Notes under the pieces: generated by a model
Seen by the model: the letters and a program-made list of their open reading frames with translations, nothing else
What the model was told of the DNA's origin: nothing
Databases searched by the model: none
NCBI RefSeq assembly: GCF_013409345.1
Contig: NZ_JACCBB010000001.1
Span: forward strand, 1,116,001-1,180,000
Source: Kineococcus aurantiacus
GTDB lineage: Bacteria > Actinomycetota > Actinomycetes > Actinomycetales > Kineococcaceae
DNA length: 64,000 nucleotides
Reading direction: 5' to 3'
Program-made: the position numbers and the translations under genes
Shown here: piece after piece, positions 1-64,000 of the stretch
Position numbering within the stretch: the stretch's first letter is position 1
Layout of the letters: every line of letters begins with the position of its first letter

Positions 1-282
1 CGGTTCTGGACGCGCGAGGAGGGTCTCGACGCGGACGTGCTGGAGCGGCTGCGCGCCGGGGAGGGGGCCGCGCTGCGGGGCGAGCCGCCGACGCCGGCCG
101 AGCTGGCCGCCCGCCTGGACGCCGAGCTCGCCGTGAGCCTGGAGGCGTTGCGCCGCACGGCCTCGGAGTACGACGCGAAGCGGTGGTCACCGGGTTCGCC
201 GGAACGGCGCGGCGACGCCCTGGCCGACGCCGCGCTGGGGTACCTGGACCTGCGGACGGCCAGGGGTACCCTCCGGCCATGA
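1..282 (+). CDS. C-terminal part of an uncharacterised protein (cut by window edge)
   Basis: The frame is open from base 1 to the TGA at 280-282, giving 93 residues without a visible start, so the gene begins outside the window. The visible part is charged and helical, with an RFWTREEG segment near the edge and a RWSPGSPERRGDALADAALGYLDL segment near the end (this last part reads like a conserved uncharacterised actinobacterial family). No catalytic motif or membrane segment is visible. Its stop overlaps the ATG of the next gene (ATGA), so the two are probably translationally coupled. Function unknown. Confidence 0.6.
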   Translation, partial: RFWTREEGLDADVLERLRAGEGAALRGEPPTPAELAARLDAELAVSLEALRRTASEYDAKRWSPGSPERRGDALADAALGYLDLRTARGTLRP

Positions 283-470
283 GCGACGAGACCGTCCCGG
301 ACAAGCTCGCCTACCGCCTCCTCACCGGGCCCGACGACCGGTCCTTCTGCGAGAAGGTCAGCGCGGCCCTGGCCGACGGGTACGTGCTGCACGGCAGCCC
401 GTCGGTGACGACGACCGACGGGCGCACCGTCGCCGCCCAGGCCGTCGTCCTCCCCCACGTCCTGGGCTGA
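279..470 (+). CDS. DUF1737 small protein
   Basis: A 63-residue protein starting at the ATG that overlaps the previous stop by four bases. The sequence KLAYRLLTGPDDRSFCEKV followed by LADGYVLHGSPSV is the typical DUF1737 pattern; this whole family is a single small alpha/beta domain of about 60 residues, so the gene looks complete. Its role is not known. It has no signal peptide and is probably cytosolic. The longer in-frame extension upstream to 183 is ignored because it would overlap the previous gene. Confidence 0.72.
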   Translation: MSDETVPDKLAYRLLTGPDDRSFCEKVSAALADGYVLHGSPSVTTTDGRTVAAQAVVLPHVLG

Positions 471-553
471 GCGCCCGGCGGCCCCCGGGCGGGGGCCCGT
501 TGCGGCACCCGTGACCGTTACCGCTGTCTGACAGGCGGTGTTAAGGTGCGGGC

Positions 554-666
554 AGGTCATGAGTGACAGCGAGAAGCCCTGGCTGGCTGTCCGGCAACCC
601 TCCCCCGCGGCGGGGTGCCCCAGGTGAGGACCTGGCCGGACGATCCCGTCCGGCAAGCGCGGATCG
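554..666 (+). promoter_or_regulatory. SAM-IV-type riboswitch upstream of metQNI
   Basis: The stretch begins with GGTCATGAGTGACAGC, continues with GCTGTCCGGCAACCCTCC, CGCGGCGGGGTGCCCCAGGTGA and GACCTGG, and ends with GGCAAGCGCGG. These blocks, their order and spacing match the SAM-IV (S-box related) aptamer known from actinobacteria, which senses S-adenosylmethionine. GTGACAGC pairs with GCTGTC, and CCAGGT with ACCTGG. It lies 66 bases before the metQ start, and methionine transport is a usual target. Whether it acts on transcription or on translation cannot be told; no clear U-tract terminator was found. Confidence 0.88.
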
Positions 667-732
667 CCGGACGTCGTCGATCACGGCAGCTGCGAGCCGC
701 GCGCCCGCCCGCACGACAACCGGAGTGTCCTC

Positions 733-1676
733 GTGTCCACCGCCCCCGCCCTGCCCGACAAGCCCAAGCGCCGCGGCCTGCTCTACGGCCTGATCGCCGC
801 CGTCGTCGTCATCGCCGTCGTGATCGTCGCGATCGTCCTGGGCACCCGCGACGACTCCACCAGCACCTCGGCCTCCGGCGGTGAGGCCAGGACGGTGAAG
901 ATCGGCGTCGCCGACAAGTCGCTGCCGTACTGGACGACCTACACCGAGCTCGCCGAGTCCAAGCTCGGCGTGACGGTCGAGCTGGTGAACTTCTCCGACT
1001 ACACGCTGCCGAACCCGGCGCTGTCGCAGGGGGAGCTGGACCTGAACCAGTTCCAGCACATCCAGTACCTGGCGAACTACAACGCCACCGCGGACGACGA
1101 CCTGCAGCCCATCGGCGCGACCGCCGTGTACCCGCTGCCGCTGTACTCCCTCACCGCGAAGTCCGCCGCCGAGCTGCCCGCCGACGCGCAGGTCGCGATC
1201 CCCAACGACGCCATCAACGAGGCCCGCGGCCTCCTCGTGCTGCAGCAGGCCGGCCTGGTCACGCTGAAGGACGGCGGCACCGCGTTCTCCACGACGAACG
1301 ACATCGAGTCCTCGAAGGTGAAGGTCACCACCGTCGCCGCCGACCAGACCGCCAGCGCCCTGCAGTCCGGGTCGGTCGCCGCCGCCATCGTCAACAACAA
1401 CTACGCGACCGCCGCGAAGCTGTCCGACGAGAACATCATCGTCAAGGACGACCCGACCGCCGCCGCGGCCGCGCCGTACGTCAACATCTTCGCCGCCCGC
1501 AAGGCCGACGTGGACGACGAGACCTACCTCGACCTGGCCGCGCTGTGGCACGACCCGGCCGTGCAGGAGGTCTTCCTGCAGGACAACCCCAGCGCGGTCG
1601 TGCAGGACACCCCCGCCGCGGACCTGCAGGCGGAGACGGTGAAGGTCGAGGCCGACGCGAAGGCCGCCCAGGGCAA

Positions 1677-1680
<4 letters not shown>
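733..1680 (+). CDS. metQ: D-methionine-type ABC transporter substrate-binding protein MetQ/NlpA
   Basis: A 315-residue NlpA-family protein (GTG start at 733). The mature part begins with RTVKIGVADKSLPYWTTY and has the family signature ELVNFSDYTLPNPALSQGELDLNQFQH, which forms the methionine-binding lobe interface. Residues about 16-37 form one strong hydrophobic helix preceded by KPKRR. There is no cysteine after it, so the usual lipobox is missing and the protein seems held by an uncleaved N-terminal anchor. It is first in the metQNI operon behind a SAM-IV riboswitch, so it should be expressed when S-adenosylmethionine is low. Stop overlaps the metN start (GTGA). Confidence 0.92.
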
Positions 1681-2696
<1,016 letters not shown>

Positions 2697-2698
2697 GG

Positions 2699-3364
2699 AT
2701 GGACTTCAGCGGTTTCCTCGAGACGTTCGGCGTCTTCCGCGACGCCATCTGGCAGACGCTGCTCATGGCGGTCGTCTCCCTGATCTGCTCCGGCGTGCTG
2801 GGGCTGGTCCTGGGGGTGGCGCTGTACGCGACCCGGCCGGGCAACCTGTTCGGCAACCGGTTCGTGTTCGGGTTGCTCGGGTTCGTCGTGAACGTGGTGC
2901 GCCCCATCCCGTTCATCATCTTCCTGGCCGCCATCACGCCGCTGCAGATCGCGGTGGTGGGCACGACGATCGGGACGACGGCGGTGACGTTCGCCATCTC
3001 GCTGGCGGCGGCGTTCGCGGTGTCCCGCATCGTCGAGCAGTCGCTCGTGAGCGTGGACCCCGGTGTCGTCGAGGCGGCCCGCGCCGTGGGGGCCTCGCGG
3101 ATCGCGATCCTCGTCGGCGTCGTGATCCCCGAGGGCCTGGGCCCGCTGATCCTGGGGTACACGTTCATCTTCGTCGGGATCGTCGACATGACGGCGCAGG
3201 CCGGTCTGGTCGGCGGCGGCGGGCTGGGCGACTACGCCATCACGTACGGCAAGCAGCGGTACGACTACGGGATCATCTACGTCGCCGTGGCCGCGATCAT
3301 CGTCATCGTGCAGGTGGGGCAGGTCGTCGGGAACCGCCTGGCCCGCGGGGTCATGCGGAGGTAG
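2699..3364 (+). CDS. metI: Methionine ABC transporter permease MetI
   Basis: A 221-residue membrane protein starting two bases after the metN stop. It has about five hydrophobic helices and the permease EAA loop (VDPGVVEAARAVGASRIAIL, residues about 120-139), where MetN docks. The AQAGLVGGGGLGDYAI stretch near residue 160 is strongly conserved in MetI. It completes the metQNI operon and ends 14 bases from the stop of the convergent lipid-kinase gene. Confidence 0.94.
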   Translation: MDFSGFLETFGVFRDAIWQTLLMAVVSLICSGVLGLVLGVALYATRPGNLFGNRFVFGLLGFVVNVVRPIPFIIFLAAITPLQIAVVGTTIGTTAVTFAISLAAAFAVSRIVEQSLVSVDPGVVEAARAVGASRIAILVGVVIPEGLGPLILGYTFIFVGIVDMTAQAGLVGGGGLGDYAITYGKQRYDYGIIYVAVAAIIVIVQVGQVVGNRLARGVMRR

Positions 3365-3377
3365 CGCACCGCCCCGG

Positions 3378-4277
3378 TCAGGGGCACAGGGCCTGCCAGA
3401 CGTCCGGGTGCATCTCGAAGCGCTCAGACGTCTGGGGTCCGGTGACCTCCCCGTCGGAGTTCAGCCGGAACGTGCCCTGCTCGGCGTGGACCTCGACGAC
3501 CTTCCCGGTGGCGGTCGTGACGTCCTGGCGCTCGACGTGCACGCCGCGGCGCAGGCCCGCGGCGAACCCGAGGCGGGCCAGCGGGCCGGTGGAGGTGCTG
3601 ACGACGACGTCGGCGACGCCGTCGTGCGGGTCGGCGCCGGGCACGAGGGGCGCTCCCCCGCCGATGGTGCCGCCGATGCCGATGCCGACCAGGAGCACGG
3701 GCCGGTCGCCGGGGTTCACGACCTGGCCGTCGACCTCGACGCGCAGGGCGAAGCCCCGGCCGGCGCTGATGCCGGCCCACACCGCGCCGACGGGGTAGGC
3801 CCCCGCCCCCAGCCCCTTCTTCAGCCGCTGGGCCTTGGCCGTGGCCGAGGCCCCGATGCCGGCGTGGACGGTGTTGACGGTGATGCGCCCGTGGGAGTCG
3901 ACGAGCAGTTCCAGCCCGCGGGGGCGCCCGGTGGTGACGACGCGGGCGGCGGCGACGGGGTCCAGCGGCAGCCGCAGGGAACGGGCCAGGTCGTTGCCGG
4001 TCCCCAGGGGGACGATGCCCAGCGGCCCCACGTCCCAGGTCCTCCCGGCGTCCCACAGCACCTGCAGGGCGGCGTGCAGCGACCCGTCCCCGCCGAGCAG
4101 GACGAGGCGGCGGCCGTCGGCGCCCAGCAGCGCGTCCCGCAGGTCGTCGGTGCCGCGGGTGCGGCGCAGCTCGACGTCCCCGGCGCGGCCCAGCTCACCG
4201 ACGACGGCCTCGACGGCGTTGGCGCGCGCGGACCCCGCACCGGCGTTGACGACGGCCAGGAACTCGTTCTCGCTCAC
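3378..4277 (-). CDS. Diacylglycerol kinase-family lipid kinase
   Basis: A 299-residue soluble protein of the DAGK catalytic family (GTG start at 4277). LLGGDGSLHAALQVL (about residues 60-74) is the family nucleotide-binding GGDGT loop with serine in place of threonine, and GIVPLGTGNDLARSL (about 86-100) is the second signature. NVVNAGAGSA-like residues at the N terminus and the C-terminal FRLNSDGEV (binding the phosphate and Mg) complete the pattern. Such enzymes phosphorylate diacylglycerol or related lipids; the real substrate cannot be read from sequence. It is transcribed alone, convergent with metI. Confidence 0.88.
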   Translation of the reverse strand: MSENEFLAVVNAGAGSARANAVEAVVGELGRAGDVELRRTRGTDDLRDALLGADGRRLVLLGGDGSLHAALQVLWDAGRTWDVGPLGIVPLGTGNDLARSLRLPLDPVAAARVVTTGRPRGLELLVDSHGRITVNTVHAGIGASATAKAQRLKKGLGAGAYPVGAVWAGISAGRGFALRVEVDGQVVNPGDRPVLLVGIGIGGTIGGGAPLVPGADPHDGVADVVVSTSTGPLARLGFAAGLRRGVHVERQDVTTATGKVVEVHAEQGTFRLNSDGEVTGPQTSERFEMHPDVWQALCP

Positions 4278-4338
4278 GCGCTGCCCAACGGACCAGCACC
4301 CCGGCGGGTGCCGGGCGTGGCCCGGCTCACAGCCGACT

Positions 4339-4386
4339 CACCGCCGGGACCAGCACCGGGCCCACCGCCGGGCCCACCGCCGGGCC
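4339..4386. repeat. GC-rich 12-bp tandem repeat
   Basis: Units of CACCGCCGGGCC: CACCGCCGGGAC at 4339, a short CACCGGGCC at 4354, and perfect copies at 4363 and 4375. It lies in the 202-base space between the divergent lipid kinase and DUF485 genes. Probably slippage of GC-rich spacer; no function is evident. Confidence 0.55.
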
Positions 4387-4479
4387 GTCCTGCGGTCCGG
4401 GCCCGACGCGCCTGTGCGGTGTCTGGAAGCGGACCGGGAAGCGGGTTAGCCTCGGACCACGCTGACGAGGAGGTCACCG

Positions 4480-4833
4480 ATGCCCGCTCCCGCTCCCGGG
4501 GACGACCCGTACGAAGAGGTCCGCTCCTCCCCGGAGTTCCAGGCCCTGCGCCGGCGGTTCCGCCGGTTCGTCCTGCCCCTGGCCGCGCTGTTCCTGGTCT
4601 GGTACGCCGTCTACGTCCTGCTCGCCGACTACGCGCACGGGTTCATGAGCACCCGGGTCGGCGGCTCCAACATCACCGTGGGCCTGCTGTTCGGCCTCGG
4701 CCAGTTCGTCTCCACCTTCGCCATCACCACCGTGTACGTGCGGTGGGCGAACCGGCGCTTCGACCCGGCCGCGGACGCGCTGCGGCACGAGGTCGAGCAG
4801 CGCGTCGCGCGCGGCACGGAGGTGCAGCGGTGA
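4480..4833 (+). CDS. DUF485 membrane protein (YjcH-like partner of acetate symporter)
   Basis: A 117-residue protein with two membrane helices (about residues 30-50 and 62-88) and the DUF485 signature SPEFQALRRRFRRFVLPLAALFLVWYAVYVLL near the N terminus. A strong ribosome site (GAGGAGG, 6 bases before the ATG) fixes the start. In many bacteria this gene precedes actP; here its stop overlaps the symporter start (GTGA), so the pair is co-translated. The likely role is as an accessory subunit of the symporter; the exact task is not known. TTAGCCT about 30 bases upstream may be the -10 region. Confidence 0.88.
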   Translation: MPAPAPGDDPYEEVRSSPEFQALRRRFRRFVLPLAALFLVWYAVYVLLADYAHGFMSTRVGGSNITVGLLFGLGQFVSTFAITTVYVRWANRRFDPAADALRHEVEQRVARGTEVQR

Positions 4834-6449
4834 CCGACATCGGCGAACCCCTCGTCAACATCGCCATCTTCGTCGTGTTCGTCGCGGTGACGCTGGTGGT
4901 CGTGCTGCGCGCCAGCCGCGGCAACCGCACCGCCGCCGACTTCTACGCCGGGGGCCGCTCCTTCACCGGGCCGCAGAACGGCATCGCGATCGCCGGGGAC
5001 TACCTGTCGGCGGCGAGCTTCCTCGGCATCGCCGGGGCGATCGCGGTCTACGGCTACGACGGGTTCCTCTACTCCATCGGGTTCCTCGTGGCCTGGCTGG
5101 TGGCGCTGCTGCTGGTCGCCGAACTGCTGCGCAACACCGGCCGCTTCACCATGGCCGACGTCCTCAGCTTCCGGCTGGCCGAGCGGCCGGTGCGGCTGGC
5201 CGCGGCGATCTCGACGCTGGCCGTCTCGTTCTTCTACCTGCTCGCCCAGATGGCCGGGGCCGGCGGGCTGGTGGCGCTGCTGCTGGGGATCGACTCCGCC
5301 GCGGGGCAGAACGTCGTCATCGCGGTCGTGGGGACGCTGATGATCCTGTACGTCCTGGTCGGCGGCATGAAGGGCACCACGTGGGTGCAGATCATCAAGG
5401 CGTGCCTGCTCGTCGCCGGGGCCGGGGTCATGACGGTGTGGGTGCTGGCCCGGTACGGGTTCAACCTGTCCGACCTGCTCGGCGCGGCCGTGGCCGCCCC
5501 CGGGTCGGCCGGTGAGGCGCTGCTGGGGCCGGGGGCGCAGTACGGCGCGACCGGCACGTCGCGGCTGAACTTCCTGTCGCTGTCGCTGGCCCTGGTGCTG
5601 GGGACGGCGGGCCTGCCGCACGTGCTCATGCGCTTCTACACGGTGCCCTCGTCCCGGGAGGCGCGCCGCAGCGTCGTGTGGGCCATCTGGATCATCGGGT
5701 TCTTCTACCTGTTCACCCTGGTGCTGGGCTACGGCGCCGGCGCCCTGGTGGGCAAGGAGGCCATCCTCGCCGCCCCCGGGAAGGTGAACTCCGCGGCCCC
5801 GCTGCTGGCGTACGAGCTGGGCGGGACGGTCCTGCTGGGGGTCATCGCGGCCGTCGCCTTCGCCACCATCCTCGCCGTCGTGGCGGGGCTGGCCATCACC
5901 GCCAGCGCCTCCTTCGCCCACGACGTGTACGCCTCGGTGATCAAGCGCGGCAAGGCCGACCCGGCCTCGGAGGTGCGGGTGGCGCGCCTGACCGTCGTCG
6001 TCATCGGCGCCGTGGCGATCGTCGGGGGGATCTTCGCCAACGGGCAGAACGTCGCGTTCCTGGTGGCCCTGGCCTTCGCCGTGGCCGCCAGCGCGAACCT
6101 GCCGACGATCCTGTACTCGCTGTTCTGGCCGCGGTTCACCACCCGCGGGGCGCTGTGGAGCATGTACGGCGGGCTGATCTCCTGCCTGGTGCTCATCGCC
6201 TCCTCCCCCGTGGTGTCCGGGAAGGTCGACCCGGTGACGGGCGCGTCGCTGTCGATGATCCGCGACACGTCGGTGGACTTCTCCTGGTTCCCGCTGGAGA
6301 ACCCCGGGCTGGTGACGATCCCGCTGGCCTTCCTGCTCGGGTGGCTGGGTTCGGTCACCGGCCGCGAGCGCGGCGGCGAGCGGCGCGCGGCGCAGATGGA
6401 GGTGCGCAGCCTCACCGGGGCCGGCGCGGAGAAGGCCGTGGAGCACTGA
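4830..6449 (+). CDS. actP: Solute:sodium symporter, ActP-type acetate/monocarboxylate permease
   Basis: A 539-residue membrane protein with about 13 hydrophobic helices. The GTG at 4830 overlaps the DUF485 stop; the longer open frame upstream is antisense to the lipid kinase. Residues 29-60 (ADFYAGGRSFTGPQNGIAIAGDYLSAASFLGIAG) are the SSS-family core with the sodium-site region and are typical of ActP. Later conserved stretches are GGMKGTTWVQ, LPHVLMRFYTVPSSREARRS and ASANLPTILYSLFWPRFTTRGA. Family members take up acetate and other small monocarboxylates with sodium. Convergent with the amidohydrolase gene, 15 bases apart. Confidence 0.9.
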   Translation: MTDIGEPLVNIAIFVVFVAVTLVVVLRASRGNRTAADFYAGGRSFTGPQNGIAIAGDYLSAASFLGIAGAIAVYGYDGFLYSIGFLVAWLVALLLVAELLRNTGRFTMADVLSFRLAERPVRLAAAISTLAVSFFYLLAQMAGAGGLVALLLGIDSAAGQNVVIAVVGTLMILYVLVGGMKGTTWVQIIKACLLVAGAGVMTVWVLARYGFNLSDLLGAAVAAPGSAGEALLGPGAQYGATGTSRLNFLSLSLALVLGTAGLPHVLMRFYTVPSSREARRSVVWAIWIIGFFYLFTLVLGYGAGALVGKEAILAAPGKVNSAAPLLAYELGGTVLLGVIAAVAFATILAVVAGLAITASASFAHDVYASVIKRGKADPASEVRVARLTVVVIGAVAIVGGIFANGQNVAFLVALAFAVAASANLPTILYSLFWPRFTTRGALWSMYGGLISCLVLIASSPVVSGKVDPVTGASLSMIRDTSVDFSWFPLENPGLVTIPLAFLLGWLGSVTGRERGGERRAAQMEVRSLTGAGAEKAVEH

Positions 6450-6464
6450 GGGTCGCCGCCGGGC

Positions 6465-7679
6465 TCACAGGGGCGCCCAGGACCCGTCGGGGCGGGCGAC
6501 CTCCCCGCCGGCGTCCCACCGGTACACCGGCCGCCCGTCCAGGACGACGTGCAGCGCGCGGGACATGAGGTCGAGCGGGTCCCCGGACCACACCACGACG
6601 TCGCCGTCGAGGCCGGGGGCCAGCGACCCGACGCGGTCGTCCAGGCCGAGGATCCGGGCCGGGTTGAGGGTCAGGGCGCGCAGGGCCTCGTCGCGGTCGA
6701 GCCCCTCCTTGACGGCGAAGGCCGCCGAGACGGGCAGGTACTGGATCGGCACGACGGGGTGGTCGGTGGTGAGGGCGACCCGCAGCCCGGCCCCGGCGAG
6801 CAGGCCGGGGACGGCCAGGGAGCGGTGGCGCAGCTCCACCTTGGAGCGGGAGGTCAGCAGCGGCCCGACGACGGCCGGCAGCCCCCGCTCCCGCAGCAGG
6901 TCCAGGACGAGGTGGCCCTCGGTGACGTGGTTGAGGACGAGCCGGTAGCCGAACTCGTCGGCGAGGCGGACGGCGGTGGCGATGTCGTCGGCGCGGTGGG
7001 CGTGCTGGTGCCACACGAGCTCACCGGCCAGGACGCGGGCCAGCACCTCGGCGTCGCGGTCGTCGCCCGCGGCCGGCAGCCCGTCGTCGTGCGGGCGGGC
7101 CGCGAACCGCTGCGCGGCGGCGAAGGCGTCGCGCAGCGCGGCGGCCGTGCCCATGCGCGTCGTGGGCCCGCCGGCGTTCTTCTTCGGGTTCTCCCCCAGC
7201 GCGCTCTTCACCCCGACCGGGGCCCGCAGGAGCATGTCGTCCACCGTCGTCCCCCACGTCTTCAGCGCCGCCGTCTGGCCGCCGACGACGTTGGCCGAGC
7301 CGGGCAGCACGGCGACGGTGGTGACCCCGGTGCTCAGGGCGTCGGCGAAGCCGCGGTCGGAGGGGTCGACACCGTCCCAGCTGCGCAGCCGGGCCCCGCG
7401 GGGCTCGCCCTTCTCGTTGACGTCGGCGCCGTGCCAGCCCTCGCCCTCGGCGTGGACGCCGAGGTGGGTGTGCGGGTCGACGAACCCGGGCAGCACGAGG
7501 CAGCCCGTGGCGTCGAGGACGGGGATCCCGGCGGGGACGGGGACGTCGCCGACGGCGGCGATCCGGCCGTCGCGCACGACGACGGTGCCGTGCTCGCGCT
7601 GACCGACCCAGTCCGGGGTCAGGCGCAGCAGGGTGCCGCCGACGACCGCGACGTCCCGGGCGGGTGGGGGGGTGCTCAC
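6465..7679 (-). CDS. Amidohydrolase, imidazolonepropionase-like
   Basis: A 404-residue metal-dependent hydrolase. LVLPGFVDPHTHLG (about residues 61-74) holds the first metal-binding histidine pair; WHQHAHR, LVLNHVTEGH and ALTTDHPV provide the later histidines and the aspartate expected for the barrel active site. WHGADVNEKGEPRGARLRSWDG and VGVKSALGENPKKNAGG are typical of an uncharacterised amidohydrolase group also found in clostridia. The C-terminal GLDGDVVVWSGDPLD belongs to the small beta-sandwich domain. No signal peptide, so cytosolic. The substrate is unknown. A GACAGT box 6 bases before the GTG may be a weak -10. Confidence 0.82.
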   Translation of the reverse strand: MSTPPPARDVAVVGGTLLRLTPDWVGQREHGTVVVRDGRIAAVGDVPVPAGIPVLDATGCLVLPGFVDPHTHLGVHAEGEGWHGADVNEKGEPRGARLRSWDGVDPSDRGFADALSTGVTTVAVLPGSANVVGGQTAALKTWGTTVDDMLLRAPVGVKSALGENPKKNAGGPTTRMGTAAALRDAFAAAQRFAARPHDDGLPAAGDDRDAEVLARVLAGELVWHQHAHRADDIATAVRLADEFGYRLVLNHVTEGHLVLDLLRERGLPAVVGPLLTSRSKVELRHRSLAVPGLLAGAGLRVALTTDHPVVPIQYLPVSAAFAVKEGLDRDEALRALTLNPARILGLDDRVGSLAPGLDGDVVVWSGDPLDLMSRALHVVLDGRPVYRWDAGGEVARPDGSWAPL

Positions 7680-7724
7680 GCGCCCACTGTCGCAGCGACC
7701 GTCGCGCCGCGCCGCCCGGGCGGA

Positions 7725-8912
7725 TCAGCCGGCCAGCCCGGCGGCCGAGCGGTCCAGCTCCTCCCCCACGACGTCCAGCAGCCGGGGCACGTCGACGACG
7801 AGGTCGGCGCGCGCGTCGGGGAAGCGCAGCGGCCACGGCAGCCGCGGTTCGGAGCCCACCACGGCCCGGTGGCGCACCCGCGCCGCCCGGGCCAGCTTGA
7901 CGAACGTCGGGTACACCAGGGCTCGGGGCGTCAGCTCGACCACGGCGGCGCCGGGGCGGGTGAAGACGAGGTTCGTCAGGCCCGCCCCGTGGACGCCCAC
8001 GACGACGTCGGCCGCGGCGAACGTCTCGACCTCCTCGGCGAGGGTGAGGGTGGCGGGGTCGACGACCTCGAACCCGTGCTGCTCCAGGCCGGCGAGGACG
8101 GCGTCGGCGTTGAGCAGGACCCGGCGCTCCCCCCCGGTGCGGTGGACGACGAGCCGGCGGCCGGTCGCGGGGACCGCGACGGCCGGCGCGGCGGCCCGCA
8201 CGTGGTCGACGGCCTGCGGGGAGACCCACCGGTTGCGTCCGGGGACGCTCGCGGCGACGAGCCGGTCGGTGGCGAAGTGCGCGCCGGGGTCGGTGACCTC
8301 GACCCGGCGGTCGGGGGGGACGCCCAGCGCGTCGAGCCACTGCGGCACGAACGCCGGGGCCCGGCCCGGGACGAGCCAGTGGTCGACCTCGTGGACGCCG
8401 CCGGGCAGGGCCCGCAGAGCGGCGAGCGCGCGGGGCACGACCTGGACCGTCCAGTGGTAGTAGTTCGGCGACCACGGCGACAGCAGCGTGACGGTCGTGC
8501 CGGGCAGGTGCTCGGGGGGCCGCAGGGACCGGGGGTCCGGCAGCATCGTGCGCGCCGGGAAACCCGCCTCCTGCCACAGGTCCTCGACGAGCCGGCCGCG
8601 GTGGAACACCCAACCCTCACGTCCGGTGAGAGTTGCTCCGGGCAACTCCGCGACGAACTGCTCGGGGACGACGCCGACGTCGCGCTGCCGGACGGCCCAC
8701 CGGTCGGCGACGTCGAACTCGGCCGGGACGGCCAGGCGCACGCGCCGGGCCGGTTCCACGAGGTGGTAGCGGACCCCGGGCCCGGCGAGGTCGCGGGGCC
8801 GGACCCCCGGCACCACCACCGCGCGCACGCCGCGCCCGGCCGACCGCAGCGCCTCCAGGCGGTACCCCGCCGCGCTCGCGGCCAGGTACCGCCACCCGAC
8901 CCGTTCGTCCAC
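7725..8912 (-). CDS. Glycosyltransferase 61 family (DUF563) protein
   Basis: A 395-residue protein (GTG at 8912; frame is open further upstream but would run into the beta-helix gene). The domain pattern fits the GT61/DUF563 fold: LLSPWSPNYYHWTVQVVPR in the middle (the conserved N-Y-x-H-W motif), then VVGVHGAGLTNLVFTRPGAAVVEL (nucleotide-sugar site) near residue 320. Members transfer sugars such as xylose or GlcNAc to glycans. It has no membrane segment. CACTGT seven bases before the start might be a -10. It lies 56 bases downstream of the secreted beta-helix gene on the same strand, so they may be co-transcribed and work on the same surface glycan. Confidence 0.82.
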   Translation of the reverse strand: MDERVGWRYLAASAAGYRLEALRSAGRGVRAVVVPGVRPRDLAGPGVRYHLVEPARRVRLAVPAEFDVADRWAVRQRDVGVVPEQFVAELPGATLTGREGWVFHRGRLVEDLWQEAGFPARTMLPDPRSLRPPEHLPGTTVTLLSPWSPNYYHWTVQVVPRALAALRALPGGVHEVDHWLVPGRAPAFVPQWLDALGVPPDRRVEVTDPGAHFATDRLVAASVPGRNRWVSPQAVDHVRAAAPAVAVPATGRRLVVHRTGGERRVLLNADAVLAGLEQHGFEVVDPATLTLAEEVETFAAADVVVGVHGAGLTNLVFTRPGAAVVELTPRALVYPTFVKLARAARVRHRAVVGSEPRLPWPLRFPDARADLVVDVPRLLDVVGEELDRSAAGLAG

Positions 8913-8968
8913 GGGGGAGACAGTGCCACCTCCTGCCGGTCTCAACCACCGCGGTGTCCCGCCCCGGC

Positions 8969-10177
8969 TCAGCAGACGGCGGGCGCCACCGCGATCTCGT
9001 GCTGGGTGTCGAACCACCGGTTGCCCGTGAAGGTGACCCCGGCCGGCGCCGTCGCGGCCCCGTAGCGGTTCCCGTGCCCGAACTGGTTGTCGGCGAAGAC
9101 CACGTCCTGGACGTTGGCCGCGCAGGACACGTTGACGGAGTAGCTGCCGCCGTTGAAGAAGTTCTGCTCGAACCGCACGCTCTCCAGCCGCTTGGCCCCG
9201 GTCTCGGTGCCGAGCTGGACCGCGGAGTTCAGGAAGTCCTCCGACCCCTGCACGCGCGGGTCGAGGGTGTTGTGCCGCACCAGGATCCGCGCACCCGAGG
9301 TCGACTGCAGCGCGTCGGTGTGGACGGCGGGGTCGCGCACGAGGTCGTGCACGTAGCTGTCGGTGATCGTCACGTCGTCACCCAGGCGGGGGCCGTCCTG
9401 CGTGCCGCGGACCTCGACCCGGCGCAGGGTGTACCCGCTCCAGCCGATCGCCACCTCGGCCGACCCGTCGCTGACGATCTCGGAGTCCTCCATGACGAAA
9501 CCGGGGGCGTCGGTGAGGGCGACCGCGCGCAGCGTCGCGTCCTGGCAGGTGATCCGGGAGTTGCGGACGGTCACGCCGGGGACGTGCACGGTCAGGCACC
9601 CCTGGACGTCCAGGCCGTCCAGCACCGCGCCGGGTTCCCAGATGTCGAGGTCGGTCGAGGGCTGCAGGACCGTGCCGTCGGGGACCCCGGTGGTGTCCGC
9701 GGTGGGGAAACCGGCGGGGATCCCGGTCGTCTCCAGCGGGACCGCGCGCAGGTACTTCACGACCGACTGGACCATGTACTTGCCGCTGTACAGCTTGGCG
9801 ACGACCTTGACGGTGCCGAGGTGGCCCGTGAGGTCGACGTCCCCGTCGCCGGTGTAGACGCCGCCGGTGGTCGTGACCGCCCCGAGGGTCCCGTTGAGGA
9901 CGTCGTCGACGTAGTACGTGCCGCGGTCGAACTTCACGTTCGTGTTCGTGGCGATGTCCACGACGGTCGCGGGGATGCGCGCGTTGTTGACGGAGGTGCC
10001 CTGGTAGGTCATGAACGGGTTGAACGCGGCCTGTGCCGGGGCGGACGCCGCGACCGTGCCGGCCGCGACGGTCGCGACGGCCAGCACTGTGGCGGTCAGG
10101 TGGGCGGTCAGGCGGGCGGTCAGGCGGGCGGCGGGACCGGTGCTGCGCTGGGAGCGGGGGGTGCGTGAGGGGTTCAC
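8969..10177 (-). CDS. Secreted right-handed beta-helix protein (paralogue 1)
   Basis: A 402-residue exported protein with a GGAGG site 5 bases before the GTG. Residues 1-51 are a signal peptide (positive stretch, then TATVLAVATVAAGTVAASAPAQA, likely cut after AQA). About residues 52-145 form a domain starting YQGTSVNNARIPATVV. From about 165 on, a pectate-lyase-like helix carries GWSGYTLRRVEVRGTQDGPRLG, VTITDSYVHDLVRD, HTDALQS and VRHNTLDP. Two paralogues lie in the EPS locus at 40.2 and 42.7 kb. Such folds bind or cleave polysaccharides, but no lyase active site could be assigned, so enzyme activity is unproven. Confidence 0.8.
   Translation of the reverse strand: MNPSRTPRSQRSTGPAARLTARLTAHLTATVLAVATVAAGTVAASAPAQAAFNPFMTYQGTSVNNARIPATVVDIATNTNVKFDRGTYYVDDVLNGTLGAVTTTGGVYTGDGDVDLTGHLGTVKVVAKLYSGKYMVQSVVKYLRAVPLETTGIPAGFPTADTTGVPDGTVLQPSTDLDIWEPGAVLDGLDVQGCLTVHVPGVTVRNSRITCQDATLRAVALTDAPGFVMEDSEIVSDGSAEVAIGWSGYTLRRVEVRGTQDGPRLGDDVTITDSYVHDLVRDPAVHTDALQSTSGARILVRHNTLDPRVQGSEDFLNSAVQLGTETGAKRLESVRFEQNFFNGGSYSVNVSCAANVQDVVFADNQFGHGNRYGAATAPAGVTFTGNRWFDTQHEIAVAPAVC
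10091..10132 (-). repeat. 12-bp coding tandem repeat in a signal peptide
   Basis: Three copies of GGCGGTCAGG(T/C)G (10091-10126) followed by half a copy. On the minus strand they encode the repeated tetrapeptide (R/H)LTA in the n-region of the signal peptide of beta-helix paralogue 1. The unit length is a multiple of three, so copy-number changes would lengthen or shorten the signal peptide without a frameshift. Confidence 0.7.
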
Positions 10178-10294
10178 GGTGACCTCCGGGCATCGACGAC
10201 GGGTGTGTCCTCGATGTCTCGTCGGGGGCCGCTGTCACCTGTGTCGTCCGGTCCGGTACGGCGAACGGGTGAAACCCCGTGACGCTACCCTCCG

Positions 10295-11182
10295 TCACCG
10301 GCGGGAGGCGTCAGAATCCCCTCCGTTGCGCCGCAGGGTGACGGCGTCGTACAACTCGCGTGACGGGACGCCCTCGCGCCCGGCGACCTCGCGCACGGCG
10401 TCCTTCATGCGGTGCCCGTCGCGGACGAGGCCGGCGACCTCCTCGACGAGCTCGGCCGTCGAGCGGGCCGGGCGCCCGGAGGACCCCTGCACCACGAGGC
10501 ACACCTCCCCGCGCACCTCCCCGGCACCGGCCCAGGCCACCAGGTCCCCCAGCGGGCCGCGCACGACCTCCTCGTAGGTCTTGGTCAGCTCCCGGCACAC
10601 CGCCGCCGGCCGGTCCGCGCCGAAGGCCTGCGCCATGGCCTCCAGGGTCGCGGCCGTGCGGTGGGGGGACTCGAAGAAGATCAGCGTGCGGGCGTCCCCG
10701 GCGAGGGCGGCGAACACCCGCTGCCGCTCCCCCGGCCGGCGCGGGGCGAACCCCTCGAAGGAGAACCGGTCGCTGGGCAGGCCCGAGACCGCGAGCGCGG
10801 CCAGCACCGCCGAGGGCCCGGGGACGACCGTCACGGGCAGGCCGGCCTCGACGCAGCCGCGCACGAGCCGGTACCCCGGGTCGGACACCGACGGCATGCC
10901 GGCGTCGGTGACCAGCGCCACGGTCGCGCCGCCGCGGACGGCCGCCACGAGCTCGGGGGTGCGCTCGGCCTCGTTGTGCTCGTGGTAGCTGAGGACCTTC
11001 CCGCGGGGGCTGACCTCCAGGGCGGCGGCGAGGCGGTGCAGCCGCCGGGTGTCCTCGGCCGCGACGACGTCGGCGGTCTCCAGGAGGTCCAGGAGCCGCC
11101 GGGTGGCGTCGCCGGCGTTGCCGATGGGGGTGCCGGCGAGCACCAGCCGGCCGGTCGCGCGCGTGGGGTCCACGCGCGTCAT
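10295..11182 (-). CDS. rsmI: 16S rRNA (cytidine(1402)-2'-O)-methyltransferase RsmI
   Basis: A 295-residue member of the tetrapyrrole-methylase fold. The ATG at 11182 gives the family start GRLVLAGTPIGNAGDATRRLLDLL; the frame extends upstream but into the pmt gene. AAEDTRRLHRL, TDAGMPSVSDPGYRLV, VTVVPGPSAVLAALAVSGLP and FEGFAPRR are the classic SAM-binding and RsmI motifs. It methylates the 2'-OH of C1402 in the ribosomal P site. It is divergent from pmt, the same arrangement as Rv1003/Rv1002c in M. tuberculosis. Confidence 0.95.
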   Translation of the reverse strand: MTRVDPTRATGRLVLAGTPIGNAGDATRRLLDLLETADVVAAEDTRRLHRLAAALEVSPRGKVLSYHEHNEAERTPELVAAVRGGATVALVTDAGMPSVSDPGYRLVRGCVEAGLPVTVVPGPSAVLAALAVSGLPSDRFSFEGFAPRRPGERQRVFAALAGDARTLIFFESPHRTAATLEAMAQAFGADRPAAVCRELTKTYEEVVRGPLGDLVAWAGAGEVRGEVCLVVQGSSGRPARSTAELVEEVAGLVRDGHRMKDAVREVAGREGVPSRELYDAVTLRRNGGDSDASRR

Positions 11183-11226
11183 CGTGCCGCACGCCCGCGG
11201 CGGACCGCCGCGCCTACGATGGCGCG

Positions 11227-11283
11227 GTGATCGCTGACCAGCCGGCCGGGTACGGAGCGCTGTCGCGGGGGAACGCCGGGTGA
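11227..11283 (+). CDS. Possible 18-codon leader ORF before pmt
   Basis: A -10-like TACGAT at 11215-11220 lies six bases before a GTG at 11227, the spacing seen at many leaderless starts in this window. The frame encodes VIADQPAGYGALSRGNAG and stops at 11281-11283, overlapping the pmt GTG as GTGA. So translation of this short frame could be coupled to pmt. It may equally be plain 5' untranslated sequence; no homology could be judged. Confidence 0.35.
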   Translation: MIADQPAGYGALSRGNAG

Positions 11284-12905
11284 GCGCGCTGGGCACGCCC
11301 GCGGCGCCGGCCACCCGGGTCGCGGACGTGCGGGAACGGTTGCTGGGCGGCAGCTCGGAGATCACCGGGGAGTCCTGGCGGCGCGGCTGGATCCCGCTGC
11401 TCGTCGTGACCGCGATCGGCGGGTTCCTGCGCTTCCTCGGCCTCGGGCGGCCCCACCAGCTCGTCTTCGACGAGACCTACTACGTCAAGCAGGCGTACTC
11501 GCTGCTGCGGCACGGCGTGGAGCTGCGCAACGACGGCGCGATCAGCGAGCCGGACGCGTTGTTCACCGCGGGCACGCCGGACGTGTTCGGCACCACGGGC
11601 GACTTCGTCGTCCACCCCCCGGTCGGCAAGTGGATGATCGCCGTCGGCGAGTGGCTGTTCGGGGCCGACTCCTCCTTCGGCTGGCGCTTCTCGGCGGCCC
11701 TGGTCGGGACGCTGTCGATCCTGCTCATCGGCCGCGTGGCCCGGCGCCTGTTCCGCTCCACGCTGCTGGGGGTCACCGCCGCGGTCCTGCTGGCCTTCGA
11801 GGGCCAGCACTTCGTCGAGAGCCGCACGAGCCTGCTCGACGTCTTCCTCATGTGGTGGGTGCTGGTGGCCTTCGCGCTGCTGCTGGTGGACCGCGACCAC
11901 GCCCGGGAACGGCTGGCGGTGGCCGTGGCGCGCCACGGCACGGCGGGGCTGGGCCCGCGGACCGGCTTCCGCGGCTGGCGGCTGGCGGCCGGGGTCAGCC
12001 TGGGCCTGGCCTGCGGGGTGAAGTGGTCGGGCGTCTACGTGCTGGCCGTCTTCGGGCTGATGACCTTCCTGTGGGACGCGGGCGCGCGCCGGGCGGTGGG
12101 GGTGCGGCCGTGGTTCGCGGCGGCGGTCTGGCGCGACGGGATCGGCGCCTTCGCGGCGCTGGTGCCGGTGGCGGTGGTGACCTACGTGGCGACGTGGGCG
12201 GGCTGGTTCGCGAGCGAGGCCGGCTGGGACCGGCAGTGGGGGGCGCAGCACCCCTCCCGCGGCGTCGGCGCGGTCGTCCCCGACGCCCTGCGCAGCCTGT
12301 GGCACTACCACCAGCAGGCGTACACCTTCCACGTCGGGCTCGACACCCCGCACCCGTACATGGCCAACCCGTGGTCGTGGCTGGTGCAGGGCCGGCCGAC
12401 GTCCTTCTTCTACGAGGCCAAGGCCCAGGGGGTGGAGGGCTGCCCGGTCGACAACTGCTCCAAGGCGATCACGTCGCTGGGGACCCCCGTGCTGTGGTGG
12501 GTGGGGCTGGTGGCCCTGGCCGTGCTGCTGCTGCGCTGGGCCTTCGCCCGCGACTGGCGGGCCGGGGCGGTCCTGGCCGGGTACGCCGGGGCGTACCTGC
12601 CGTGGTTCCAGTACCAGCACCGGACGATCTTCACGTTCTACGCCGTCGTCCTCGTCCCGTTCGTCGTGCTGGCCGTGGTGCACCTGCTGGGGCTGGTGCT
12701 GGGGCCGGACCCGAGCACGGCGGTGCTCCAGCGCGGGGTGAGCGTCGAGTCGGCCCTGCTGCGGCGCCGCGTGGGCGCCGCGGTGGCCGGGACCGTCGTC
12801 GTGCTGTGCGTGGCGTGCTTCGCCTTCTTCTGGCCGGTGTACACGGCGCAGGTCATCCCGTACGAGTCCTGGAGCCGGCGGATGTGGCTGCCGAGCTGGG
12901 TCTGA
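11280..12905 (+). CDS. pmt: Polyprenyl-phosphate-mannose: protein O-mannosyltransferase
   Basis: A 541-residue GT39 integral membrane enzyme with about ten hydrophobic helices. RPHQLVFDETYYVKQAYSLL (about residues 60-79) carries the Asp-Glu pair essential for catalysis in the first loop. VVHPPVGKWMIAVGEWLFG, LAFEGQHFVESRTSLLDVFLMWWVL and GVKWSGVYVL are further family blocks; the C-terminal part contains LPWFQYQHRTIFTFYAVVLVPF. It transfers mannose from polyprenyl-phosphate-mannose to Ser/Thr of proteins being exported by Sec. Homologue of Rv1002c. A GGGGGA ribosome site precedes the GTG, which also overlaps the stop of a short leader frame. Confidence 0.95.
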   Translation: MSALGTPAAPATRVADVRERLLGGSSEITGESWRRGWIPLLVVTAIGGFLRFLGLGRPHQLVFDETYYVKQAYSLLRHGVELRNDGAISEPDALFTAGTPDVFGTTGDFVVHPPVGKWMIAVGEWLFGADSSFGWRFSAALVGTLSILLIGRVARRLFRSTLLGVTAAVLLAFEGQHFVESRTSLLDVFLMWWVLVAFALLLVDRDHARERLAVAVARHGTAGLGPRTGFRGWRLAAGVSLGLACGVKWSGVYVLAVFGLMTFLWDAGARRAVGVRPWFAAAVWRDGIGAFAALVPVAVVTYVATWAGWFASEAGWDRQWGAQHPSRGVGAVVPDALRSLWHYHQQAYTFHVGLDTPHPYMANPWSWLVQGRPTSFFYEAKAQGVEGCPVDNCSKAITSLGTPVLWWVGLVALAVLLLRWAFARDWRAGAVLAGYAGAYLPWFQYQHRTIFTFYAVVLVPFVVLAVVHLLGLVLGPDPSTAVLQRGVSVESALLRRRVGAAVAGTVVVLCVACFAFFWPVYTAQVIPYESWSRRMWLPSWV

Positions 12906-12946
12906 GGGTCCCGCGGCAGGCCCCGGGACACCCCGTCGGGCACGCC

Positions 12947-12980
12947 CTGGACCACACCTGGACCACGCTGTGGATCACGC
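12947..12980. repeat. Three imperfect 11-12-bp direct repeats after pmt
   Basis: CTGGACCACAC, CTGGACCACGC and TGTGGATCACGC stand directly one after another in the 220-base space between pmt and the first EPS gene. They could be binding sites for a regulator of the EPS operon or a chance duplication. Beyond this and the promoter listed at 13043, nothing else was recognised in this space. Confidence 0.45.
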
Positions 12981-13042
12981 TCCGGTCTCGTGACGGAGCC
13001 GTTTCGGTGAGGCGGGTACGGCGGAAGTGTGACGGACTCCTC

Positions 13043-13072
13043 TTGGCGGTCACCGACCGCAGTCGCTAGGGT
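13043..13072 (+). promoter_or_regulatory. Candidate sigma-70-type promoter of the first EPS gene
   Basis: TTGGCG (13043-13048) and TAGGGT (13067-13072) are separated by 18 bases, close to the housekeeping consensus and 54 bases before the ATG at 13126. Sequence match only. Confidence 0.45.
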
Positions 13073-13125
13073 GCGGCACGTTACAGGTTCGCCCATCCGG
13101 GCGGCCGCGAGCCTGAGGACGCCCC

Positions 13126-14067
13126 ATGACTGCACTCCTGGTAGCCAATGACGGCGGACACCTGGCCCAGCTGAAGTCGCTCGCCAAGCGGCTGCCCATC
13201 GCCGACACCTTCCGGTGGGTCACGGTCCCGACCCCCCAGTCGGAGTCGCTCCTCGAGGGCGAGGACGTGACGTGGGTCAAGCCCGGGCCGACGCGCGACC
13301 TCAAGGCCGCGGTGCAGAACGCGGTGCTCACCTCCCCGCTGTTCCGCCGCAACCGCGTCTCGGCCGTGGTCAGCACCGGCTCCAGCCTCGCGGTCTCGGT
13401 GCTCCCGCAGGCGCGCCTGCACGGCAAGCCCAGCTACTACATCGAGAGCGCCACCCGCACCCACGGGCCCAGCCTGTCCGGCCGCCTGCTGTCGAAGATC
13501 CCCGGGGTGGAGCTCTACACGCAGAACGCCTCCTGGGCCTCCAAGAAGTGGAAGTACGCCGGCTCGGTCTTCGACGGCTGGGAGCCCGTCCGCCTGCCCG
13601 AGGGCCGCAAGGTCTCCAAGGTGGTCGTGTCGCTGGGCACGTCGCGGACCTACGGCTTCCGCCGCCTCGTGGAGCACGTCGCGCCGATCCTGCAGGACCT
13701 CGGCGCGGAGGTCCTGTGGCAGACCGGGACCACCGACACCACCGGGCTGCCCGTGCTCGACGCCCGCCCCTCGGTCCCCGCCCAGGAGCTGTCGGCCGCG
13801 ATGCGCGAGGCCGACCTCGTCATCGCGCACGCCGGGACGGGGGTGGCGCTGGAGGCCCTGCAGGCCGGCAAGCTGCCCGTCCTCATCCCCCGCCGCGCCG
13901 AGTTCGCCGAGCACGTCGACGACCACCAGGAGCAGATCGCGGGCATGCTGCGCACCCGCGGGCTGGCGGTGGTCCGGGAGGCCGACGAGGTCCGCCTCGA
14001 CGACCTGGACCTGGCGGCGGGCAGCAGCGTCTGCCTGCGCGAGGACGCTCGCCCGCTGGCGCTGTGA
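13126..14067 (+). CDS. Alg14/Alg13-like fused glycosyltransferase (GT28-related)
   Basis: A 313-residue soluble protein. The first half resembles Alg14/PssD: VANDGGHLAQLKSLAKRLP, VSAVVSTGSSLAVSVLPQARLHGKPSYYIES. The second half resembles Alg13/PssE and the MurG C-terminal domain: VVVSLGTSRTYGFRRLV, LVIAHAGTGVALEALQAGKLPVLIPRRAEFAEHVDDHQEQIA, where the HAGxG and DDHQ motifs bind the nucleotide sugar. Such pairs add a second sugar to a lipid-linked first sugar in EPS synthesis, so this may act just after the initiating transferase at 44-45.5 kb. Here both parts are in one chain. Confidence 0.82.
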   Translation: MTALLVANDGGHLAQLKSLAKRLPIADTFRWVTVPTPQSESLLEGEDVTWVKPGPTRDLKAAVQNAVLTSPLFRRNRVSAVVSTGSSLAVSVLPQARLHGKPSYYIESATRTHGPSLSGRLLSKIPGVELYTQNASWASKKWKYAGSVFDGWEPVRLPEGRKVSKVVVSLGTSRTYGFRRLVEHVAPILQDLGAEVLWQTGTTDTTGLPVLDARPSVPAQELSAAMREADLVIAHAGTGVALEALQAGKLPVLIPRRAEFAEHVDDHQEQIAGMLRTRGLAVVREADEVRLDDLDLAAGSSVCLREDARPLAL

Positions 14068-14106
14068 GCGCCCGGCCGCCGGCGCTGTGAGCGGGGCCGT
14101 GACGAC

Positions 14107-14155
14107 GCCGGCCCGCACGTCGGTCCCCCGGGGGGGAACCGACGTGCGGGCCGGC
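14107..14155. terminator. Strong bidirectional hairpin between convergent genes
   Basis: GCCGGCCCGCACGTCGGT (14107-14124) is followed by a C/G-rich loop and its perfect reverse complement (14138-14155), an 18-bp stem in the space between the glycosyltransferase stop (14067) and the convergent rmlB stop (14172). Typical of actinobacterial terminators that lack a U-tract. Confidence 0.8.
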
Positions 14156-14171
14156 GCCGTGGCGGGCTCCC

Positions 14172-15161
14172 TCAGCGGGCGGTCGCGACGCGCTTCAGCA
14201 GCGGCTGCCACCAGTCCTCGTGGTCGCGGTACCACTGGACGGTCTCGGCCAGGCCCTCGTCGAAGGAGTGCTGCGGGGCGTAGCCGAGCTCGCGGGAGAT
14301 CTTCGAGATGTCGACGGAGTAGCGGCGGTCGTGCCCCTTGCGGTCCTCGACCTCGCGGACCCTCTCCCAGCCGACGCCGAACGCCTCCAGGATGCGGCCG
14401 GTGAGCTCCTTGTTCGTCAGCTCCGTGCCGCCGCCGATGTTGTAGACCTCACCGGGGCGGCCGCCGTCCACGACGAGCTGGATGCCGCGGCAGTGGTCGT
14501 CGACGTGCAGCCAGTCGCGCACGTTGAGGCCGTCCCCGTACAGCGGGACCGTCCCCCCGCGCATGAGGTTCGTGACGAACAGCGGGATGACCTTCTCGGG
14601 GAACTGGTACGGGCCGTAGTTGTTCGAGCAGCGCGTGATGCACGCCGGCAACCCGTGCGTGCGGTGGAACGAGCGCACGAGCAGGTCGCTGGCGGCCTTC
14701 GAGGCCGAGTAGGGGCTGTTCGGCTCCAGCGGGTGGTCCTCGGGCCAGGAACCCTCCGGGATCGTGCCGTACACCTCGTCGGTGGAGACGTGCACGAACT
14801 TGGTCACGCCGTGCCGCACGGCCGCGTCGAGCAGGACCTGCGTCCCCACGACGTTCGTGCGCACGAAACCCGCCGCGCCGTCGATGGAGCGGTCGACGTG
14901 GCTCTCGGCCGCGAAGTGCACCACGACGTCGGCCTCGGCCACCAGCGCGTCCACCGCGGGGGCGTCGGTGATGTCCGCCTCGACCAGCCGCAACCGCGGG
15001 TCGTCCGCCACCGGGTCCAGGTTCCGCGGGTTCCCGGCGTAGGTGAGCTTGTCGAGCACCACGAGCGAATCGATCCCCGTGGCCCCGTGCACCCCCGTCA
15101 GGGCCGAGCGGACGTAGTGACTGCCGATGAAACCTGCACCACCCGTGACCAGGAGTCTCAT
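14172..15161 (-). CDS. rmlB: dTDP-glucose 4,6-dehydratase RmlB
   Basis: A 329-residue extended short-chain dehydrogenase. Residues 1-20 [18 protein letters not shown] form the NAD-binding loop; HVSTDEVYG with the DE pair, and [14 protein letters not shown] with the YxxxK catalytic pair, are typical of RmlB. It makes dTDP-4-keto-6-deoxyglucose, the second step of dTDP-L-rhamnose synthesis. Divergent from rmlA with only 21 bases between start codons; a TAGTAT -10 on the minus strand lies 8 bases before the ATG, so its mRNA may be leaderless. Confidence 0.96.
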
Positions 15162-15169
15162 GGGGCGAC

Positions 15170-15179
15170 ATACTACGGT
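15170..15179. promoter_or_regulatory. Overlapping divergent promoter core between rmlB and rmlA
   Basis: Only 21 bases separate the two start codons. Read on the minus strand TAGTAT (15175-15170) is a good -10 for rmlB; on the plus strand TACGGT (15174-15179) overlaps it but lies just 3 bases before the rmlA ATG, too close for a normal start, so rmlA may use another promoter. The overlap suggests the two transcripts influence each other. Confidence 0.4.
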
Positions 15180-15182
15180 GTC

Positions 15183-16058
15183 ATGCGCGGAATCATCCTC
15201 GCCGGTGGATCCGGCACCCGGCTGCACCCGATCACCCGGGGCATCAGCAAGCAGCTCGTCCCGGTCTACGACAAACCGATGATCTACTACCCGCTGTCCA
15301 CCCTGATGCTGGCGGGGATCCGCGACGTGCTGGTCATCACCACGCCCCACGACGCCGAGGGTTTCCGGCGGCTGCTGGGCGACGGTTCGCAGTTCGGCGT
15401 GAACCTGCAGTGGGCCGTCCAGCCCTCCCCCGACGGCCTGGCGCAGGCCTTCGTCATCGGCCGGGAGTTCATCGGCGGGGACAGCGTCGGACTGGTGCTG
15501 GGGGACAACATCTTCTACGGCCCCGGCCTGGGCAACCAGCTCCGCCGGTTCGACGGCCTGACCGGTGGCGCGATCTTCGCGTACTGGGTCAGCGACCCCA
15601 CCGCCTACGGCGTCGTGGAGTTCGACGACGCGGGGAACGCGCTGTCCCTGGAGGAGAAACCCCAGGACCCCCGCAGCAACTTCGCCGTCCCCGGCCTGTA
15701 CTTCTACGACAACGACGTCGTCGCGATCGCGGAGTCGCTGGAACCCTCCGCGCGCGGGGAACTCGAGATCACCGACGTGAACCGCACCTACCTCGACCGC
15801 GGGGAACTCGCGGTGGAGGTCCTGCCCCGCGGGACGGCGTGGCTGGACACCGGGACCTTCGACCAGATGCTGGCGGCCGGGAACTACGTGAGCACCCTCG
15901 AGGCGCGGCAGGGGCTGAAGATCGGCTGCCCCGAGGAGGTCGCCTGGCGCAACGGGTGGCTCACCGACGACGAACTGGCCGACCGCGGCCGCGCCGTGGT
16001 CAAGAGCGGTTACGGCGCCTACCTGCTGGAACTGCTGGCCCGCGGCCGGCACGCCTGA
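15183..16058 (+). CDS. rmlA: Glucose-1-phosphate thymidylyltransferase RmlA
   Basis: A 291-residue nucleotidyltransferase making dTDP-glucose, the first step of dTDP-rhamnose synthesis. [45 protein letters not shown] is the complete signature (GGxGTRL, KQLxPVYDKPM). [36 protein letters not shown] and [10 protein letters not shown] are the substrate and metal-binding blocks. Length is normal for the short RmlA group. Divergent from rmlB. Confidence 0.96.
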
Positions 16059-16100
16059 CCGACCCCGCCCCCGACCCGGACCGCGACGGCGCGGGGGCCG

Positions 16101-17552
16101 TCAGCCCCGGGCGCGGCGGCGCCGGGCCAGGTCGGTGAGGGCCCGGGACGCGGCGTGGTACCCGCACATCCCGTGCACGCCCCCGCCCGGCGGGGTCGCC
16201 GCCGAGCACAGGTAGACGCCCTCCAGCGGCGTGGAGTACGGGTCCAGCCCGACGACGGGGCGGAACACCTGCTGGCGGATCGTCAGCGCGCCCCCGCCGA
16301 CGTCGCCGCCGACGAGGTTCTCGTTGCCCGCCTCCAGCGCCGCCGGGGACGTCTCGACGCGGGCCACGACCCGGTCGCGGAAACCCGGCGCGAAACGCTC
16401 GATCTGCCGGTCGACGCGCTCACCGGTGCCGGGGTCGGCCGAACCGTGCGGCGCGTGGGCGTACGCCCACAGGACGCGCTGCCCCCCGGGCGCGCGGCCG
16501 GGGTCGGCGACGTCCTGCTGGGCCACGAGGACGAACGGGCGCTCGGGGTGGCGGCCGCGGACGACGTCGGCCTCGGCCTCGGCGACCTGCGCGGCGGTGC
16601 CGCCCACGTGCACGGTGACGGCCTCGGCCAGCCGCGGGTCGCGCCACGGGACGGGCCCGTCGAGCAGGTAGTCGACCTTGTGCGCGGCCGGGCCGTACGT
16701 CCAGCGCCGCATGGCGGCCGCGTAGCGCGGCGGCAGGTCGTCCCCGGCGACGGCCAGGAACTGCCGGGGCGTCAGGTCCAGCAGCGTCACGTCGGCCGGG
16801 CCCGCCGCGGCCAGGTCCCCCAGGGCCCGCACGGGGTGCTCCAGCAGGACCCGGCCGCCGTGGTCGGCCAGCTCGGCGGCCAGCGCCCGCGTCAGCGCCC
16901 CCGTCCCGCCCTCGGGGACGGGCCAGCCGGTGGTGTGCGCCGCCGTGCCGAACAGCATCCCGAAGGCCGCGGTGAGCAGCTGCGTGTGCGGCTGGAGGGC
17001 GTGCGCGGCCATGCCCGCGAACAGCGCCCGGGCCGGCTCGTCGCGGAACACCGCGCGCACCAGCGCCGACGCCGGCCACGCGGCCCGCAGCCCGAACCCG
17101 GCCAGGGCCAGCGGGGAGGTGGGGACGCGCAGCAGCGGGCCGAGCACGGCCGGCACGAGCGACTCCCAGTCGCGGACCGGGCCGGTGAACAGCGCCCGCC
17201 ACGCCGGGCCGTCGACGCCGAGCTCGGCGACGGCCTCGCCGAGGTCGCCGGGCAGGAGCGCCGCGGGCCGGCCGTCGAGGGGGTGCCCCAGCGGGTAGCG
17301 CCCGTGCCGCCAGCGCAGCCCGTGCTTCTCCAGGGGCAGGGTGGCGAAGAACGGGCTGGCGACGCCGAACGGCTGCACCGCCGAGCCGACGTCGGTGACC
17401 ACGCCGGGCCCCAGCAGCTCGGCGCTGCGCGAGGCCCCGCCGAGGTGGGCCGTGGCCTCCAGGACGGTGACCTCCAGACCGGCGCGGGCCAGCAGCACCG
17501 CCGCGGACAGCCCGTTGGGGCCGGCGCCGACGACGGTGGCGCGGCCGATCAC
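16101..17552 (-). CDS. FAD-dependent phytoene-desaturase-like oxidoreductase
   Basis: A 483-residue CrtI-like flavoprotein. The GTG at 17552 puts the dinucleotide site right at the N terminus: ATVVGAGPNGLSAAVLLARAGLEVTVLEA. The C terminus, PLEGVYLCSAATPPGGGVHGMCGYHAASRAL, is the second FAD-binding motif of this family. Carotenoid desaturases share this fold, but many actinobacterial members are of unknown function. Its start overlaps the stop of the HTTM membrane protein (GTGA), forming a coupled three-gene unit, so its substrate is perhaps linked to that membrane protein rather than to carotenoids; no other carotenoid gene is near. Confidence 0.82.
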   Translation of the reverse strand: MIGRATVVGAGPNGLSAAVLLARAGLEVTVLEATAHLGGASRSAELLGPGVVTDVGSAVQPFGVASPFFATLPLEKHGLRWRHGRYPLGHPLDGRPAALLPGDLGEAVAELGVDGPAWRALFTGPVRDWESLVPAVLGPLLRVPTSPLALAGFGLRAAWPASALVRAVFRDEPARALFAGMAAHALQPHTQLLTAAFGMLFGTAAHTTGWPVPEGGTGALTRALAAELADHGGRVLLEHPVRALGDLAAAGPADVTLLDLTPRQFLAVAGDDLPPRYAAAMRRWTYGPAAHKVDYLLDGPVPWRDPRLAEAVTVHVGGTAAQVAEAEADVVRGRHPERPFVLVAQQDVADPGRAPGGQRVLWAYAHAPHGSADPGTGERVDRQIERFAPGFRDRVVARVETSPAALEAGNENLVGGDVGGGALTIRQQVFRPVVGLDPYSTPLEGVYLCSAATPPGGGVHGMCGYHAASRALTDLARRRRARG

Positions 17553-18643
17553 GGGCGACTGCTGAAGGTCGTCTCGTCCACGACCCGTACCGTACGCCGT
17601 CCCTTGCGCCGCAGCAGGTCGCGGGCCACGTGCAGCAGGTGCCGGGCCGCGACGAGGGCGCCGAGCACGACGAGGACCTGGTTGAACCGCTCGAACGTCC
17701 ACTCCTGCGGGCGGGTGGCGGCGAACACCCCCAGGACGAGGGCCGCGGGCGGGCCGGCGACCCGCCAGGCGCGCAGGGTCCGGGCGCTCCACGCGACGTG
17801 CGGCAGCCGCACGCGCGACCACGGCACGAACGCCGCGTAGGTGAGGACGTTCCCCGAGAACCCGATGTTCATCATGAGGAGCACGCCCAGGTGGAACAGG
17901 GCGGCGACGGCGATCCCGGCGCGCCACCACCACCAGTTCAGGACGGCGAGCACGAGCAGCCCCTCGAGCAGCACGGTGGCGACGTCGAGGGACTCCCAGA
18001 ACCACCGGCTGTCCAGGTGCACGAAGGAGCGGGCCAGCAGTTCGGTGCGGTCGTTGGCGTAGTACTGGTTGAACATGACGCCCTGGACGGCCTGCGTCGC
18101 GGGTGAGAGCCACCCGGACAGCAGCTTCGGCACGGCCGCGGTGAGGAACCCCAGGCCGACGAGCAGGGCCAGCAGCCGCAGCGGCCACTGCGGTGTCGCC
18201 GGGGCCGGGCCGCGGCGGCGCAGCGCGTCGACCGACACCGCGTCGCCCCAGCGGGCGAAGGCCATGACGACGGGCACGAGCAGCGTGAAGATCGTGTGGT
18301 CGATCTTCCCGAGGCTGTAGCCGGTGCCGTAGCCCAGCAGCAGCGCGCAGGCCAGGACGACCGAGGCCGTTCGGGTGGCGAACCCCACGAGCAGGAACGC
18401 GGCGGCGACGCCCACGACGACCTCGAGGCCGTGCAGGACGGCGGCCGGCGGGACGGCGTGCAGCAGGGCGAAGGGGCCGGGCGGGCCGTCGACGAAGGAG
18501 TCGGGGAACGCGCTGACCCACGCGAAGTCGCGGGGCGACAGGAGCAGGACGAGGGCGAACAGGACCCGGTAGCGGCCCAGGTCGACGGCGGTCAGGTCGC
18601 CGCGGCCGGCCCAGGCGTCGAACCGGGCGGCGAGCCGGTTCAC
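17549..18643 (-). CDS. HTTM-domain membrane protein (gamma-carboxylase-like)
   Basis: A 364-residue protein with about eight membrane helices. The GTG at 18643 overlaps the stop of the upstream gene. LGRYRVLFALVLLLSPRDF, YGTGYSLGKIDHTIFTLLVPVVMAFARWGDAVSVDAL and FNQYYANDRTELLARSF fit the HTTM (horizontally transferred transmembrane) family, distantly related to vitamin K-dependent gamma-carboxylase. Bacterial members have no proven role. Position 2 of a coupled three-gene unit (small anchored protein, HTTM, FAD oxidoreductase). Confidence 0.8.
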   Translation of the reverse strand: MNRLAARFDAWAGRGDLTAVDLGRYRVLFALVLLLSPRDFAWVSAFPDSFVDGPPGPFALLHAVPPAAVLHGLEVVVGVAAAFLLVGFATRTASVVLACALLLGYGTGYSLGKIDHTIFTLLVPVVMAFARWGDAVSVDALRRRGPAPATPQWPLRLLALLVGLGFLTAAVPKLLSGWLSPATQAVQGVMFNQYYANDRTELLARSFVHLDSRWFWESLDVATVLLEGLLVLAVLNWWWWRAGIAVAALFHLGVLLMMNIGFSGNVLTYAAFVPWSRVRLPHVAWSARTLRAWRVAGPPAALVLGVFAATRPQEWTFERFNQVLVVLGALVAARHLLHVARDLLRRKGRRTVRVVDETTFSSRP

Positions 18644-19122
18644 GAGGCGCCCCCGAGGTCGACGTGGACGTGCCGGCCCTCGCGCAGCACGGTGCGGCTG
18701 CCGTCCTGCACGGAGTACCCCACCTGCTGCCACTGCACGTCGAAGGCCGTGACGGTGCCCTCCGGGTCGTCGGCCCACCGCTGCCGCAACCAGGCGACGG
18801 TGCGCGGGTCCTCGGCGGTGCGCTGGTCGCGGAACCCGCGCAGCAGGACGTACCGGGGCAGGATCCCCGTGGGCGGCAGCGCCTCCTCGACGGGGATCCT
18901 GCGCGTGTGGCCGTCGGCGTAGCCGAGGTGGATCACGGCCTCGGTCGTCGTGGCCCGCCCGCCCGTCAAGGGCACGCCCCCGAAGGAGGGCTGGTACAGC
19001 CCCGGGTAGGGCTCCCCGGCCAGTTCGCGCACGGCCACCTGCACCGGCAGCGCGAGCACGGCCAGCGCGAAGACCCCCCGGACCGCACGGCGTCGGATGG
19101 TAGGACTCCCCCAAGTCACCAC
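18640..19122 (-). CDS. Small membrane-anchored protein paired with HTTM protein
   Basis: A 160-residue protein. The GTG at 19122 is preferred over the ATG at 19143 because a -10-like TAAGGT (19135-19130) lies exactly seven bases before it. Residues about 15-35 (GVFALAVLALPVQVAV) form one anchor helix; the rest (QPSFGGVPLTGGRAT, HLGYADGHTRRIPVEEALPP, VLRGFRDQRTAEDP) should face outside. I do not recognise the family. The coupled downstream HTTM gene suggests it is a partner or substrate of that protein. It resembles the extra-membrane part found next to HTTM genes in other actinobacteria, from memory only. Confidence 0.7.
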   Translation of the reverse strand: MVTWGSPTIRRRAVRGVFALAVLALPVQVAVRELAGEPYPGLYQPSFGGVPLTGGRATTTEAVIHLGYADGHTRRIPVEEALPPTGILPRYVLLRGFRDQRTAEDPRTVAWLRQRWADDPEGTVTAFDVQWQQVGYSVQDGSRTVLREGRHVHVDLGGAS

Positions 19123-19323
19123 GCTGCGCACCTTAGGCCTCACGCAGGGTTGTTGTCTGGGGGTTGCGGGAACCGGGTCCGGGACGGGGACGAGCGGTCG
19201 ACGACCGCGGCGCAGGCCCCCACCCCGGGTGGTGCGTCCCGGCCCGCCGAGTCGACCCGGTCCAGGTGTCGAGGCGGAGCGGTACCGCCGTCCGTCGGAT
19301 CGCCCAACGGCGCGGGACGGGCC

Positions 19324-20181
19324 CTACGCGCGCCCCAGCACCTCACCGGCCGCGACGCGCCACCGGTCCTCCCAGTCCCCGATCGGCTCGACCCCGGCCG
19401 CGGCGAGCGCCGCCGTGCCCAGCACCGAGAACGCCGGCCGCGGCGCGGGGCGGACGAACTCGGCGCTCGTGACGGGTTTCACCTCGACGTCGCCCAGCCC
19501 CGCCGAGGCCACGACCGTGCGCGCGAACTCGAACCAGGAGCAGCGCCCCGCCGACACCGCGTGGTAGGTGCCCGCCGGGGCCGCGGCCTCGACCAGCCGC
19601 AGCGCCAGGTCCGCCACGTCGCGGGTCCAGGTGGGCTGGCCGACCTGGTCGTCGACGACGGACAGCGCGCCGCGCTCGCGGCCGAACCGCACCATCGTCT
19701 TGGGGAAGCAGCCGCCGTGGGCCCCGTACAGCCAGGCGGTGCGCAGGACGAGGGCGTCGGCCCCGCCGGCCCGCACGGCCCACTCCCCCGCGGCCTTGGT
19801 GCGCCCGTACGCGCTGCGGGGCGCGACGGGGGCGTCCTCGGCGTACGGCTCGGTGGCGGTGCCGTCGAAGACGTAGTCGGTGGAGACGTGCACGTACCGC
19901 GCCCCGGCGGCCCGGGCCGCGTCGGCCAGGTTGCGGGCCCCGACGGCGTTGACGGCGAACGCGGTCGCCTCGTCGGTCTCGGCGGCGTCGACGGCCGTGT
20001 ACGCCGTGGCGTTGAGGACGACGTCGGCGGCGGCCTCGCGCACGACCGCCCGCGCGGCGGCCGCGTCGGTGACGTCGAGCTGCGCCCGCGTGAGGGCGAC
20101 CACCTCGTGCCCCGCCCCGCCGAGGACGTCCACGACGTCCGTCCCGAGCATCCCGCCCGCTCCTGCCACGACCCAGCGCAC
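19324..20181 (-). CDS. rmlD: dTDP-4-dehydrorhamnose reductase RmlD
   Basis: A 285-residue short-chain reductase making dTDP-L-rhamnose, the last step. The GTG at 20181 follows GGGAGGG and gives VRWVVAGAGGMLGTDVV, the NADPH-binding start. VNATAYTAVDAAETDEATAFAVNAVGARNLA, HVSTDYVFDG and YGRTKAAGEWAV carry the RmlD signature and catalytic YxxxK. The C-terminal PRPAFSVLGT is also typical. Divergent from rmlC across a 93-base spacer, and about 4 kb from the rmlBA pair. Confidence 0.94.
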   Translation of the reverse strand: MRWVVAGAGGMLGTDVVDVLGGAGHEVVALTRAQLDVTDAAAARAVVREAAADVVLNATAYTAVDAAETDEATAFAVNAVGARNLADAARAAGARYVHVSTDYVFDGTATEPYAEDAPVAPRSAYGRTKAAGEWAVRAGGADALVLRTAWLYGAHGGCFPKTMVRFGRERGALSVVDDQVGQPTWTRDVADLALRLVEAAAPAGTYHAVSAGRCSWFEFARTVVASAGLGDVEVKPVTSAEFVRPAPRPAFSVLGTAALAAAGVEPIGDWEDRWRVAAGEVLGRA

Positions 20182-20261
20182 GTGCGTCCCTCCCGGTGTC
20201 CGACCGTCCGGGCGCAGCCTACGGTGACCGCCCGAGCACGGACAGCCCCCACCGCGCTGGG

Positions 20262-20267
20262 TAGTCT
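20262..20267 (+). promoter_or_regulatory. -10 box (TAGTCT) for leaderless rmlC
   Basis: TAGTCT lies seven bases before the GTG at 20275, so transcription should begin at the start codon itself. No ribosome site is seen upstream. One of about a dozen such TANNNT boxes in the window. Confidence 0.5.
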
Positions 20268-20274
20268 CCGGCGC

Positions 20275-20895
20275 GTGCAGACACGAGAACTCACCGTCCC
20301 CGGTGCCTGGGAGTTCACCCCGCGCCAGTTCGGCGACGACCGCGGGACGTTCATGGAGTGGTTCACCACCGACGCCTTCACCGGGCGGACCGGCCACGAC
20401 CTCGCGCTGGCCCAGGCGAACTGCTCGGTCTCGGCCGCGGGGGTCCTGCGCGGCGTCCACTACGCCGACGTGCCGCCGGGGCAGGCGAAGTACGTGTTCT
20501 GCGCGGCCGGGGCGGTGCTCGACGTCGTCGTGGACCTGCGCGTCGGCTCGCCCACGTTCGGGCGCTGGGACTCGGTGCTGCTCGACGACGTCGACCGCCG
20601 CGCGGTGTACCTGTCCGAGGGCCTGGGCCACGCGTTCCTGTCGCTGGCCGACGGGTCCACCGTCGTCTACCTGTGCTCGCAGGGGTACGCCCCCGACCGC
20701 GAGCACGGCGTGCACCCGCTCGACCCGGAACTGGGCATCGACTGGCCCACCACCGGCCGCGACGGGCAGCCGCTGGAGTTCACGCTGTCCGGCAAGGACG
20801 AGCAGGCCCCCACGCTGCAGCAGGCCCTGGAGGCCGGGGCGCTGCCGCGCGCCGACGAGGTCGCGCGGTTCGTCGCGGGGCTGCGCGTCAGCTGA
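20275..20895 (+). CDS. rmlC: dTDP-4-dehydrorhamnose 3,5-epimerase RmlC
   Basis: A 206-residue cupin. ELTVPGAWEFTPRQFGDDRGTFMEWF, LAQANCSVSAAGVLRGVHYADVPPGQAKYV (holding the catalytic histidine in RGVHY) and VVDLRVGSPTFGRWDSVLLDD are the family blocks; LSEGLGHAFLSLADGSTVVYLCSQGY carries the active-site tyrosine region. It inverts C3 and C5 of the 4-keto sugar before RmlD. It overlaps the convergent glycosyltransferase stop by 8 bases. Confidence 0.95.
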   Translation: MQTRELTVPGAWEFTPRQFGDDRGTFMEWFTTDAFTGRTGHDLALAQANCSVSAAGVLRGVHYADVPPGQAKYVFCAAGAVLDVVVDLRVGSPTFGRWDSVLLDDVDRRAVYLSEGLGHAFLSLADGSTVVYLCSQGYAPDREHGVHPLDPELGIDWPTTGRDGQPLEFTLSGKDEQAPTLQQALEAGALPRADEVARFVAGLRVS

Positions 20896-22018
20896 GCCCG
20901 AGCAGGTCGCGCCAGCGGTCCCCGCGCGCGGCCCACGTGTGGCGCCCGGCGAACTCCCGCCGGGCGTCCGCGGCGGACGGGTCGTCCCCGGCGGCCGCCG
21001 CGACGGCGGCCTCGCCGAACTTCGCCGGGTCGGCGGCCAGGTCGTCGACGACGCTCACGCCGGGGGCGTCCAGCCAGTCCAGCGCCTCCAGCCGGGTCGA
21101 GACGACGGGCAGCCCCGCCGCGAGGTACTCCAGCACCTTCAGCGGGAAGCTGGCCTGGTTGAACTCCGAGAGCGTGTACGGCATCAGCCCCACCGACGCG
21201 CGCGCCAGCACCTGCGAGACCTCCTGCGGCGCACGGGGTCCCAGCCAGTGGACCCGCGGGTGGCCGAGCAGTTCGCGCCAGGCGCCGTCCTGGGTGAAGG
21301 TGGGCTGGCGGGGGCCGACGACGACGAGGTCGAGCCCGGCGGCGACCACCGCGCGGAAACCCCCGAGGTCGATCCGGTCGGACACCATGCCCAGGAACAC
21401 CGCGAACGGGCCCGCGGGCAGGTCCAGCGGGGCGGTGGCCGGCGCCGTGAGCTCGGCCCCCGCGGGCACGAGGTGGGCCTGGCGCCCCTGCGCGGCGCAC
21501 AGCCGCTGCAGCCGGGGCGAGACGACGACCACCTCGTCGGCCAGGGCCAGGCTGCGGTCGCGGCCGCGCCGCAGCCGCTCGGCGGGGACCCCGACGAGCC
21601 CGGCCCCGGCGACGTAGTCGTCCTTGACGAGGAACGCCGTGCGGGCCCCGAACGCCCGCGCCAGCGCCCGCAGCGGCCGGCCCACGTTCTGCGCCGAGGC
21701 CAGCGCCCGCGGGCGGCGGCGCTCGCGCACCGCGGCCGCCAGGACCGTCGCCGCGACGACCGGCGCGTTGAGGTGGTGCAGCCCCCGGCGGCGGCTGGCG
21801 GGCAGCACCCAGGGCGTCACGACGCGCACGCCGCCGGGGGCCGGCACCCGGCGCGCGGGCAGTCGCAGCCCGTCGCCCTTCGTCCACACGGCCGTGGGCG
21901 GCTGGACGAACAGCACGTCGTGGGTGCGGGCCAGTTCCCCGGCCAGGCGCTGCTCGTACAGCCGGTGCCCCTCGAAGGCCGTGCTGGACAGGACGACGAC
22001 CAGGGGCCGGCCGCTCAC
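20888..22018 (-). CDS. Glycosyltransferase (GT-B fold, GT4/GT1-like)
   Basis: A 376-residue GT-B enzyme; the GTG at 22018 overlaps the previous stop. The N-terminal half starts PLVVVLSSTAFEGHRLYEQRLAGELARTHDVLFV. In the C-terminal half, FAVFLGMVSDRIDLGGFRAV, VHWLGPRAPQEVSQVLARASVGLMPY and FPLKVLEYLAAGLPVVSTRLEAL form the donor-sugar site (E in LEYLAAG). Similar to UDP-galactopyranose/teichuronic-type transferases. Last gene in a coupled block (25114 to 20888) of two GT-B enzymes, a pyruvyltransferase and a GT2. Likely builds the EPS repeat unit; sugar specificity is unknown. Confidence 0.85.
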   Translation of the reverse strand: MSGRPLVVVLSSTAFEGHRLYEQRLAGELARTHDVLFVQPPTAVWTKGDGLRLPARRVPAPGGVRVVTPWVLPASRRRGLHHLNAPVVAATVLAAAVRERRRPRALASAQNVGRPLRALARAFGARTAFLVKDDYVAGAGLVGVPAERLRRGRDRSLALADEVVVVSPRLQRLCAAQGRQAHLVPAGAELTAPATAPLDLPAGPFAVFLGMVSDRIDLGGFRAVVAAGLDLVVVGPRQPTFTQDGAWRELLGHPRVHWLGPRAPQEVSQVLARASVGLMPYTLSEFNQASFPLKVLEYLAAGLPVVSTRLEALDWLDAPGVSVVDDLAADPAKFGEAAVAAAAGDDPSAADARREFAGRHTWAARGDRWRDLLGLS

Positions 22019-23082
22019 GCCGCCTCCCGGACCAGCCGGGCCAGGTCGGCGGCCATCCGCGCCGTCGAGAAGCGCTCGCGGACCCGCTGCGCCGCGGCAC
22101 GTCCCATCGCCGCGGCGCGCTCGGGGTCGGCCAGCAGGCCCGTGACGGCCTCGGCCAGCGCGTCGGCGTCCCCGGGCGGGACGAGCAGCCCCGTCTCGCC
22201 GTCGGCGACGTAGTCCGCCATGCCGGGCGTGCCGGTGACGACGACGGGAACGCCGCAGGCCATGGCCTCCAGTGAGGCCGTCAGGCCCGAGCAGTGCACG
22301 TTCGGCACGAGCGGCACGACGACGACCCGGGCGCGCCGGTACACCTGCTCGCGCAGCGCGACGTGGTCGAGCTGGACGGTGCGGCTGCGCGGGCCCGCCG
22401 GGACCGGCCGGCTGGTGGCGGCGGTCAGCTCCGCGCCCGGGACCGCGCGCAGGACCCGCGGCCACGCGGCGGCCAGCGTCGCGTAGTCGCGGTGCCGGTC
22501 GTTGCCGACCGAGGCCACCAGCTCCCCCGCGGGCGGCTCGTCGCGCTCGGTCCAGAAGTCGGTATCGACGCCCTGCGGCACGAGCTGGACCTGCGGGGCG
22601 CGCAGCCCCCAGCGCTCCAGCACCGGCAGCTGGGCCGAGGACAGCACGAACAACCGTCCCGCCCGCGGCAGGTAGCGCCGGGTGACCGCCTGCGCCGCAG
22701 CCGATCCCCCGTCGGTGGCCCAGACGACGCCGGAGACCACCGGCCGGGAGCGGCCCACCGCGGCCAGGGCGGGGACGCCGAGGCGTTCCTCCCACGTCAG
22801 CAGCGGGTCCGACCCGCGCCAGGAGGGGCCGCCGAACCGCAGGCCGTCCAGCAGCTTGCCGGACACCCGCTCCAGCGGGCGCGGGACGCCCACGTCGAGC
22901 AGGTTCGGCGCCAGGTCGTGGGCGGCCAGCCGGTCCAGGCCGTAGGGGAAGCGGTCCGGCACGAGCCCGGCGGCGTGCCGCTGCGGCCAGCCGCGCGTGT
23001 GGGCCGAGGCGACGGCCACGTCGACGGCGCGGGGCCCGCCGGTGCGCGCGCGGGTCCCGGCGGTGTCGGGCTGCGCGCTCAC
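22015..23082 (-). CDS. Glycosyltransferase family 4
   Basis: A 355-residue GT-B enzyme. The GTG at 23082 overlaps the pyruvyltransferase stop (GTGA). The middle has QLVPQGVDTDFWTE, followed by SVGNDRHRDYATLAAAWPRVL and VVPLVPNVHCSGLTASLEAMACGVPVVVTGTPGMADYVADGETGLLVPPGD, the classic GT4 donor site with the SLEAMACG motif. Cytosolic, acting on a lipid-linked intermediate at the membrane. Between the pyruvyltransferase and another GT in the same coupled block. Confidence 0.87.
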   Translation of the reverse strand: MSAQPDTAGTRARTGGPRAVDVAVASAHTRGWPQRHAAGLVPDRFPYGLDRLAAHDLAPNLLDVGVPRPLERVSGKLLDGLRFGGPSWRGSDPLLTWEERLGVPALAAVGRSRPVVSGVVWATDGGSAAAQAVTRRYLPRAGRLFVLSSAQLPVLERWGLRAPQVQLVPQGVDTDFWTERDEPPAGELVASVGNDRHRDYATLAAAWPRVLRAVPGAELTAATSRPVPAGPRSRTVQLDHVALREQVYRRARVVVVPLVPNVHCSGLTASLEAMACGVPVVVTGTPGMADYVADGETGLLVPPGDADALAEAVTGLLADPERAAAMGRAAAQRVRERFSTARMAADLARLVREAA

Positions 23083-24131
23083 CCGGCGGCCCGGACCTGC
23101 TCGGCGGCGGCGGGGAACTCGCGCAGCAGCCCGCGCGCGGCCTCGACCGCCTCGTCGGCCGTCGTCGCCGTGCGGGTCAGGACGCTGTCGGCGGTCCAGG
23201 CCTCGCGGAAGTCGGCGATCTTGCCGTAGGAGTTGTCCAGGACCACGTGCGGGATCCCCAGCAGCAGGCACAGGATGTGCCCGTGCAGGCGGTCGGTGAT
23301 GACGACCCGGCCGCGGCTGAAGGTGCGCACGCCCGCCTGCAGGTTCTGCCGGGCCATCGCGTCGTAGGTGGCGCGCAGCACCGGCTGCGTCAGCCGGGAC
23401 GTGGCGGCGCTCTCCACCCGGCGGACCGCGCCGACCGTGCGGCGCTTGAGCGTCCAGGCGCGGTGGTCGAAGGCGTGCGTCCCCCAGTCGGTGACGGTCA
23501 TCCCGGCGGCGCGGAACGTCGCGGCGTGCCCGACGCCCTCGCGGTCGTCGCGCATGAGGCACAGGACGTCGACCTCGGCGGGACCGGTGCGCGCCAGCGG
23601 CCCCAGGCCGAAGGCGGCGTCGGGCACGAGGCTGACGGCGGCGTCGGGGAACATCCGCTCGGCCTCGGCCAGCGACCGGCGGTCGCGGACCATGAGGTGC
23701 AGGTCGCGGTGGGCGCGCAGGGCGGCCGAACCGGCGGCGGCCCCGGCCGGGTCGGAGTACCAGATCGACTGCGGCAGCTGCACGATGCGCTGGTCGGGGA
23801 AGCGGCGGGCGACGTCCTCGCGGAACCGCTGGTAGTCCGGCCAGACGTCGCCGAAGTTCCCGCCGCCGTGCAGCAGGACCGGGTGCGCGCCGTTGCGGGC
23901 GCGCAGGGCGCCCGGGACGAGGGAGTGGTGCTCGCAGGCGTAGTCGACGCGGGTCCCGGCCCGCTCCAGCAGAGCCCGCTCACCGAGCCAGATGAGGGAG
24001 TCCCCGACGTTCTTGTGCCCGGGGAAGTCCAGGAGCGCGGCGCGGTCGGAGCCGAGGGCCGCGCTGACGGACTCCTGCCAGCGGGTGCCGAGGCGGTGGA
24101 CGAGGGCCGCATCCGGACGGGTGACGGTCAT
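23079..24131 (-). CDS. Polysaccharide pyruvyl transferase (1)
   Basis: A 350-residue enzyme of the polysaccharide pyruvyl transferase family. LLDFPGHKNVGDSLIWLGE near residue 33, LLHGGGNFGDVWPDYQRFREDV, and GRVVITDRLHGHILCLLLGIPHVVLDNSYGKI (with the conserved R-H-G-H) are the diagnostic motifs. It adds pyruvate from phosphoenolpyruvate as a ketal to a sugar, giving the polymer negative charge. Coupled by ATGA/GTGA overlaps to its neighbours. A second, diverged copy lies at 36720-37727. Confidence 0.9.
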   Translation of the reverse strand: MTVTRPDAALVHRLGTRWQESVSAALGSDRAALLDFPGHKNVGDSLIWLGERALLERAGTRVDYACEHHSLVPGALRARNGAHPVLLHGGGNFGDVWPDYQRFREDVARRFPDQRIVQLPQSIWYSDPAGAAAGSAALRAHRDLHLMVRDRRSLAEAERMFPDAAVSLVPDAAFGLGPLARTGPAEVDVLCLMRDDREGVGHAATFRAAGMTVTDWGTHAFDHRAWTLKRRTVGAVRRVESAATSRLTQPVLRATYDAMARQNLQAGVRTFSRGRVVITDRLHGHILCLLLGIPHVVLDNSYGKIADFREAWTADSVLTRTATTADEAVEAARGLLREFPAAAEQVRAAG

Positions 24132-25114
24132 GCCGGGAGTGTAGGGGGACGACCACTGCCGGTCACCGGCCTGCCGCTGCGCAGCGCGCTGCGCAGGTTC
24201 ACGCCCACGAACAGCACCCGGGCCGTGGTGTGCGCCAGCAGGTACCGGGCGCGGCGCCCCGGGGAGGTGAGGACCCCGTCGCGGACGGGCGGCCGCACGA
24301 CCGCCTGCCCGGCCAGCCGCACGTGCGCGGCGGCCACCCCCGCGAAGTGGCGGCGCCCGCGGCCGCGGGCGGTGTCGACGTCGCACCGGCCCCGGGCCAC
24401 CCGCAGCGTCTTGGACACCATCGCCGGCCAGGTCGAGCGGGCCGGGTGGTGCACCACGGCGTCCGCGGCGTAGCCCTGCGCCCCGCCGTGCGCCCGCACC
24501 CGCTGCCCCCACTCGGCGTCCCCGCGCGAGGTCAGGGAGGCGTCGAACGGGCCCACCTCGGCCAGCGTCGAGCGCCAGGTGAGGAGGTTGGCGGTCACGG
24601 CGAAGTGCTGCTTGGCCAGGTACTCCTGCTGCGGGAAGGCGTGGGCCGCCTCGTACAGCTCCCACGCGGTCCGCGGCGTGCCGCCGGCGAAGGTCAGCTC
24701 CACCGCTCCCCCGACCATGGCGACGCCGGTCCCGGTGCGCCGCAGCGCCTCCACCCCGCGCGTGAGCCAGTCCGGCTCGGGCGTGCAGTCGGCGTCGGTG
24801 AAGGCGACCACCTCGACGGGTCCGGCGGTGGGCCCGGCGGTGGGGTCGTCCTCCAGCGCGGCCAGGGCGCGGTTGCGGGCGCGGTAGGAGCCGGGGACCG
24901 GTTCGGACAGCAGGGCGAAGCGGGCGTCGTCGGGCAGCGCGGGGGCCAGGTCCGCCGTGGAGGCGTTGTCGACCACGAGGACCCGCACCGGGCCGGGGTA
25001 GTCCTGGTCGCGCAGGGCCCGCAGGCAGCGTCCCAGCTCGGCCACCCCGGCCGGCCCGGAGGCGTGCGCGGGCACGACGACGGCCACGGCGGGCCAGGTG
25101 GAGGAGGTGGTCAC
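24128..25114 (-). CDS. Glycosyltransferase family 2
   Basis: A 328-residue GT-A enzyme (GTG at 25114, first gene of a four-gene coupled block). VAVVVPAHASGPAG opens the fold, VLVVDNASTADL and VVAFTDADCTPEPDWLTRGVEAL carry the nucleotide and metal-binding DxD region, and LTSRGDAEWGQRVRAHGG is the typical acceptor region with the catalytic D. A short PTAGPTAGP repeat sits between. The C-terminal part has no long hydrophobic helix. Probably adds a sugar to the EPS unit. Confidence 0.86.
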   Translation of the reverse strand: MTTSSTWPAVAVVVPAHASGPAGVAELGRCLRALRDQDYPGPVRVLVVDNASTADLAPALPDDARFALLSEPVPGSYRARNRALAALEDDPTAGPTAGPVEVVAFTDADCTPEPDWLTRGVEALRRTGTGVAMVGGAVELTFAGGTPRTAWELYEAAHAFPQQEYLAKQHFAVTANLLTWRSTLAEVGPFDASLTSRGDAEWGQRVRAHGGAQGYAADAVVHHPARSTWPAMVSKTLRVARGRCDVDTARGRGRRHFAGVAAAHVRLAGQAVVRPPVRDGVLTSPGRRARYLLAHTTARVLFVGVNLRSALRSGRPVTGSGRPPTLPA

Positions 25115-25242
25115 GGGGGCGGATCCTGCTACGCCTCGTCGCCGCCGTGCAACGCAGCGTCGGTCGGGGGTCCACCGACCTCGATGACCGAGAGCGACCG
25201 GTGTGCGACGATGCGCGCACCGCCGCCGACGGAGGGAGACAC

Positions 25243-26154
25243 ATGTCGACGCCCGAGTCGGCGCCGCACGCCACGAGCACGACGCAGGCCCCCGCGCCCG
25301 CCGCCACGGCCCCCTTCGTCGACGTGGTCGTCCCCGTCAAGGACGACCCGCGGCTGGAGGGCTGCGTGCGGGCCCTGCTGGCCCAGGACCACCCCGCCGA
25401 CCGGTTCCGGGTCATCGTCGCCGACAACGGCTCCGCCGACCCCCGCCTGGACCTGGCCGACCTCGACCCGCGCGTCAGCGTCGTCGTCGAACCCCGCCCC
25501 GGCTCCTACGCCGCGCGCAACGCCGCGGTCCGGCTGGCCCGCGGCGACGTCCTGGCCTTCACCGACTCCGACACCGTCCCGGACCCGGCGTGGCTGTCCG
25601 GGGCCGTGCGCGCCCTGCGCTCGGGCGCCGACATCGTCGCCGGGCGGGTCCGGGTCTACCCGCGCGACCCCGCCCGCCCCCACCCCGTGGAGGCCTTCGA
25701 GGTCGTCAACGCCTTCCGGCAGGACCGCACCGTGCCGCGCGGTTTCGCCGTGACGGCCAACGTCGTGGTGCGCCGGGAGGTGTTCGACGCCGTCGGCCCC
25801 TTCAACGACGCGCTGCCCTCAGGCGGGGACGCGGAGTGGTGCGGCCGGGCCGTGGCCGCCGGGTACCGGCTCACCTACGTCGAGGACGCCGTCGTGGCCC
25901 ACCCCGCCCGGGACTCCTACGCCGAGGCGTGGAAGAAGCTGTGCCGGGTCCAGCTCGGGCGGCAGCTGCGGGTCCGGGCCGGGGAGGACCCGCCCGGCGC
26001 CCTGACGCTCAAGGCCTTCGCCCCGCCCCTGGGCTCGCTGGTGCGCGCCGTGCGGGCCCGCGAGCTGACCGGCGCCCGCGCGCGGGCCGCGTACGTCGTC
26101 GGCGCGTTCTACATGCGCTACGGGCGCGCCGCCGCGGCCGTGAAGTACCGCTGA
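25243..26154 (+). CDS. Glycosyltransferase family 2
   Basis: A 303-residue GT-A enzyme. The ATG at 25243 has a strong GGAGGG site 6 bases upstream; the frame further upstream is not used. VDVVVPVKDDPRLEGCVRALLAQDH, VIVADNGSADPRLD, LAFTDSDTVPDPAWLSGAV (DSD metal site) and SGGDAEWCGRAVAAGY are clear GT2 motifs. It is strikingly similar to the divergent GT2 at 24128-25114, so the two may be duplicates. It stands 26 bases before the ABC exporter of the RiPP cluster, so it could decorate either the EPS or the peptide; the first is more usual. Confidence 0.86.
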   Translation: MSTPESAPHATSTTQAPAPAATAPFVDVVVPVKDDPRLEGCVRALLAQDHPADRFRVIVADNGSADPRLDLADLDPRVSVVVEPRPGSYAARNAAVRLARGDVLAFTDSDTVPDPAWLSGAVRALRSGADIVAGRVRVYPRDPARPHPVEAFEVVNAFRQDRTVPRGFAVTANVVVRREVFDAVGPFNDALPSGGDAEWCGRAVAAGYRLTYVEDAVVAHPARDSYAEAWKKLCRVQLGRQLRVRAGEDPPGALTLKAFAPPLGSLVRAVRARELTGARARAAYVVGAFYMRYGRAAAAVKYR

Positions 26155-26180
26155 GACCGCCGGGAAGCCCGGGACGACCC

Positions 26181-28145
26181 GTGACCACCGCACCCGCCGG
26201 CGCCGCGGCCGGGACGCCGGACGCGCCCGGCCCCACCCCGCCGCCCCGCGTCGACGGCCTGAGCATCGCCCGCGAGCGCCGCGCGCGCCGCCGCCGGCTG
26301 CGGTCCCTGCCCGCGCTGGTCGTCGAGGCGCTGCGGCTGTGCTGGAGCGCGCGCCGGCGCGACCTCGTGCTGGTGTTCGGGGTGCAGCTGCTGGGCTCGG
26401 CGCTGCTGGGCGTGCAGGTCCTGGTGGGGCGCGAGGCCCTGGCCCGGGTGTTCACCGGTTCCGGCGCCGGCGCGGACGGGGACCTGCTGCGGGCCGTCGG
26501 CGGGCCGCTGCTGGCGCTGGCGGGCCTGAGCGTGCTCGCCGGTCTGGCCGGCGCGGTCCGCGGCCAGCGGGTCCGGCTGCTGTCCGAGGCGGTGCAGCGC
26601 GCCGTGTGGCGGCGCGTCGTGGACACCACCACGGCCGTCCCCCTGGAGCGCTTCGACGACCCGCAGTTCCACGACCGCCTCCAGCGCGTCGCCACCAACG
26701 CCGTGTCCCGGCCGGTCGGGGTCGCCCAGGGTCTGGTCTCGATCCTCGGCGGGGTCGTCGGGGCGGTGGGGCTGGTCCTCGCCCTGTGGACCATCGAGCC
26801 GCTGCTGCTGCCGCTGCTGGCGCTGGCCGCGGTCCCGGTGCTGCTCGTCTCCCGGCGCGGCGGCCGGCTGGAGTTCGACTTCGCGGTGGCCCAGTCGGGG
26901 CCCTACCGGGTGCGCACGTACCTGCGCTCGGCCCTCACGGGGCGGCGCGAGGCCAAGGAGGTGCGGGCCTACGGCCTGGCCGCGCCGCTGCTGGCGCGCT
27001 ACGAGCAGCTGCTGGAGGAGTACCAGCGCGCGCTGACGGCGCACGTGGGCCGGCGCATGCGCCTGACGCTGCTGTCGCAGCTGGTGACGGCCGCCAGCGT
27101 CGTGGGCACGGTCGTGCTGCTGCTGTGGATGGTGGACTCGGGGCGGATGTCGCTGGCCGACGCCGGGGCGGCCGGGGCGGCGGCCCCGCTGCTGGCCTCG
27201 CGCCTGCAGGCCCTGGCCGGCGGGGTCGGCACCGTGCTGGAGGCGGGCCTGTTCCTGGACGACCTGCGGGGCTTCCTCACGCTGGGGGGTGCCGCGGCGG
27301 CGGGCCCGGTCGCGCGGCCGGGGGCGGTCGGGCCCCTGGTGGAGCTGCAGGTGCAGGACGTGGGGTACCGCTACCCGCAGGGGGGCCGGCCGGCGCTGCG
27401 GGGGGTGTCGCTGACCGTGCGCCGGGGCGAGGTGGTGGCCCTGGTCGGGGAGAACGGCTCGGGCAAGACGACGCTGTCGAAGCTCCTGGCGGGGCTGCTG
27501 CCGGCCGCGGGGGGCACGGTCCGCTGGAACGGGACGGACGTCGCCGAGCTGGACCCGGCCGCGGTGCGCGAGCACGTCGCGGTCGTGTTCCAGGACTTCG
27601 TGCAGTGGCAGTTCTCGGCGCACGACAACATCGCGGTGGGCCGGGCCGGGCGCCCCGACGAGGCGGCCGCGGTCCCGGCCGCGGCGGTGCAGGCGGGGGC
27701 GGACGCGCTGCTGCGCGGGCTGCCGCAGGGGTACGCGACGCCGCTGAGCGCGGAGCTGCCCGGCGGGGTGGACCTGTCGCTGGGGCAGTGGCAGCGCGTC
27801 GCCCTGGCCCGCGCGTTCTACCGCGCGGCGGACCTGGTGATCCTGGACGAGCCGACCGCGGCGCTGGACGCGCGCGCGGAGGCGGAGCTGTTCGCGGGGA
27901 TCCGCGACCTCGCCGCGGGCCGGACGGTGGTCCTGGTCTCGCACCGGTTCTCCAGCGTGCGCGAGGCCGACCGGATCGTGGTGCTGCGCGACGGCGGGGT
28001 CGACGACACCGGCACCCACGAGGAGCTCGTGGGCCGCGGCGGGCTGTACGCGGAGCTGTACGCGCTGCAGGCCCAGGCCTACCTCGACGAGGAGGTGGCG
28101 GGCCGGGGCGGGACCCCCACCGGCCGGCACGTGGCCCGCGGGTGA
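26181..28145 (+). CDS. ABC exporter with fused membrane and ATPase domains (RiPP exporter)
   Basis: A 654-residue protein (GTG at 26181). Residues about 70-330 hold six membrane helices; the ATPase follows with Walker A VGENGSGKTTLSKLLAGLLP (about 421), Q-loop VFQDFVQW, signature LSLGQWQRVALARAF (G of LSGGQ replaced by L in the third place) and Walker B LVILDEPTAALD. The H-loop is SHRFSSV. Half-transporters of this kind act as dimers and export peptides or lipids. Placement just before the PqqD-like, B2 and cyclase genes makes it the D protein of a lasso-type RiPP cluster, giving export and self-protection. No peptidase domain, in keeping with a separate B2 protease. Confidence 0.88.
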   Translation: MTTAPAGAAAGTPDAPGPTPPPRVDGLSIARERRARRRRLRSLPALVVEALRLCWSARRRDLVLVFGVQLLGSALLGVQVLVGREALARVFTGSGAGADGDLLRAVGGPLLALAGLSVLAGLAGAVRGQRVRLLSEAVQRAVWRRVVDTTTAVPLERFDDPQFHDRLQRVATNAVSRPVGVAQGLVSILGGVVGAVGLVLALWTIEPLLLPLLALAAVPVLLVSRRGGRLEFDFAVAQSGPYRVRTYLRSALTGRREAKEVRAYGLAAPLLARYEQLLEEYQRALTAHVGRRMRLTLLSQLVTAASVVGTVVLLLWMVDSGRMSLADAGAAGAAAPLLASRLQALAGGVGTVLEAGLFLDDLRGFLTLGGAAAAGPVARPGAVGPLVELQVQDVGYRYPQGGRPALRGVSLTVRRGEVVALVGENGSGKTTLSKLLAGLLPAAGGTVRWNGTDVAELDPAAVREHVAVVFQDFVQWQFSAHDNIAVGRAGRPDEAAAVPAAAVQAGADALLRGLPQGYATPLSAELPGGVDLSLGQWQRVALARAFYRAADLVILDEPTAALDARAEAELFAGIRDLAAGRTVVLVSHRFSSVREADRIVVLRDGGVDDTGTHEELVGRGGLYAELYALQAQAYLDEEVAGRGGTPTGRHVARG

Positions 28146-28182
28146 GCCCTCCCGCAGCGTGTCCGCAGCGTGTGCGTGCCCT

Positions 28183-28188
28183 TACGCT
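28183..28188 (+). promoter_or_regulatory. -10 box (TACGCT) for leaderless B1-B2-C transcript
   Basis: TACGCT lies six bases before the GTG at 28195, so the RiPP biosynthetic genes can be transcribed separately from the exporter. Two direct copies of CGCAGCGTGT (from about 28154 and 28165) precede it and an ACGCTGTGCG overlaps it in the other direction, a possible regulator site. Confidence 0.45.
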
Positions 28189-28194
28189 GTGCGC

Positions 28195-28464
28195 GTGAGC
28201 GAGGCGCAGCAGGTGGCGGTGCGGTCCGAGGAACTGGCCTGGAACGAGGTCGACGACCAGATCGTGGTCCTCGACACCACCACCTCGACCTACCACGCGG
28301 TCTCCGGCGCGGGCGTCGCCCTGTGGCCGCTGCTCGTCGCGGGCACCACGCGCGCGGACCTGCTGGAGGCGCTGCGGCGCACCTACGACATCCCCGGGGA
28401 CCGGGCCGAGGCCGACCTCGACGCCTTCCTCGCCGACTGCGGCCCGCTGCTGCGGACGGCCTGA
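28195..28464 (+). CDS. PqqD-like RiPP recognition element (lasso B1 type)
   Basis: An 89-residue protein with the PqqD fold: VAVRSEELAWNEVDDQIVVLDTTTSTYHAVSGAGVALWPLLVAG, then DLLEALRRTYDIPGDRAEADLDAFLADCGPLL. The VLD..TSxYHxVSG..alWpLL pattern is typical of lasso B1 proteins, which bind the YxxP part of the precursor leader and hand it to the B2 protease. Both precursors at 32.75-33.08 kb have this leader motif. It is followed one base later by B2, so the two are co-translated. Confidence 0.9.
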   Translation: MSEAQQVAVRSEELAWNEVDDQIVVLDTTTSTYHAVSGAGVALWPLLVAGTTRADLLEALRRTYDIPGDRAEADLDAFLADCGPLLRTA

Positions 28465-28465
28465 G

Positions 28466-28882
28466 GTGCGGCCGGGAGCCCACCTGCGCCGCGTCCGGCG
28501 GCGGGCGGTGCGCCGGCTGCGCCGCCGCCTGGGCCTGGTCCGGCACGGCGGGCTGGCCGCGGCCCGCTGGGCCGACCGCTCGCTGCGGACCGTGCGCCGG
28601 GACCTGCCCGCCGACGGCCTGCGCACCCGCGTCGGCCCGCCGCCGGACCTGCCGGCGGCCGGGCTGGGGGCCGTGGAGGCCGTGCTGCGCCGCCGGGGCG
28701 CGACGTGCCTGCAGCGCTGCCTCGTCGTGCAGGCCTGGCTGCTGGCGCACGGGCAGCCGCGCGAGGTCGTCGTCGCCGCCTCGGTCGCCGACGGGTTCGC
28801 CGCGCACGCCTGGCTCGACGGCCACGACGAGGACGAGAGCTCGACCTACCGCGAGCTGACCCGCGTCCCGGCGCTGCGGTGA
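28466..28882 (+). CDS. Lasso-type B2 leader peptidase (transglutaminase-like Cys protease)
   Basis: A 138-residue protein. RRGATCLQRCLVVQAWLLAHGQPREVVVAASVADGFAAHAWLDGHD holds the expected Cys (ATCLQRC), His (AHAWL) and Asp (LDG) triad of lasso B2 proteins, followed by the family ending STYREL. It should cut the precursor after the leader bound by B1. The arginine-rich N terminus is also common in the family. Its stop overlaps the cyclase start (GTGA). Confidence 0.9.
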   Translation: MRPGAHLRRVRRRAVRRLRRRLGLVRHGGLAAARWADRSLRTVRRDLPADGLRTRVGPPPDLPAAGLGAVEAVLRRRGATCLQRCLVVQAWLLAHGQPREVVVAASVADGFAAHAWLDGHDEDESSTYRELTRVPALR

Positions 28883-30060
28883 CCGCCGGGGCGGGCGCTG
28901 ACGTCCCCCTGGACCGGCTGGGCCCGCTGGAGACGGTGTGGGGCATGCCGGTCGGCGCCCAGCCGGGGGTGCGGCCGCTGCCGCCGGGGTCGGGGCTGAC
29001 GCTGCGGGCCGCGCTGGAGGAGGCCGTGCTCCCGGCGCTGCGGCGCGGGCCGTGCGTCGTGAGCTTCTCCGGCGGGCGGGACTCCTCGACGGTCCTGGCC
29101 GTGGCGACGTCGGTGGCCCGCCGCGAGGGCCTGCCCGACCCCGTCCCCTACACCCACCGCTTCCCGCACGTGCCGGACTCCCACGAGGACGAGTGGGCCG
29201 AGCTGGTCGTCCGGCACCTGGGCCTGCGCGAGTGGGAACGGCCCGCCTGGGGCGACGAGATGGACGTCCTGGGCCCCTTCGCCCGCACCGTCCTGCTGCG
29301 CGACGGCGTGCTGCCGCCCTTCAACGGGCACCTGCACGAACCCGTCTTCGCCGCCGCCCGCGGCGGCTCGGTGCTGACCGGCATCGGCGGCGACGAGCTG
29401 TTCTCGCAGGTCTCCCGCTACCCCGCGGTGCGGCTGCTGGCCCGGCGCGCGCCGCTGACCGCGCGGGCCCTGCCGCGCACCGCGTTCTCCGTGCTGGCCC
29501 CCGCCCCGCTGCGGGCCCGGCGGCTGGGGCGGCACCTGCCGATGGCCTTCGGGTGGCTGCGCCCGGACGCGGCCCGGGAGCTGCGGGCGGCCGTGGCCCG
29601 GCACACGGCCGCCGAACCGCTGCGCTGGGACCGGGCCGCCCGGCGGTGGCTGTGGACCAGCCGGCTCCTGCACGTGGCCGGGGCCGCCAAGGAGCGCACG
29701 GCCGCCGCCCACGACGTCCACGTCACCCACCCCTTCTCCCGCCCCGCCACGCTGCGCGCGGCGGCCGTCGCCTTCGGCTGGGCCGGGCCGCGCGGGCGGA
29801 CCGGGGAACTGCTGCGCCACGTCGGGGACCTGCTGCCGCGCGCGCTGTGCGAGCGCGGGACCAAGGCCGGTTTCAACGGCGCCTTCTGGACGGCGACGGC
29901 CGCCTCCTTCGCGGCCCGCTGGACCGGGGTGGGCGTCGACACCGACCTGGTGGACCCGGAGGCGCTGCGCGCCGAGTGGGCCGCCCCCGACCCCGACCTG
30001 CACTCGATCACCCTGCTGCAGCACGCGTGGCTGGCGCAGGAGGGCCGGCCCGCCCGCTGA
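28879..30060 (+). CDS. Asparagine-synthetase-like macrocyclase (lasso C type), short form
   Basis: A 393-residue protein. VVSFSGGRDSSTVLAVATSVARREG (PP-loop at about 62-70) and SVLTGIGGDELFSQVSRYP are the ATP-binding motifs that activate an acidic side chain by adenylation. KERTAAAHDVHVTHPFSRPATL and ERGTKAGFNGAFW match the C-terminal conserved part. Lasso C enzymes join the core N terminus to an Asp or Glu side chain. Unusual is its length: the N-terminal glutaminase-like half of McjC-type enzymes (about 200 residues) is missing; only about 60 residues come before the PP-loop. Last gene of the B1-B2-C operon. Confidence 0.88.
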   Translation: MTAGAGADVPLDRLGPLETVWGMPVGAQPGVRPLPPGSGLTLRAALEEAVLPALRRGPCVVSFSGGRDSSTVLAVATSVARREGLPDPVPYTHRFPHVPDSHEDEWAELVVRHLGLREWERPAWGDEMDVLGPFARTVLLRDGVLPPFNGHLHEPVFAAARGGSVLTGIGGDELFSQVSRYPAVRLLARRAPLTARALPRTAFSVLAPAPLRARRLGRHLPMAFGWLRPDAARELRAAVARHTAAEPLRWDRAARRWLWTSRLLHVAGAAKERTAAAHDVHVTHPFSRPATLRAAAVAFGWAGPRGRTGELLRHVGDLLPRALCERGTKAGFNGAFWTATAASFAARWTGVGVDTDLVDPEALRAEWAAPDPDLHSITLLQHAWLAQEGRPAR

Positions 30061-30066
30061 GGACCC

Positions 30067-30966
30067 TCAGCCCCCGATGGCGTCCAGCTCGGCCAGGTCC
30101 TGCTCGGACAGGACGGTGCCGGCGCCGGCGACGTTCTCGCGCAGGTGCGTCACCGACCTCGTCCCCGGGATGAGCAGCACGTTCGCCGAACGCTGCAGCA
30201 GCCAGCTCAGCGCCACCGCCGTGGGCGTGACCGCCAGCCGCTGCGCCACCGCCGACAGCGCCTGCGACTGCAGCGGGGTGAACCCGCCCAGGGGGAAGAA
30301 CGGGACGTAGGCGATGCCGTCGCGGGCCAGGTCGTCGAGCAGGTCGTCGTCGTGGCGGACGGCGAGGTTGTACAGGTTCTGCACGCACACGACCGGGGCG
30401 ACGGCCCGCGCCTCGGCGACCTGCTCGGCGGTGACGTTGCTGACCCCCAGGTGGGCGATCAGGCCGTCCTGCTGCAGCTGGGCGAGGGTCTCGAAGGCCT
30501 CGGCGATCGAGCCCGCCTGCGGGCCGGTGGCGTCGCCCGCGCGCAGGTTCACCAGGTCCAGGGTCTCCACGCCCAGGGCGTGCAGGTTGTCCTGGACCTG
30601 CCGGCGCAGGTCCTCGGGACGGCGGGCGGTGGGCCAGCCGCCCCGGGCGTCGCGGTCGGCGCCGACCTTGGTGGCGATGAGCAGCGGCTGCGGGTAGGGG
30701 TGCAGGGCTTCGCGGATCAGCTCGTTGGTGACGCGGGGGCCGTAGGCGCCGGAGGTGTCGACGTGGGTGATGCCGGCCCGCACGGCGGCGCGCAGGACGG
30801 CCAGGGCGCCGTCGTGGTCGGCCGGAGGGCCCAGGACCCCGGGGCCGGCCAGCTGCATCGCGCCGTAGCCGAAGCGGGTGACCTGACGGTCGCCCAGGGT
30901 CCAGGTGCCGCCGGGCAGGGCGGTCGGGGTGGAGCTGGTGGTGTCGTCGGTGGAGGTGGTGCTCAC
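30067..30966 (-). CDS. Aldo/keto reductase
   Basis: A 299-residue NADPH-dependent reductase (GTG at 30966). RFGYGAMQLAGPGV, GITHVDTSGAYGPRVTNELI (catalytic Asp and Tyr), LIATKVGA (Lys) and IAHLGVSNVTAEQV plus LLIPGTRSVTHLRENV form the full AKR pattern; the barrel is complete. Related to proteins often called pyridoxal reductase or oxidoreductase. It lies in the middle of the RiPP cluster but on the opposite strand, next to its own divergent HxlR regulator, so it probably belongs to an independent redox or aldehyde response. Confidence 0.88.
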   Translation of the reverse strand: MSTTSTDDTTSSTPTALPGGTWTLGDRQVTRFGYGAMQLAGPGVLGPPADHDGALAVLRAAVRAGITHVDTSGAYGPRVTNELIREALHPYPQPLLIATKVGADRDARGGWPTARRPEDLRRQVQDNLHALGVETLDLVNLRAGDATGPQAGSIAEAFETLAQLQQDGLIAHLGVSNVTAEQVAEARAVAPVVCVQNLYNLAVRHDDDLLDDLARDGIAYVPFFPLGGFTPLQSQALSAVAQRLAVTPTAVALSWLLQRSANVLLIPGTRSVTHLRENVAGAGTVLSEQDLAELDAIGG

Positions 30967-31070
30967 GGTGGGGCCCTTCCCGTCGCCGGTCGCGTCGGAC
31001 CGGGTGCTCGTCCCGATGACCGCGGTCGCGGTGCTGGCGCCGCCGGTGCGGCGTGGACGAGACTGGCACC

Positions 31071-31093
31071 CCTGCTCTCCGACGGGAAGCAGG
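31071..31093. promoter_or_regulatory. Inverted repeat CCTGCT-N11-AGCAGG between AKR and HxlR genes
   Basis: CCTGCT (31071-31076) and AGCAGG (31088-31093) lie in the 168-base divergent spacer, 42 bases before the HxlR start. HxlR regulators often bind such sites in their own promoter. No experimental proof; alternatively a chance hairpin. Confidence 0.4.
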
Positions 31094-31134
31094 CACTTTC
31101 GAGTGCGTTGCGCACCTTCGAGACGGGAGCCGCC

Positions 31135-31635
31135 GTGACCACGACGCCACCGCACCCCTCGACCCCCCGGGCGGGGAAGCGGGCCACGCCGCCGGCAGCG
31201 GGGACCGAGCGGACCGCCGCGCAGCGGTACGACGCCTTCCTGGCGGTCTGCCCGAGCCGGCAGCTGCTGGCCCGGATCTCGGACAAGTGGGTCACCCTGG
31301 TCCTGTGCGCCCTGGCCGGGGAGGCCGCACCCCCGGCCGGGGACGACGCGCCGGCCGGGCCCCGGGCGCTGCGCTACTCCCAGCTGTCCCGGCTGCTGGT
31401 GGGGGTCAGTCAGAAGATGCTGACCCAGACGCTGCGGTCCCTGGAGGCCGACGGCCTGGTGACGCGCAGCGTGGTCCCGACGGTGCCGGTGACGGTCACC
31501 TACGAGCTCACCGACCTCGGCGCGTCGCTGCACCGGGTGGTGGGCCTGCTCCGCGCGTGGGCGCAGGACAACATGGACGCCGTCACCGCCCACCGGGCCG
31601 GTCACGGCGAGGGACCGGCGGACCCGGCCGAATGA
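31135..31635 (+). CDS. HxlR-family winged-helix regulator
   Basis: A 166-residue DNA-binding protein. CPSRQLLARISDKWVTLVLCALAGE (the single Cys sits where redox-sensing HxlR proteins carry theirs), LSRLLVGVSQKMLTQTLRSLEADGLVTRSVVPTVPVTVTYELTDLGASL is the winged helix with the recognition helix in the middle. An insert of about 12 residues (APPAGDDAPAGP) lies before the LRYSQLS helix. Divergent from the aldo/keto reductase, which it probably controls, possibly in response to aldehydes or quinones. Confidence 0.87.
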   Translation: MTTTPPHPSTPRAGKRATPPAAGTERTAAQRYDAFLAVCPSRQLLARISDKWVTLVLCALAGEAAPPAGDDAPAGPRALRYSQLSRLLVGVSQKMLTQTLRSLEADGLVTRSVVPTVPVTVTYELTDLGASLHRVVGLLRAWAQDNMDAVTAHRAGHGEGPADPAE

Positions 31636-31686
31636 CGTGCGCCGGGCTCCACCACCCGGCCCACGTCCACCCAGGAGCGCCGGCCC

Positions 31687-32562
31687 TCAACCCTCACCGG
31701 CGTCCCGGGGCGCCCCGCGCCCGGCGAGGGTCAGCAGGTGCTCCGCGAGCAGCCGGGCCGCGTCGTCGGCGACCTCCAGGCGCCGGGGCCGCAGCAGGCG
31801 CACCGTCGGCAGGCTGAGCAGGCGCAGCGGGGCGCGCTCGTCCGCGGGGGGCAGGCGCAGGGCCAGCGCCTGGGTCAGGGCCGGCCAGCGCTGCGGCAGC
31901 GGCACGTCCTGCACGGCCGGGGCGTCGGCCCAGCCGAGGTGGACCAGGCCCGCCAGCTCCAGGTCCCCCGGCGGCAGCTGGACGGGGACCTCGACGCGCC
32001 AGCGCCGCCGCCGCCCCACGACCCCGATGTCCTGCCCGGCGCCGTAGTGCTCGGCGCTCTCGCGGCGCAGGTCCACGCAGCGGGGGCCGGGCAGCACCCG
32101 CAGGCCGTCGAGGACGAGGACGTCGTCGGCGACCAGGTCGAGCCCGGCGCGCACCAGGGAGTACATGGCCGTGCTCTTGCCCGCGCCGCGGTCGCCCAGC
32201 ACCGCCCAGACGCGGCCACCGACGACGACCGCGCCGGCGTGCAGGGCGACCCGGCCCTGCCACCACGCGACGGTGGCGGCCGTGGCCGCGAGGTAGGGGT
32301 GGACGACGGCCGCGTCGTCGGGCGGGGGGCAGGCCGTGAACGTGGTCGTGGCGGTGAGCCGGTCGACCTCCACGTTGCCCTCGCCCATCGGCAGGACGGC
32401 CCGGTCGGGTCCGACGGCGGTCCGCACCGGCGGCGGGACGTGGTCGAGCGCGACCCGCCGCACGGTCCACGGCGTCTCCCCGCCGCGCGCGGGGTGCAGC
32501 AGGTGGGCGGCGCCGGTGAGGTCGGGCAGGGCCAGGCCGTAGGCGACCGGGGCGGTGGTCAT
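31687..32562 (-). CDS. HPr-kinase-like P-loop kinase of RiPP cluster
   Basis: A 291-residue protein. WQGRVALHAGAVVVGGRVWAVLGDRGAGKSTAMYSLVRAGLDLVADDVLVLDG (residues about 101-153) contains the HPrK-type Walker A GDRGAGKST, the following DD pair and the histidine in LHAGAV. Real HPr kinases have an extra N-terminal domain and act in sugar control; related proteins in lasso clusters (paeninodin type) phosphorylate the C-terminal serine of the peptide. Both precursors next door end in serine. It is divergent from the precursor genes across a 187-base spacer. Confidence 0.85.
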   Translation of the reverse strand: MTTAPVAYGLALPDLTGAAHLLHPARGGETPWTVRRVALDHVPPPVRTAVGPDRAVLPMGEGNVEVDRLTATTTFTACPPPDDAAVVHPYLAATAATVAWWQGRVALHAGAVVVGGRVWAVLGDRGAGKSTAMYSLVRAGLDLVADDVLVLDGLRVLPGPRCVDLRRESAEHYGAGQDIGVVGRRRRWRVEVPVQLPPGDLELAGLVHLGWADAPAVQDVPLPQRWPALTQALALRLPPADERAPLRLLSLPTVRLLRPRRLEVADDAARLLAEHLLTLAGRGAPRDAGEG

Positions 32563-32666
32563 GGGAGAAGGGAAGCAGCCCCCTCCCCCGTCGCCCGCAG
32601 CGGCTCGCACCTACGTACCGTCGAACGGAGTTCCACGGACAGTACGCGAAGTGGGTGACCGTGCAG

Positions 32667-32695
32667 TAATCTCACACGCACCGGGAGTGACTCCC
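32667..32695 (+). promoter_or_regulatory. Candidate promoter/operator of the precursor genes
   Basis: TAATCT at 32667-32672 is the best -10 in the spacer before the precursors. Just downstream, where the transcript would begin, is the perfect inverted repeat GGGAGT-G-ACTCCC (32683-32695), suited to bind a dimeric regulator or to fold in the mRNA. The 5' untranslated region would be about 70 bases. No clear -35 was found. Confidence 0.4.
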
Positions 32696-32749
32696 TGGCT
32701 GAGCACCGCCGCACCGCCGATCGAAGACGCCGACGCCCTGGAGGTACCC

Positions 32750-32896
32750 GTGGCCGAGCACTACTCCGCTCCGCGCCTGACCACGCTCGGCTCGCTGGCC
32801 GAGCTGACCCTGCGGAACAAGAAGTTCGGCACCAAGAGCGACGGTGACTTCTTCTGCGAGGACGACGGCAGCACGCCGCTCTACACCGTCTCCTGA
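32750..32896 (+). CDS. Lasso-like RiPP precursor peptide 1
   Basis: A 48-residue peptide. The GTG at 32750 has a GGAGG site 7 bases upstream; the longer frame upstream is not used. Residues 5-20 YSAPRLTTLGSLAELT match the lasso leader motif YxxPxLxxxGxxxxxT exactly. After it come LRNKKFGTKSDG, DFFCEDDG and a C-terminal STPLYTVS. If cut two residues after the threonine in the usual way (after L21) the core would begin with Arg22, and the first acidic residue (D31) would be at core position 10, one beyond the normal 7-9. One cysteine (C36). C-terminal Ser48 is the likely kinase target. Only 22 bases separate it from precursor 2. Confidence 0.85.
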   Translation: MAEHYSAPRLTTLGSLAELTLRNKKFGTKSDGDFFCEDDGSTPLYTVS

Positions 32897-32918
32897 CCCG
32901 ACCCCGAGGAGGACTCCC

Positions 32919-33080
32919 GTGACCCAGCCCTACGTGGCCCCGACCCTCACGACGCTCGGCTCCCTGGCCGACCTCACCCTGCAGACCGGGAAGCAGTTCG
33001 GCGCCACCAGCGACGGCGACTTCCTCAACGGCCAGGCCGTCTACACGGTCTCCTGCGGGTGCACGACCGGCATCAGCTGA
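32919..33080 (+). CDS. Lasso-like RiPP precursor peptide 2
   Basis: A 53-residue peptide with a GAGGAGG site 6 bases before the GTG at 32919. Leader YVAPTLTTLGSLADLT (5-20) is the same motif as in precursor 1. The core LQTGKQFGATSDGDFLNGQ shares FGxxSDGDF with precursor 1 and then AVYTVS, after which eight extra residues, CGCTTGIS, follow. If the core began at G24, D32 would be at position 9, a normal lasso ring; from Q22 it would be position 11. Two cysteines (C46, C48) in the tail. Ends in serine like precursor 1. The two genes look like a recent duplication. Confidence 0.85.
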   Translation: MTQPYVAPTLTTLGSLADLTLQTGKQFGATSDGDFLNGQAVYTVSCGCTTGIS

Positions 33081-34246
33081 GCCCCGCCCTGGACGGACGC
33101 ACCGCCGGAGGTCCCCGCCGCGCCCACCGCGCCGCGGGGACCTTCGTGCGCTCGCTGCTGCGCGGCGCGCCCGCGCCCGCCCGCGGGGTGACGCCCGAGG
33201 CCCTGGGCCGCGTCGTGCACCTGCACCGCGTCGGCCCCACCGTCGACCACCTGCTGCGCACCGCCCCCGACGCCGCCGCCCTCGCCCCGCTGCGGGCCGG
33301 CACCCGCCCGGCCCTCGTGGCGCAGACCGCCCGGCAGCTGCCGGTCCAGCTGGACCTGCGCACCGTCGAGAGCGCCCTGCGCGGCCTGGCGTGGGCGGTC
33401 GTGAAGGGCCCGGCCGTCGCCCGCACCCTGTACGCGGGGACCCCCCGCGAGTTCCACGACCTCGACGTCGTCGTGTCCCCGGCCTCCTTCGGCGAGGCCC
33501 TGCGCCGCCTCGAAGCCGCCGGCGCCCGCGCCATGGACCCCGACTGGGCCGGCATCCGCGCCGCCCGCGCCGGCGAGATCGCCGTGGCCCTGCCCCACGG
33601 CACCTTCCTGGACCTGCACTGGCACCTGGTCAACCGGCCCCACCGGCGCGCCCGCTTCGCCGTCGACGTCGACGCCATGCTCGACCGCGTCCGCCACGAC
33701 GTCCTGCTCGGCACCCGCGTGCCCGTCTTCGACGCCACCGACCAGCTGCACCACCTCGCCCTGCACGCCTGCCTGTCCGGCGCCTGGCGGCTGCTGTGGT
33801 CGCACGACCTGCGCCTGGCCGCCGCCGCCACGGACGACTGGGACGAGCTCGTCGCGCGCGCCCGCGCCGCCGGCACCGGGCTCCCCGTCGCCCTGGCCCT
33901 GGCCCGCGCGCGGCAGGTCCTCGACGCCCCCGTGCCCGGGCGCGTGCTGCGGGCCCTGGGCGACCCGGCGTGGCTGGCGCTGCAGTCGGCGACGACCCTC
34001 GCGCGGCCCCCGCACGCCCTGACCGCCCCGCGGCGGCACGGGGCGATCCTCTTCACCAGCGCTTCCAGCAGCGGGCCGGCCAGCGCCGCCGCGCTGGTCC
34101 GCGCCGTGCGCGAACGCCGCACCGACGCCCCGGGCCCCGTGGACCCCGGACCGGCGGACACGGCGCGGGAGGCGTACCTGGTCGACGTGTCCCGGGAGTC
34201 AGGCAGCGCCCTGGCAGCCCCGGAGCCTCAGCCCGCGCTGGAGTAG
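33059..34246 (+). CDS. Nucleotidyltransferase family protein of RiPP cluster
   Basis: A protein of 395 residues if the GTG at 33059 is used (overlapping precursor 2 by 22 bases), or 366 residues from the GTG at 33146, which has GGGGA upstream; the choice is open. WAVVKGPAVARTLYAGTPREFHDLDVVVS holds the K-G pair and the D-x-D metal site of the uncharacterised nucleotidyltransferase family (PF14907 type). ALPHGTFLDLHWHLVN and LHHLALHACLSGAWRLLWSHDLRLAA are further family blocks. Such proteins occur beside HPrK-like kinases in lasso clusters; in the pseudomycoidin cluster one modifies the phosphorylated C terminus. It overlaps the convergent GT2 by 19 bases. Confidence 0.78.
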   Translation: MHDRHQLSPALDGRTAGGPRRAHRAAGTFVRSLLRGAPAPARGVTPEALGRVVHLHRVGPTVDHLLRTAPDAAALAPLRAGTRPALVAQTARQLPVQLDLRTVESALRGLAWAVVKGPAVARTLYAGTPREFHDLDVVVSPASFGEALRRLEAAGARAMDPDWAGIRAARAGEIAVALPHGTFLDLHWHLVNRPHRRARFAVDVDAMLDRVRHDVLLGTRVPVFDATDQLHHLALHACLSGAWRLLWSHDLRLAAAATDDWDELVARARAAGTGLPVALALARARQVLDAPVPGRVLRALGDPAWLALQSATTLARPPHALTAPRRHGAILFTSASSSGPASAAALVRAVRERRTDAPGPVDPGPADTAREAYLVDVSRESGSALAAPEPQPALE

Positions 34247-35124
34247 GTCCGGCGCCCCTGCTCCCGCCCGATGAGGCGGGCGGCCCGGCAGACCCACCGG
34301 CCGCGCCGGCCGGGCCCCTGCACGAGGTGGTACCCGTGCCGCAGCAGCCAGCGGGCGTCCGCGCGGGACACGCCCTCGGGAGCCCGTGCCCCGTGGGGGC
34401 GGTACTGGGCCAGCAGCCTCGCCTCGTTGCGCGCGTAGTCGCGGAACTGGCGCGCCGTGCCCCGCAGGTCCGAGCGGTAGCGGTACTGCACGACGGCGCC
34501 CTCGGCCAGCCCGATGCGGTGGCCGGCCAGCTGGACCCGCCAGCTGAAGTCGACGTCGTCACCGCCGGCCACGTAGGACTCGTCCCAGCCGCCGACGGCG
34601 AGGGCCACGTCCCGCCGCACCGCGAGGTTGCACCCCATCGCGAACGGCAGGAAGCCGAAGCGCGTCTGCAGCGCACCGGGGGTGGGCCCCGGCCGCCACG
34701 CACGCCGGACGGCGTCGTTGGGCGTGACCACGTCCATGGTCCCGCCGACGAGGTCGGCCCCCTCCATCGCCCGCACCAGGCTGCTCAGCCACCCGGGCAC
34801 GACGACGTCGTCGGCGTCGCACACGGCGACGACGTCCGCGCGCGCGGCCCGCAGCCCGACGTTGCGCGCCCGGCTGACGCCCTGGACCCCGCTGGAGTCC
34901 ACGCACCGCAGGTCCAGGCCGTACCGCGCGGCCCACCCGGGCACGTGCCCGGGCAGGCCGTCGGTGCTGCCGTTGTCCGACAGCACGACCTCGAAGGTCC
35001 CCTCGAAGTCCTGCGCGGCGAGCGCGGCGAGCTGGTTCTCGACGACGCCGACCACGTTCCAGCAGGGGACGACCACCGTGACGTCCGGGACGTCCGGCAC
35101 GTCGGACCTCGTCGGCTGGCTCAT
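34228..35124 (-). CDS. Glycosyltransferase family 2
   Basis: A 298-residue GT-A enzyme; the ATG at 35124 overlaps the flippase stop. VTVVVPCWNVVGVVENQLAALAAQDFEGTFEVVLSDNGSTDG, SRARNVGLRAARADVVAVCDADDVVVPGWLSSLV (DADD metal site) and VAGGDDVDFSWRVQLAGHRIG are the family motifs. Several repeats of DVPDVPDVTV near the start look like slippage. Final gene of the EPS operon 39998-34228; probably adds a side sugar. Confidence 0.87.
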   Translation of the reverse strand: MSQPTRSDVPDVPDVTVVVPCWNVVGVVENQLAALAAQDFEGTFEVVLSDNGSTDGLPGHVPGWAARYGLDLRCVDSSGVQGVSRARNVGLRAARADVVAVCDADDVVVPGWLSSLVRAMEGADLVGGTMDVVTPNDAVRRAWRPGPTPGALQTRFGFLPFAMGCNLAVRRDVALAVGGWDESYVAGGDDVDFSWRVQLAGHRIGLAEGAVVQYRYRSDLRGTARQFRDYARNEARLLAQYRPHGARAPEGVSRADARWLLRHGYHLVQGPGRRGRWVCRAARLIGREQGRRTYSSAG

Positions 35125-36686
35125 CGGCGTCCTTCCGGTGCGGCTTCGATCGACGGGTCCCCGCCGGCGCCGACCGTCACGACGTCGTCGGGCGTGGTGG
35201 CGCCGGGCGCGGCGGGTCCGGTGACGTCGGCCGCGCGGCGGCCGCCGCGCAGCGCGCGGACGTCGACCAGCGCCCGGCGGAAGACGGGACGGGCCACCAG
35301 CCACAGGGCGGGCGGGTAGACGAGGGCGGCCACGAGGACCTGCACGACGACGCGCACCCAGGTGTCGACCCCGTGGGCGAGGGCGCCGGCGCCGACCAGC
35401 GCGCCCGCCATGACGAGCGAGGCGAGCAGGACGCGCAGCGCCGGGACCGTGCTGCGCAGCGGGATCCCGGCTTCGCGGCGGATGACCAGCTGCCGCACGG
35501 GCAGCGACAGCACCTGCCGCGCGAGCAACCCGAGGGCGACCCAGGTCAGCCCGTGCGGGACGAGGAGGACCACGATGACGACGTGGGACACCACGATGCC
35601 CGCCACCATGACCATCTCCGGCCGCAGGCGGTCGACGGCGATGAAGATCGAGCGGTCGAACTGGCTGAAGACCGCCAGGGCGGCGGTCGCGGCGACGATC
35701 TGGGCGACCTGCGCCGCGTCCGCCCACTGCTGCCCGAGCAGCAGCGGCACCAGGTCCGGGCTGGTGACAGTGAGGAAGAGGGTGGCCGGGAACATCACCA
35801 GCCCCGCGGAGTACATGGCCGTCGAGTAGGCCCGCGCCAGCCGCTCCCGGTCCCCCTGGAGCTTGGCGAACGCCGGGGTGGCCACCGTGCTCACGACCGA
35901 GCTGCCCGTGTCCTGGATGATCTTGACGAGCCGGTTGGCGATCGACCAGTACCCCAGCAGCACCGAGGACCCCATCCCCGCGAGGACGAAGTCCGTGCCC
36001 CGCGAGCGGGCGTTGAGCAGCAGGTCCATCCCCATGAGCTTGGTCCCGAAGGAGAGCATGCTGCGCGCCTCGGAACGGTCGAGCACGAAGTGCGGCCGCC
36101 AGCGCACGACGGTCCAGGTGATGACGACCGTGACCGCGCCCCGCACCAGGTTCTGCGCCACCAGGGCCCAGACCCCGGCTCCAGCCAGGGCCAGGACGAT
36201 CGCCACGACCGACCCGACGACCGTGGCGACGGCTCCGCGCACGGCCAGGGACTTGAACTGCATGTCCCGGCGCAGCAAGGCGTTCGGCACGCTGCCCAGA
36301 CCGGTCAGCACCATCGTCAGGGCCAGCCAGCGCAGGACGGGGGCGAGGTCGTCCTCGTGGAACAGGTGGGCCAGGGCACCGGCCAGGAGCGCGAGCAGAC
36401 CGGCGAGCGCACCGGCCAGGACGAGGCTGGTCCAGAACGCCGTGCTGCGGTGGCGCTCGTCGACGTGCTGCGAACGGACGAGGTAGTTCGCCATGCCCGT
36501 GTCGCTCAGGAGCTGCAGGACGGCGATGACGGACATCGCCAGGGCGACCAGCCCGAACTCCGACGGCTGCAGCTGCCGGCCGATGACGATGAAGGCGGCG
36601 GCCGTCGTCGCCCGCACGAACCACATCTGCGCCGCCGTCCACAGGACGCCGGAGGTGGCCCGGCGCCGCAGCGAGCTCCCGCTCAC
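35121..36686 (-). CDS. Polysaccharide flippase (Wzx/MATE-like)
   Basis: A 521-residue membrane protein with about 12-14 helices. ATSGVLWTAAQMWFVRATTAAAFIVIGRQLQPSEFGLVALAMSVIAVLQLLSDTGM is the N-terminal signature of the polysaccharide transporter family, and SFGTKLMGMDLLLNARSRGTDFVLAGMGSSVLLGYWSIANRLVKI matches the second half. It should flip the undecaprenyl-linked repeat unit across the membrane. The C-terminal tail (about 45 residues) is Pro/Gly/Ala-rich and charged. It follows the pyruvyltransferase stop by 33 bases. Confidence 0.89.
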   Translation of the reverse strand: MSGSSLRRRATSGVLWTAAQMWFVRATTAAAFIVIGRQLQPSEFGLVALAMSVIAVLQLLSDTGMANYLVRSQHVDERHRSTAFWTSLVLAGALAGLLALLAGALAHLFHEDDLAPVLRWLALTMVLTGLGSVPNALLRRDMQFKSLAVRGAVATVVGSVVAIVLALAGAGVWALVAQNLVRGAVTVVITWTVVRWRPHFVLDRSEARSMLSFGTKLMGMDLLLNARSRGTDFVLAGMGSSVLLGYWSIANRLVKIIQDTGSSVVSTVATPAFAKLQGDRERLARAYSTAMYSAGLVMFPATLFLTVTSPDLVPLLLGQQWADAAQVAQIVAATAALAVFSQFDRSIFIAVDRLRPEMVMVAGIVVSHVVIVVLLVPHGLTWVALGLLARQVLSLPVRQLVIRREAGIPLRSTVPALRVLLASLVMAGALVGAGALAHGVDTWVRVVVQVLVAALVYPPALWLVARPVFRRALVDVRALRGGRRAADVTGPAAPGATTPDDVVTVGAGGDPSIEAAPEGRR

Positions 36687-36719
36687 GGGACCGGCCTCCC
36701 CCCGCGGGCGGCGGTCTCG

Positions 36720-37727
36720 TCAGTTCCGCGCGTCGAGTGCGTCCAGAGCACGCGGGACCTCCTTCCACGAGGCGGCGAAGACGCTGTGCGGGTCCTCGCC
36801 CAGCCAGGTCTCGTGCAGGGCCCGCACCTTGCCGAAGCGGTCGTTCACCACGACGTGCGGGATGCCCAGGAGGGTGGAGATCACGTGGCCGTGCAACCGG
36901 TCGGTCACCACGCGCTCGCCGCGGGACAGCAGTGCCGTCGCCCGCTGGAGGTTGGCCCGGGCGAGCACCCGCAACGCCGTGCGCGCGGTGACCGCGCTCG
37001 CCCGCGAGGGGTGGCGGCGCTGGAGGGAGTTGAGCTTGCGGGCCACCCGCAGGGCCGTCGCCGAACGGGAGCGGGGCGGTGCCTGCACCCAGTCGAACGT
37101 CTCCCCGAACCCCTCGACGCCGCCGGCTTCCCGGTCGGTCCGCGCCTGCACGACGAGGGGCTCGACGGCCCGCGCGCGCGGCAGCGGCCCGAGGGCGAAC
37201 GCCAGGTCCGGCACCAGGTGCACCTCGCAGTCGTAGTCGCGCTGGGCGATCTCGAAGCTGCGCGCGTCCCGCACGAGGAGGACGAAAGCCCCGTGCTCAC
37301 CGACGGCGCGCCGCAGTTCCTCGCGGTGCTGCTCGTCGACGTGCTCGATGGACTGCGGCAGCTGCACGGCCGGGCGTCCCTTGGTGTCCTGCAGGAACCG
37401 CAGCCGGTGCTCGTGGTGCGTCGGGTAGAGCCCACCCCACGTGCCCCCGGCCATCGACACCGGCAGGGAGTCCGGGGACAGGAGGCGGGGGTCGTAGGAA
37501 CGCCGGTCCAGGATGCGGTCGACGCGAACCCCGGCCGAGCGCGCCGCGGCCTCCAGCCCGAGGTGCAGCGCCGAGTCGCCGCAGTTGAAGTGCAGGGGGA
37601 AGTCCAGCGCCGTCCAGCTGCCGTACCCCTGGGGCAGGGTGCGGGCCAGGTCGGCGAGCAACCGGTCCCGCAGGGCGGGGACCACGGAGGCGTGCGAACG
37701 CGCCGAGTCGGGGACTGCTTCGGTCAC
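36720..37727 (-). CDS. Polysaccharide pyruvyl transferase (2)
   Basis: A 335-residue enzyme of the same family as 23079-24131. WTALDFPLHFNCGDSALHLGLEAA (with CGDS instead of VGDS), MAGGTWGGLYPTHHEHRLRFLQDT, VQLPQSIEHVDEQ and RVVTDRLHGHVISTLLGIPHVVVNDRFGKV are the motifs. The usual HGGGNFGD is MAGGTWGG here, so this is a diverged member and might use a different acceptor. The GTG at 37727 overlaps the polymerase stop (GTGA). Confidence 0.85.
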   Translation of the reverse strand: MTEAVPDSARSHASVVPALRDRLLADLARTLPQGYGSWTALDFPLHFNCGDSALHLGLEAAARSAGVRVDRILDRRSYDPRLLSPDSLPVSMAGGTWGGLYPTHHEHRLRFLQDTKGRPAVQLPQSIEHVDEQHREELRRAVGEHGAFVLLVRDARSFEIAQRDYDCEVHLVPDLAFALGPLPRARAVEPLVVQARTDREAGGVEGFGETFDWVQAPPRSRSATALRVARKLNSLQRRHPSRASAVTARTALRVLARANLQRATALLSRGERVVTDRLHGHVISTLLGIPHVVVNDRFGKVRALHETWLGEDPHSVFAASWKEVPRALDALDARN

Positions 37728-39121
37728 GGGTGGCTCCCAGGTGCAGGGCGGACGTGCGGTCGAGCGGTGGCCTCGAGGGTGGACGGTCGCGTGCGCGCGC
37801 CGGCCCGCGAGGCGAGCAGGCCCAGGACGATCGTGAACACGAGCGTCGGCTGCGGGAAGGAGGTGAGGTCGCTGGTGAAGGCGCCCATGAGCACGACGGC
37901 CAGGACGGCCAGCAGGGCGCGGTTGAGGCTGCGGTCGGCCGCGTCGGCGGCCAGGACGCTGCGGTCCCAGGCGACGCCGCCGGCGACGAGGAAGAGCAGG
38001 GCCAGGAGGGCGACGCCCACGGCGCCGCCGCCGATGAGGGTCCCCAGCCACGTGTTGTCCAGGTACACCCCGCCGGTCTCGGGGCGGTAGACCCCCGAGC
38101 CCAGGCCCAGGACGGGGTTCTCCCGGAACAGCTGCTCCACGAGGGCGTAGTCGGACAGCCGCCCGGTGACGCTGTTGTCCTGCTCCGCGTCGCTGAAGAT
38201 CAGGGCCAGCGAGCTGGTGAGGGTGGGCACGAGGACGAACATCAGCAGCACGCCGAGCCCGGCCACCGCGACGGCGGCGGCCTTCTGCGCCAGCGGCCAG
38301 ATGGAAACCGCGATGACGCCGCCGACGGCCAGCCCGAGGACCGCGGTGCGGGAGACCGCCAGCGGGACCCCCACCACCAGCACGAGGCTGGCGAACCCGG
38401 CGGCCCACCGGCGGCCGGCGGTCGCGGCGTGGCGGGCCAGGTGCACGGCCAGCGGCAGGGCGGCCGTCGTGGCGAGGGAGAACTCCAGGGGGTGCTCACC
38501 GGTGCCGCGGGCGCGCAGGAAGTCCAGCCGGCTCACGGTCCCCAGGGTGGGGGTGTTCTCGACCAGCGGGGTGGCGCGGACCAGGGAGGCCCAGTTCACG
38601 ACGCCCAGCCAGGAGGCGGCCGCGACGAGGACGGAGAAGGTGGCGCACGCGACGATCCAGCCGACGACGCGGTCGACGTCGCGCCGCTGCGTGACGACGA
38701 ACCACGTGTAGAGGGCGACGCCGGTGATGCCCAGCGCCCCCACGAGGGAACGCAGCGCACCGGCGCTCTGCGCGGCGTCGAGGGGGCGGGAGACGGCGAC
38801 GCCGTAGCTCCAGGTGGCGCCGGCCAGGTACAGGACGAGGGCGCCGCCCACGAGCGACCACCGGGGTTCGTCCTCGTCGCTGCGCCGCCGCCGGGAGGTG
38901 ACCAGGGTCAGGACGGCCAGGCCGAGGCACAGGAGGGAGAACAGGCGGGCGGGGCTGCCGTTGGAGTTCAGCGGGCCGGGGAGGACGAAGTTGCCGGGGA
39001 AGAGGAACGCGCAGACGACCACGGCGATCGGCAGCCAGGACACGGGCAGCGGCCGGGCGCGGTGCGGGGTGTGCCGGGTGGGGTCCGCGACGGTCCGGGC
39101 GACCGCGGGCAGCAGGCTCAC
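37724..39121 (-). CDS. O-antigen polymerase/ligase-like membrane protein (Wzy type)
   Basis: A 465-residue protein with about 11-12 membrane helices, beginning LPVSWLPIAVVVCAFLFPGNFVLPGP. The long extracytoplasmic loop RENPVLGLGSGVYRPETGGVYLDNTWLGTLIGGGAVGV contains the conserved NPxxGxGxG pattern of the Wzy/WaaL family. It should join exported repeat units into polymer. The GTG at 39121 lies 7 bases after the chain-length gene stop and has GAGGAC upstream; the longer frame is rejected since it overlaps that gene. Confidence 0.86.
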   Translation of the reverse strand: MSLLPAVARTVADPTRHTPHRARPLPVSWLPIAVVVCAFLFPGNFVLPGPLNSNGSPARLFSLLCLGLAVLTLVTSRRRRSDEDEPRWSLVGGALVLYLAGATWSYGVAVSRPLDAAQSAGALRSLVGALGITGVALYTWFVVTQRRDVDRVVGWIVACATFSVLVAAASWLGVVNWASLVRATPLVENTPTLGTVSRLDFLRARGTGEHPLEFSLATTAALPLAVHLARHAATAGRRWAAGFASLVLVVGVPLAVSRTAVLGLAVGGVIAVSIWPLAQKAAAVAVAGLGVLLMFVLVPTLTSSLALIFSDAEQDNSVTGRLSDYALVEQLFRENPVLGLGSGVYRPETGGVYLDNTWLGTLIGGGAVGVALLALLFLVAGGVAWDRSVLAADAADRSLNRALLAVLAVVLMGAFTSDLTSFPQPTLVFTIVLGLLASRAGARTRPSTLEATARPHVRPAPGSHP

Positions 39122-39128
39122 GGTGTCC

Positions 39129-39998
39129 TCACGGCTGCCGCGAGCGGCTGCTGCCGGCGTGCTGGTGGTGTCGCTCGGCGGAGGTGCCCCGCACGTCCAG
39201 GTCCCCCGCCCGGGTCGCCGACGGCAACGCGTCGGTCCCGGCGCCGGTGCCGGTGGTCCCGGTGGTGGTCCCGGTGGTGGTTCCCGCGCCGGTGGTGGTC
39301 GCGGCACCGGCCGGGGTGCCCGTCGCGCCCCGGCGCCGGGTGCGGCGCGCGGACAGGCCGCGGCCCAGGGCGCTCAGCAGCGCGTCGAGCGCGACGATGA
39401 GCACGACGCCGGCGGCGAGGCCGCCGAGCCCGATGGTGCCCACGGCGCGGGCCCGGTCGGGGTAGGACTCCACGGGGCCGTCGGTGGGCGTGGACTGGAT
39501 CACGACGAACAGCCCGTTGTCGGGGGCCTGCACGGCGCGCTGGACGTCCAGCAGCTGCTGCGCGGCGGCCCGGAGGGCGGCGTCGATGACGGCGGCCCCC
39601 TCCTCGGGCGTGTCGGTCGCGGCGGTGACCGTGAAGTAGGTGCGGTTGCCGGTGGTGCCGGAGGCCTCGGCGGCGGCGAACTGCGCTCCGGGGAAGGGCG
39701 CCATGAACCCGGCCTGCACGGTGCCGGTGTTCAGCGCCGTGGAGACGGTGGCGGCCAGCGTGCTGGCGCCGCCGGAGAGGGAGAAGGGGTTGCGGCTGCC
39801 GGGCTGGGTGCCGGGCACGGCCTCCGGCAGCGGGGTCGACAGCGCCACGCTGGGGGTCACGAGGAAGGTGGCGGAGGTCTGGTACTCGGGCTCGGCCCGG
39901 TCCCAGGCGCCGCGGGCGAGGTACGCGACCAGGGCCAGCACCACCACGGTCAGGTACCAGCGGTGCAGCAGCGTCCTGGTCAGCGATCCGATCGTCAC
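39129..39998 (-). CDS. Wzz/YveK-like chain-length protein
   Basis: A 289-residue protein. The GTG at 39998 follows GAGGAG by 6 bases. One helix at about residues 13-30 (WYLTVVVLALVAYLA) and one near 200-220 (VGTIGLGGLAAGVVLIVALDALLSAL) enclose an outside domain (YQTSATFLVTPSVAL to VVIQSTPTDGPVESYP), the arrangement of polysaccharide co-polymerases. The C-terminal tail is a low-complexity run of Thr/Gly (GTTTGTTTGTTGTG). No tyrosine kinase domain is fused to it or encoded nearby. First gene of the operon 39998-34228. Confidence 0.8.
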   Translation of the reverse strand: MTIGSLTRTLLHRWYLTVVVLALVAYLARGAWDRAEPEYQTSATFLVTPSVALSTPLPEAVPGTQPGSRNPFSLSGGASTLAATVSTALNTGTVQAGFMAPFPGAQFAAAEASGTTGNRTYFTVTAATDTPEEGAAVIDAALRAAAQQLLDVQRAVQAPDNGLFVVIQSTPTDGPVESYPDRARAVGTIGLGGLAAGVVLIVALDALLSALGRGLSARRTRRRGATGTPAGAATTTGAGTTTGTTTGTTGTGAGTDALPSATRAGDLDVRGTSAERHHQHAGSSRSRQP

Positions 39999-40244
39999 GG
40001 CAGTCTCCTCGTCCCGGGAAAGAGCGGACCGGCCGCAGGTGACCCGTGCGGGCACCACCCGTCGACCCCCCGCTGGACGCGGAGAGCATTGCACAATCAC
40101 CTTTCCGTAGCGAATACGTGCGCTGTCGAGCCGTTCGGGGGACGCCTACGATGGCGGCGAGCCAGCCGCGGGCTGGCCTCCCGACCGCCCGGCCCGCGGT
40201 GTCCTCGACGACGAGCACGCCGGACGCACATCGAGAGGTGACCC
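39999..40244. promoter_or_regulatory. Divergent regulatory region of the EPS operon and beta-helix lipoprotein
   Basis: 246 bases with an unusual AT-richer pocket at about 40086-40125, holding ATTG-CA-CAAT (40088-40097) and CTTTCCGTAGCGAATACG. GAGCCGTTCGGGGGA (40128-40142) resembles GAGCCGTTTCGGTGA upstream of the first EPS gene (12996-13010). Most of the window is over 70% GC, so this pocket likely carries promoters for both sides, but no clean -10/-35 pair could be assigned. Confidence 0.45.
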
Positions 40245-41168
40245 GTGCCCGCCGCCCGCCCGTCCCGCCCGTCCCGGCTGCCGGTCCCGGCCCTGCCCAC
40301 CGCGCTGGTCACCGCGCTGGCCCTGCTGGCCGGGTGCTCGGGCGGCGCGCAGGAGCCGGAGGACCCGCACGCCGACCAGCGGGCCCGGCTCACCCAGCAG
40401 GCGCGGGCCCTGGGCATCCCCGCCGGCTACCCCGGCCCGGACACCACCGGCGTCCCGCTGGGCACGGCGCTGCGGGAGTCGGGGTCGCTGTCGGTGACGA
40501 AGAAGGGGCAGGTCGTGGAGAACCTCGACATCGACGGCTGCCTGTCCATCAAGGCCGACGACGTCGTGGTGCGCAACGTGCGCATCACGTGCCCGCACCA
40601 GCAGCGCGCCATCACGATCGAGGGGTCGCGCACGGGCATCGTCGTGGAGGACTCCGAGATCGACGGGGCCGGTTCCACCCAGGTCGCGATCGGGTGGGGC
40701 GGGTACACGCTGCGCCGGGTGGACGTGCACGGCGTCCTCGACGGCCCGCGGCTGGGCAGCGGGACGACGGTGGAGGACAGCTGGGTCCACGACATGGTCC
40801 GCGAGGACGGCTTCCACTCCGACGCCCTGCAGTCCAACGGCGGCAAGGGCATCGTCGTGCGCCACAACACCCTCATGCCGAAGGACACGTCCACGGGCGA
40901 CGTGCTGAACTCGGCGATCCAGCTCGGCGCGGAGAACGACAGCGGCACGCTGTCGGACGTGACGATCGAGGACAACTACCTCGACGACGGCAACTACAGC
41001 GTCAACGTGCGCGACGACGACGGCATCTCCGGCGTCGTGCTGCGCGGCAACGTCTTCGGCACCTCGTCCCGGTACGGCCCGGTCATCGCCCCCGAGGGCA
41101 AGGTCACCGTGGAGGACTCCAACACCACCCGGGGCGCGACGACGAAGGTCGAGACCGTCGAACCCTGA
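40245..41168 (+). CDS. Right-handed beta-helix lipoprotein (paralogue 2)
   Basis: A 307-residue protein. Residues 1-30 are a lipoprotein signal with lipobox LLAGC, so it should be acylated on Cys29 or so and stay on the membrane. After a short linker it shares with paralogues 1 and 3 the segments IPAGYPGPDTTGVPLGT, GWGGYTLRRVDVHGVLDGPRLG, VEDSWVHDMVREDGFHSDALQS, VRHNTL and SVNVRDDD. It lacks the N-terminal NNAR domain of the other two. Pectate-lyase-like fold; ligand or substrate probably a polysaccharide. Divergent from the EPS operon. Confidence 0.8.
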   Translation: MPAARPSRPSRLPVPALPTALVTALALLAGCSGGAQEPEDPHADQRARLTQQARALGIPAGYPGPDTTGVPLGTALRESGSLSVTKKGQVVENLDIDGCLSIKADDVVVRNVRITCPHQQRAITIEGSRTGIVVEDSEIDGAGSTQVAIGWGGYTLRRVDVHGVLDGPRLGSGTTVEDSWVHDMVREDGFHSDALQSNGGKGIVVRHNTLMPKDTSTGDVLNSAIQLGAENDSGTLSDVTIEDNYLDDGNYSVNVRDDDGISGVVLRGNVFGTSSRYGPVIAPEGKVTVEDSNTTRGATTKVETVEP

Positions 41169-41200
41169 CGCGGTCCTACCTACGCTCGGTAGCCGGCTGC

Positions 41201-41206
41201 TACGGT
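41201..41206 (+). promoter_or_regulatory. -10 box (TACGGT) for leaderless glycosyltransferase gene
   Basis: TACGGT lies exactly six bases before the GTG at 41213. A small hairpin CTACC-N7-GGTAG just upstream may end the previous transcript. Confidence 0.5.
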
Positions 41207-41212
41207 GCGCGC

Positions 41213-42067
41213 GTGCACCGCGCCGAGCCCTCCCCGGTCGCCGGCAGCGTCGTCATCCCCGCCCACGACGAGGGCCCGGTGATCGACCGCTGCCTGGCCG
41301 CCCTCGACCTCGACCGCGGCGACCTGGAGGTCGTCGTGGTGGCCAACGCGTGCCGCGACGACACCGCCGCCCGCGCCCGGGCCCACGGGGTCCACGTCGT
41401 GGAGACGTCCGTGCCGGGCAAGGCCCACGCCCTGGACCTGGGCGACCAGCACGCCACGGCCTTCCCCCGCGCCTACCTCGACGCCGACGTCACCGTCGGC
41501 GGGGAGGACCTGCGCCGGGTGCTGGAGGTGCTGCGCACGGGCCCGGCCCAGGCCGCCGCCCCCGCCCTGCACGTGGACACCTCGCGCTCCTCCTGGCCCG
41601 TGCGCGCCTACTACCGGGTGTGGACCGCCCTGCCCTACGTGACCGACGACCTCGTCGGGTCCGGGCTGTACGTCCTGTCCCGGCGGGGCCGGGACCGCTT
41701 CGGCACCTTCCCCGCCGCGACCGGCGACGACACGTTCGTGCGGTCCCTGTTCCGCCCCGGCGAGCGCGTCAGCGTCCCCGGGACCCGCTTCACCGTCCAC
41801 CCGCCCCGCACGCTCGGGGCGCTGCTGGCCATCAAGACCCGGGCCCGCTTCAGCGTCGCCGAGCACGCCGCCACCACCGGGCAGGCCTCGGCGGCACCCG
41901 CCTCGGCGGGCCGGCGGCTGCTGAGCCGCCCCGACCTGTGGCCGGCGCTGCCCGTCTACGCCGCCGTCGGGCTGCTGACGCGCGTGCGCGCCCGCCGCCG
42001 GCTGGCCGCGGGCGCCGACGTGGCCTGGGACCGCGACACGACCTCCCGCGTCGCCGTCGACGACTGA
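41213..42067 (+). CDS. Glycosyltransferase family 2
   Basis: A 284-residue GT-A enzyme. SVVIPAHDEGPVIDRCLAALD, LEVVVVANACRDDTAARARAHGVHVVE, GKAHALDLGDQHA and RAYLDADVTVGGEDLRRVLEVL (DAD metal site) are clear. ALPYVTDDLVGSGLYVLSRRGRDRFGTFP and PAATGDDTFVRSLF carry the acceptor motif. Weak hydrophobic segment near 250 but not a full membrane helix. Followed 39 bases later by an acyltransferase gene. Likely an EPS side-chain transferase. Confidence 0.84.
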   Translation: MHRAEPSPVAGSVVIPAHDEGPVIDRCLAALDLDRGDLEVVVVANACRDDTAARARAHGVHVVETSVPGKAHALDLGDQHATAFPRAYLDADVTVGGEDLRRVLEVLRTGPAQAAAPALHVDTSRSSWPVRAYYRVWTALPYVTDDLVGSGLYVLSRRGRDRFGTFPAATGDDTFVRSLFRPGERVSVPGTRFTVHPPRTLGALLAIKTRARFSVAEHAATTGQASAAPASAGRRLLSRPDLWPALPVYAAVGLLTRVRARRRLAAGADVAWDRDTTSRVAVDD

Positions 42068-42106
42068 ACCGAGACGACTGAACCGACCCGGACCCCAGGA
42101 GACACC

Positions 42107-42607
42107 GTGGCTCCCTCCCTCAACCGGCTCCGCGCCCTGCGCAAGGTGGCGGTCGGCCTCAAGCGCCTCACCTACACCCGGGTGTGGGGCATGGACATCC
42201 ACCCCACCGCGACGTTCAGCCTCTCGGCGCGCTTCGACAAGACGTACCCGCAGGGGGTGCACGTCGGCGAGCGCAGCTACGTCGCGCTGGAGGCCATCGT
42301 GCTGGCCCACGACATGACGCGGGCCAAGAAGACGCACACCCGCATCGGCCGGCACTGCTTCGTCGGGGCCGGCGCCATCGTCCTGCCGGGGGTGACGATC
42401 GGTGACGGGTCGATCGTCGCGGCGGGCGCGGTGGTGACGAAGGACGTCCCGCCGGCGTCCATCGTCGCGGGCTCGCCGGCCGTGGTGATCCGTTCGGGCA
42501 TCACCGTCGGCCCCTACGGACGCCTCCGGACGGAGCAACCCGCCCCGGACGCTGGACGCACGGTGACGACGGCTCCACCGTCGGCCGAAGCAGTGCACGA
42601 AGGGTGA
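42107..42607 (+). CDS. Left-handed beta-helix acyltransferase
   Basis: A 166-residue hexapeptide-repeat enzyme (AGGAG six bases before the GTG). [94 protein letters not shown] shows the regular six-residue repeats and the NxGxx end of the LbH acyltransferases (WcaF/maltose O-acetyltransferase kind); HDM is near the usual catalytic histidine. Probably O-acetylates the EPS. The tail is long and charged. Confidence 0.85.
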
Positions 42608-42731
42608 CGAAACGGCCTCCGGCGTCCCCCTGACGCCTCACCCGGGGAGGGGATGGCGGTGACGGGTCCCGCGACCCGATGCCTTGAAGGACAACGCGTT
42701 CTTCGAGACAGCACCCCTGCGGAGGCACCCC

Positions 42732-43952
42732 GTGCTCACCCCCCGACGCTCCCTGCGCGCCACCGTGCGGACCGGCCTGGCCGTCCTGGGCGCCGCCGCC
42801 GTCATCGGCTCGGCCGCGCTGCCGGCCGACGCCGCCAGCGCCAGCACGTGGATCGCCTACGCGGGGACGTCGGTGAACAACGCCCGGGTCCCCGCGAGCA
42901 CGGTCGCCCTGACGGTCCGCTCCCCGCAGCCCTTCGACGCGGTGACGTTCCTGGTCGACGGCAAGGTCGTCAGCGGCGCGGGCACCGCCACCGCCGGTGC
43001 CGACGGCGACTGGACCGCCACGGCCGACGCGAACCTGTCCGGGTACTCCGGCCGGATCAGCGTCACCGCGAAGCTGACGCGCGGCCGGACGAGCAGCAGC
43101 GTCGCCAAGACGGTGCGCGTCGTCGACCCCGGCACCACCCTCGGCTCCGGCACCACGGGCACGTCGCTGCGCCCGACCCGTGCCGCCCGCACCCAGCACA
43201 CCGACGGCCGCCCCAACGCCTTCACCACGGGCCTGCGCGGCGGGGCCGACCCGGCCCGGGTCCTGGTCGGCGACCAGGTCATCACCACCCCCGGCACCGT
43301 CCTGGACGGCGTCACCGTCAAGGGCTGCCTCGTGGTCAAGGCCAGCGGCGTCACGGTGCGCAACAGCAAGGTCGTGTGCCGGGCCAAGGGCCGCCAGCTC
43401 GCCGTCGCCGTGGGCGAGGGCGTCACGGGCTTCGTGGTCGAGGACACCGAGATCGACGCCACCGGCACCGACGTCGGCGTCGGCTGGGGCAACTACACGC
43501 TGCGCCGGGTGAACCTGCACGGCTCGGCCGACGGGGCCCGCTGGGGCACCAACGTGACGATCGAGGACTCCTGGATCCACGACATGTCGCGCGAGGACGG
43601 CCTGCACTCCGACGCGGTGCAGACCACCTCCGCCCGCGACGTCGTCATCCGGCACAACACCCTCGACCCCTCGAGCAACGGCGACCCGCTGAACTCGGCG
43701 GTCATGATCGGCACCGAGACGGGGCAGCGGTCGCTGAAGAACGTCCTCATCGAGCGCAACTTCCTCGGCGGCGGCTCCTACACCGTCAACGTGCGCGGCG
43801 ACGCGAACATCAGCGGCCTGGTCGTCCGCGACAACACCTTCGACGACAACAGCCGCTACGGCGCGGTCATCGTCCCGAACGGCAAGGACATCACCCTGAC
43901 CGGCAACAAGCTGGGCTGGACCGGCAAGGAGGTCGGCGTCGACCGCTGGTGA
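42732..43952 (+). CDS. Secreted right-handed beta-helix protein (paralogue 3)
   Basis: A 406-residue exported protein. The GTG at 42732 has GGAGG 8 bases upstream and leaves a normal signal peptide (RTGLAVLGAAAVIGSAALPADA); a TTG start at 42684 would make it 16 residues longer. An N-terminal domain starting YAGTSVNNARVPASTVAL is shared with paralogue 1. The beta-helix then has NYTLRRVNLHGSADGARWG, VTIEDSWIHDMSREDGLHSDAVQTTS, VIRHNTLDPSSNG and SYTVNVRGDANISGLVVRDNTF. The closest relative in the window is paralogue 1. Placed beside the initiating sugar transferase of the EPS. Confidence 0.82.
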   Translation: MLTPRRSLRATVRTGLAVLGAAAVIGSAALPADAASASTWIAYAGTSVNNARVPASTVALTVRSPQPFDAVTFLVDGKVVSGAGTATAGADGDWTATADANLSGYSGRISVTAKLTRGRTSSSVAKTVRVVDPGTTLGSGTTGTSLRPTRAARTQHTDGRPNAFTTGLRGGADPARVLVGDQVITTPGTVLDGVTVKGCLVVKASGVTVRNSKVVCRAKGRQLAVAVGEGVTGFVVEDTEIDATGTDVGVGWGNYTLRRVNLHGSADGARWGTNVTIEDSWIHDMSREDGLHSDAVQTTSARDVVIRHNTLDPSSNGDPLNSAVMIGTETGQRSLKNVLIERNFLGGGSYTVNVRGDANISGLVVRDNTFDDNSRYGAVIVPNGKDITLTGNKLGWTGKEVGVDRW

Positions 43953-43967
43953 GCCGCCGGGGCGGGG

Positions 43968-45521
43968 TCAGTAGGCCCCGCGGCCGCCCACGACGGCGTG
44001 GGCGGTCTTGGCCAGGATCATGACGTCGAAGGCCGGGGACCAGTTCTCGACGTACTGCAGGTCCAGCCGCGTCGACTCGTCGAGGCTGAGGTCGGACCGG
44101 CCCGAGACCTGCCACAGGCCCGTGAGGCCGGGCTTGACCAGCAGCCGCCGCCGCAGGTCCTCGCCGTACTCGGCGACCTCCGCGGGCAGCGGCGGGCGGG
44201 GCCCGACGAGGGACATGCTGCCGCCGAGGACGTTGAACAGCTGCGGCAGCTCGTCGATGGAGTAGCGGCGCAGGAAGGCGCCGACGCGCGTGACGCGCGG
44301 GTCGCGGCGCATCTTGAACAGCAGGCCGTTGCCGTCGGACTCGGTGCGCAGGTCGATGAGCAGCTTCTCGGCGTCGACGACCATGGACCGGAACTTGACC
44401 ATGGAGAACTCCCGGCCGTCACGGCCCACCCGGGTCTGCCGGAAGAAGACCGGGCCCGGGGAGTCGAGCTTGACGAGCACCGCGAGGACCGTGAACAGCG
44501 GAGCCAGCAGCAGCAGCCCGAGCAGCGCGCTGCCCCGGTCGAACAGGGCCTTGCCGGCGTGCCGGACCCCCCGCAGCTCGGGACGCTCGACGTGCAGCAG
44601 GGGCAGCCCGGACACCGGCCGGATGACGACGCGGGGCCCGACGACGTCGGTGAGGGTCGGGGCGACGATGAGGTCGGCGCGGGTGTCCTCCAGCTCCCAC
44701 CCGAGGCGGCGCAGCGTGGGGCCGTCCAGCTCGGGGGAGGTCAGGGCGGCGACGACGTCGGCGTCGAGCTCGGCGGTGACGGCGGCGATCTGCCCGAGGT
44801 CGCCCAGGACGGGCACGCCCAGCCCCTCCAGCTCGGGAGTGGTGCGCCCGTCGGGGGTGCAGACGGCGTCGACGCGCAGGCCGTGGTCGGTGTCGCGCCG
44901 CACCTGGCGGATCAGCGCCGCCACGGCGTGGGGGTGACCGGCGACGACCGTGGACTGCACGCACTCCCCCACGGCCCGGCGACGGTGCAGCAGCCCGCGG
45001 ACCACGAGCCGGCCCAGGACGGTCAGCAGCCCGGCCACGGGCAGGGCGACGACGACGAAGCCGCGGGCCACGTCGAGCTGGAAGGCCCAGCTGGCAGTCC
45101 CCACGAGCGCGACGACGGTCGTCCCGGCGAGCAGGACGCGCTGGAACTCCTCCGGTCCGATGCCCAGGAAGCGCGGCTCGTAGGCGCGGAACAGCAGCAT
45201 CGCCAGGACCCACACGGGCGGCAGGAGGACCATCGTCCAGGCCACGGACAGGCCGGGCACGGCGCCGGTGCGCAACGGGGCGTCGCCGCCGAAGCGCACG
45301 GCCCAGCCGAGCAGCGCGCCGACCAGCGCGGCGGCGGCGTCGGCGGCGGTGATGGTGCGCACGTACCGCCGCTGCCAGCTGGCGCGGCGGCCGGCGGCCC
45401 CGGGGGCCGGGCGCGGGCGGGCGGCGGGCGGGGCGCCCGGCAGGAGCCGCACCCGTCGCGCGTCGGCGTCGATGAGTCGCCTGCGCTGTGCCGGCAGCAG
45501 CCGTGCGTCGTCCGTGGCCAT
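43968..45521 (-). CDS. Polyprenyl glycosylphosphotransferase (EPS-initiating sugar transferase)
   Basis: A 517-residue membrane protein of the WbaP/WcaJ family. Four helices in the first 150 residues, a CoA-binding-like middle domain (VVAGHPHAVAALIRQVRRD), one more helix (LLGLLLLAPLFTVLAVLV), then the catalytic domain: DSPGPVFFRQTRVGRDGREFSMVKFRSM, RYSIDELPQLFNVLGGSMSLVGPRPPLPAEV and GLTGLWQVSGRSDLS. It loads the first sugar-1-phosphate on undecaprenyl phosphate. The ATG at 45521 gives the normal length. Upstream minus-strand sequence to 45690 holds its promoter; no clear -10 was fixed. Confidence 0.94.
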   Translation of the reverse strand: MATDDARLLPAQRRRLIDADARRVRLLPGAPPAARPRPAPGAAGRRASWQRRYVRTITAADAAAALVGALLGWAVRFGGDAPLRTGAVPGLSVAWTMVLLPPVWVLAMLLFRAYEPRFLGIGPEEFQRVLLAGTTVVALVGTASWAFQLDVARGFVVVALPVAGLLTVLGRLVVRGLLHRRRAVGECVQSTVVAGHPHAVAALIRQVRRDTDHGLRVDAVCTPDGRTTPELEGLGVPVLGDLGQIAAVTAELDADVVAALTSPELDGPTLRRLGWELEDTRADLIVAPTLTDVVGPRVVIRPVSGLPLLHVERPELRGVRHAGKALFDRGSALLGLLLLAPLFTVLAVLVKLDSPGPVFFRQTRVGRDGREFSMVKFRSMVVDAEKLLIDLRTESDGNGLLFKMRRDPRVTRVGAFLRRYSIDELPQLFNVLGGSMSLVGPRPPLPAEVAEYGEDLRRRLLVKPGLTGLWQVSGRSDLSLDESTRLDLQYVENWSPAFDVMILAKTAHAVVGGRGAY

Positions 45522-45694
45522 CCCAGTCCCCCGTCGGTCGGTCGCTCCGTCCCCCACGGCGGTGTGGGCGTCAGTGCTCTCCTCACACCCCTGGAGAGAG
45601 ACCTGACAGCACGCATCGTAGTCACCGCTCACCCGTTCAGCGCAAGCTCCTCACAGCCCGCACACGAACGGGGACCAGGGTGGTCGTGGAAAGA

Positions 45695-45730
45695 GGAAGG
45701 CCCCCACCGGGATCCCGGTGGGGGCCTTCC
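45695..45730. terminator. Perfect 18-bp inverted repeat terminator
   Basis: GGAAGGCCCCCACCGGGA (45695-45712) is followed at once by its exact reverse complement (45713-45730), and A/T ends flank the GC core. On the minus strand it lies 9 bases downstream of tRNA-Ala, so it is the terminator of the tRNA and insulates the EPS sugar transferase beyond. Confidence 0.88.
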
Positions 45731-45738
45731 TGCTCGGG

Positions 45739-45811
45739 TGGAGCTGAGGGGACTCGAACCCCTGACCCCCTCGTTGCGAACGAGGTGCGCTACCAGCTGC
45801 GCCACAGCCCC
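45739..45811 (-). tRNA. tRNA-Ala (anticodon CGC)
   Basis: On the minus strand the 73-base cloverleaf starts GGGGCTGTGGCGCAGCTGG, has anticodon stem CCTCG/CGAGG with loop TTCGCAA (anticodon CGC, reading GCG), T-arm GTTCGAGTC and ends CAGCTCC plus discriminator A. The acceptor stem pairs fully with one G-T wobble. The 3' CCA is not encoded (CCC follows). Its 3' end faces the EPS block. Confidence 0.95.
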
Positions 45812-45892
45812 TTGCCGACCGTCGTCACCGCCCCGATCACTCAGGGCGATGAGGAAGAGGTTACCAGCCCCGGCGGAGGTCCCGGACCACCG

Positions 45893-46645
45893 CTACTGGT
45901 TGACCACCCGCGCGTGCTCACGCAGGTCCACGACGCGCGGCTCCTCGGCCACGGCGACCCGCTCGGCCGCCGCGACGGCCGGCGAGACCGGGTCCCACGT
46001 CCGCGCGCGGTCCTTGAGCAGGTAGGTCGGCAGCGGCACGGGCACCGGCTCCCAGCCGCGGTCGCCGGCCAGCGGCGAGGGGCGGTCGTCGCGCTGGACC
46101 GGCAGGGACACCGTCCGCGGTGCGCGCACGGTGGGCAGCACCACCGTCGCCGGGGCCGCGGCCGCCCGGTCGGGCGCGCTCGCCCCGTGCCGGGTCAGCG
46201 CCGCCACGACGAGCAGCAGCCCGGCGCTCGGCCCGGCACCGGACCACCACGGGGCCAGCCCCGCCGCGACGACGACCCAGCCCACGACCGTCAGCGCCGC
46301 CACCGTGCCCACCAGCCGGCGACGCCGGGTCACGACCGCCGAGGTGCTGCGGCGCAACGACTCCCGCGCCGGAGCGGCGGTGAGGGCCTGCGGCGCAACG
46401 GGTCCGGGGACCCGGCCGAGCACCGGTCGCGACGACGAGCCCGCCACGGCCGCGGTGACCGCGGCCGCCGCCAGCGCCTGCCCGACCGGGGCCGAACCCC
46501 GGCGCACCACGACGCGCAGGGCGTCGGAGTCGCGGTCGGCCTGCCGCGCCGACGCCGTCCGCCGGTGCTTGCGGATCTGGTTCGGGACGAGGTAGGCGGC
46601 CCACAAGGCGATGATGACGAGGAAGATGAGGCTGCTGGCGGGCAC
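45893..46645 (-). CDS. GlpR/SepX-like membrane protein of the division apparatus
   Basis: A 250-residue protein. The first helix (SSLIFLVIIALWAAYLVP) is followed by NQIRKHRRTASARQADRDSDALRVVVRR, and a second and third helix lie near residues 115-150 (LVGTVAALTVVGWVVVAAGL...). The C-terminal half is Pro/Arg-rich. Position and start of the protein fit Rv0996/GlpR of actinobacteria, a membrane receptor for the MoeA-like FtsZ-binding protein Glp (SepX in Streptomyces). A -10-like TACCGT lies 7 bases before the GTG. Assignment rests on gene order and topology. Confidence 0.72.
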   Translation of the reverse strand: MPASSLIFLVIIALWAAYLVPNQIRKHRRTASARQADRDSDALRVVVRRGSAPVGQALAAAAVTAAVAGSSSRPVLGRVPGPVAPQALTAAPARESLRRSTSAVVTRRRRLVGTVAALTVVGWVVVAAGLAPWWSGAGPSAGLLLVVAALTRHGASAPDRAAAAPATVVLPTVRAPRTVSLPVQRDDRPSPLAGDRGWEPVPVPLPTYLLKDRARTWDPVSPAVAAAERVAVAEEPRVVDLREHARVVNQ

Positions 46646-46712
46646 GGGCGCAACGGTAGGGGCCCGGAGGGGCCTGGTCGCGGACCGTGGCGGTGTGTCG
46701 CGCCGCGCGTTC

Positions 46713-47312
46713 TCAGCTCCTCGCGCGGGACGCCTTGTACCGCGTCAGCAGCCCCTCGGGGACCTCCCCGGCGGTCAGCGCGAACGTGCGGTGGTCGCGC
46801 CACGAACCGTCGATGTGCAGGTAGGCCTTGCGCAGCCCCTCGTCCCGCATCCCCAGCTTCTCCGCGACCCGCAGCGACGCCGCGTTCTCGGGCCGGATGT
46901 TCACCTCGATGCGGTGCAGCCGAAGGACTCCGAAGCAGTGGTCGGCCACCAGGGCCAGCGCCAGCGGGATCGTCCCGCGGCCGGCGACGCGGCGGTCCAC
47001 CCAGTACCCGACGTGCGCCGAGCGCAGCGAACCCCAGGTGATCCCGGACACCGTGATCTGCCCCACGAGGGTGCCGTCGAGTTCCACGACGAACGGCAGC
47101 ATCCGTCCCGCGCGGGCCTCGCGGGAGAAACCCCGCACCATCTGCGGGAAACTCGGCGCCGGCCCGCTGCCCTCGGGCGACGTCGCCTCCCACGGCCGCA
47201 GCCACGAGGCGTTCGCGGCCCGCACCGCGCGCCACGCCGTCGCGTCGCGCCGCCGCAGCGGGCGCAGCCGCACCGCCCCGTCCCGCAGTTCCGCGGGCCA
47301 GCCCACCGTCAC
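46713..47312 (-). CDS. rimJ: GNAT acetyltransferase, RimJ-like
   Basis: A 199-residue GNAT protein. VRLRPLRRRDATAWRAVRAANASWLRPWEAT is typical of RimJ/RimL; VELDGTLVGQITVSGITWGSLRSAHVGYWVDRRVAGRGTIPLALALVADHCFGVLRLHRIEVNIRPENAASLRVAEKLGMRDEGLRKAYLHIDGSWRDH carries the acetyl-CoA loop (RRVAGRGTIP) and the ENAASLRVAEKLG block. RimJ acetylates the N terminus of ribosomal protein S5 in E. coli; in actinobacteria the target is not proven. Start GTG overlaps the mog stop (GTGA). Homologue of Rv0995 by position. Confidence 0.9.
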   Translation of the reverse strand: MTVGWPAELRDGAVRLRPLRRRDATAWRAVRAANASWLRPWEATSPEGSGPAPSFPQMVRGFSREARAGRMLPFVVELDGTLVGQITVSGITWGSLRSAHVGYWVDRRVAGRGTIPLALALVADHCFGVLRLHRIEVNIRPENAASLRVAEKLGMRDEGLRKAYLHIDGSWRDHRTFALTAGEVPEGLLTRYKASRARS

Positions 47313-47809
47313 GGCCCGGCCGTCCGGGTGTGGTCGCCGCCGTGGACCTGGTCGACGGCGTGCCGCAGGAACCCGGCCAGGACGGCGACGCCGTCGCGCG
47401 CGCCGCCGCTGGAACCCGGCAGGTTCACCACGAACGTCCGCCCCGCCACGCCCGCGACCCCGCGCGAGAGCACCGCCGTCGCCACGCCCGCGGCGGCACC
47501 GGCGGCCCGGACCGCCTCGGCCACCCCCGGCACCTCGTAGTCCAGGACGCGGCGGGTCCGCTCGGGCGTCAGGTCCAGCGGGCTCAGGCCCGTGCCGCCG
47601 TTGGTGACGACGACGTCGTAGTCGGCCGCCACGGCGTCGCGCAGGGCCTCCTCGACGGGGTCGCCGTCGGGCACGACGACCGGGCCGTCGACGGCGAACC
47701 CCAGCTCGCGCAGGCCCGCGACGACGATCGGGCCGGAGGTGTCGGCGTACACGCCGGCGGAGGCCCGGTTGGAGACGGTCACCACCAGGGCCGAGGGCTC
47801 AGACGTCAT
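47309..47809 (-). CDS. mog: Molybdopterin adenylyltransferase (MogA/MoaB family)
   Basis: A 166-residue protein. ALVVTVSNRASAGVYADTSGPIVVAGLRELGF, YDVVVTNGGTGLSPLDLTPERTRRVLDYEVPGVAEAVR and VVNLPGSSGGARDGVAVLAGFLRHAVDQVHGG are the full set of MogA/MoaB motifs (TNGGTG loop, LPGS). It adenylates molybdopterin before metal insertion. The ATG at 47809 is in-frame and close to the conserved start; it overlaps the moaC stop by 11 bases. Confidence 0.92.
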   Translation of the reverse strand: MTSEPSALVVTVSNRASAGVYADTSGPIVVAGLRELGFAVDGPVVVPDGDPVEEALRDAVAADYDVVVTNGGTGLSPLDLTPERTRRVLDYEVPGVAEAVRAAGAAAGVATAVLSRGVAGVAGRTFVVNLPGSSGGARDGVAVLAGFLRHAVDQVHGGDHTRTAGP

Positions 47810-48290
47810 CGACGCTCCAGTCCCCCGAGCGCCCACCGCTCTTGGCCGTCACCCGCACCCCGTCCAGGACGGTGCGCTTGTCGACGGCCTTGACCATGTC
47901 GACGAAGGTCAGCCCCGCGACCACGACGCACGTCAGCGCCTCCATCTCGATCCCCGTGCGGTCGGCCGTGCGCACGGCCGCCGTGATGTGCACCCCGACG
48001 AGGTCGGGGGTGCTGACGGGGACGATGTCGACCTCGACGGCGTGCACCGCCACAGGATGCGCCAGCGGGACCAGGTCCGGGGTGCGTTTGGCCGCCTGCA
48101 GCCCCGCGACCCGGGCCACGGCCAGGGCGTCGCCCTTGGGCAGGCCGCCCTCGGCGATGAGGTCCAGCACCGCCGGGGAGCAGCGCACGTACCCCTCGGC
48201 GCGGGCCTCGCGGGCGGTGACGGGCTTGGCGGAGACGTCGACCACCCGGGCGCGGCCGGCGGCGTCGAGGTGCGTGAGGCGGTCGTTCAC
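47799..48290 (-). CDS. moaC: Cyclic pyranopterin monophosphate synthase MoaC
   Basis: A 163-residue enzyme. LTHLDAAGRARVVDVSAKPVTAREARAEG, GDALAVARVAGLQAAKRTPDLVPLAHP, GVHITAAVRTADRTGIEMEALTCVVVAGLTFVDMVKAVDK and VRVTAKSGGRSGDW are the MoaC blocks (KxTPDLIPLCHP is present with A for C). It makes cyclic pyranopterin monophosphate, an early step of molybdenum cofactor synthesis. The GTG at 48290 overlaps the moeA stop (GTGA). Confidence 0.95.
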   Translation of the reverse strand: MNDRLTHLDAAGRARVVDVSAKPVTAREARAEGYVRCSPAVLDLIAEGGLPKGDALAVARVAGLQAAKRTPDLVPLAHPVAVHAVEVDIVPVSTPDLVGVHITAAVRTADRTGIEMEALTCVVVAGLTFVDMVKAVDKRTVLDGVRVTAKSGGRSGDWSVDDV

Positions 48291-49567
48291 GGCGCGTCCC
48301 GGGCCTCGGGGGCCGGCAGGGGGCCCAGGAGGACGGCCTCGACCTCGTCCCCGGGCTCGACGGCGCCCACCCCGACCGGCACCACGACCAGGCACGTCGC
48401 GCGGGCCAGCGCCGTGACCAGGTGCGAGCCGTGCCCGGAGACGGGCTCGACGACGAAGCGGCCCCGCTCGTCGCGCGTCCAGGCCGCGCGCACGTACTGC
48501 TCCTTGGCCGGCGGGGACGTCCAGCCGGTCCCGGCCACGGCCCTGACCCGGGGCCGCTGCGGGTCCGGCCCGGGGTCGCCCAGCATGCGCCGCAGCGCGG
48601 GCCGGACGAACACCTCGAAGGAGACGAAGGAGCTCACCGGGTTGCCCGGCAGCGTGAACACGGGGACGGCCTGCTCCCCCAGCGTCCCGCAGCCCTGCGG
48701 CATGCCGGGCTGCACGGCGACGCGGTCGAAGCGCACGGAGTGCTGGCCGGGGGCGGACAGCACCTCCTTGACGGTGTCGTAGGCGCCCTCGCTGACCCCG
48801 CCGGAGGTGATGACGACGTCGGCGCGCACGAGCTGGTCGTCCAGCACCCCGGCGAGCTCGTGGGCGTCGTCGGCGACGACCCCCACCCGGTACGCCAGCG
48901 CGCCGACGTCCTCGACGGCGGCGGTCAGCAGGTACCCGTTGGCGTCGTGCAGCTGCCCGCGGGCCAGGGTCACCCCCGGTTCGACGACCTCGGTGCCGGT
49001 GGAGACCACGACGACGCGCGGGCGGGGGCGCACGCGCACCCGGGCCCGGCCGATGGCGGCCAGGACGCCGACGTGGCGGGGTTCGAGCCGCGTGCCCGCC
49101 TCCAGGACGAGCACGCCGGCCTGGACGTCCTCCCCGGCGCGGCGGACGTGCTGCCCCGGGGTGGGCGCGCGGGTGATGGTGACGTGCGAGACGCCGCGGT
49201 CGGTCCACTCCACGGGCACGACGGCCTCGGTGCCCTGCGGCACCGGGGCCCCCGTCATGATCCGCGCCGTGGTCCCGCCCACCAGGCGCAGCGCGTCGGG
49301 CCGCCCGGCGGCGATGTCGCCGACGACGGGCAGCCCGACGGGGTGCTCCTCGCTGGCCCCGGCCACGTCGCGCACCCGGACCGCGTACCCGTCCATCGCC
49401 GAGTTGTCGAAGGCGGGCAGCGGCCGTGGGCTCACGACGTCCTCGGCGAGCACGCAGCCGAGGGCGTCGCGCAGGGCGAGGTCGAGGGGCGGCAGCGGCC
49501 GCACCAGGTCCAGGCAGGCCTGCCGGTGCTCGGCCACGGTGGTCAGGGTGTCACCAGCGGGGCTCAC
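48287..49567 (-). CDS. moeA: Molybdopterin molybdenumtransferase MoeA / gephyrin-like Glp
   Basis: A 426-residue MoeA. The GTG at 49567 is chosen since the frame upstream meets galU. PLPAFDNSAMDGYAVRVRDV, GTTARIMTGAPVPQGTEAVV, RVVVVSTGTEVVEPG, ITSGGVSEGAYDTVKEVL, PGMPQGCGTL and FTLPGNPVSSFVSFEVFVRPAL are the motifs of the molybdate-inserting domain. In corynebacteria the MoeA-like protein Glp binds FtsZ and works with GlpR; the local order galU-moeA-rimJ-glpR matches. Here moaC and mog sit between, so this copy may do cofactor synthesis, division, or both. Confidence 0.92.
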   Translation of the reverse strand: MSPAGDTLTTVAEHRQACLDLVRPLPPLDLALRDALGCVLAEDVVSPRPLPAFDNSAMDGYAVRVRDVAGASEEHPVGLPVVGDIAAGRPDALRLVGGTTARIMTGAPVPQGTEAVVPVEWTDRGVSHVTITRAPTPGQHVRRAGEDVQAGVLVLEAGTRLEPRHVGVLAAIGRARVRVRPRPRVVVVSTGTEVVEPGVTLARGQLHDANGYLLTAAVEDVGALAYRVGVVADDAHELAGVLDDQLVRADVVITSGGVSEGAYDTVKEVLSAPGQHSVRFDRVAVQPGMPQGCGTLGEQAVPVFTLPGNPVSSFVSFEVFVRPALRRMLGDPGPDPQRPRVRAVAGTGWTSPPAKEQYVRAAWTRDERGRFVVEPVSGHGSHLVTALARATCLVVVPVGVGAVEPGDEVEAVLLGPLPAPEARDAP

Positions 49568-49586
49568 CCCCAGAACACTGCCACGT

Positions 49587-50525
49587 TCAGGCCTGCGCGC
49601 CCGCACCCGGCGCCGGGAACTCCTGCACGAAGCCGCCCAGCCACTCGCGCAGGTCCCCGCCGATGTCCTCGCGCTCGGCGGCCAGCCGCACGACGGCCTT
49701 AATGTAGTCGAGCTTGTCGCCGGTGTCGTAGCGGCGGCCGCGGAAGACGACGCCGTGGACGCCGTAGCCGGGGCCCTCGCCCCGGGCCAGGACCTGCAGG
49801 GCGTCGGTGAGCTGGATCTCCCCGCCCTTGCCGGGCGGGGTCTCGCGCAGGACGGCGAAGACGGCCGGGTCCAGCAGGTAGCGGCCGATGATGGCCAGGT
49901 TGCTGGGGGCCTCCTCGGTCTTGGGCTTCTCGACCAGGCCGGAGACCTTGACGACGTCCTCCTGGCCGGTGGGCTCGGCCACGGCGCAGCCGTAGAGGTG
50001 GATCTGGTCGCGCGGGACCTCCATGAAGGCCACGACGCTGCCGCCGTGCTCCTCGCGCACCTTGATCATGGTGTCCAGCAGCGGGTCGCGGGAGTCGACG
50101 ATGTCGTCGCCGAGCAGGACGACGAACGGCTCATCCCCGACGTGCTGCTCGGCCACGGCCACGGCGTGCCCCAGGCCCTTGGGGTCGCCCTGGCGCACGT
50201 AGTGGACCTGGGCGAGGTCGGTGGACTCCTGGACGCGGGCGAGCTTGGCCCGGTCGCCCTTGGCCTCCAGCCCGACCTCGAGCTCGACGTTGCGGTCGAA
50301 GTGGTCCTCCAGGGACCGCTTGTTGCGACCGGTGATCATGAGGACGTCGGTGAGCCCGGCGCGCACGGCCTCCTCGACGATGTACTGGATGGCCGGGGTG
50401 TCGACGACCGGCAGCATCTCCTTGGGCATCGCCTTGGTGGCCGGCAGGAACCGCGTTCCCTGGCCGGCGGCGGGGATCACGGCCTTGCGCACCGTGCGGG
50501 CCGGACGCTCATCACGTTCAGTCAT
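49587..50525 (-). CDS. galU: UTP-glucose-1-phosphate uridylyltransferase GalU
   Basis: A 312-residue enzyme making UDP-glucose. VRKAVIPAAGQGTRFLPATKAMPKEMLPVVDTPAIQYIVEEAVRAG carries the signature; QGDPKGLGHAVAVAEQHVGDEPFVVLLGDDIVD, LVEKPKTEEAPSNLAIIGRYLLDP and GEIQLTDALQVLA complete it. A TAACCT box (50538-50533) seven bases before the ATG suggests a leaderless start. UDP-glucose feeds the EPS. Divergent from the formyl-THF ligase, as Rv0993 is from Rv0992c. Confidence 0.96.
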   Translation of the reverse strand: MTERDERPARTVRKAVIPAAGQGTRFLPATKAMPKEMLPVVDTPAIQYIVEEAVRAGLTDVLMITGRNKRSLEDHFDRNVELEVGLEAKGDRAKLARVQESTDLAQVHYVRQGDPKGLGHAVAVAEQHVGDEPFVVLLGDDIVDSRDPLLDTMIKVREEHGGSVVAFMEVPRDQIHLYGCAVAEPTGQEDVVKVSGLVEKPKTEEAPSNLAIIGRYLLDPAVFAVLRETPPGKGGEIQLTDALQVLARGEGPGYGVHGVVFRGRRYDTGDKLDYIKAVVRLAAEREDIGGDLREWLGGFVQEFPAPGAGAQA

Positions 50526-50635
50526 GCGCCGGAGGTTACCGCCCGGGCTGGACCGGGCACCGCGCGCTGCCGGGACTGCGCCGCGCGGGGGACGCAGGAC
50601 CCTTCCGCCCCGGCTGACCAGGAGGCACACTCGAG

Positions 50636-51310
50636 GTGAGGACGCGCCGAAACCCTCGTCCCGCGTCCAGCACCCCGGGAGCCGCCGTGCCCGCTGAAGA
50701 CACCGTCCACGACGTCGTGGCGGACACGCTGAGCGTGCACGCCGACGTCCTCGAGGTCGAGGCCCGCAAGCACGCGCTGCGCCGCGGCGTCCGCGCCCGC
50801 CGCGGCGAGCGCGACGAGCGGGCCGCGGCCGACGTCGACACCGCCGTCGCCCGCGTCCTGGTCTCCTCCCCGCTGCTGGCCGGGGCCCGCCGCGTCGCCG
50901 CCTACTCCTCGCTGCCGGGCGAGCCGGGCACCCGGACGCTGCTGGCCGAGCTGCGCCGCCACGACGTCGAGGTGCTGCTGCCCGCGCGGCTGCCCGACGA
51001 CGACCTCGACTGGTCCCTGCGGCCGGCCCGGCCGCACGCCCCCGGCCCGCTGGGCGTCCACGCCATCTCCTCGGTCGACCTCGTCGTCGTCCCGGCGCTG
51101 GCCGTGGACACGGCGGGCCGGCGCCTGGGGCAGGGCGGCGGCAGCTACGACCGGGCGCTGCGCCGGGTCCCGGCCCGGGTGCCCGTCGTCGCCGTCGTGC
51201 ACGACGAGGAGCTGCTCGACGCCGCGGTCAGCCCGCTGCCGACGCTGCCGCACGACCGGCTGGTGCAGGCCGTCGTGACCCCGACGCGCTGGTTGTGGCT
51301 GTCCGCCTGA
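50636..51310 (+). CDS. 5-formyltetrahydrofolate cyclo-ligase
   Basis: A 224-residue protein if the GTG at 50636 is used (AGGAGG 10 bases upstream), or 207 from a GTG at 50687 (GGGAG 5 bases upstream). EARKHALRRGVRARRGERDERAAADVDTAVARVLV is the N-terminal helix; AYSSLPGEPGTRTLLAELRRHDVEVLLPARLPDDDLDW and VDLVVVPALAVDTAGRRLGQGGGSYDRALRRV (the G-x-G-x-G-Y-Y-like substrate loop) are the family hallmarks. It turns 5-formyl-THF into 5,10-methenyl-THF using ATP. Homologue of Rv0992c by position. Confidence 0.92.
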   Translation: MRTRRNPRPASSTPGAAVPAEDTVHDVVADTLSVHADVLEVEARKHALRRGVRARRGERDERAAADVDTAVARVLVSSPLLAGARRVAAYSSLPGEPGTRTLLAELRRHDVEVLLPARLPDDDLDWSLRPARPHAPGPLGVHAISSVDLVVVPALAVDTAGRRLGQGGGSYDRALRRVPARVPVVAVVHDEELLDAAVSPLPTLPHDRLVQAVVTPTRWLWLSA

Positions 51311-51419
51311 GCTGGCTGAGCGTTCTGGCCCGCTCACGTTCCGTGGTTCACTGTGCCCGCGTCGCCGGTGACGACCCTGGTGCGGACGGTTGAGGACGAA
51401 CGTGTGGAGGACCCCGGGC

Positions 51420-52382
51420 ATGAGTGTCGACGTGTCGATCGTCATCGTCACCTACAACGCCCCCGAGTGGATCGCGCAGTGCCTGGACTCCCTGACCGGC
51501 GACGCGCGGCCGCGGGCCTCCTTCGAGGTCGTCGCCTACGACAACGCCTCCGGTGAGGAGACGAAGGCGCTGCTGCGCGAGCGCGCCGCCACGACCCCTG
51601 AGCTGCGCGTGCACTTCTCCCCCGACAACCTCGGCTTCGCCGCCGGGGTCAACCGCGCCGTGGAGCTGGCCGAGGGCGACCACGTGCTGCTGGTCAACCC
51701 CGACGCCGTCGTCCTGCCCGGGGCGGTCGACCAGCTCCTGGCCTTCCTCGCGCAGGACCCCACGCGCGGCATCGTCGGCGGGCGCGTGCTCTACCCCGAC
51801 GGCACCGTCTCCCTCACCAGCTGCTTCGCCGCGCCCACCCTGTGGAGCTGGTTCTGCTACGCCACGGGCCTGTCGACGGCCTTCAAGCGCAGCCCCGTCT
51901 TCGACCCCGAGTCCCTGGGCCGCTGGGACCGCGACAGCGTCCGCGACGTCGACATCGTCAGCGGCGCCTTCCTGCTGGCGACCACCCGCACCTGGCGCGA
52001 GCTCGGCGGGTTCGACGAGAAGTTCTTCATGTACGGCGAGGACGCCGACCTGAACCGGCGGGCCGCCGACGCCGGCTACCACCCCGCGGTCACCCCCGAG
52101 GCGGTCGTCGTGCACGCCGGCGGGAAGTCGTCGGCCACCAAGACCGCCAAGCAGCGGCTCCTGCTGCGCGGCAAGGCCGAGTACGCCCGCAAGCACTGGT
52201 CCCCGGCCCGGGCCCGGGCCGGGGTCGGGCTCCTCGCGACCGGCGTCGCGCTGCGGACCGTGGGCGAGACCGTGCTGCGGCGCGGGCGGACCTGGCGGCC
52301 GCTGTGGGACGAGCGGGCCGACTGGGGCCGGGGGTGGCCCGCGCGCCCGGACCTGCGCGGGGAACGCACCCTCACGAGCTGA
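51420..52382 (+). CDS. Glycosyltransferase family 2, rhamnosyltransferase-like
   Basis: A 320-residue GT-A enzyme (GGAGG 9 bases before the ATG). SIVIVTYNAPEWIAQCLDSL, VVAYDNASGEETKALL, HFSPDNLGFAAGVNRAVELAEGDHVLLVNPDAVVLPGAVDQLLAFL and FDEKFFMYGEDADLNRRAADAGY are the motifs of bacterial rhamnosyltransferases (WbbL kind). WbbL-type enzymes build the linker or cell-wall glycan with dTDP-rhamnose, which the rml genes could supply. It stands alone outside the EPS block. Confidence 0.87.
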   Translation: MSVDVSIVIVTYNAPEWIAQCLDSLTGDARPRASFEVVAYDNASGEETKALLRERAATTPELRVHFSPDNLGFAAGVNRAVELAEGDHVLLVNPDAVVLPGAVDQLLAFLAQDPTRGIVGGRVLYPDGTVSLTSCFAAPTLWSWFCYATGLSTAFKRSPVFDPESLGRWDRDSVRDVDIVSGAFLLATTRTWRELGGFDEKFFMYGEDADLNRRAADAGYHPAVTPEAVVVHAGGKSSATKTAKQRLLLRGKAEYARKHWSPARARAGVGLLATGVALRTVGETVLRRGRTWRPLWDERADWGRGWPARPDLRGERTLTS

Positions 52383-52391
52383 GCCGCCGGC

Positions 52392-52431
52392 GCTCGACCA
52401 CCGCACCGCCCGACCCCTGCGGTGGTCGAGC
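52392..52431. terminator. 14-bp stem-loop after glycosyltransferase
   Basis: GCTCGACCACCGCA (52392-52405), a 12-base loop, and TGCGGTGGTCGAGC (52418-52431) are perfectly complementary. It begins 9 bases after the stop codon at 52382. No U-tract, as common in this GC range. Confidence 0.78.
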
Positions 52432-52481
52432 ACTCCGGTGACCAAGCGCGCCCGGGACGACCCGTCACGCTACGGTGCGGC

Positions 52482-53972
52482 ATGACCCTGGAGGAGTTCA
52501 GCCGCGTCCTGCTGCTCGCCTCCGGCGTCCTGCTGCTGGCCGTGCTGGCCGTCCGGCTCTCCGCCCGCACCGGCCTGCCCTCGCTGCTGCTCTACCTGGC
52601 CCTGGGGCTGGTGCTCGGCGAGGACGGCCTGGGCATCCCCTTCACCGACGCCGAGATCGCGCAGGTCCTGGGGTACGCCGCCCTCGTCCTCATCCTCGCC
52701 GAGGGCGGGCTGACGACGCGGTGGGACGCCGTCCGGGGGGTCCTGGCGCCGGCGGGCGCCCTGGCCACGGCGGGGACGGCCGTCTCGATCGGCGTCGTGG
52801 GGGTCGGCGCCCACCTGCTGCTGGGCACCTCCTGGCCCGTCTCCTTCCTCGTCGGGGCGGTCGTGTCGTCCACCGACGCGGCCGCGGTCTTCTCCGTGCT
52901 GCGCTCGGTCCCCCTGCCGCACCGGCTCTCGGGGCTGCTGGAGGCGGAGTCGGGGCTGAACGACGCGCCCGTCGTCATCGCCGTCCTGGCCCTGACCGAG
53001 GTCGCGACCGGGCACTCCGAGCACGCGTGGTGGTTCTACGCCGCCGAGGCGGTGCTCGAGCTGGGGCTGGGCACGGTCGTCGGCGTGGGGGTCGGTGCGG
53101 TGGGGGCCTTCCTGCTGCGGCGCAGCGCGTTGCCGAGCTCGGGTCTGTACCCCGTCGCGGTGCTGGCGCTGGCGGTGGGGGCCTTCGCGGTCGCCGACGT
53201 GCTGCACGCCTCGGGGTTCCTGGCGACGTACCTGTGCGGGCTGGTCCTGGGCAACGCCCGGCTGCCGCACCGGCAGGCGACCCGGGGCTTCGCCGAGGCG
53301 TTCGGGTGGCTGGCCCAGATCGGCCTGTTCGTGATGCTGGGGCTGCTGGCGGACCCCTCCCGGCTGCCGGCCGCGGTGCTGGACGCCCTGCTCGTCGGGG
53401 TCGTCCTGACGCTGTTCGCGCGCCCGCTGTCGGTGCTGGCCTCGCTGGTGTGGTTCCGGCTGCCGCGCCCGGACCTGCTGTTCCTGTCGTGGGCGGGTCT
53501 GCGCGGGGCGGTCCCCGTGGTGCTGGCCACCGTCCCCGTCGTCGCCGGGATCGCCGGGGCGGACCGGTTGTTCGACCTCGTGCTGGTGCTCGTCGTCGTC
53601 TTCACCCTCGTCCAGGCGCCGACGCTGGCGCCGCTGGCCCGCCGCCTGGGGCTCACCTCCTCGGCCCCGACCCGGGACCTGGACGTGGAGGTGTCGCCGC
53701 TGGGGGCCCTGTCGGCGGACGTCGTGCGGGTGCGGGTCGGCCCGTCCTCGCGGCTGCACGGCGTGGAGGTGTTCGAGCTGCGCCTGCCGCGGGGCGCCAA
53801 CGTGAGCCTCGTGGCGCGGGACGGCGCGACGTTCGTGCCGCAACCGCGCACGGTCCTGCGCCGCGGCGACGACCTGCTCGTCGTGACGTCGACGGCCGAG
53901 CGGGAGGGGGTGGAGGAACGGCTGCAGGCGATCAGCCGCGACGGGAAGCTCGCCGGGTGGCGCGAGACCTGA
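52482..53972 (+). CDS. CPA1 cation/proton antiporter with TrkA-C domain
   Basis: A 496-residue protein with about 12-13 membrane helices to residue 390 and a cytosolic RCK_C/TrkA-C domain at about 400-490 (DVEVSPLGALSADVVRVRVGPSSRLHGVEVFELRLPRGANVSLVARDG). VGAVVSSTDAAAVFSVLRS and AESGLNDAPVVIAVLAL hold the ion-binding aspartates. Fits the NhaP2/CvrA K+/H+ antiporter group. TACGGT (52471-52476) lies five bases before the ATG, so it looks leaderless. It should help in pH or K+ homeostasis. Confidence 0.92.
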   Translation: MTLEEFSRVLLLASGVLLLAVLAVRLSARTGLPSLLLYLALGLVLGEDGLGIPFTDAEIAQVLGYAALVLILAEGGLTTRWDAVRGVLAPAGALATAGTAVSIGVVGVGAHLLLGTSWPVSFLVGAVVSSTDAAAVFSVLRSVPLPHRLSGLLEAESGLNDAPVVIAVLALTEVATGHSEHAWWFYAAEAVLELGLGTVVGVGVGAVGAFLLRRSALPSSGLYPVAVLALAVGAFAVADVLHASGFLATYLCGLVLGNARLPHRQATRGFAEAFGWLAQIGLFVMLGLLADPSRLPAAVLDALLVGVVLTLFARPLSVLASLVWFRLPRPDLLFLSWAGLRGAVPVVLATVPVVAGIAGADRLFDLVLVLVVVFTLVQAPTLAPLARRLGLTSSAPTRDLDVEVSPLGALSADVVRVRVGPSSRLHGVEVFELRLPRGANVSLVARDGATFVPQPRTVLRRGDDLLVVTSTAEREGVEERLQAISRDGKLAGWRET

Positions 53973-54001
53973 GGCGCTCCCCGGCCGACTACGGTGAGTA
54001 G

Positions 54002-56155
54002 GTGCTGCGTCGCACTGTGCTCACAATGTTCGCGCTGGTCGCCGCCGGCCCGGCCACCCCCCGTGCCTTCGCCGCCGCGGCGACCGACCCGGACGTCGTC
54101 GAGGTCGTCGCCCCCGGCCTGACCCTCGAACGGTCCACCGGGTCCACCCCGGCCGGTCCCGTCCGCCAGGCGCTGCTGCGGCTGGCCGCCGGCTCCACCA
54201 CCCGGCCGGTCCTGCTGCAGGCCGACCTCAGCTCCCCCCGCACCCCCACCGACCTCGCCACCGCGGCCGGCGCCGTCGCCGCCGTCAACGGCGACTTCTT
54301 CGACATCGACCGCACCGGCACCCCCGACGGTCCTGTCGTCCGGGACGGGCAGGTGCTCAAGGCCTCCGGCCAGGCCCAGGGGGCCGTGGGCTTCGACGGG
54401 GGCCCGCGCTGGACCGGCCGGCTCGGGCAGGTCCAGCTGCAGGGCTCGGCCACCGTCGCCGGCCGGACCTTCCCGCTGGCCGCGCTGGGCACCCGGACGG
54501 TGCCCGAGGACGCGCTGGCGCTGTTCGGCCCGGCCTGGGGCGCCGGTGACCGGGCCCTGACCGTCACCTCGGGCGTGGAGCTGGAGGTCCGCGCCGGCGT
54601 CGTGACGGCCGTGCGGCCCCCCGGCGGCGGCGCGGTCCCCGCCGACGGCTTCGTCCTCGTCGCGTCCGGGGCGGTCGCCGCGGCCCTGGCCGGCACCCCT
54701 CTCGGCAGTCCCGCCACCCGCGACGTCCAGTTCCGCGACGACGCCCTCGCCCCGGGCTCGACGGGGTTCGCCCTCGGGGCCCGGCTGGAGCTGGTCCGCG
54801 ACGGCGCCGTCGCGCTCTTCGACACCGCGGACCCGACGTGGGCGGCGCTGCGGGCCCGGACCGCGGTCGGCTGGACCGCCGACGGCGACCTGCTGCTGCT
54901 CACCGTCGAGGGCGGGACGGCGCTCTCGGTGGGGGTCACGGCCACCGAGACCGCACGCCGCCTGGTGGCCGCCGGAGCGGTCGGGGCCGTCGTGCTCGAC
55001 GGCGGCGGGTCGGCGCAGCTGGTGGCCCGCCGCCCCGGCGACGCCGCGGTGAGCGACGTCGTCGTGCCCTCCGACGGGGCGCCGCGGCCGGTGGCCAACG
55101 CCGTCGGGCTCGTCCCCGCACCGGCCGGGCCCCTCCCCGCGGCCGTCGTCCTGCGTCCGGCGCTCGGTGCGGCGCAGGTGTTCCCGGGCCTGTCCCTGCC
55201 CCTGCGGGTGGTGCCCGTGACCGCGTCCGGGGCGCCCGCGGACGGCGCGCCGGTGCTGTCGTCGAGCGACCCGGGGGTCCTGGCGGTGGCCGGTGGTGCC
55301 GTGCGCGGCGTGGCGCCCGGGCGCGCCGCGGTGCTGGCCGGTGCGGGGGCCGCGACGGGCCGGCTCGACGTCGAGGTCCTCGGGCCGCTCACCCGGCTGT
55401 CGGTGGGCACCGTCCTGGCGCTGCCGGCCGCCGGGTCGGTCCTGGAGGTGACGGTCACCGGCACCGACGCCGCGGGGCGGTCCGCGGCGGTGGCCGCGGC
55501 GGACGTCGTCGCGGGGGTCGACCCCGCGGTGCTGCGGGCCGAGCCGCTGCCGGACGGCCGGTTGCGCCTGACCGCCCTGACCCCCGGGCCCGTCCCCACG
55601 ACGCTGCGGCTGAGCGCGGCGGGCGCCTCCGCCGACGTCCCGGCCGCCGTCGGGTCGCGGCCGGTGACGCTCGACCCGCTGGACGACCCCGGCGCGTGGA
55701 CGGTCGCGACGACCCGCGCGACGGCCTCGCTCAGCCGCGTCGAGGGCCCGTCGGCCGGGTCGGGCGCGGTGCGGCTGACCTACGACTTCACCGGGCAGCC
55801 GGCGGGCACCACGACGGCCGCCGTCGTCGCGCCCGTCCCCGTGCCGCTGCCGGCGGGCAGCACGGCCGTGGCGCTGCAGGTGCGCGGCGACGGGGCCGGG
55901 GGCTGGCTGCGCGCGACGCTGCGGGTGGCCGGGGCGAGCCGGCCGGTGACCTTCGCCGCCCGCGTGGACTGGACGGGGTGGCGGCGCGTGGCGGTCCCGG
56001 TCCCGCCGGACGCCGACGTGCGGCTGGAGCGCGTGTACCTGGCACAGACGTCGGTCGCGGCCCGCCGCGCCGGGGCCGTCGACCTCGCCCGGCTGCAGGC
56101 GCAGGTCCCGCCGCTGCCGGTCGTCCTCCCCCGGCGCCGGCGGCCGGTGCGCTGA
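54002..56155 (+). CDS. Secreted phosphodiester glycosidase (NAGPA-domain) protein
   Basis: A 717-residue exported protein. The signal peptide spans residues 1-25 (LTMFALVAAGPATPRAFA). The NAGPA domain runs to about 380: AAVNGDFFDIDRTGTPDGPVVRDGQVLKA, RTAVGWTADGDLLLLTVEGG and VVLDGGGSAQLVARR are the typical blocks. Two Ig-like beta domains (bacterial Ig-2-like SSSDPGVLAVAGGAVRGVAPGRAAVLA) and a C-terminal jelly-roll-like part (WTGWRRVAVPVPPDADVRLERVYL) follow. The family removes phosphodiester-linked sugars, so wall teichoic-acid or EPS glycan could be the substrate. Leaderless TACGGT box six bases before the GTG. Confidence 0.85.
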   Translation: MLRRTVLTMFALVAAGPATPRAFAAAATDPDVVEVVAPGLTLERSTGSTPAGPVRQALLRLAAGSTTRPVLLQADLSSPRTPTDLATAAGAVAAVNGDFFDIDRTGTPDGPVVRDGQVLKASGQAQGAVGFDGGPRWTGRLGQVQLQGSATVAGRTFPLAALGTRTVPEDALALFGPAWGAGDRALTVTSGVELEVRAGVVTAVRPPGGGAVPADGFVLVASGAVAAALAGTPLGSPATRDVQFRDDALAPGSTGFALGARLELVRDGAVALFDTADPTWAALRARTAVGWTADGDLLLLTVEGGTALSVGVTATETARRLVAAGAVGAVVLDGGGSAQLVARRPGDAAVSDVVVPSDGAPRPVANAVGLVPAPAGPLPAAVVLRPALGAAQVFPGLSLPLRVVPVTASGAPADGAPVLSSSDPGVLAVAGGAVRGVAPGRAAVLAGAGAATGRLDVEVLGPLTRLSVGTVLALPAAGSVLEVTVTGTDAAGRSAAVAAADVVAGVDPAVLRAEPLPDGRLRLTALTPGPVPTTLRLSAAGASADVPAAVGSRPVTLDPLDDPGAWTVATTRATASLSRVEGPSAGSGAVRLTYDFTGQPAGTTTAAVVAPVPVPLPAGSTAVALQVRGDGAGGWLRATLRVAGASRPVTFAARVDWTGWRRVAVPVPPDADVRLERVYLAQTSVAARRAGAVDLARLQAQVPPLPVVLPRRRRPVR

Positions 56156-56184
56156 GCCCCACAGGTCGCCGTCCCCGAGTACCA

Positions 56185-56211
56185 TTGGCACTCGAACGCC
56201 CCGAGTGCCAG
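56185..56211. promoter_or_regulatory. CIRCE operator (HrcA site)
   Basis: TTGGCACTC (56185-56193), nine bases, GAGTGCCAG (56203-56211). The general CIRCE is TTAGCACTC-N9-GAGTGCTAA; actinobacterial versions use GGCACTC/GAGTGCC arms as here. HrcA bound to it blocks transcription and lets go on heat or unfolded-protein stress. It lies 29 bases before the ATG of the FmdB/Ruc gene, so it should lie near the promoter start. Confidence 0.9.
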
Positions 56212-56239
56212 ACGGGGTCCAGGAGATTGCGGAGAACAG

Positions 56240-56566
56240 GTGCCCACCTACGCCTACGCCTGCCAGACCTGCGGACACTCCTTCGAGGTCCGCCAGTCCT
56301 TCAGCGACGACGCCCTGACCGTCTGCCCGGAGTGCTCGGGGCAGCTGCGCAAGCTGTTCAACAACGTCGGCATCGTGTTCAAGGGCTCGGGGTTCTACCG
56401 CAACGACTCGCGCAGCTCGAGCGGGTCGTCCACCGGCGGCTCGACGTCCTCGACCCCCGCGGCCAAGGAGTCCGGCTCGTCGAGCTCCTCGTCCAGCTCC
56501 TCGTCGACCCCCTCGTCGAGCTCCAGCTCCTCCGGCAGCGCGAGCGGCTCCACCTCCGCGGCCTGA
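56240..56566 (+). CDS. FmdB-family zinc-ribbon protein, Ruc-like chaperone
   Basis: A 108-residue protein. MPTYAYACQTCGHSFEVRQSFSDDALTVCPECSGQLRKLF has the two CxxC pairs (C8/C11 and C29/C32) that bind zinc. Residues from about 57 on are a Ser-rich, disordered tail. This fits Ruc (Rv0991c), an M. tuberculosis chaperone that becomes active on oxidation of its zinc site and helps DnaK; that gene is under HrcA control, and here a CIRCE lies 29 bases upstream. The Ser tail is longer and more repetitive than needed for the fold. A good ribosome site (AGGAG) is 15 bases upstream, GGAG nearer. Confidence 0.88.
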   Translation: MPTYAYACQTCGHSFEVRQSFSDDALTVCPECSGQLRKLFNNVGIVFKGSGFYRNDSRSSSGSSTGGSTSSTPAAKESGSSSSSSSSSSTPSSSSSSSGSASGSTSAA

Positions 56567-56574
56567 ACCCGGGC

Positions 56575-56605
56575 CCGTCCCCGTGTCCACAGGACGCGGG
56601 GACGG
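56575..56605. terminator. 14-bp hairpin terminator of the Ruc gene
   Basis: CCGTCCCCGTGTCC (56575-56588) and GGACGCGGGGACGG (56592-56605) pair with a three-base loop ACA and one G-T wobble. It begins 9 bases after the stop codon. Confidence 0.78.
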
Positions 56606-56658
56606 CGCGCCGTCCACAGGTGGGGATCCGGGTCCGGCGGGGACGGGGCCCCGCGACC

Positions 56659-56664
56659 TAGCGT
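56659..56664 (+). promoter_or_regulatory. -10 box (TAGCGT) for leaderless SAF gene
   Basis: TAGCGT stands six bases before the GTG at 56671, the same spacing as the other leaderless starts in the window. Confidence 0.5.
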
Positions 56665-56670
56665 CCGGCT

Positions 56671-57342
56671 GTGCCCGAGACCGCTGTCGCCACCCCGCCC
56701 GCCCCACCCGTCCCGCTGGGTCCGCGGGCCCGCCGCCGGCGGCGGCTGACCCGCCGGTGGCTGTCGGCCGGGCTCGTCGCCGCGGCCGGTGGTGCCGGGG
56801 TGTCGGTCCTGGCCCCGCCCGCGCCGTCGCTGGCCCCCGCCCTGGTGGCGGTGCGCGACCTGCCCACGGGGGCCGTCCTGACCGCCTCCGACGTCCAGCG
56901 CGCCGAGCGCGACGCCGGGACGCTGCCCGCCGGGCTCCTGGGGCCCGGGGAGGCGGTGGGTGCCGTGCTGGCCTCCCCCGTGCGCCGCGGGGAGGTCCTC
57001 ACCGACGCCCGGACCACGGCGGGGCCGCTGCTGACGGGCCAGCCCGCCGGCACGGTCGCCACCACGGTCGACGTCGGCGACCCCGCCCTGCTGCCGTCCC
57101 TGGCCCCCGGCACGCGCGTCGACGTCCTGGCCCGCACGCAGGACCCCGTCACGGGGGCGGCCACGGGCGCCGACCGCGTCGCGGCCGACGTCGTCGTCCT
57201 GCGGGTGCCGACTCCCACCGGCGGCGGGCTGCTCGGCGGGCCGGGCGCGGCGGCGACCAGCGTCCTGGTGGCCGTCGACGCCGCGACGGCCGCCCGGCTG
57301 GCCGCCGCGAGCGGTCAGACCGTCTTGACGGTGCGCTCGTGA
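56671..57342 (+). CDS. SAF-domain membrane-anchored protein (CpaB/RcpC-like)
   Basis: A 223-residue protein. After RRRRRLTRRW comes one helix (about residues 31-50), then the SAF domain: ALVAVRDLPTGAVLTASDVQRAERDAGTLPAGLLGPGEAVGAVLASPVRRGEVLTDAR, typical of Flp pilus assembly proteins CpaB/RcpC. The rest (ATTVDVGDPALLPSLAPGTRVDVLARTQ and the C-terminal VLVAVDAATAARLAAASG) matches RcpC-type second domain. No other pilus gene is near, so a different role (sugar binding at the wall) is possible. It overlaps the convergent EAL gene by 28 bases. Confidence 0.82.
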   Translation: MPETAVATPPAPPVPLGPRARRRRRLTRRWLSAGLVAAAGGAGVSVLAPPAPSLAPALVAVRDLPTGAVLTASDVQRAERDAGTLPAGLLGPGEAVGAVLASPVRRGEVLTDARTTAGPLLTGQPAGTVATTVDVGDPALLPSLAPGTRVDVLARTQDPVTGAATGADRVAADVVVLRVPTPTGGGLLGGPGAAATSVLVAVDAATAARLAAASGQTVLTVRS

Positions 57343-59426
57343 GGGCGGTCCTCCAGGGCGGGCGCGGACTGCCCGGGCACCGCGGCCGCGCGGCGCCCGC
57401 CCCGGGAGCGCAGCAGGTCGGTGACCGCGTCGGCCGACATGGGGTCGCCCACGTGCTCCCCCTGGGCCAGGTGGCAGCCGAGGGTGGCGAGCACCTGCAG
57501 GGTGGCGGCGTCGGCGACGCCCTCGGCCACGACGCGCAGCCCGAGCTCGCGGGCCATCTGGATGGTCGAGCGGACGATGACCGCGCGGGCGCGGTCCCCG
57601 GTCATGCCGGTGACGAAGCTGCGGTCGATCTTCAGCTCGTCGACCTCCAGGTCCGTGAGGTACGTCAGCGAGCACTGGCCCGTGCCGTAGTCGTCGACGG
57701 CGACGCCGCACCCCAGGGCCCGCAACCGCCGCACGACCGACCCGGCCCGTTCGGCGTCGGAGACGATGCCCGTCTCGGTGACCTCCAGGACGAGGGCGGA
57801 CGCCTCGACCCGGTGCCGGCGCAGGCCCTCGGCGACCATGGACGGCAGGTCGTGGTCGGTCAGCAGGCGCGCGGAGAGGTTCACCGAGACGGTGGGGCGG
57901 TGGCCCTCGGCGCGCCAGCGGGCCGCGTCGGCCAGGGCGCGGTCGAGGACGACGGCCGTCACCCCCGCGACGAGCCCGGACTGCTCGGCCAGCGGGATGA
58001 AGCGGTCCGGCCCGACCGCGCCCAGCTCGGGGTGGTGCCAGCGGACGAGGGCCTCGACGCCGGCGACGACGCCGGTGCGGGGGTCGACCTGCGGCTGGTA
58101 GCGGACGAACAGCTCCCCGCGCTCGACGGCCCGCCCCAGGTCACCGAGCAGCCGCAGCCGCTCGATGCTGTTGACGTCGCGGCGGTCGGCGTAGGTGCAG
58201 GCCCGGCCGCGCACCTCCTTGGCGTGGTAGAGCGCCACGTCGGCGCTCTTGAGCAGCGAGGGCGCGCTCGTGCCGTGCTCGGGGGCGCGGGCGACCCCGA
58301 CGCTGGCCGGCAGCAGCACCTGCAGCTCCCCGACCCGCAGGGGCCGGGACATCTCCTCGACGACCGCGAGCGCCAGGGACTCCGCGTCCAGGCCGTCGGG
58401 GACGAGCAGGCCGAACTCGTCCCCGCCCAGGCGGGCGACGACGGCCCCCGGCGGCGCCTGGGCGGCGAGGCGGCCGGCGACCTCGCGCAGCAGGGCGTCG
58501 CCGACGGGGTGGCCGAGGGTGTCGTTGACGTCCTTGAAGTGGTCGAGGTCCACCACGAGCAGGCCCGGGCCCGCGGTGGCGCCGCTGCCGGCTCCCCGCA
58601 GCGCCCGGGTGGTGGCGCCGAGGAGGGCGTCGCGGTTGGGCAGGCCGGTGAGGTCGTCGACCATGGCGCGGCGTTCGTGGCGGCGGGCGATGACCGAGCT
58701 GACGAGGACGACGCCGAGCGGCACGCACACGAGCAGCAGCAGCCACGGGCCGCCCTCGGCGCTGACGACGACCACGGGTGCGGAGGCGATCACGGCCAGG
58801 GTGAGCAGGAACCCGGAGGTGGACCCGGTGCGCACGAGGTCGCGGGGGCGCCGGTCCACGACGCGGCGCGCGGCGGCGTCGCAGCACCACTGGACGAGCA
58901 GGCCGGTCGCCCCGGCGAGCAGCACGGCGGGCCACTGGCGGGGGTCGCTGAGGGCGGGGCCGTCGGGTGCGCCGGTCGCCAGGAGGGCGTCGAGGACGAC
59001 GGCGCAGGTGAACACCCCGGACAGGGCGGCGCCGCCGTCGACGACGAGCGCGAGGGGGCCGGCTCCGCGGCGCAGGTCGCGCACCAGGGTGGGCACGGCC
59101 CGGACGGCCAGGGCGAGCCCGACCGGCCCGAGGGCCACGAGCGCGACGAGGAACCCCCACGAGACGGGCAGGGCCTGCCCGCGGGCGCTGAGGGGGCGGG
59201 ACTCGGCGACCAGGACGACGACGGCGAGCACGAGGGTGGAGGCGGAGGCCTGCCAGGGGGCGGGACCGTCGAGGCCGAGGAGGGTGCCGGCGACGAGGAG
59301 GGTGGTGGCCAGGACGAGGGCGACGGCGGTGACGAGCGCGTCCCGCAGCCGCTGGACGCCCGGCCGCCGGGTGCGCGGCCGGGTGCGGGGTCGGGGGGCC
59401 ACGAGCGTGGCCGCCGGGTGCTGCAC
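57315..59426 (-). CDS. Membrane GGDEF-EAL protein (cyclic di-GMP turnover)
   Basis: A 703-residue protein. The GTG at 59426 has a GGGAGG about 6 bases upstream. About residues 25-215 hold seven or eight membrane helices. A GGDEF domain follows (DDLTGLPNRDALL, FKDVNDTLGHPVGD, ARLGGDEFGLLV): the active-site GGDEF is intact and no RxxD inhibitory site precedes it. The EAL domain has VEALVRWHHPELG, NLSARLL, LEVTETGI, DDYGTGQCSL, LKIDRSFV, EGV and QGE, so all metal and catalytic residues seem present. It may both make and break c-di-GMP, which often controls EPS and motility. Confidence 0.93.
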   Translation of the reverse strand: MQHPAATLVAPRPRTRPRTRRPGVQRLRDALVTAVALVLATTLLVAGTLLGLDGPAPWQASASTLVLAVVVLVAESRPLSARGQALPVSWGFLVALVALGPVGLALAVRAVPTLVRDLRRGAGPLALVVDGGAALSGVFTCAVVLDALLATGAPDGPALSDPRQWPAVLLAGATGLLVQWCCDAAARRVVDRRPRDLVRTGSTSGFLLTLAVIASAPVVVVSAEGGPWLLLLVCVPLGVVLVSSVIARRHERRAMVDDLTGLPNRDALLGATTRALRGAGSGATAGPGLLVVDLDHFKDVNDTLGHPVGDALLREVAGRLAAQAPPGAVVARLGGDEFGLLVPDGLDAESLALAVVEEMSRPLRVGELQVLLPASVGVARAPEHGTSAPSLLKSADVALYHAKEVRGRACTYADRRDVNSIERLRLLGDLGRAVERGELFVRYQPQVDPRTGVVAGVEALVRWHHPELGAVGPDRFIPLAEQSGLVAGVTAVVLDRALADAARWRAEGHRPTVSVNLSARLLTDHDLPSMVAEGLRRHRVEASALVLEVTETGIVSDAERAGSVVRRLRALGCGVAVDDYGTGQCSLTYLTDLEVDELKIDRSFVTGMTGDRARAVIVRSTIQMARELGLRVVAEGVADAATLQVLATLGCHLAQGEHVGDPMSADAVTDLLRSRGGRRAAAVPGQSAPALEDRPHERTVKTV

Positions 59427-59670
59427 CCTCCACCTCCCGTCCCGTTGCCGTCTCCGAGGGTTCCCGTGAGCTCCACGGTGTGCCCCCCGGACGGGGGACA
59501 CCGGCCGTGGTTCCTGGCCCATCATGGGGGTCAGCCGGACGAGGCAGAAGGCTTGCGGGGGGCGGAATCCGGACTATCGACCCAGAGTCATCCACTCTGG
59601 ACGATCCGTCATGAAAATCTGCCGGAGAGCGACTCGCCGGTCACACCCGGTGGGTGGAGGGGCTCCGCGC
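59427..59670. other. Intergenic region upstream of the GGDEF-EAL gene
   Basis: 244 bases without a gene. It contains a hairpin CCAGAGT-N5-ACTCTGG (59582-59600) which may end the helicase/small-protein transcript, and a less GC-rich stretch (ATGAAAATCT at 59611) around it. No riboswitch consensus for c-di-GMP could be recognised and no sure promoter was assigned. Confidence 0.5.
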
Positions 59671-59835
59671 TCAGTCCCAGTGCGGCGGCCGCTGCTCCAG
59701 GTACCACTCGTCGTCGAAACCGGACGACGTCCGCTCCCCCCAGCCCTCGTCCCGGTCGTCGGCCGACCGCTCGTCCTGCAGCGGCACCTCGCGCTCGTCC
59801 TCCGGCTCCGGCGCCACCGGCTCCCGCTCCGTCAC
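59671..59835 (-). CDS. Small acidic protein coupled to helicase-like gene
   Basis: A 54-residue, very acidic peptide (VTEREPVAPEPEDEREVPLQ at the start; FDDEWYLEQRPPHWD at the end). The GTG at 59835 overlaps the helicase stop (GTGA). The ending WYLEQRPPHW is the kind of motif kept in small actinobacterial proteins next to this helicase-like gene, from memory only. No known function; the tail could be a docking motif for the large protein. Confidence 0.7.
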   Translation of the reverse strand: MTEREPVAPEPEDEREVPLQDERSADDRDEGWGERTSSGFDDEWYLEQRPPHWD

Positions 59836-62800
59836 GAGACCTCCGCCCCGGCGTCCAGCCGCTCGACCGCGAGGTCCACGACCTCCTCGCGCCCGGCCGC
59901 GGTCAGGTCCACGACCCACGGCAGGTCGAACCCCGCGTCGGCCAGCGCGTCGCGCCACACCGCCGCGATCCGCTCGGCCTCGGCGTCGGCGTCGGCGAAG
60001 ACGTCGGCGGTCAGCACCCGCACGTAGCGCCAGCCGCGCCGCTCCAGCTCGGCCGGGCCGTCGACCTCGCGGTCCACCACGTCCGCCGCCGCCCACGACG
60101 CGCTGTCGAGCTCGACGGCCAGCGCCGGCCCCACCCCGGCCCGGGCCCGCTCGTCGCGCACCACCAGCGCCAGGCGCCGGGACGTGCCGACCTCGCACTC
60201 CACGGGCAGGCCCGCGCGGCGGCAGGCCGCCGCCAGCGCCCGCACCACGGCGTCGGCACCGCGGCGCACCTCCACGCCCCGGCCCGGCTCCTGCGCCAGC
60301 AGCTCGTCGCGCTCCCACGCCTCGGCCGTGCCGGCCAGCAGGGCCCGGCCGTCGGCGACGTCCCCTCGGCCCTCCCGGTCCGCGCTCCAGCCGGAGTCGT
60401 CGAGCACGAGCGTCGTGCGCAGACGGCTGCGGGTCAGCGCCATCCACGCCTCGGCGCGCCCGGTCGGGACGCCCTCGCCGCCCTCCCCGGCCGCCCCCAG
60501 GGCCGGCCCGTTGAGCACGGCGTCCGTCACGACGAGGACGTGGTCGCGGCGCTCGCCGGTCCAGCGCACGGGCGTGCCCACGAGCAGCGGCTCGCGGCCC
60601 ACCGCCAGCGGCAGCCCCAGGTCCAGGGCGCGCCGGCGCACGGTGTCGGCGAGCAGCTCGGCCCCCGCGGCGTCGGGCACCACGATCCCCAGGGACTCCT
60701 CGGGGTGGGCCCGCAGCGCGGCGACGGCCGTGTCGAGGACCAGGTCCACGAGCGCGTCCGGGCCGCGGCGGGCCCCCGGCGGCCGGTCGGACGTGCGGGC
60801 GGTCGCCCGGCCGTCGTGCCCGGGCCCGGGCAGCGACGTCCCGGCCACCGGGACCGGCACGGCCGTCAGCAGGGTGTCGTCGAGCAGGGCGTGCTGGCGG
60901 TCCAGGCGCAGCGTCGGCAGGGCGGCCCCGGCGTCGGCGAACAGGCTCTCGGCCACGGGCCGCGAGACGGACTGCTCGTCGCGGGCGGTCGCCACGTCGG
61001 CCGGGCCCGGCAGGTCGGGGTCGCCGACGACGAGGACGCGCCGGCCGCGGGACAGCGCCGGCAGCGCCGAGGCCGTCGTGGTGGCCTGGGCGCCGAGCAC
61101 GACGAGCAGGTCCGCGTCGGGCACCGCGGTGGCCAGCGCGGCGACGCCCGCCGCGGACAGGGCCGGGACCGGCAGCAGGTGCTCGTCGGAGGACCCGGCG
61201 CGCGCGTCCAGGTCGGCCCGCACGGCCGCCGCACGACGGCGCCGGCGGGCCGCCACGGCCAGCTGCAGCTCGTGGCGGGCCGAGCGCAGGGACGCGGCCT
61301 CCCCCGTGCCCACGAGCGGGTCGACCATCGAGATGGCGTCGAGGACACCGGCCCACCACGCGGACTCGACCTCCGAGGGCAGGTCCAGGCTGCCCGGACC
61401 CGTCCAGCGGGCCCGCAGGTCCTCCAGCAGCCCGCCCCAGCCGGCGGCCTCGAGCTCGTCGAGCAGGACCGTGCGCCGCGGCAGCGTCCGCAGCGCCCCG
61501 GCGTCGGCCGCCAGCCGGCGCAGCAGAGCGGTCAGCTCGGGCAGCTGGACGTCCAGCAGCGACTGCGCGCCCAGCTCCGTCCAGGACCGCTCGGGCAGCA
61601 CGGCGGTCAGCTCGGTCAGCTCGTGCCGCACGGCGCCGACGGCCGTGATGAGCTCGTCGAGGTCCTCGGGGACACCGGGCACGTTGTCCCGCACCGAGAC
61701 GCGCTGCCAGCGCAGCCGCTGCGCGCGGGCAGCCTGCAGCCAGTCGTGCAGCGTCGGCAGGTCCCCGGTGGTGGCGTCGGCGCGCAGCAGCGCGCGGGCC
61801 TCCCGGCGCAGCTTCCAGCGACGCACCCACCCCTGGCGCACCTCGTGGTCGCGACGCCACTGCGGCGTGGCCGTGGCCGCCGCCACGTCGCCCAGGGACC
61901 GGGCGAAGACCTCCGTCCCGAAGTGCTCGACGGTCGTGCGGACCCCGTCGAGCAGCTCGGCGCGCTCGACGGCGTCGGCCACCGAGGCCGCGCCGCGCAG
62001 GCCCGCCGCGTCGCAGACGGTCGCGAGCAGGGCGCGGGCCGCGGGCAGCAGCCGGTCGAGCAGCTCCTCGACGCGGCCGAGCGCCTGGGCCGCCGCCTCG
62101 GGCGTGCGCAGCGACGCCCCGGCCCAGGCGCTGGTGCCCGGGTCCACGTCGAAGGCGCCGAGCTCCACGGCCTCGACGAGGACGGCCTGCCAGTGCGCGA
62201 CGTCGGCGCGCGAGCACCCCGACAGGGCCTCCCCGCGCAGCCGGCGGCTCGTGGTGGGCGGCACCGGCCGCTCGGCGAGCGTCAGCAGCGCCTCCACGGC
62301 CTCGGCCGCGCTGACGGCCCACGGCTCGCGCAGCCGGTGCAGCGCCCGGGCGTGCTCGTCCAGCGCGGTGCCCGGGCCGTCCACGTCGGGGTCGGCGGGG
62401 ACGTCGCGGCCGGCGCCGGAGCGGGCCTGCAGCTCGCGGCGGGCGGCGGCGCGCTGCACCCCGGCGTCGTCGGCGGAGGTGTCCAGGTCGCCGACCAGGT
62501 GCAGCAGCAGGCGGCCGTACCCGTGGTCGCGCAGCCGCTCGTCGACGGCGCGGCGGTCGGCGGCGGAGTCGGCCACGAGCAGCACGCTGCGCCCGGCGGC
62601 GACCTCGGAGGCGATGACGGCGGCCGCGACCTGCGTCGCCCCGGTGCCGGTGGGGGCGTGCAGCCGCAGGTCCCCACCGGCCAGGACGGCCTCGACGGCC
62701 TGCCGCTGGGCGGGGTCGAGGGGGAAGCCCCCCGCGACCGGCGGGACCGGTGCGTCACCGGCCGGGCGGGGCTCGACGGGGCGCTGCTCGGCCAGGGCCG

Positions 62801-63539
62801 CCACCACCCGGTGGTCGCGCACCAGGGCGCCGCGGCGGCGCAGGTCGGCCAGCAGGTCGGCGCCGGGGTCGGCGAAGGTGCCCAGCAGCAGCCGGCGCTC
62901 GACGCGCAGGCCCCGCACACCGGCCAGCTGGCGGCGCAGCTCGTCCATCGCCGGGTTCGGGTCGAAGCCCCAGTGCGCGCCGACGGCGGCGGCGATGCGC
63001 CGGGTGTCGAGCGCGACGCCGAGCTCGGTGCGGGCGGTGCGCACCAGCACCGGGTTGACGACGACCTCCGGGGCCAGCTGGACGACGAAGTCGTCCAGGG
63101 CCTCGGTCGCCGGCGTCAGGGTGCACCGGCGCAGCAGGACGGGGGTGCGGCGCGGCGGGCGCAGCGCCGGCGGGGCCGCGGCCTCGGCCAGGTCCCGCGC
63201 GTCGACGTCCGCGGCCAGCGACCAGCCGGCGGTGCCGACGGCGACGGCCAGGGACCGCGTCCCGCGCTGGGCCAGCAGGGCACCGGCCAGGCGGTGGGTG
63301 GTGCGGGCCCGGCGGCGGGCCTCGGCGAAGGCACCGGCCTCGCGGACCAGGCTCGTCAGGGGCGCGGGGCCACCGGCCAGGAGCTGGGCGAGCCCGGAGG
63401 GGTGGGCCGTGGTCAGGTCGAGGACGGCGTCGGTGCCGACCGGGCAGTCCAGCAGCGCGGACGTGCCGCCCAGGGCCTCCGCCTCCGCCCACCAGCGCCG
63501 ACGCGTGGAGTCGGGACCGGTCGCGGCAGTAGACGTCAC
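59832..63539 (-). CDS. Degenerate superfamily 1 helicase-like protein with C-terminal nuclease-like domain
   Basis: A 1235-residue protein. An ATPase region begins LDPAQRQAVEAVLAGGDLRLHAPTGTGATQVAAAVI (about residue 275-310): this is helicase motif I, but Lys of GKT is Ala (GAT). The motif II region reads DADLLVVLGAQATTTAS where DEAS/DEAQ is expected, while motif III (VLVVGDPDLPG) and an LRLDRQHALLDD motif like L..QYR.H remain. The C-terminal 110 residues (GVGPALAVELDSASWAAADVVDREVDGPAELERRGWRYVRVLTADVF) resemble the MTES_1575-type nuclease domain. ATP hydrolysis is thus doubtful. TAACCT lies six bases before the GTG, a leaderless start. Confidence 0.72.
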   Translation of the reverse strand: MTSTAATGPDSTRRRWWAEAEALGGTSALLDCPVGTDAVLDLTTAHPSGLAQLLAGGPAPLTSLVREAGAFAEARRRARTTHRLAGALLAQRGTRSLAVAVGTAGWSLAADVDARDLAEAAAPPALRPPRRTPVLLRRCTLTPATEALDDFVVQLAPEVVVNPVLVRTARTELGVALDTRRIAAAVGAHWGFDPNPAMDELRRQLAGVRGLRVERRLLLGTFADPGADLLADLRRRGALVRDHRVVAALAEQRPVEPRPAGDAPVPPVAGGFPLDPAQRQAVEAVLAGGDLRLHAPTGTGATQVAAAVIASEVAAGRSVLLVADSAADRRAVDERLRDHGYGRLLLHLVGDLDTSADDAGVQRAAARRELQARSGAGRDVPADPDVDGPGTALDEHARALHRLREPWAVSAAEAVEALLTLAERPVPPTTSRRLRGEALSGCSRADVAHWQAVLVEAVELGAFDVDPGTSAWAGASLRTPEAAAQALGRVEELLDRLLPAARALLATVCDAAGLRGAASVADAVERAELLDGVRTTVEHFGTEVFARSLGDVAAATATPQWRRDHEVRQGWVRRWKLRREARALLRADATTGDLPTLHDWLQAARAQRLRWQRVSVRDNVPGVPEDLDELITAVGAVRHELTELTAVLPERSWTELGAQSLLDVQLPELTALLRRLAADAGALRTLPRRTVLLDELEAAGWGGLLEDLRARWTGPGSLDLPSEVESAWWAGVLDAISMVDPLVGTGEAASLRSARHELQLAVAARRRRRAAAVRADLDARAGSSDEHLLPVPALSAAGVAALATAVPDADLLVVLGAQATTTASALPALSRGRRVLVVGDPDLPGPADVATARDEQSVSRPVAESLFADAGAALPTLRLDRQHALLDDTLLTAVPVPVAGTSLPGPGHDGRATARTSDRPPGARRGPDALVDLVLDTAVAALRAHPEESLGIVVPDAAGAELLADTVRRRALDLGLPLAVGREPLLVGTPVRWTGERRDHVLVVTDAVLNGPALGAAGEGGEGVPTGRAEAWMALTRSRLRTTLVLDDSGWSADREGRGDVADGRALLAGTAEAWERDELLAQEPGRGVEVRRGADAVVRALAAACRRAGLPVECEVGTSRRLALVVRDERARAGVGPALAVELDSASWAAADVVDREVDGPAELERRGWRYVRVLTADVFADADAEAERIAAVWRDALADAGFDLPWVVDLTAAGREEVVDLAVERLDAGAEVS

Positions 63540-63574
63540 CTCCCCAGGTTAGGCGTCGGGGACGGGTGATCCGG

Positions 63575-64000
63575 TCAGGCGCGGGGCTCCTGCGCGCCGT
63601 CGCGCGCGACGGGCACCACGCGGGCCGGGGAGGCGGAGCGGGCCAGGGCCACGAGCGTCACGTCGTCGCGGGCCCGGCCGCCGCTGTGCCGGCGCGCGAC
63701 GTCGAGCGCCTCGTCGACCAGCGCCTGCGGCGTGAGCTCCGCCAGCCCGCCCAGCGCGGCGAGGACGCCCTCGATGCCGAGCTCGTCGGTGGTGCCGGTG
63801 GGGCGGGCCTCGGTGAGCCCGTCGGTGAAGACGACGAGCAGCGAACCGGGCGCCATCGAGGCGCTGCGGGTCTGCCAGCTGCCGGGGACGTCGAGGTGCA
63901 GCCAGGACAGCAGCGGGCCCGTGGGCTCCAGCTCGGAGACGACGCGGACGCCCCTGTCGTCGTCGGCGCGCAGCACCAACGGGGCCGGGTGCCCGGCGTT
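63575..64000 (-). CDS. SpoIIE/PP2C-type serine phosphatase, C-terminal part (cut by window edge)
   Basis: The minus-strand frame is open from the right edge; 141 residues are visible. NAGHPAPLVLRADD at the edge is the conserved NAGHP.P motif of the PP2C SpoIIE domain, followed by LEPTGPLLSWL, LLVVFTDGLTEARP (metal-binding D) and RARDDVTLVALAR with the final metal-binding Asp pair. The N-terminal sensor domains lie outside the window. These phosphatases usually act on anti-sigma-factor antagonists. Ends 36 bases before the helicase-like gene start. Confidence 0.87.
   Translation of the reverse strand, partial: NAGHPAPLVLRADDDRGVRVVSELEPTGPLLSWLHLDVPGSWQTRSASMAPGSLLVVFTDGLTEARPTGTTDELGIEGVLAALGGLAELTPQALVDEALDVARRHSGGRARDDVTLVALARSASPARVVPVARDGAQEPRA

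Follow-up and report, generated by a model that had tools for sequence, protein, structure and literature searches.

A candidate lasso-type RiPP family of Actinobacteria with a short cyclase and a possible Lys-Asp ring, encoded in an exopolysaccharide locus of Kineococcus aurantiacus

How a lasso-type cyclase might close a ring on core peptides that lack an acidic residue at the usual positions is the question raised by a gene cluster at 26181-34246 of the window, the 64,000-nucleotide stretch of Kineococcus aurantiacus DNA analysed here. The initial annotation described a lasso-like RiPP cluster embedded in an exopolysaccharide locus, and every part that it named (exporter, B1, B2, cyclase C, kinase, two leader-motif peptides and nucleotidyltransferase) is present where it was placed. 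An aldo/keto reductase and an HxlR regulator, both absent from that annotation, also lie within the interval. The assignments of genes, leader motif and locus rest on sequence.

26181..28145, + strand, MsbA-like ABC exporter of 654 aa (ABC_tran, E 1.1e-30)
28159..28464, + strand, B1, a discrete PqqD-type RRE (PqqD PF05402, E 8.1e-12)
28466..28882, + strand, B2, the leader peptidase, a transglutaminase-like Cys protease with Cys81 and His114
28879..30060, + strand, C, a short Asn-synthetase-type cyclase of 393 aa (PF00733 Asn_synthase, E 9.4e-18)
30067-31050, - strand, aldo/keto reductase
31147-31635, HxlR regulator
31687..32610, - strand, HprK-like kinase, a predicted C-terminal Ser kinase, His-Lys-Asp-Asp motif retained
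32750..32896, + strand, precursor 1, with the leader at 32750-32812 and a core that starts at 32813 (RNKKFGTKSDGDFFCEDDGSTPLYTVS); Thr(-2) is the basis of the predicted boundary
32919..33080, + strand, precursor 2, with the leader at 32919-32981 and a core that starts at 32982 (QTGKQFGATSDGDFLNGQAVYTVSCGCTTGIS); Thr(-2) is the basis of the predicted boundary
33059..34246, + strand, nucleotidyltransferase, NTP_transf_5 (PF14907, E 4.1e-29)

A first contig scan with one protein as query gave no match. The recurrence of the gene set was then assessed over 87 distinct loci with a C of the same type, the window locus counted in, where B1 was found in 76, B2 in 74, the kinase in 82, the nucleotidyltransferase in 60 and the exporter in 68. 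All five partners occur together in 52 of the 87 loci, some of which are short contigs, and in 47 of the 64 that span at least 15 kb. Chance open reading frames are ruled out, as the gene set and the peptides both recur in other loci. The exporter copies of loci L024 and L025 are 84% and 77% identical to that of the window. The aldo/keto reductase and HxlR genes are unlikely to have a tailoring role because they are missing there: tblastn gave no match to either in the 20 kb around the L024 and L025 clusters.

A discrete RRE, a B2 Cys protease and an Asn-synthetase-type C beside short precursors form the arrangement by which lasso clusters are recognised, and to that extent the lasso assignment of the initial annotation stands. 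B1 passes the Pfam cut-off and scores 35 bits against NF033530 (cut-off 70); B2 falls below the cut-offs of both Transglut_core3 (24.6 bits, cut-off 26) and the lasso B2 model NF033537 (23.5, cut-off 33), and the kinase scores under the Pfam as well as the NCBIfam cut-offs. The Cys, His and active-site-region Trp of B2 are invariant in an alignment of 74 sequences. The kinase has the HprK-like form expected of paeninodin-like clusters, with a His-Lys-Asp-Asp motif (taken as in the accessible part of PMC9266682) that is kept at 80, 80, 81 and 80 of 81 aligned sequences, respectively. The nucleotidyltransferase domain begins at residue 46, such that translation may in fact start further downstream than 33059, and its Asp-x-Asp is kept in 57/57. 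Kinase and nucleotidyltransferase genes of paeninodin-like type, which the earlier annotation read as coding for tailoring enzymes, are thus supported.

The short form of C had been overlooked. Its PP-loop, SGGRDSS, starts at residue 64, and it lacks the N-terminal glutaminase-like domain, its match beginning at position 237 of TIGR01536 and at position 241 of NF033535, a model of 668 positions whose N-terminal domain precedes the synthetase domain. The first 4 bases of C are also the last 4 of B2, which leaves no space for such a domain. Truncation of C would suit a linear product, or one otherwise without a macrolactam, like the linear polyphosphorylated peptides (LPP) of Bacilli, with C doing something else; RRE, kinase, nucleotidyltransferase, exporter and peptidase compose those Bacilli clusters in the available part of PMC13381572. 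We consider this improbable, since C shows no variation at its PP-loop FSGGRDSS, at Gly171-Asp172 or at Lys329 across a set of 34 sequences, LPP clusters have no C and a signal-peptidase-type protease, and the Asp is retained in the Lys-type precursors described below.

A purine-rich stretch that resembles a ribosome-binding site lies ahead of each precursor, and both precursors carry the YxxPxL motif and the Thr at -2 of a lasso leader, with scores over the cut-off of 19 against lasso_leader_L3 NF033521 (20.7 bits for precursor 1, 19.5 for precursor 2). The leader motif has Tyr and not Trp, which places it outside the definition of the paeninodin B1 family, one marked by Trp in that motif and by a Bacillota clade of the RRE. 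Each ends in Ser, as in paeninodin-like precursors; the L024 orthologue of precursor 2 has Asn instead. Neither core has Asp or Glu at positions 7-9 counted from Thr(-2), and here the lasso assignment departs from the known pattern: the machinery, YxxP leader and Thr(-2) are those of a lasso peptide, and the cores break the ring rule. The residues concerned are as follows.

32819..32821, + strand, Lys of precursor 1 seven residues before the Asp, followed directly by a second Lys at Asp minus 6
32840..32842, + strand, conserved Asp of precursor 1, at position 10 of the core
32991..32993, + strand, Lys of precursor 2 seven residues before the Asp
33012..33014, + strand, conserved Asp of precursor 2, at position 11 of the core

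The departure is shared by 32 of 108 distinct precursors, whose first Asp/Glu falls at position 10 or later (rule-breakers; the remaining 76 are rule-keepers), and by none of 22 canonical control rows, of which 20 keep the rule and 2 have no core acid at all. A Lys lies 6 or 7 residues before the first acid in 28/32 rule-breakers versus 7/76 rule-keepers (at -6 in 22 of the 28, at -7 in 10, at both in 4), the four without it being L087b, L089, L116a and L116b. In the subset with the acid at 10-15 the proportion is 26/30, or 14/17 after redundancy removal, and none of 20000 shuffles of the residues preceding the acid attained the observed Lys count. Among these 28 rule-breakers the Thr-Lys distance varies while the Lys-acid spacing stays at 6 or 7, the spaced Lys occupying core positions 3 to 8 in 26 precursors and 14 and 18 in the other two. 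All eight precursors of the window clade (window, L024, L025, L026, L043) have Lys at -7, and L025 precursor 2 is one residue shorter than its window orthologue between Thr and Lys with an equal Lys-Asp distance. A parsimony count (13 changes in Thr-Lys, 2 in Lys-Asp) is not independent evidence, because its rows were selected for the presence of Lys. What is shared across genera is a Lys at near-fixed distance from Asp, not the FGxxSDGDF core of the earlier annotation as such. The two types overlap, as 13 rule-keepers likewise place a Lys at a distance of 6 or 7 ahead of an Asp. C-terminal Ser is found in 22/32 rule-breakers and 66/76 rule-keepers; Gly or Ala right after Thr-x is found in 9/32 versus 55/76 (P 3e-5), a difference that shrinks to 7/17 versus 20/35 (P 0.38) once redundancy is removed.

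We tentatively propose, with somewhat restrained confidence, a RiPP family in which a lasso-type cyclase joins the side chain of an internal Lys to Asp (i to i+6 or i+7) and leaves free an N-terminal tail of variable length, with related short cyclases of sister lineages using the alpha amine to close rings on Asp9 and, perhaps, on Asp10. The main rival would have B2 cleave just before Lys, so that the alpha amine of Lys1 closes an ordinary 7- or 8-residue ring (22 or 25 atoms) and the Thr-Lys stretch belongs to the leader. Lys-Asp distances of 6 and 7 would then correspond to rings of 7 and 8 residues, two sizes already described in the literature, and locus L045 has Lys right after Thr-x and Asp at 7. 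Against this, Thr is kept at Gly+6 in 108/113 matches of a leader pattern that does not require it (the other five are noise-like), yet would stand 4 to 19 residues ahead of the cut in the 28 rule-breakers with the spaced Lys. A conserved Lys is also unexplained if the alpha amine alone is used: residue 1 varies in the Asp9 rule-keepers (n=57; A 30, G 16, Q 5, R 2, S 2, V 2) and in the canonical controls as well, and the accessible passage of PMC12670498 lists Gly, Cys, Ser and Ala as observed first residues, adds Asn as a new one and does not mention Lys. A cut before Lys therefore seems unlikely to us, though it deserves serious weight. The strict leader pattern yielded no precursor in 8/87 loci.

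The cyclase itself bears on this choice. At the TGxGGDE site, 26 Lys-type cyclases include 10 with Phe, 9 with Ile and 5 with Glu, and Glu is found in none of 17 canonical cyclase ORFs examined; that check retained only ORFs whose PP-loop lies beyond residue 150 and is uninformative on length. Loss of Glu in Lys-type cyclases was accordingly dropped as support for a Lys ring, canonical cyclases being without it too. The site makes the Lys-type cyclases resemble the canonical, alpha-amine-using ones and gives no sign of a special Lys site (26 versus 17 canonical ORFs), a point in favour of the cut before Lys. The canonical controls were drawn with NF033530 (40 stretches, 37 over the cut-off and 3 below), because NF033535 yielded no usable ones: it gave no match over its cut-off, also matches E. 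coli and other control genomes, and the precursor scan of the 30 loci gathered with it (L127-L156) gave none that was convincing. The cyanobacterial lasso family NF033528, considered as nearest relative, was set aside: 7/396 phylum genomes match at E 0.01, a precursor could be read in 5 of the 7 loci, and only L121 of these has Lys six before the first Asp, far down its core.

Were the N-terminus after Thr-x to close an unusually large ring of at least 10 residues, with Lys serving another purpose, conservation of Thr-x would be accounted for, and a separate group of seven precursors, all with Gly1 and Asp10, leaves room for rings of 10 residues among cyclases of this kind. Ring size would then differ between orthologues, reaching 21 and 24 in L059 and L091, as Lys-Asp stayed constant at 6 or 7, and the structurally characterised lasso rings in the available part of PMC13352647 have 7, 8 or 9 residues. 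Of the readings considered here we regard this as the least probable, and as very unlikely. Under the preferred Lys-Asp ring, the computed size is 26 atoms for i to i+6 and 29 for i to i+7; threading is possible because these equal the 26 and 29 atoms of alpha-amine rings closed at Glu8 and Glu9. The computed Asp values match the 25 and 28 atoms given for 8- and 9-residue rings in the accessible text of PMC13352647, which also describes, as a point against the model, one engineered lihuanodin variant whose 29-atom ring unthreaded, whereas that of PMC12427821 gives 22 atoms, not 25, for an eight-residue Asp ring. Ring closure is described in the same parts of both sources as via the peptide N-terminus, with rings of 7, 8 or 9 residues, and searches of open-licence papers listed no Lys-closed or short-cyclase lasso.

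In the biosynthesis that we envisage, B1 would bind the YxxP leader, the HprK-like kinase would phosphorylate the C-terminal Ser, B2 would cleave after Thr-x, and C would adenylate the conserved Asp and form the macrolactam. The ring amine would most likely come from the Lys side chain that lies 7 residues ahead of Asp here and mostly 6 elsewhere; a short N-terminal tail would then remain free. The nucleotidyltransferase may then decorate the phosphate and the ABC protein export a product acting at or in the surface polysaccharide. Paeninodin and pseudomycoidin serve as models for the phosphorylation, for the sequence of events and for what the nucleotidyltransferase does; the bond between Lys and Asp, the threading and the role at the surface we infer. 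As a whole, a lasso-type cluster of a short-cyclase actinobacterial family with Lys-Asp ring, Ser phosphorylation, export and surface role is a plausible but far from secure reading.

The cluster lies among polysaccharide genes.

25228..26154, + strand, family 2 glycosyltransferase, conserved beside the cluster (88% in L024, 80% in L025)
34228..35046, - strand, flanking family 2 glycosyltransferase
35121..36686, - strand, Wzx-type flippase (PF13440, E 6.4e-76)
36720..37700, - strand, polysaccharide pyruvyl transferase (PF04230, E 1.3e-26)
37724..39181, - strand, Wzy-type polymerase or ligase (PF04932, E 2e-12)

Placement in an exopolysaccharide locus, as first annotated, recurs in 13/23 C-bearing genomes (this one included), judged by distance to a flippase on the same contig; this genome is not the only one with the link. 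In Bacilli, a polysaccharide link of paeninodin-like clusters is reported in the available part of PMC13381572, its role being stated there as unknown, and the present link extends the Bacilli pattern to Actinobacteria. If the internal Lys is used, leader removal would be separable from ring closure and a free N-terminus would be available; lasso gene recognition would change, since the ring-position rule rejects such precursors, as would lasso engineering. One cyclase family with three ring patterns also provides a sequence series for testing ring choice.

Graspetides contain side chain-side chain macrolactams, Lys with Asp/Glu included, made by ATP-grasp ligases and not by Asn-synthetase-type cyclases; the window cluster is thus alike in its proposed bond and different in ligase class. 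Lariocidin B, the proposed class V lasso of PMC12427821, likewise engages the side chain of a Lys in an isopeptide linkage, but in the accessible text its bond from Lys2 to the Arg17 carboxyl is an extra one, beside an ordinary Asp-closed 8-residue ring. LPP clusters, as far as presented in the available part of PMC13381572, share the RRE, HprK-like kinase, nucleotidyltransferase, MsbA-like exporter and polysaccharide locus, and differ in having a signal-peptidase-type leader peptidase and no cyclase where the window has B2 and C. Also among the closest are the paeninodin/pseudomycoidin-type lasso clusters of Bacillota, with B1, B2, C, an HprK-like Ser kinase and a C-terminal Ser in common (PMC9266682, in part), a nucleotidyltransferase too in pseudomycoidin (PMC9266682 and PMC13381572, likewise), and frequent placement within capsular polysaccharide loci in Bacilli (PMC13381572). 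Unlike these, the window cluster is actinobacterial, with Tyr for Trp in the leader, B1, B2 and kinase under the NCBIfam cut-offs, and, at the level of sequence, the three departures that set it apart from described lasso clusters: a short C, cores without Asp/Glu at 7-9, and a Lys fixed relative to Asp.

The cluster is flanked on both sides by polysaccharide genes in a host genome of 5.03 Mb (two contigs) with actinobacterial relatives; the G+C content of the window is 70 to 81% in 2 kb steps. Its genes are ordered as follows:

First flank: glycosyltransferase and polysaccharide pyruvyl transferase genes
Plus strand: ABC exporter, B1 (a discrete PqqD-type RRE), B2 (Cys protease) and C (a short Asn-synthetase-type cyclase, 28879-30060)
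30067-31635, between C and the kinase, in opposite orientation: aldo/keto reductase (minus) and HxlR-type regulator (plus)
Minus strand: HprK-like kinase
Plus strand: two precursors and a nucleotidyltransferase
Opposite flank: glycosyltransferase, Wzx flippase, pyruvyl transferase and Wzy-type gene

The cluster genes are 65-94% identical in L024 and L025, two loci from the window's genus (67% for the kinase pair). The reductase and regulator were not found around the cluster in either locus and are therefore probably a local insertion. Precursor 2 extends beyond the YTVS that closes precursor 1, with a Cys-Gly-Cys tail (33045-33077) that is a possible disulfide or metal site.

C comprises 393 residues; its alignment to the asparagine synthetase model starts only at position 237 of 517, and that to the lasso cyclase model only at position 241 of 668. 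Because C begins within the final codons of B2, there is no space for a glutaminase-like half. Eighteen aligned relatives span 384-430 residues, with start codons picked close to that of the window, and the open frame from the preceding stop is at most 460 residues in 16 of 19 related loci and longer in three (479, 537 and 614). Counting the own or centre genome, C occurs in 4 of the 12 genomes sampled from the family (11 from the window's genus, its own included), 19/296 of the class, at least 3/396 of the phylum and 3/66 of another class. Scanning named genomes with a profile yielded 118 relatives; the 77 loci retained came from Jiangella, Phytoactinopolyspora, Amycolatopsis, Prauserella, Actinophytocola, Nocardioides, Blastococcus, Modestobacter, Cellulomonas, Isoptericola, Georgenia, Solirubrobacter and others, including one Gemmatimonadetes bin. 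In the main set of 87 loci (duplicates removed, window included), C is accompanied by B1 in 76, B2 in 74, the kinase in 82, the nucleotidyltransferase in 60 and the exporter in 68; all five occur together in 52, and in 47 of the 64 loci of at least 15 kb. Conserved catalytic residues include the B2 Cys and His (74/74 aligned sequences), the kinase His, Lys, Asp and Asp (80, 80, 81 and 80 of 81) and the nucleotidyltransferase Asp-x-Asp (57/57). A maximum-likelihood tree of C places the window with L024, L025, L026 and L043, the last a Solirubrobacterales bin, with support of 100/96.

Lasso peptides require Asp or Glu at core position 7-9. A strict leader pattern near C yielded 108 rows (103 distinct precursors) from 79 of the 87 loci, and four later-added loci contributed five more, for 108 distinct precursors. 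Core residue 1 was defined as two after the conserved Thr; when the pattern was relaxed to omit this Thr, 108 of 113 matches still carried it, the other five being noise-like. While 76 of the 108 have an acid at 7-9, the other 32 break the rule, their first acid from position 7 onward sitting at 10 or later. These rule-breakers are dispersed across the tree of C, where well-supported branches force at least 10 changes. As controls, the same pattern was applied to 40 canonical stretches selected with NF033530, the canonical B1 model; 19 gave none and 21 loci gave 22 precursor rows, of which 20 have an acid at 7-9 and the other two have acid-free cores, one resembling a membrane protein. A first acid at 10 or later occurs in 32/108 precursors versus 0/22 control rows (P 0.002), whereas an acid at 7-9 as sole criterion, with the two odd control rows kept, gives P 0.06.

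Most rule-breakers share a Lys at a near-fixed distance from the first acid, six residues before it in 22 and seven in 10, together covering 28 of 32; every other Lys offset has a count of at most six. Only 7 of 76 rule-keepers have such a Lys. Among the 30 rule-breakers with the acid at 10-15, 26 carry it (14/17 after redundancy removal), at core positions 3 to 8, and in 20000 shuffles of the residues preceding the acid the best offset never equalled the observed count. The longest Thr-Lys spacers in the main set are:

L059, 7061: Lys at core 14, Asp at 21
L091, 8092, minus strand: Lys at core 18, Asp at 24

Precursor 2 of L025 is one residue shorter in its Thr-Lys segment than that of the window, with an unchanged Lys-Asp span, and Blastococcus L063 and L076 differ from Modestobacter L066 in the same way. 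In a different class, a cyanobacterial-type (NF033528) precursor at L121 (1360-1566, minus strand) has its first acid at core 33 and a Lys six before it, possibly by chance; this spacing was not present in the NF033528 loci L120, L122 and L123.

The rule-breakers lacking this Lys are L087b, L089 and both L116 precursors. All but L089 fall in a group with Gly1 and Asp10 in all seven members, four of which also have an acid at 7 (ORF coordinates):

L087, 1405, minus strand
L098, 11184
L104, 9645
L114, 9726
L116, 9496 and 7914
L117, 9751

Closure at Asp10, if it occurs, would give a 10-residue ring of 31 atoms, larger than the 7-9 residues given in reviews.

Since the Lys-Asp distance is near-fixed while the Thr-Lys distance varies, the sequences indicate that Lys, rather than the residue following Thr-x, is coupled to Asp. 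With the Lys side chain as amine, the ring would comprise 26 or 29 atoms, matching in size alpha rings that close on Glu8 or Glu9. Alternatively, the cut could be shifted to directly before Lys, giving an alpha-amine ring of 22 or 25 atoms. The TGxGGDE site (residue 169 of the window's C) speaks for such a shift and against a Lys ring: it is Glu in 34/36 rule-keeping short cyclases and Phe or Ile in 19/26 of those paired with Lys-type precursors, which in this respect look like the 17 canonical lasso cyclase ORFs (Phe, His, Ile, Leu, Tyr or Asp). Residue 1 is Gly or Ala in 9/32 rule-breakers versus 55/76 rule-keepers over all rows (P 3e-5), but in 7/17 versus 20/35 after redundancy removal (P 0.38), which counts against the Lys ring. 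Nevertheless, we prefer the Lys side chain as the candidate amine, with a shifted cut as the less likely alternative, because the conserved Thr keeps its place and alpha-amine lassos do not fix residue 1. No short-cyclase or Lys-Asp lasso-type peptides were described in the open-access literature searched, a weak negative given that scope.

According to PMC9266682, the paeninodin kinase phosphorylates the C-terminal Ser of its precursor, and gene removal tied the pseudomycoidin nucleotidyltransferase to hexose addition on the phosphate. Given the homology to these enzymes and the C-terminal Ser of the precursors (both in the window, 22/32 rule-breakers and 66/76 rule-keepers), the window's kinase and nucleotidyltransferase likely share these roles.

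The association with polysaccharide genes extends beyond the window. Among 23 C-bearing genomes searched, 13 have a Wzx match above 200 bits on the same contig, at most about 51 kb from C. In six of the remaining ten, C lies on a contig shorter than 300 kb and a strong Wzx match is found elsewhere; one genome (G295), with C on a 1.13 Mb contig, counts as a true negative, and three (G448, G684 and G686) have no Wzx match above 200 bits. Where C is on a contig longer than 3.5 Mb, a limit chosen after inspection of the list, Wzx is 3 to 40 kb away in 7/7 genomes (combined P 3e-9 under random placement). Four of these are Jiangellaceae (by duplicate named loci) and two are from the window's genus, so they represent about three independent lineages. 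The same polysaccharide link is described by Popov et al. 2026 (PMC13381572), with its role stated to be unknown, for paeninodin-like clusters of Bacilli.
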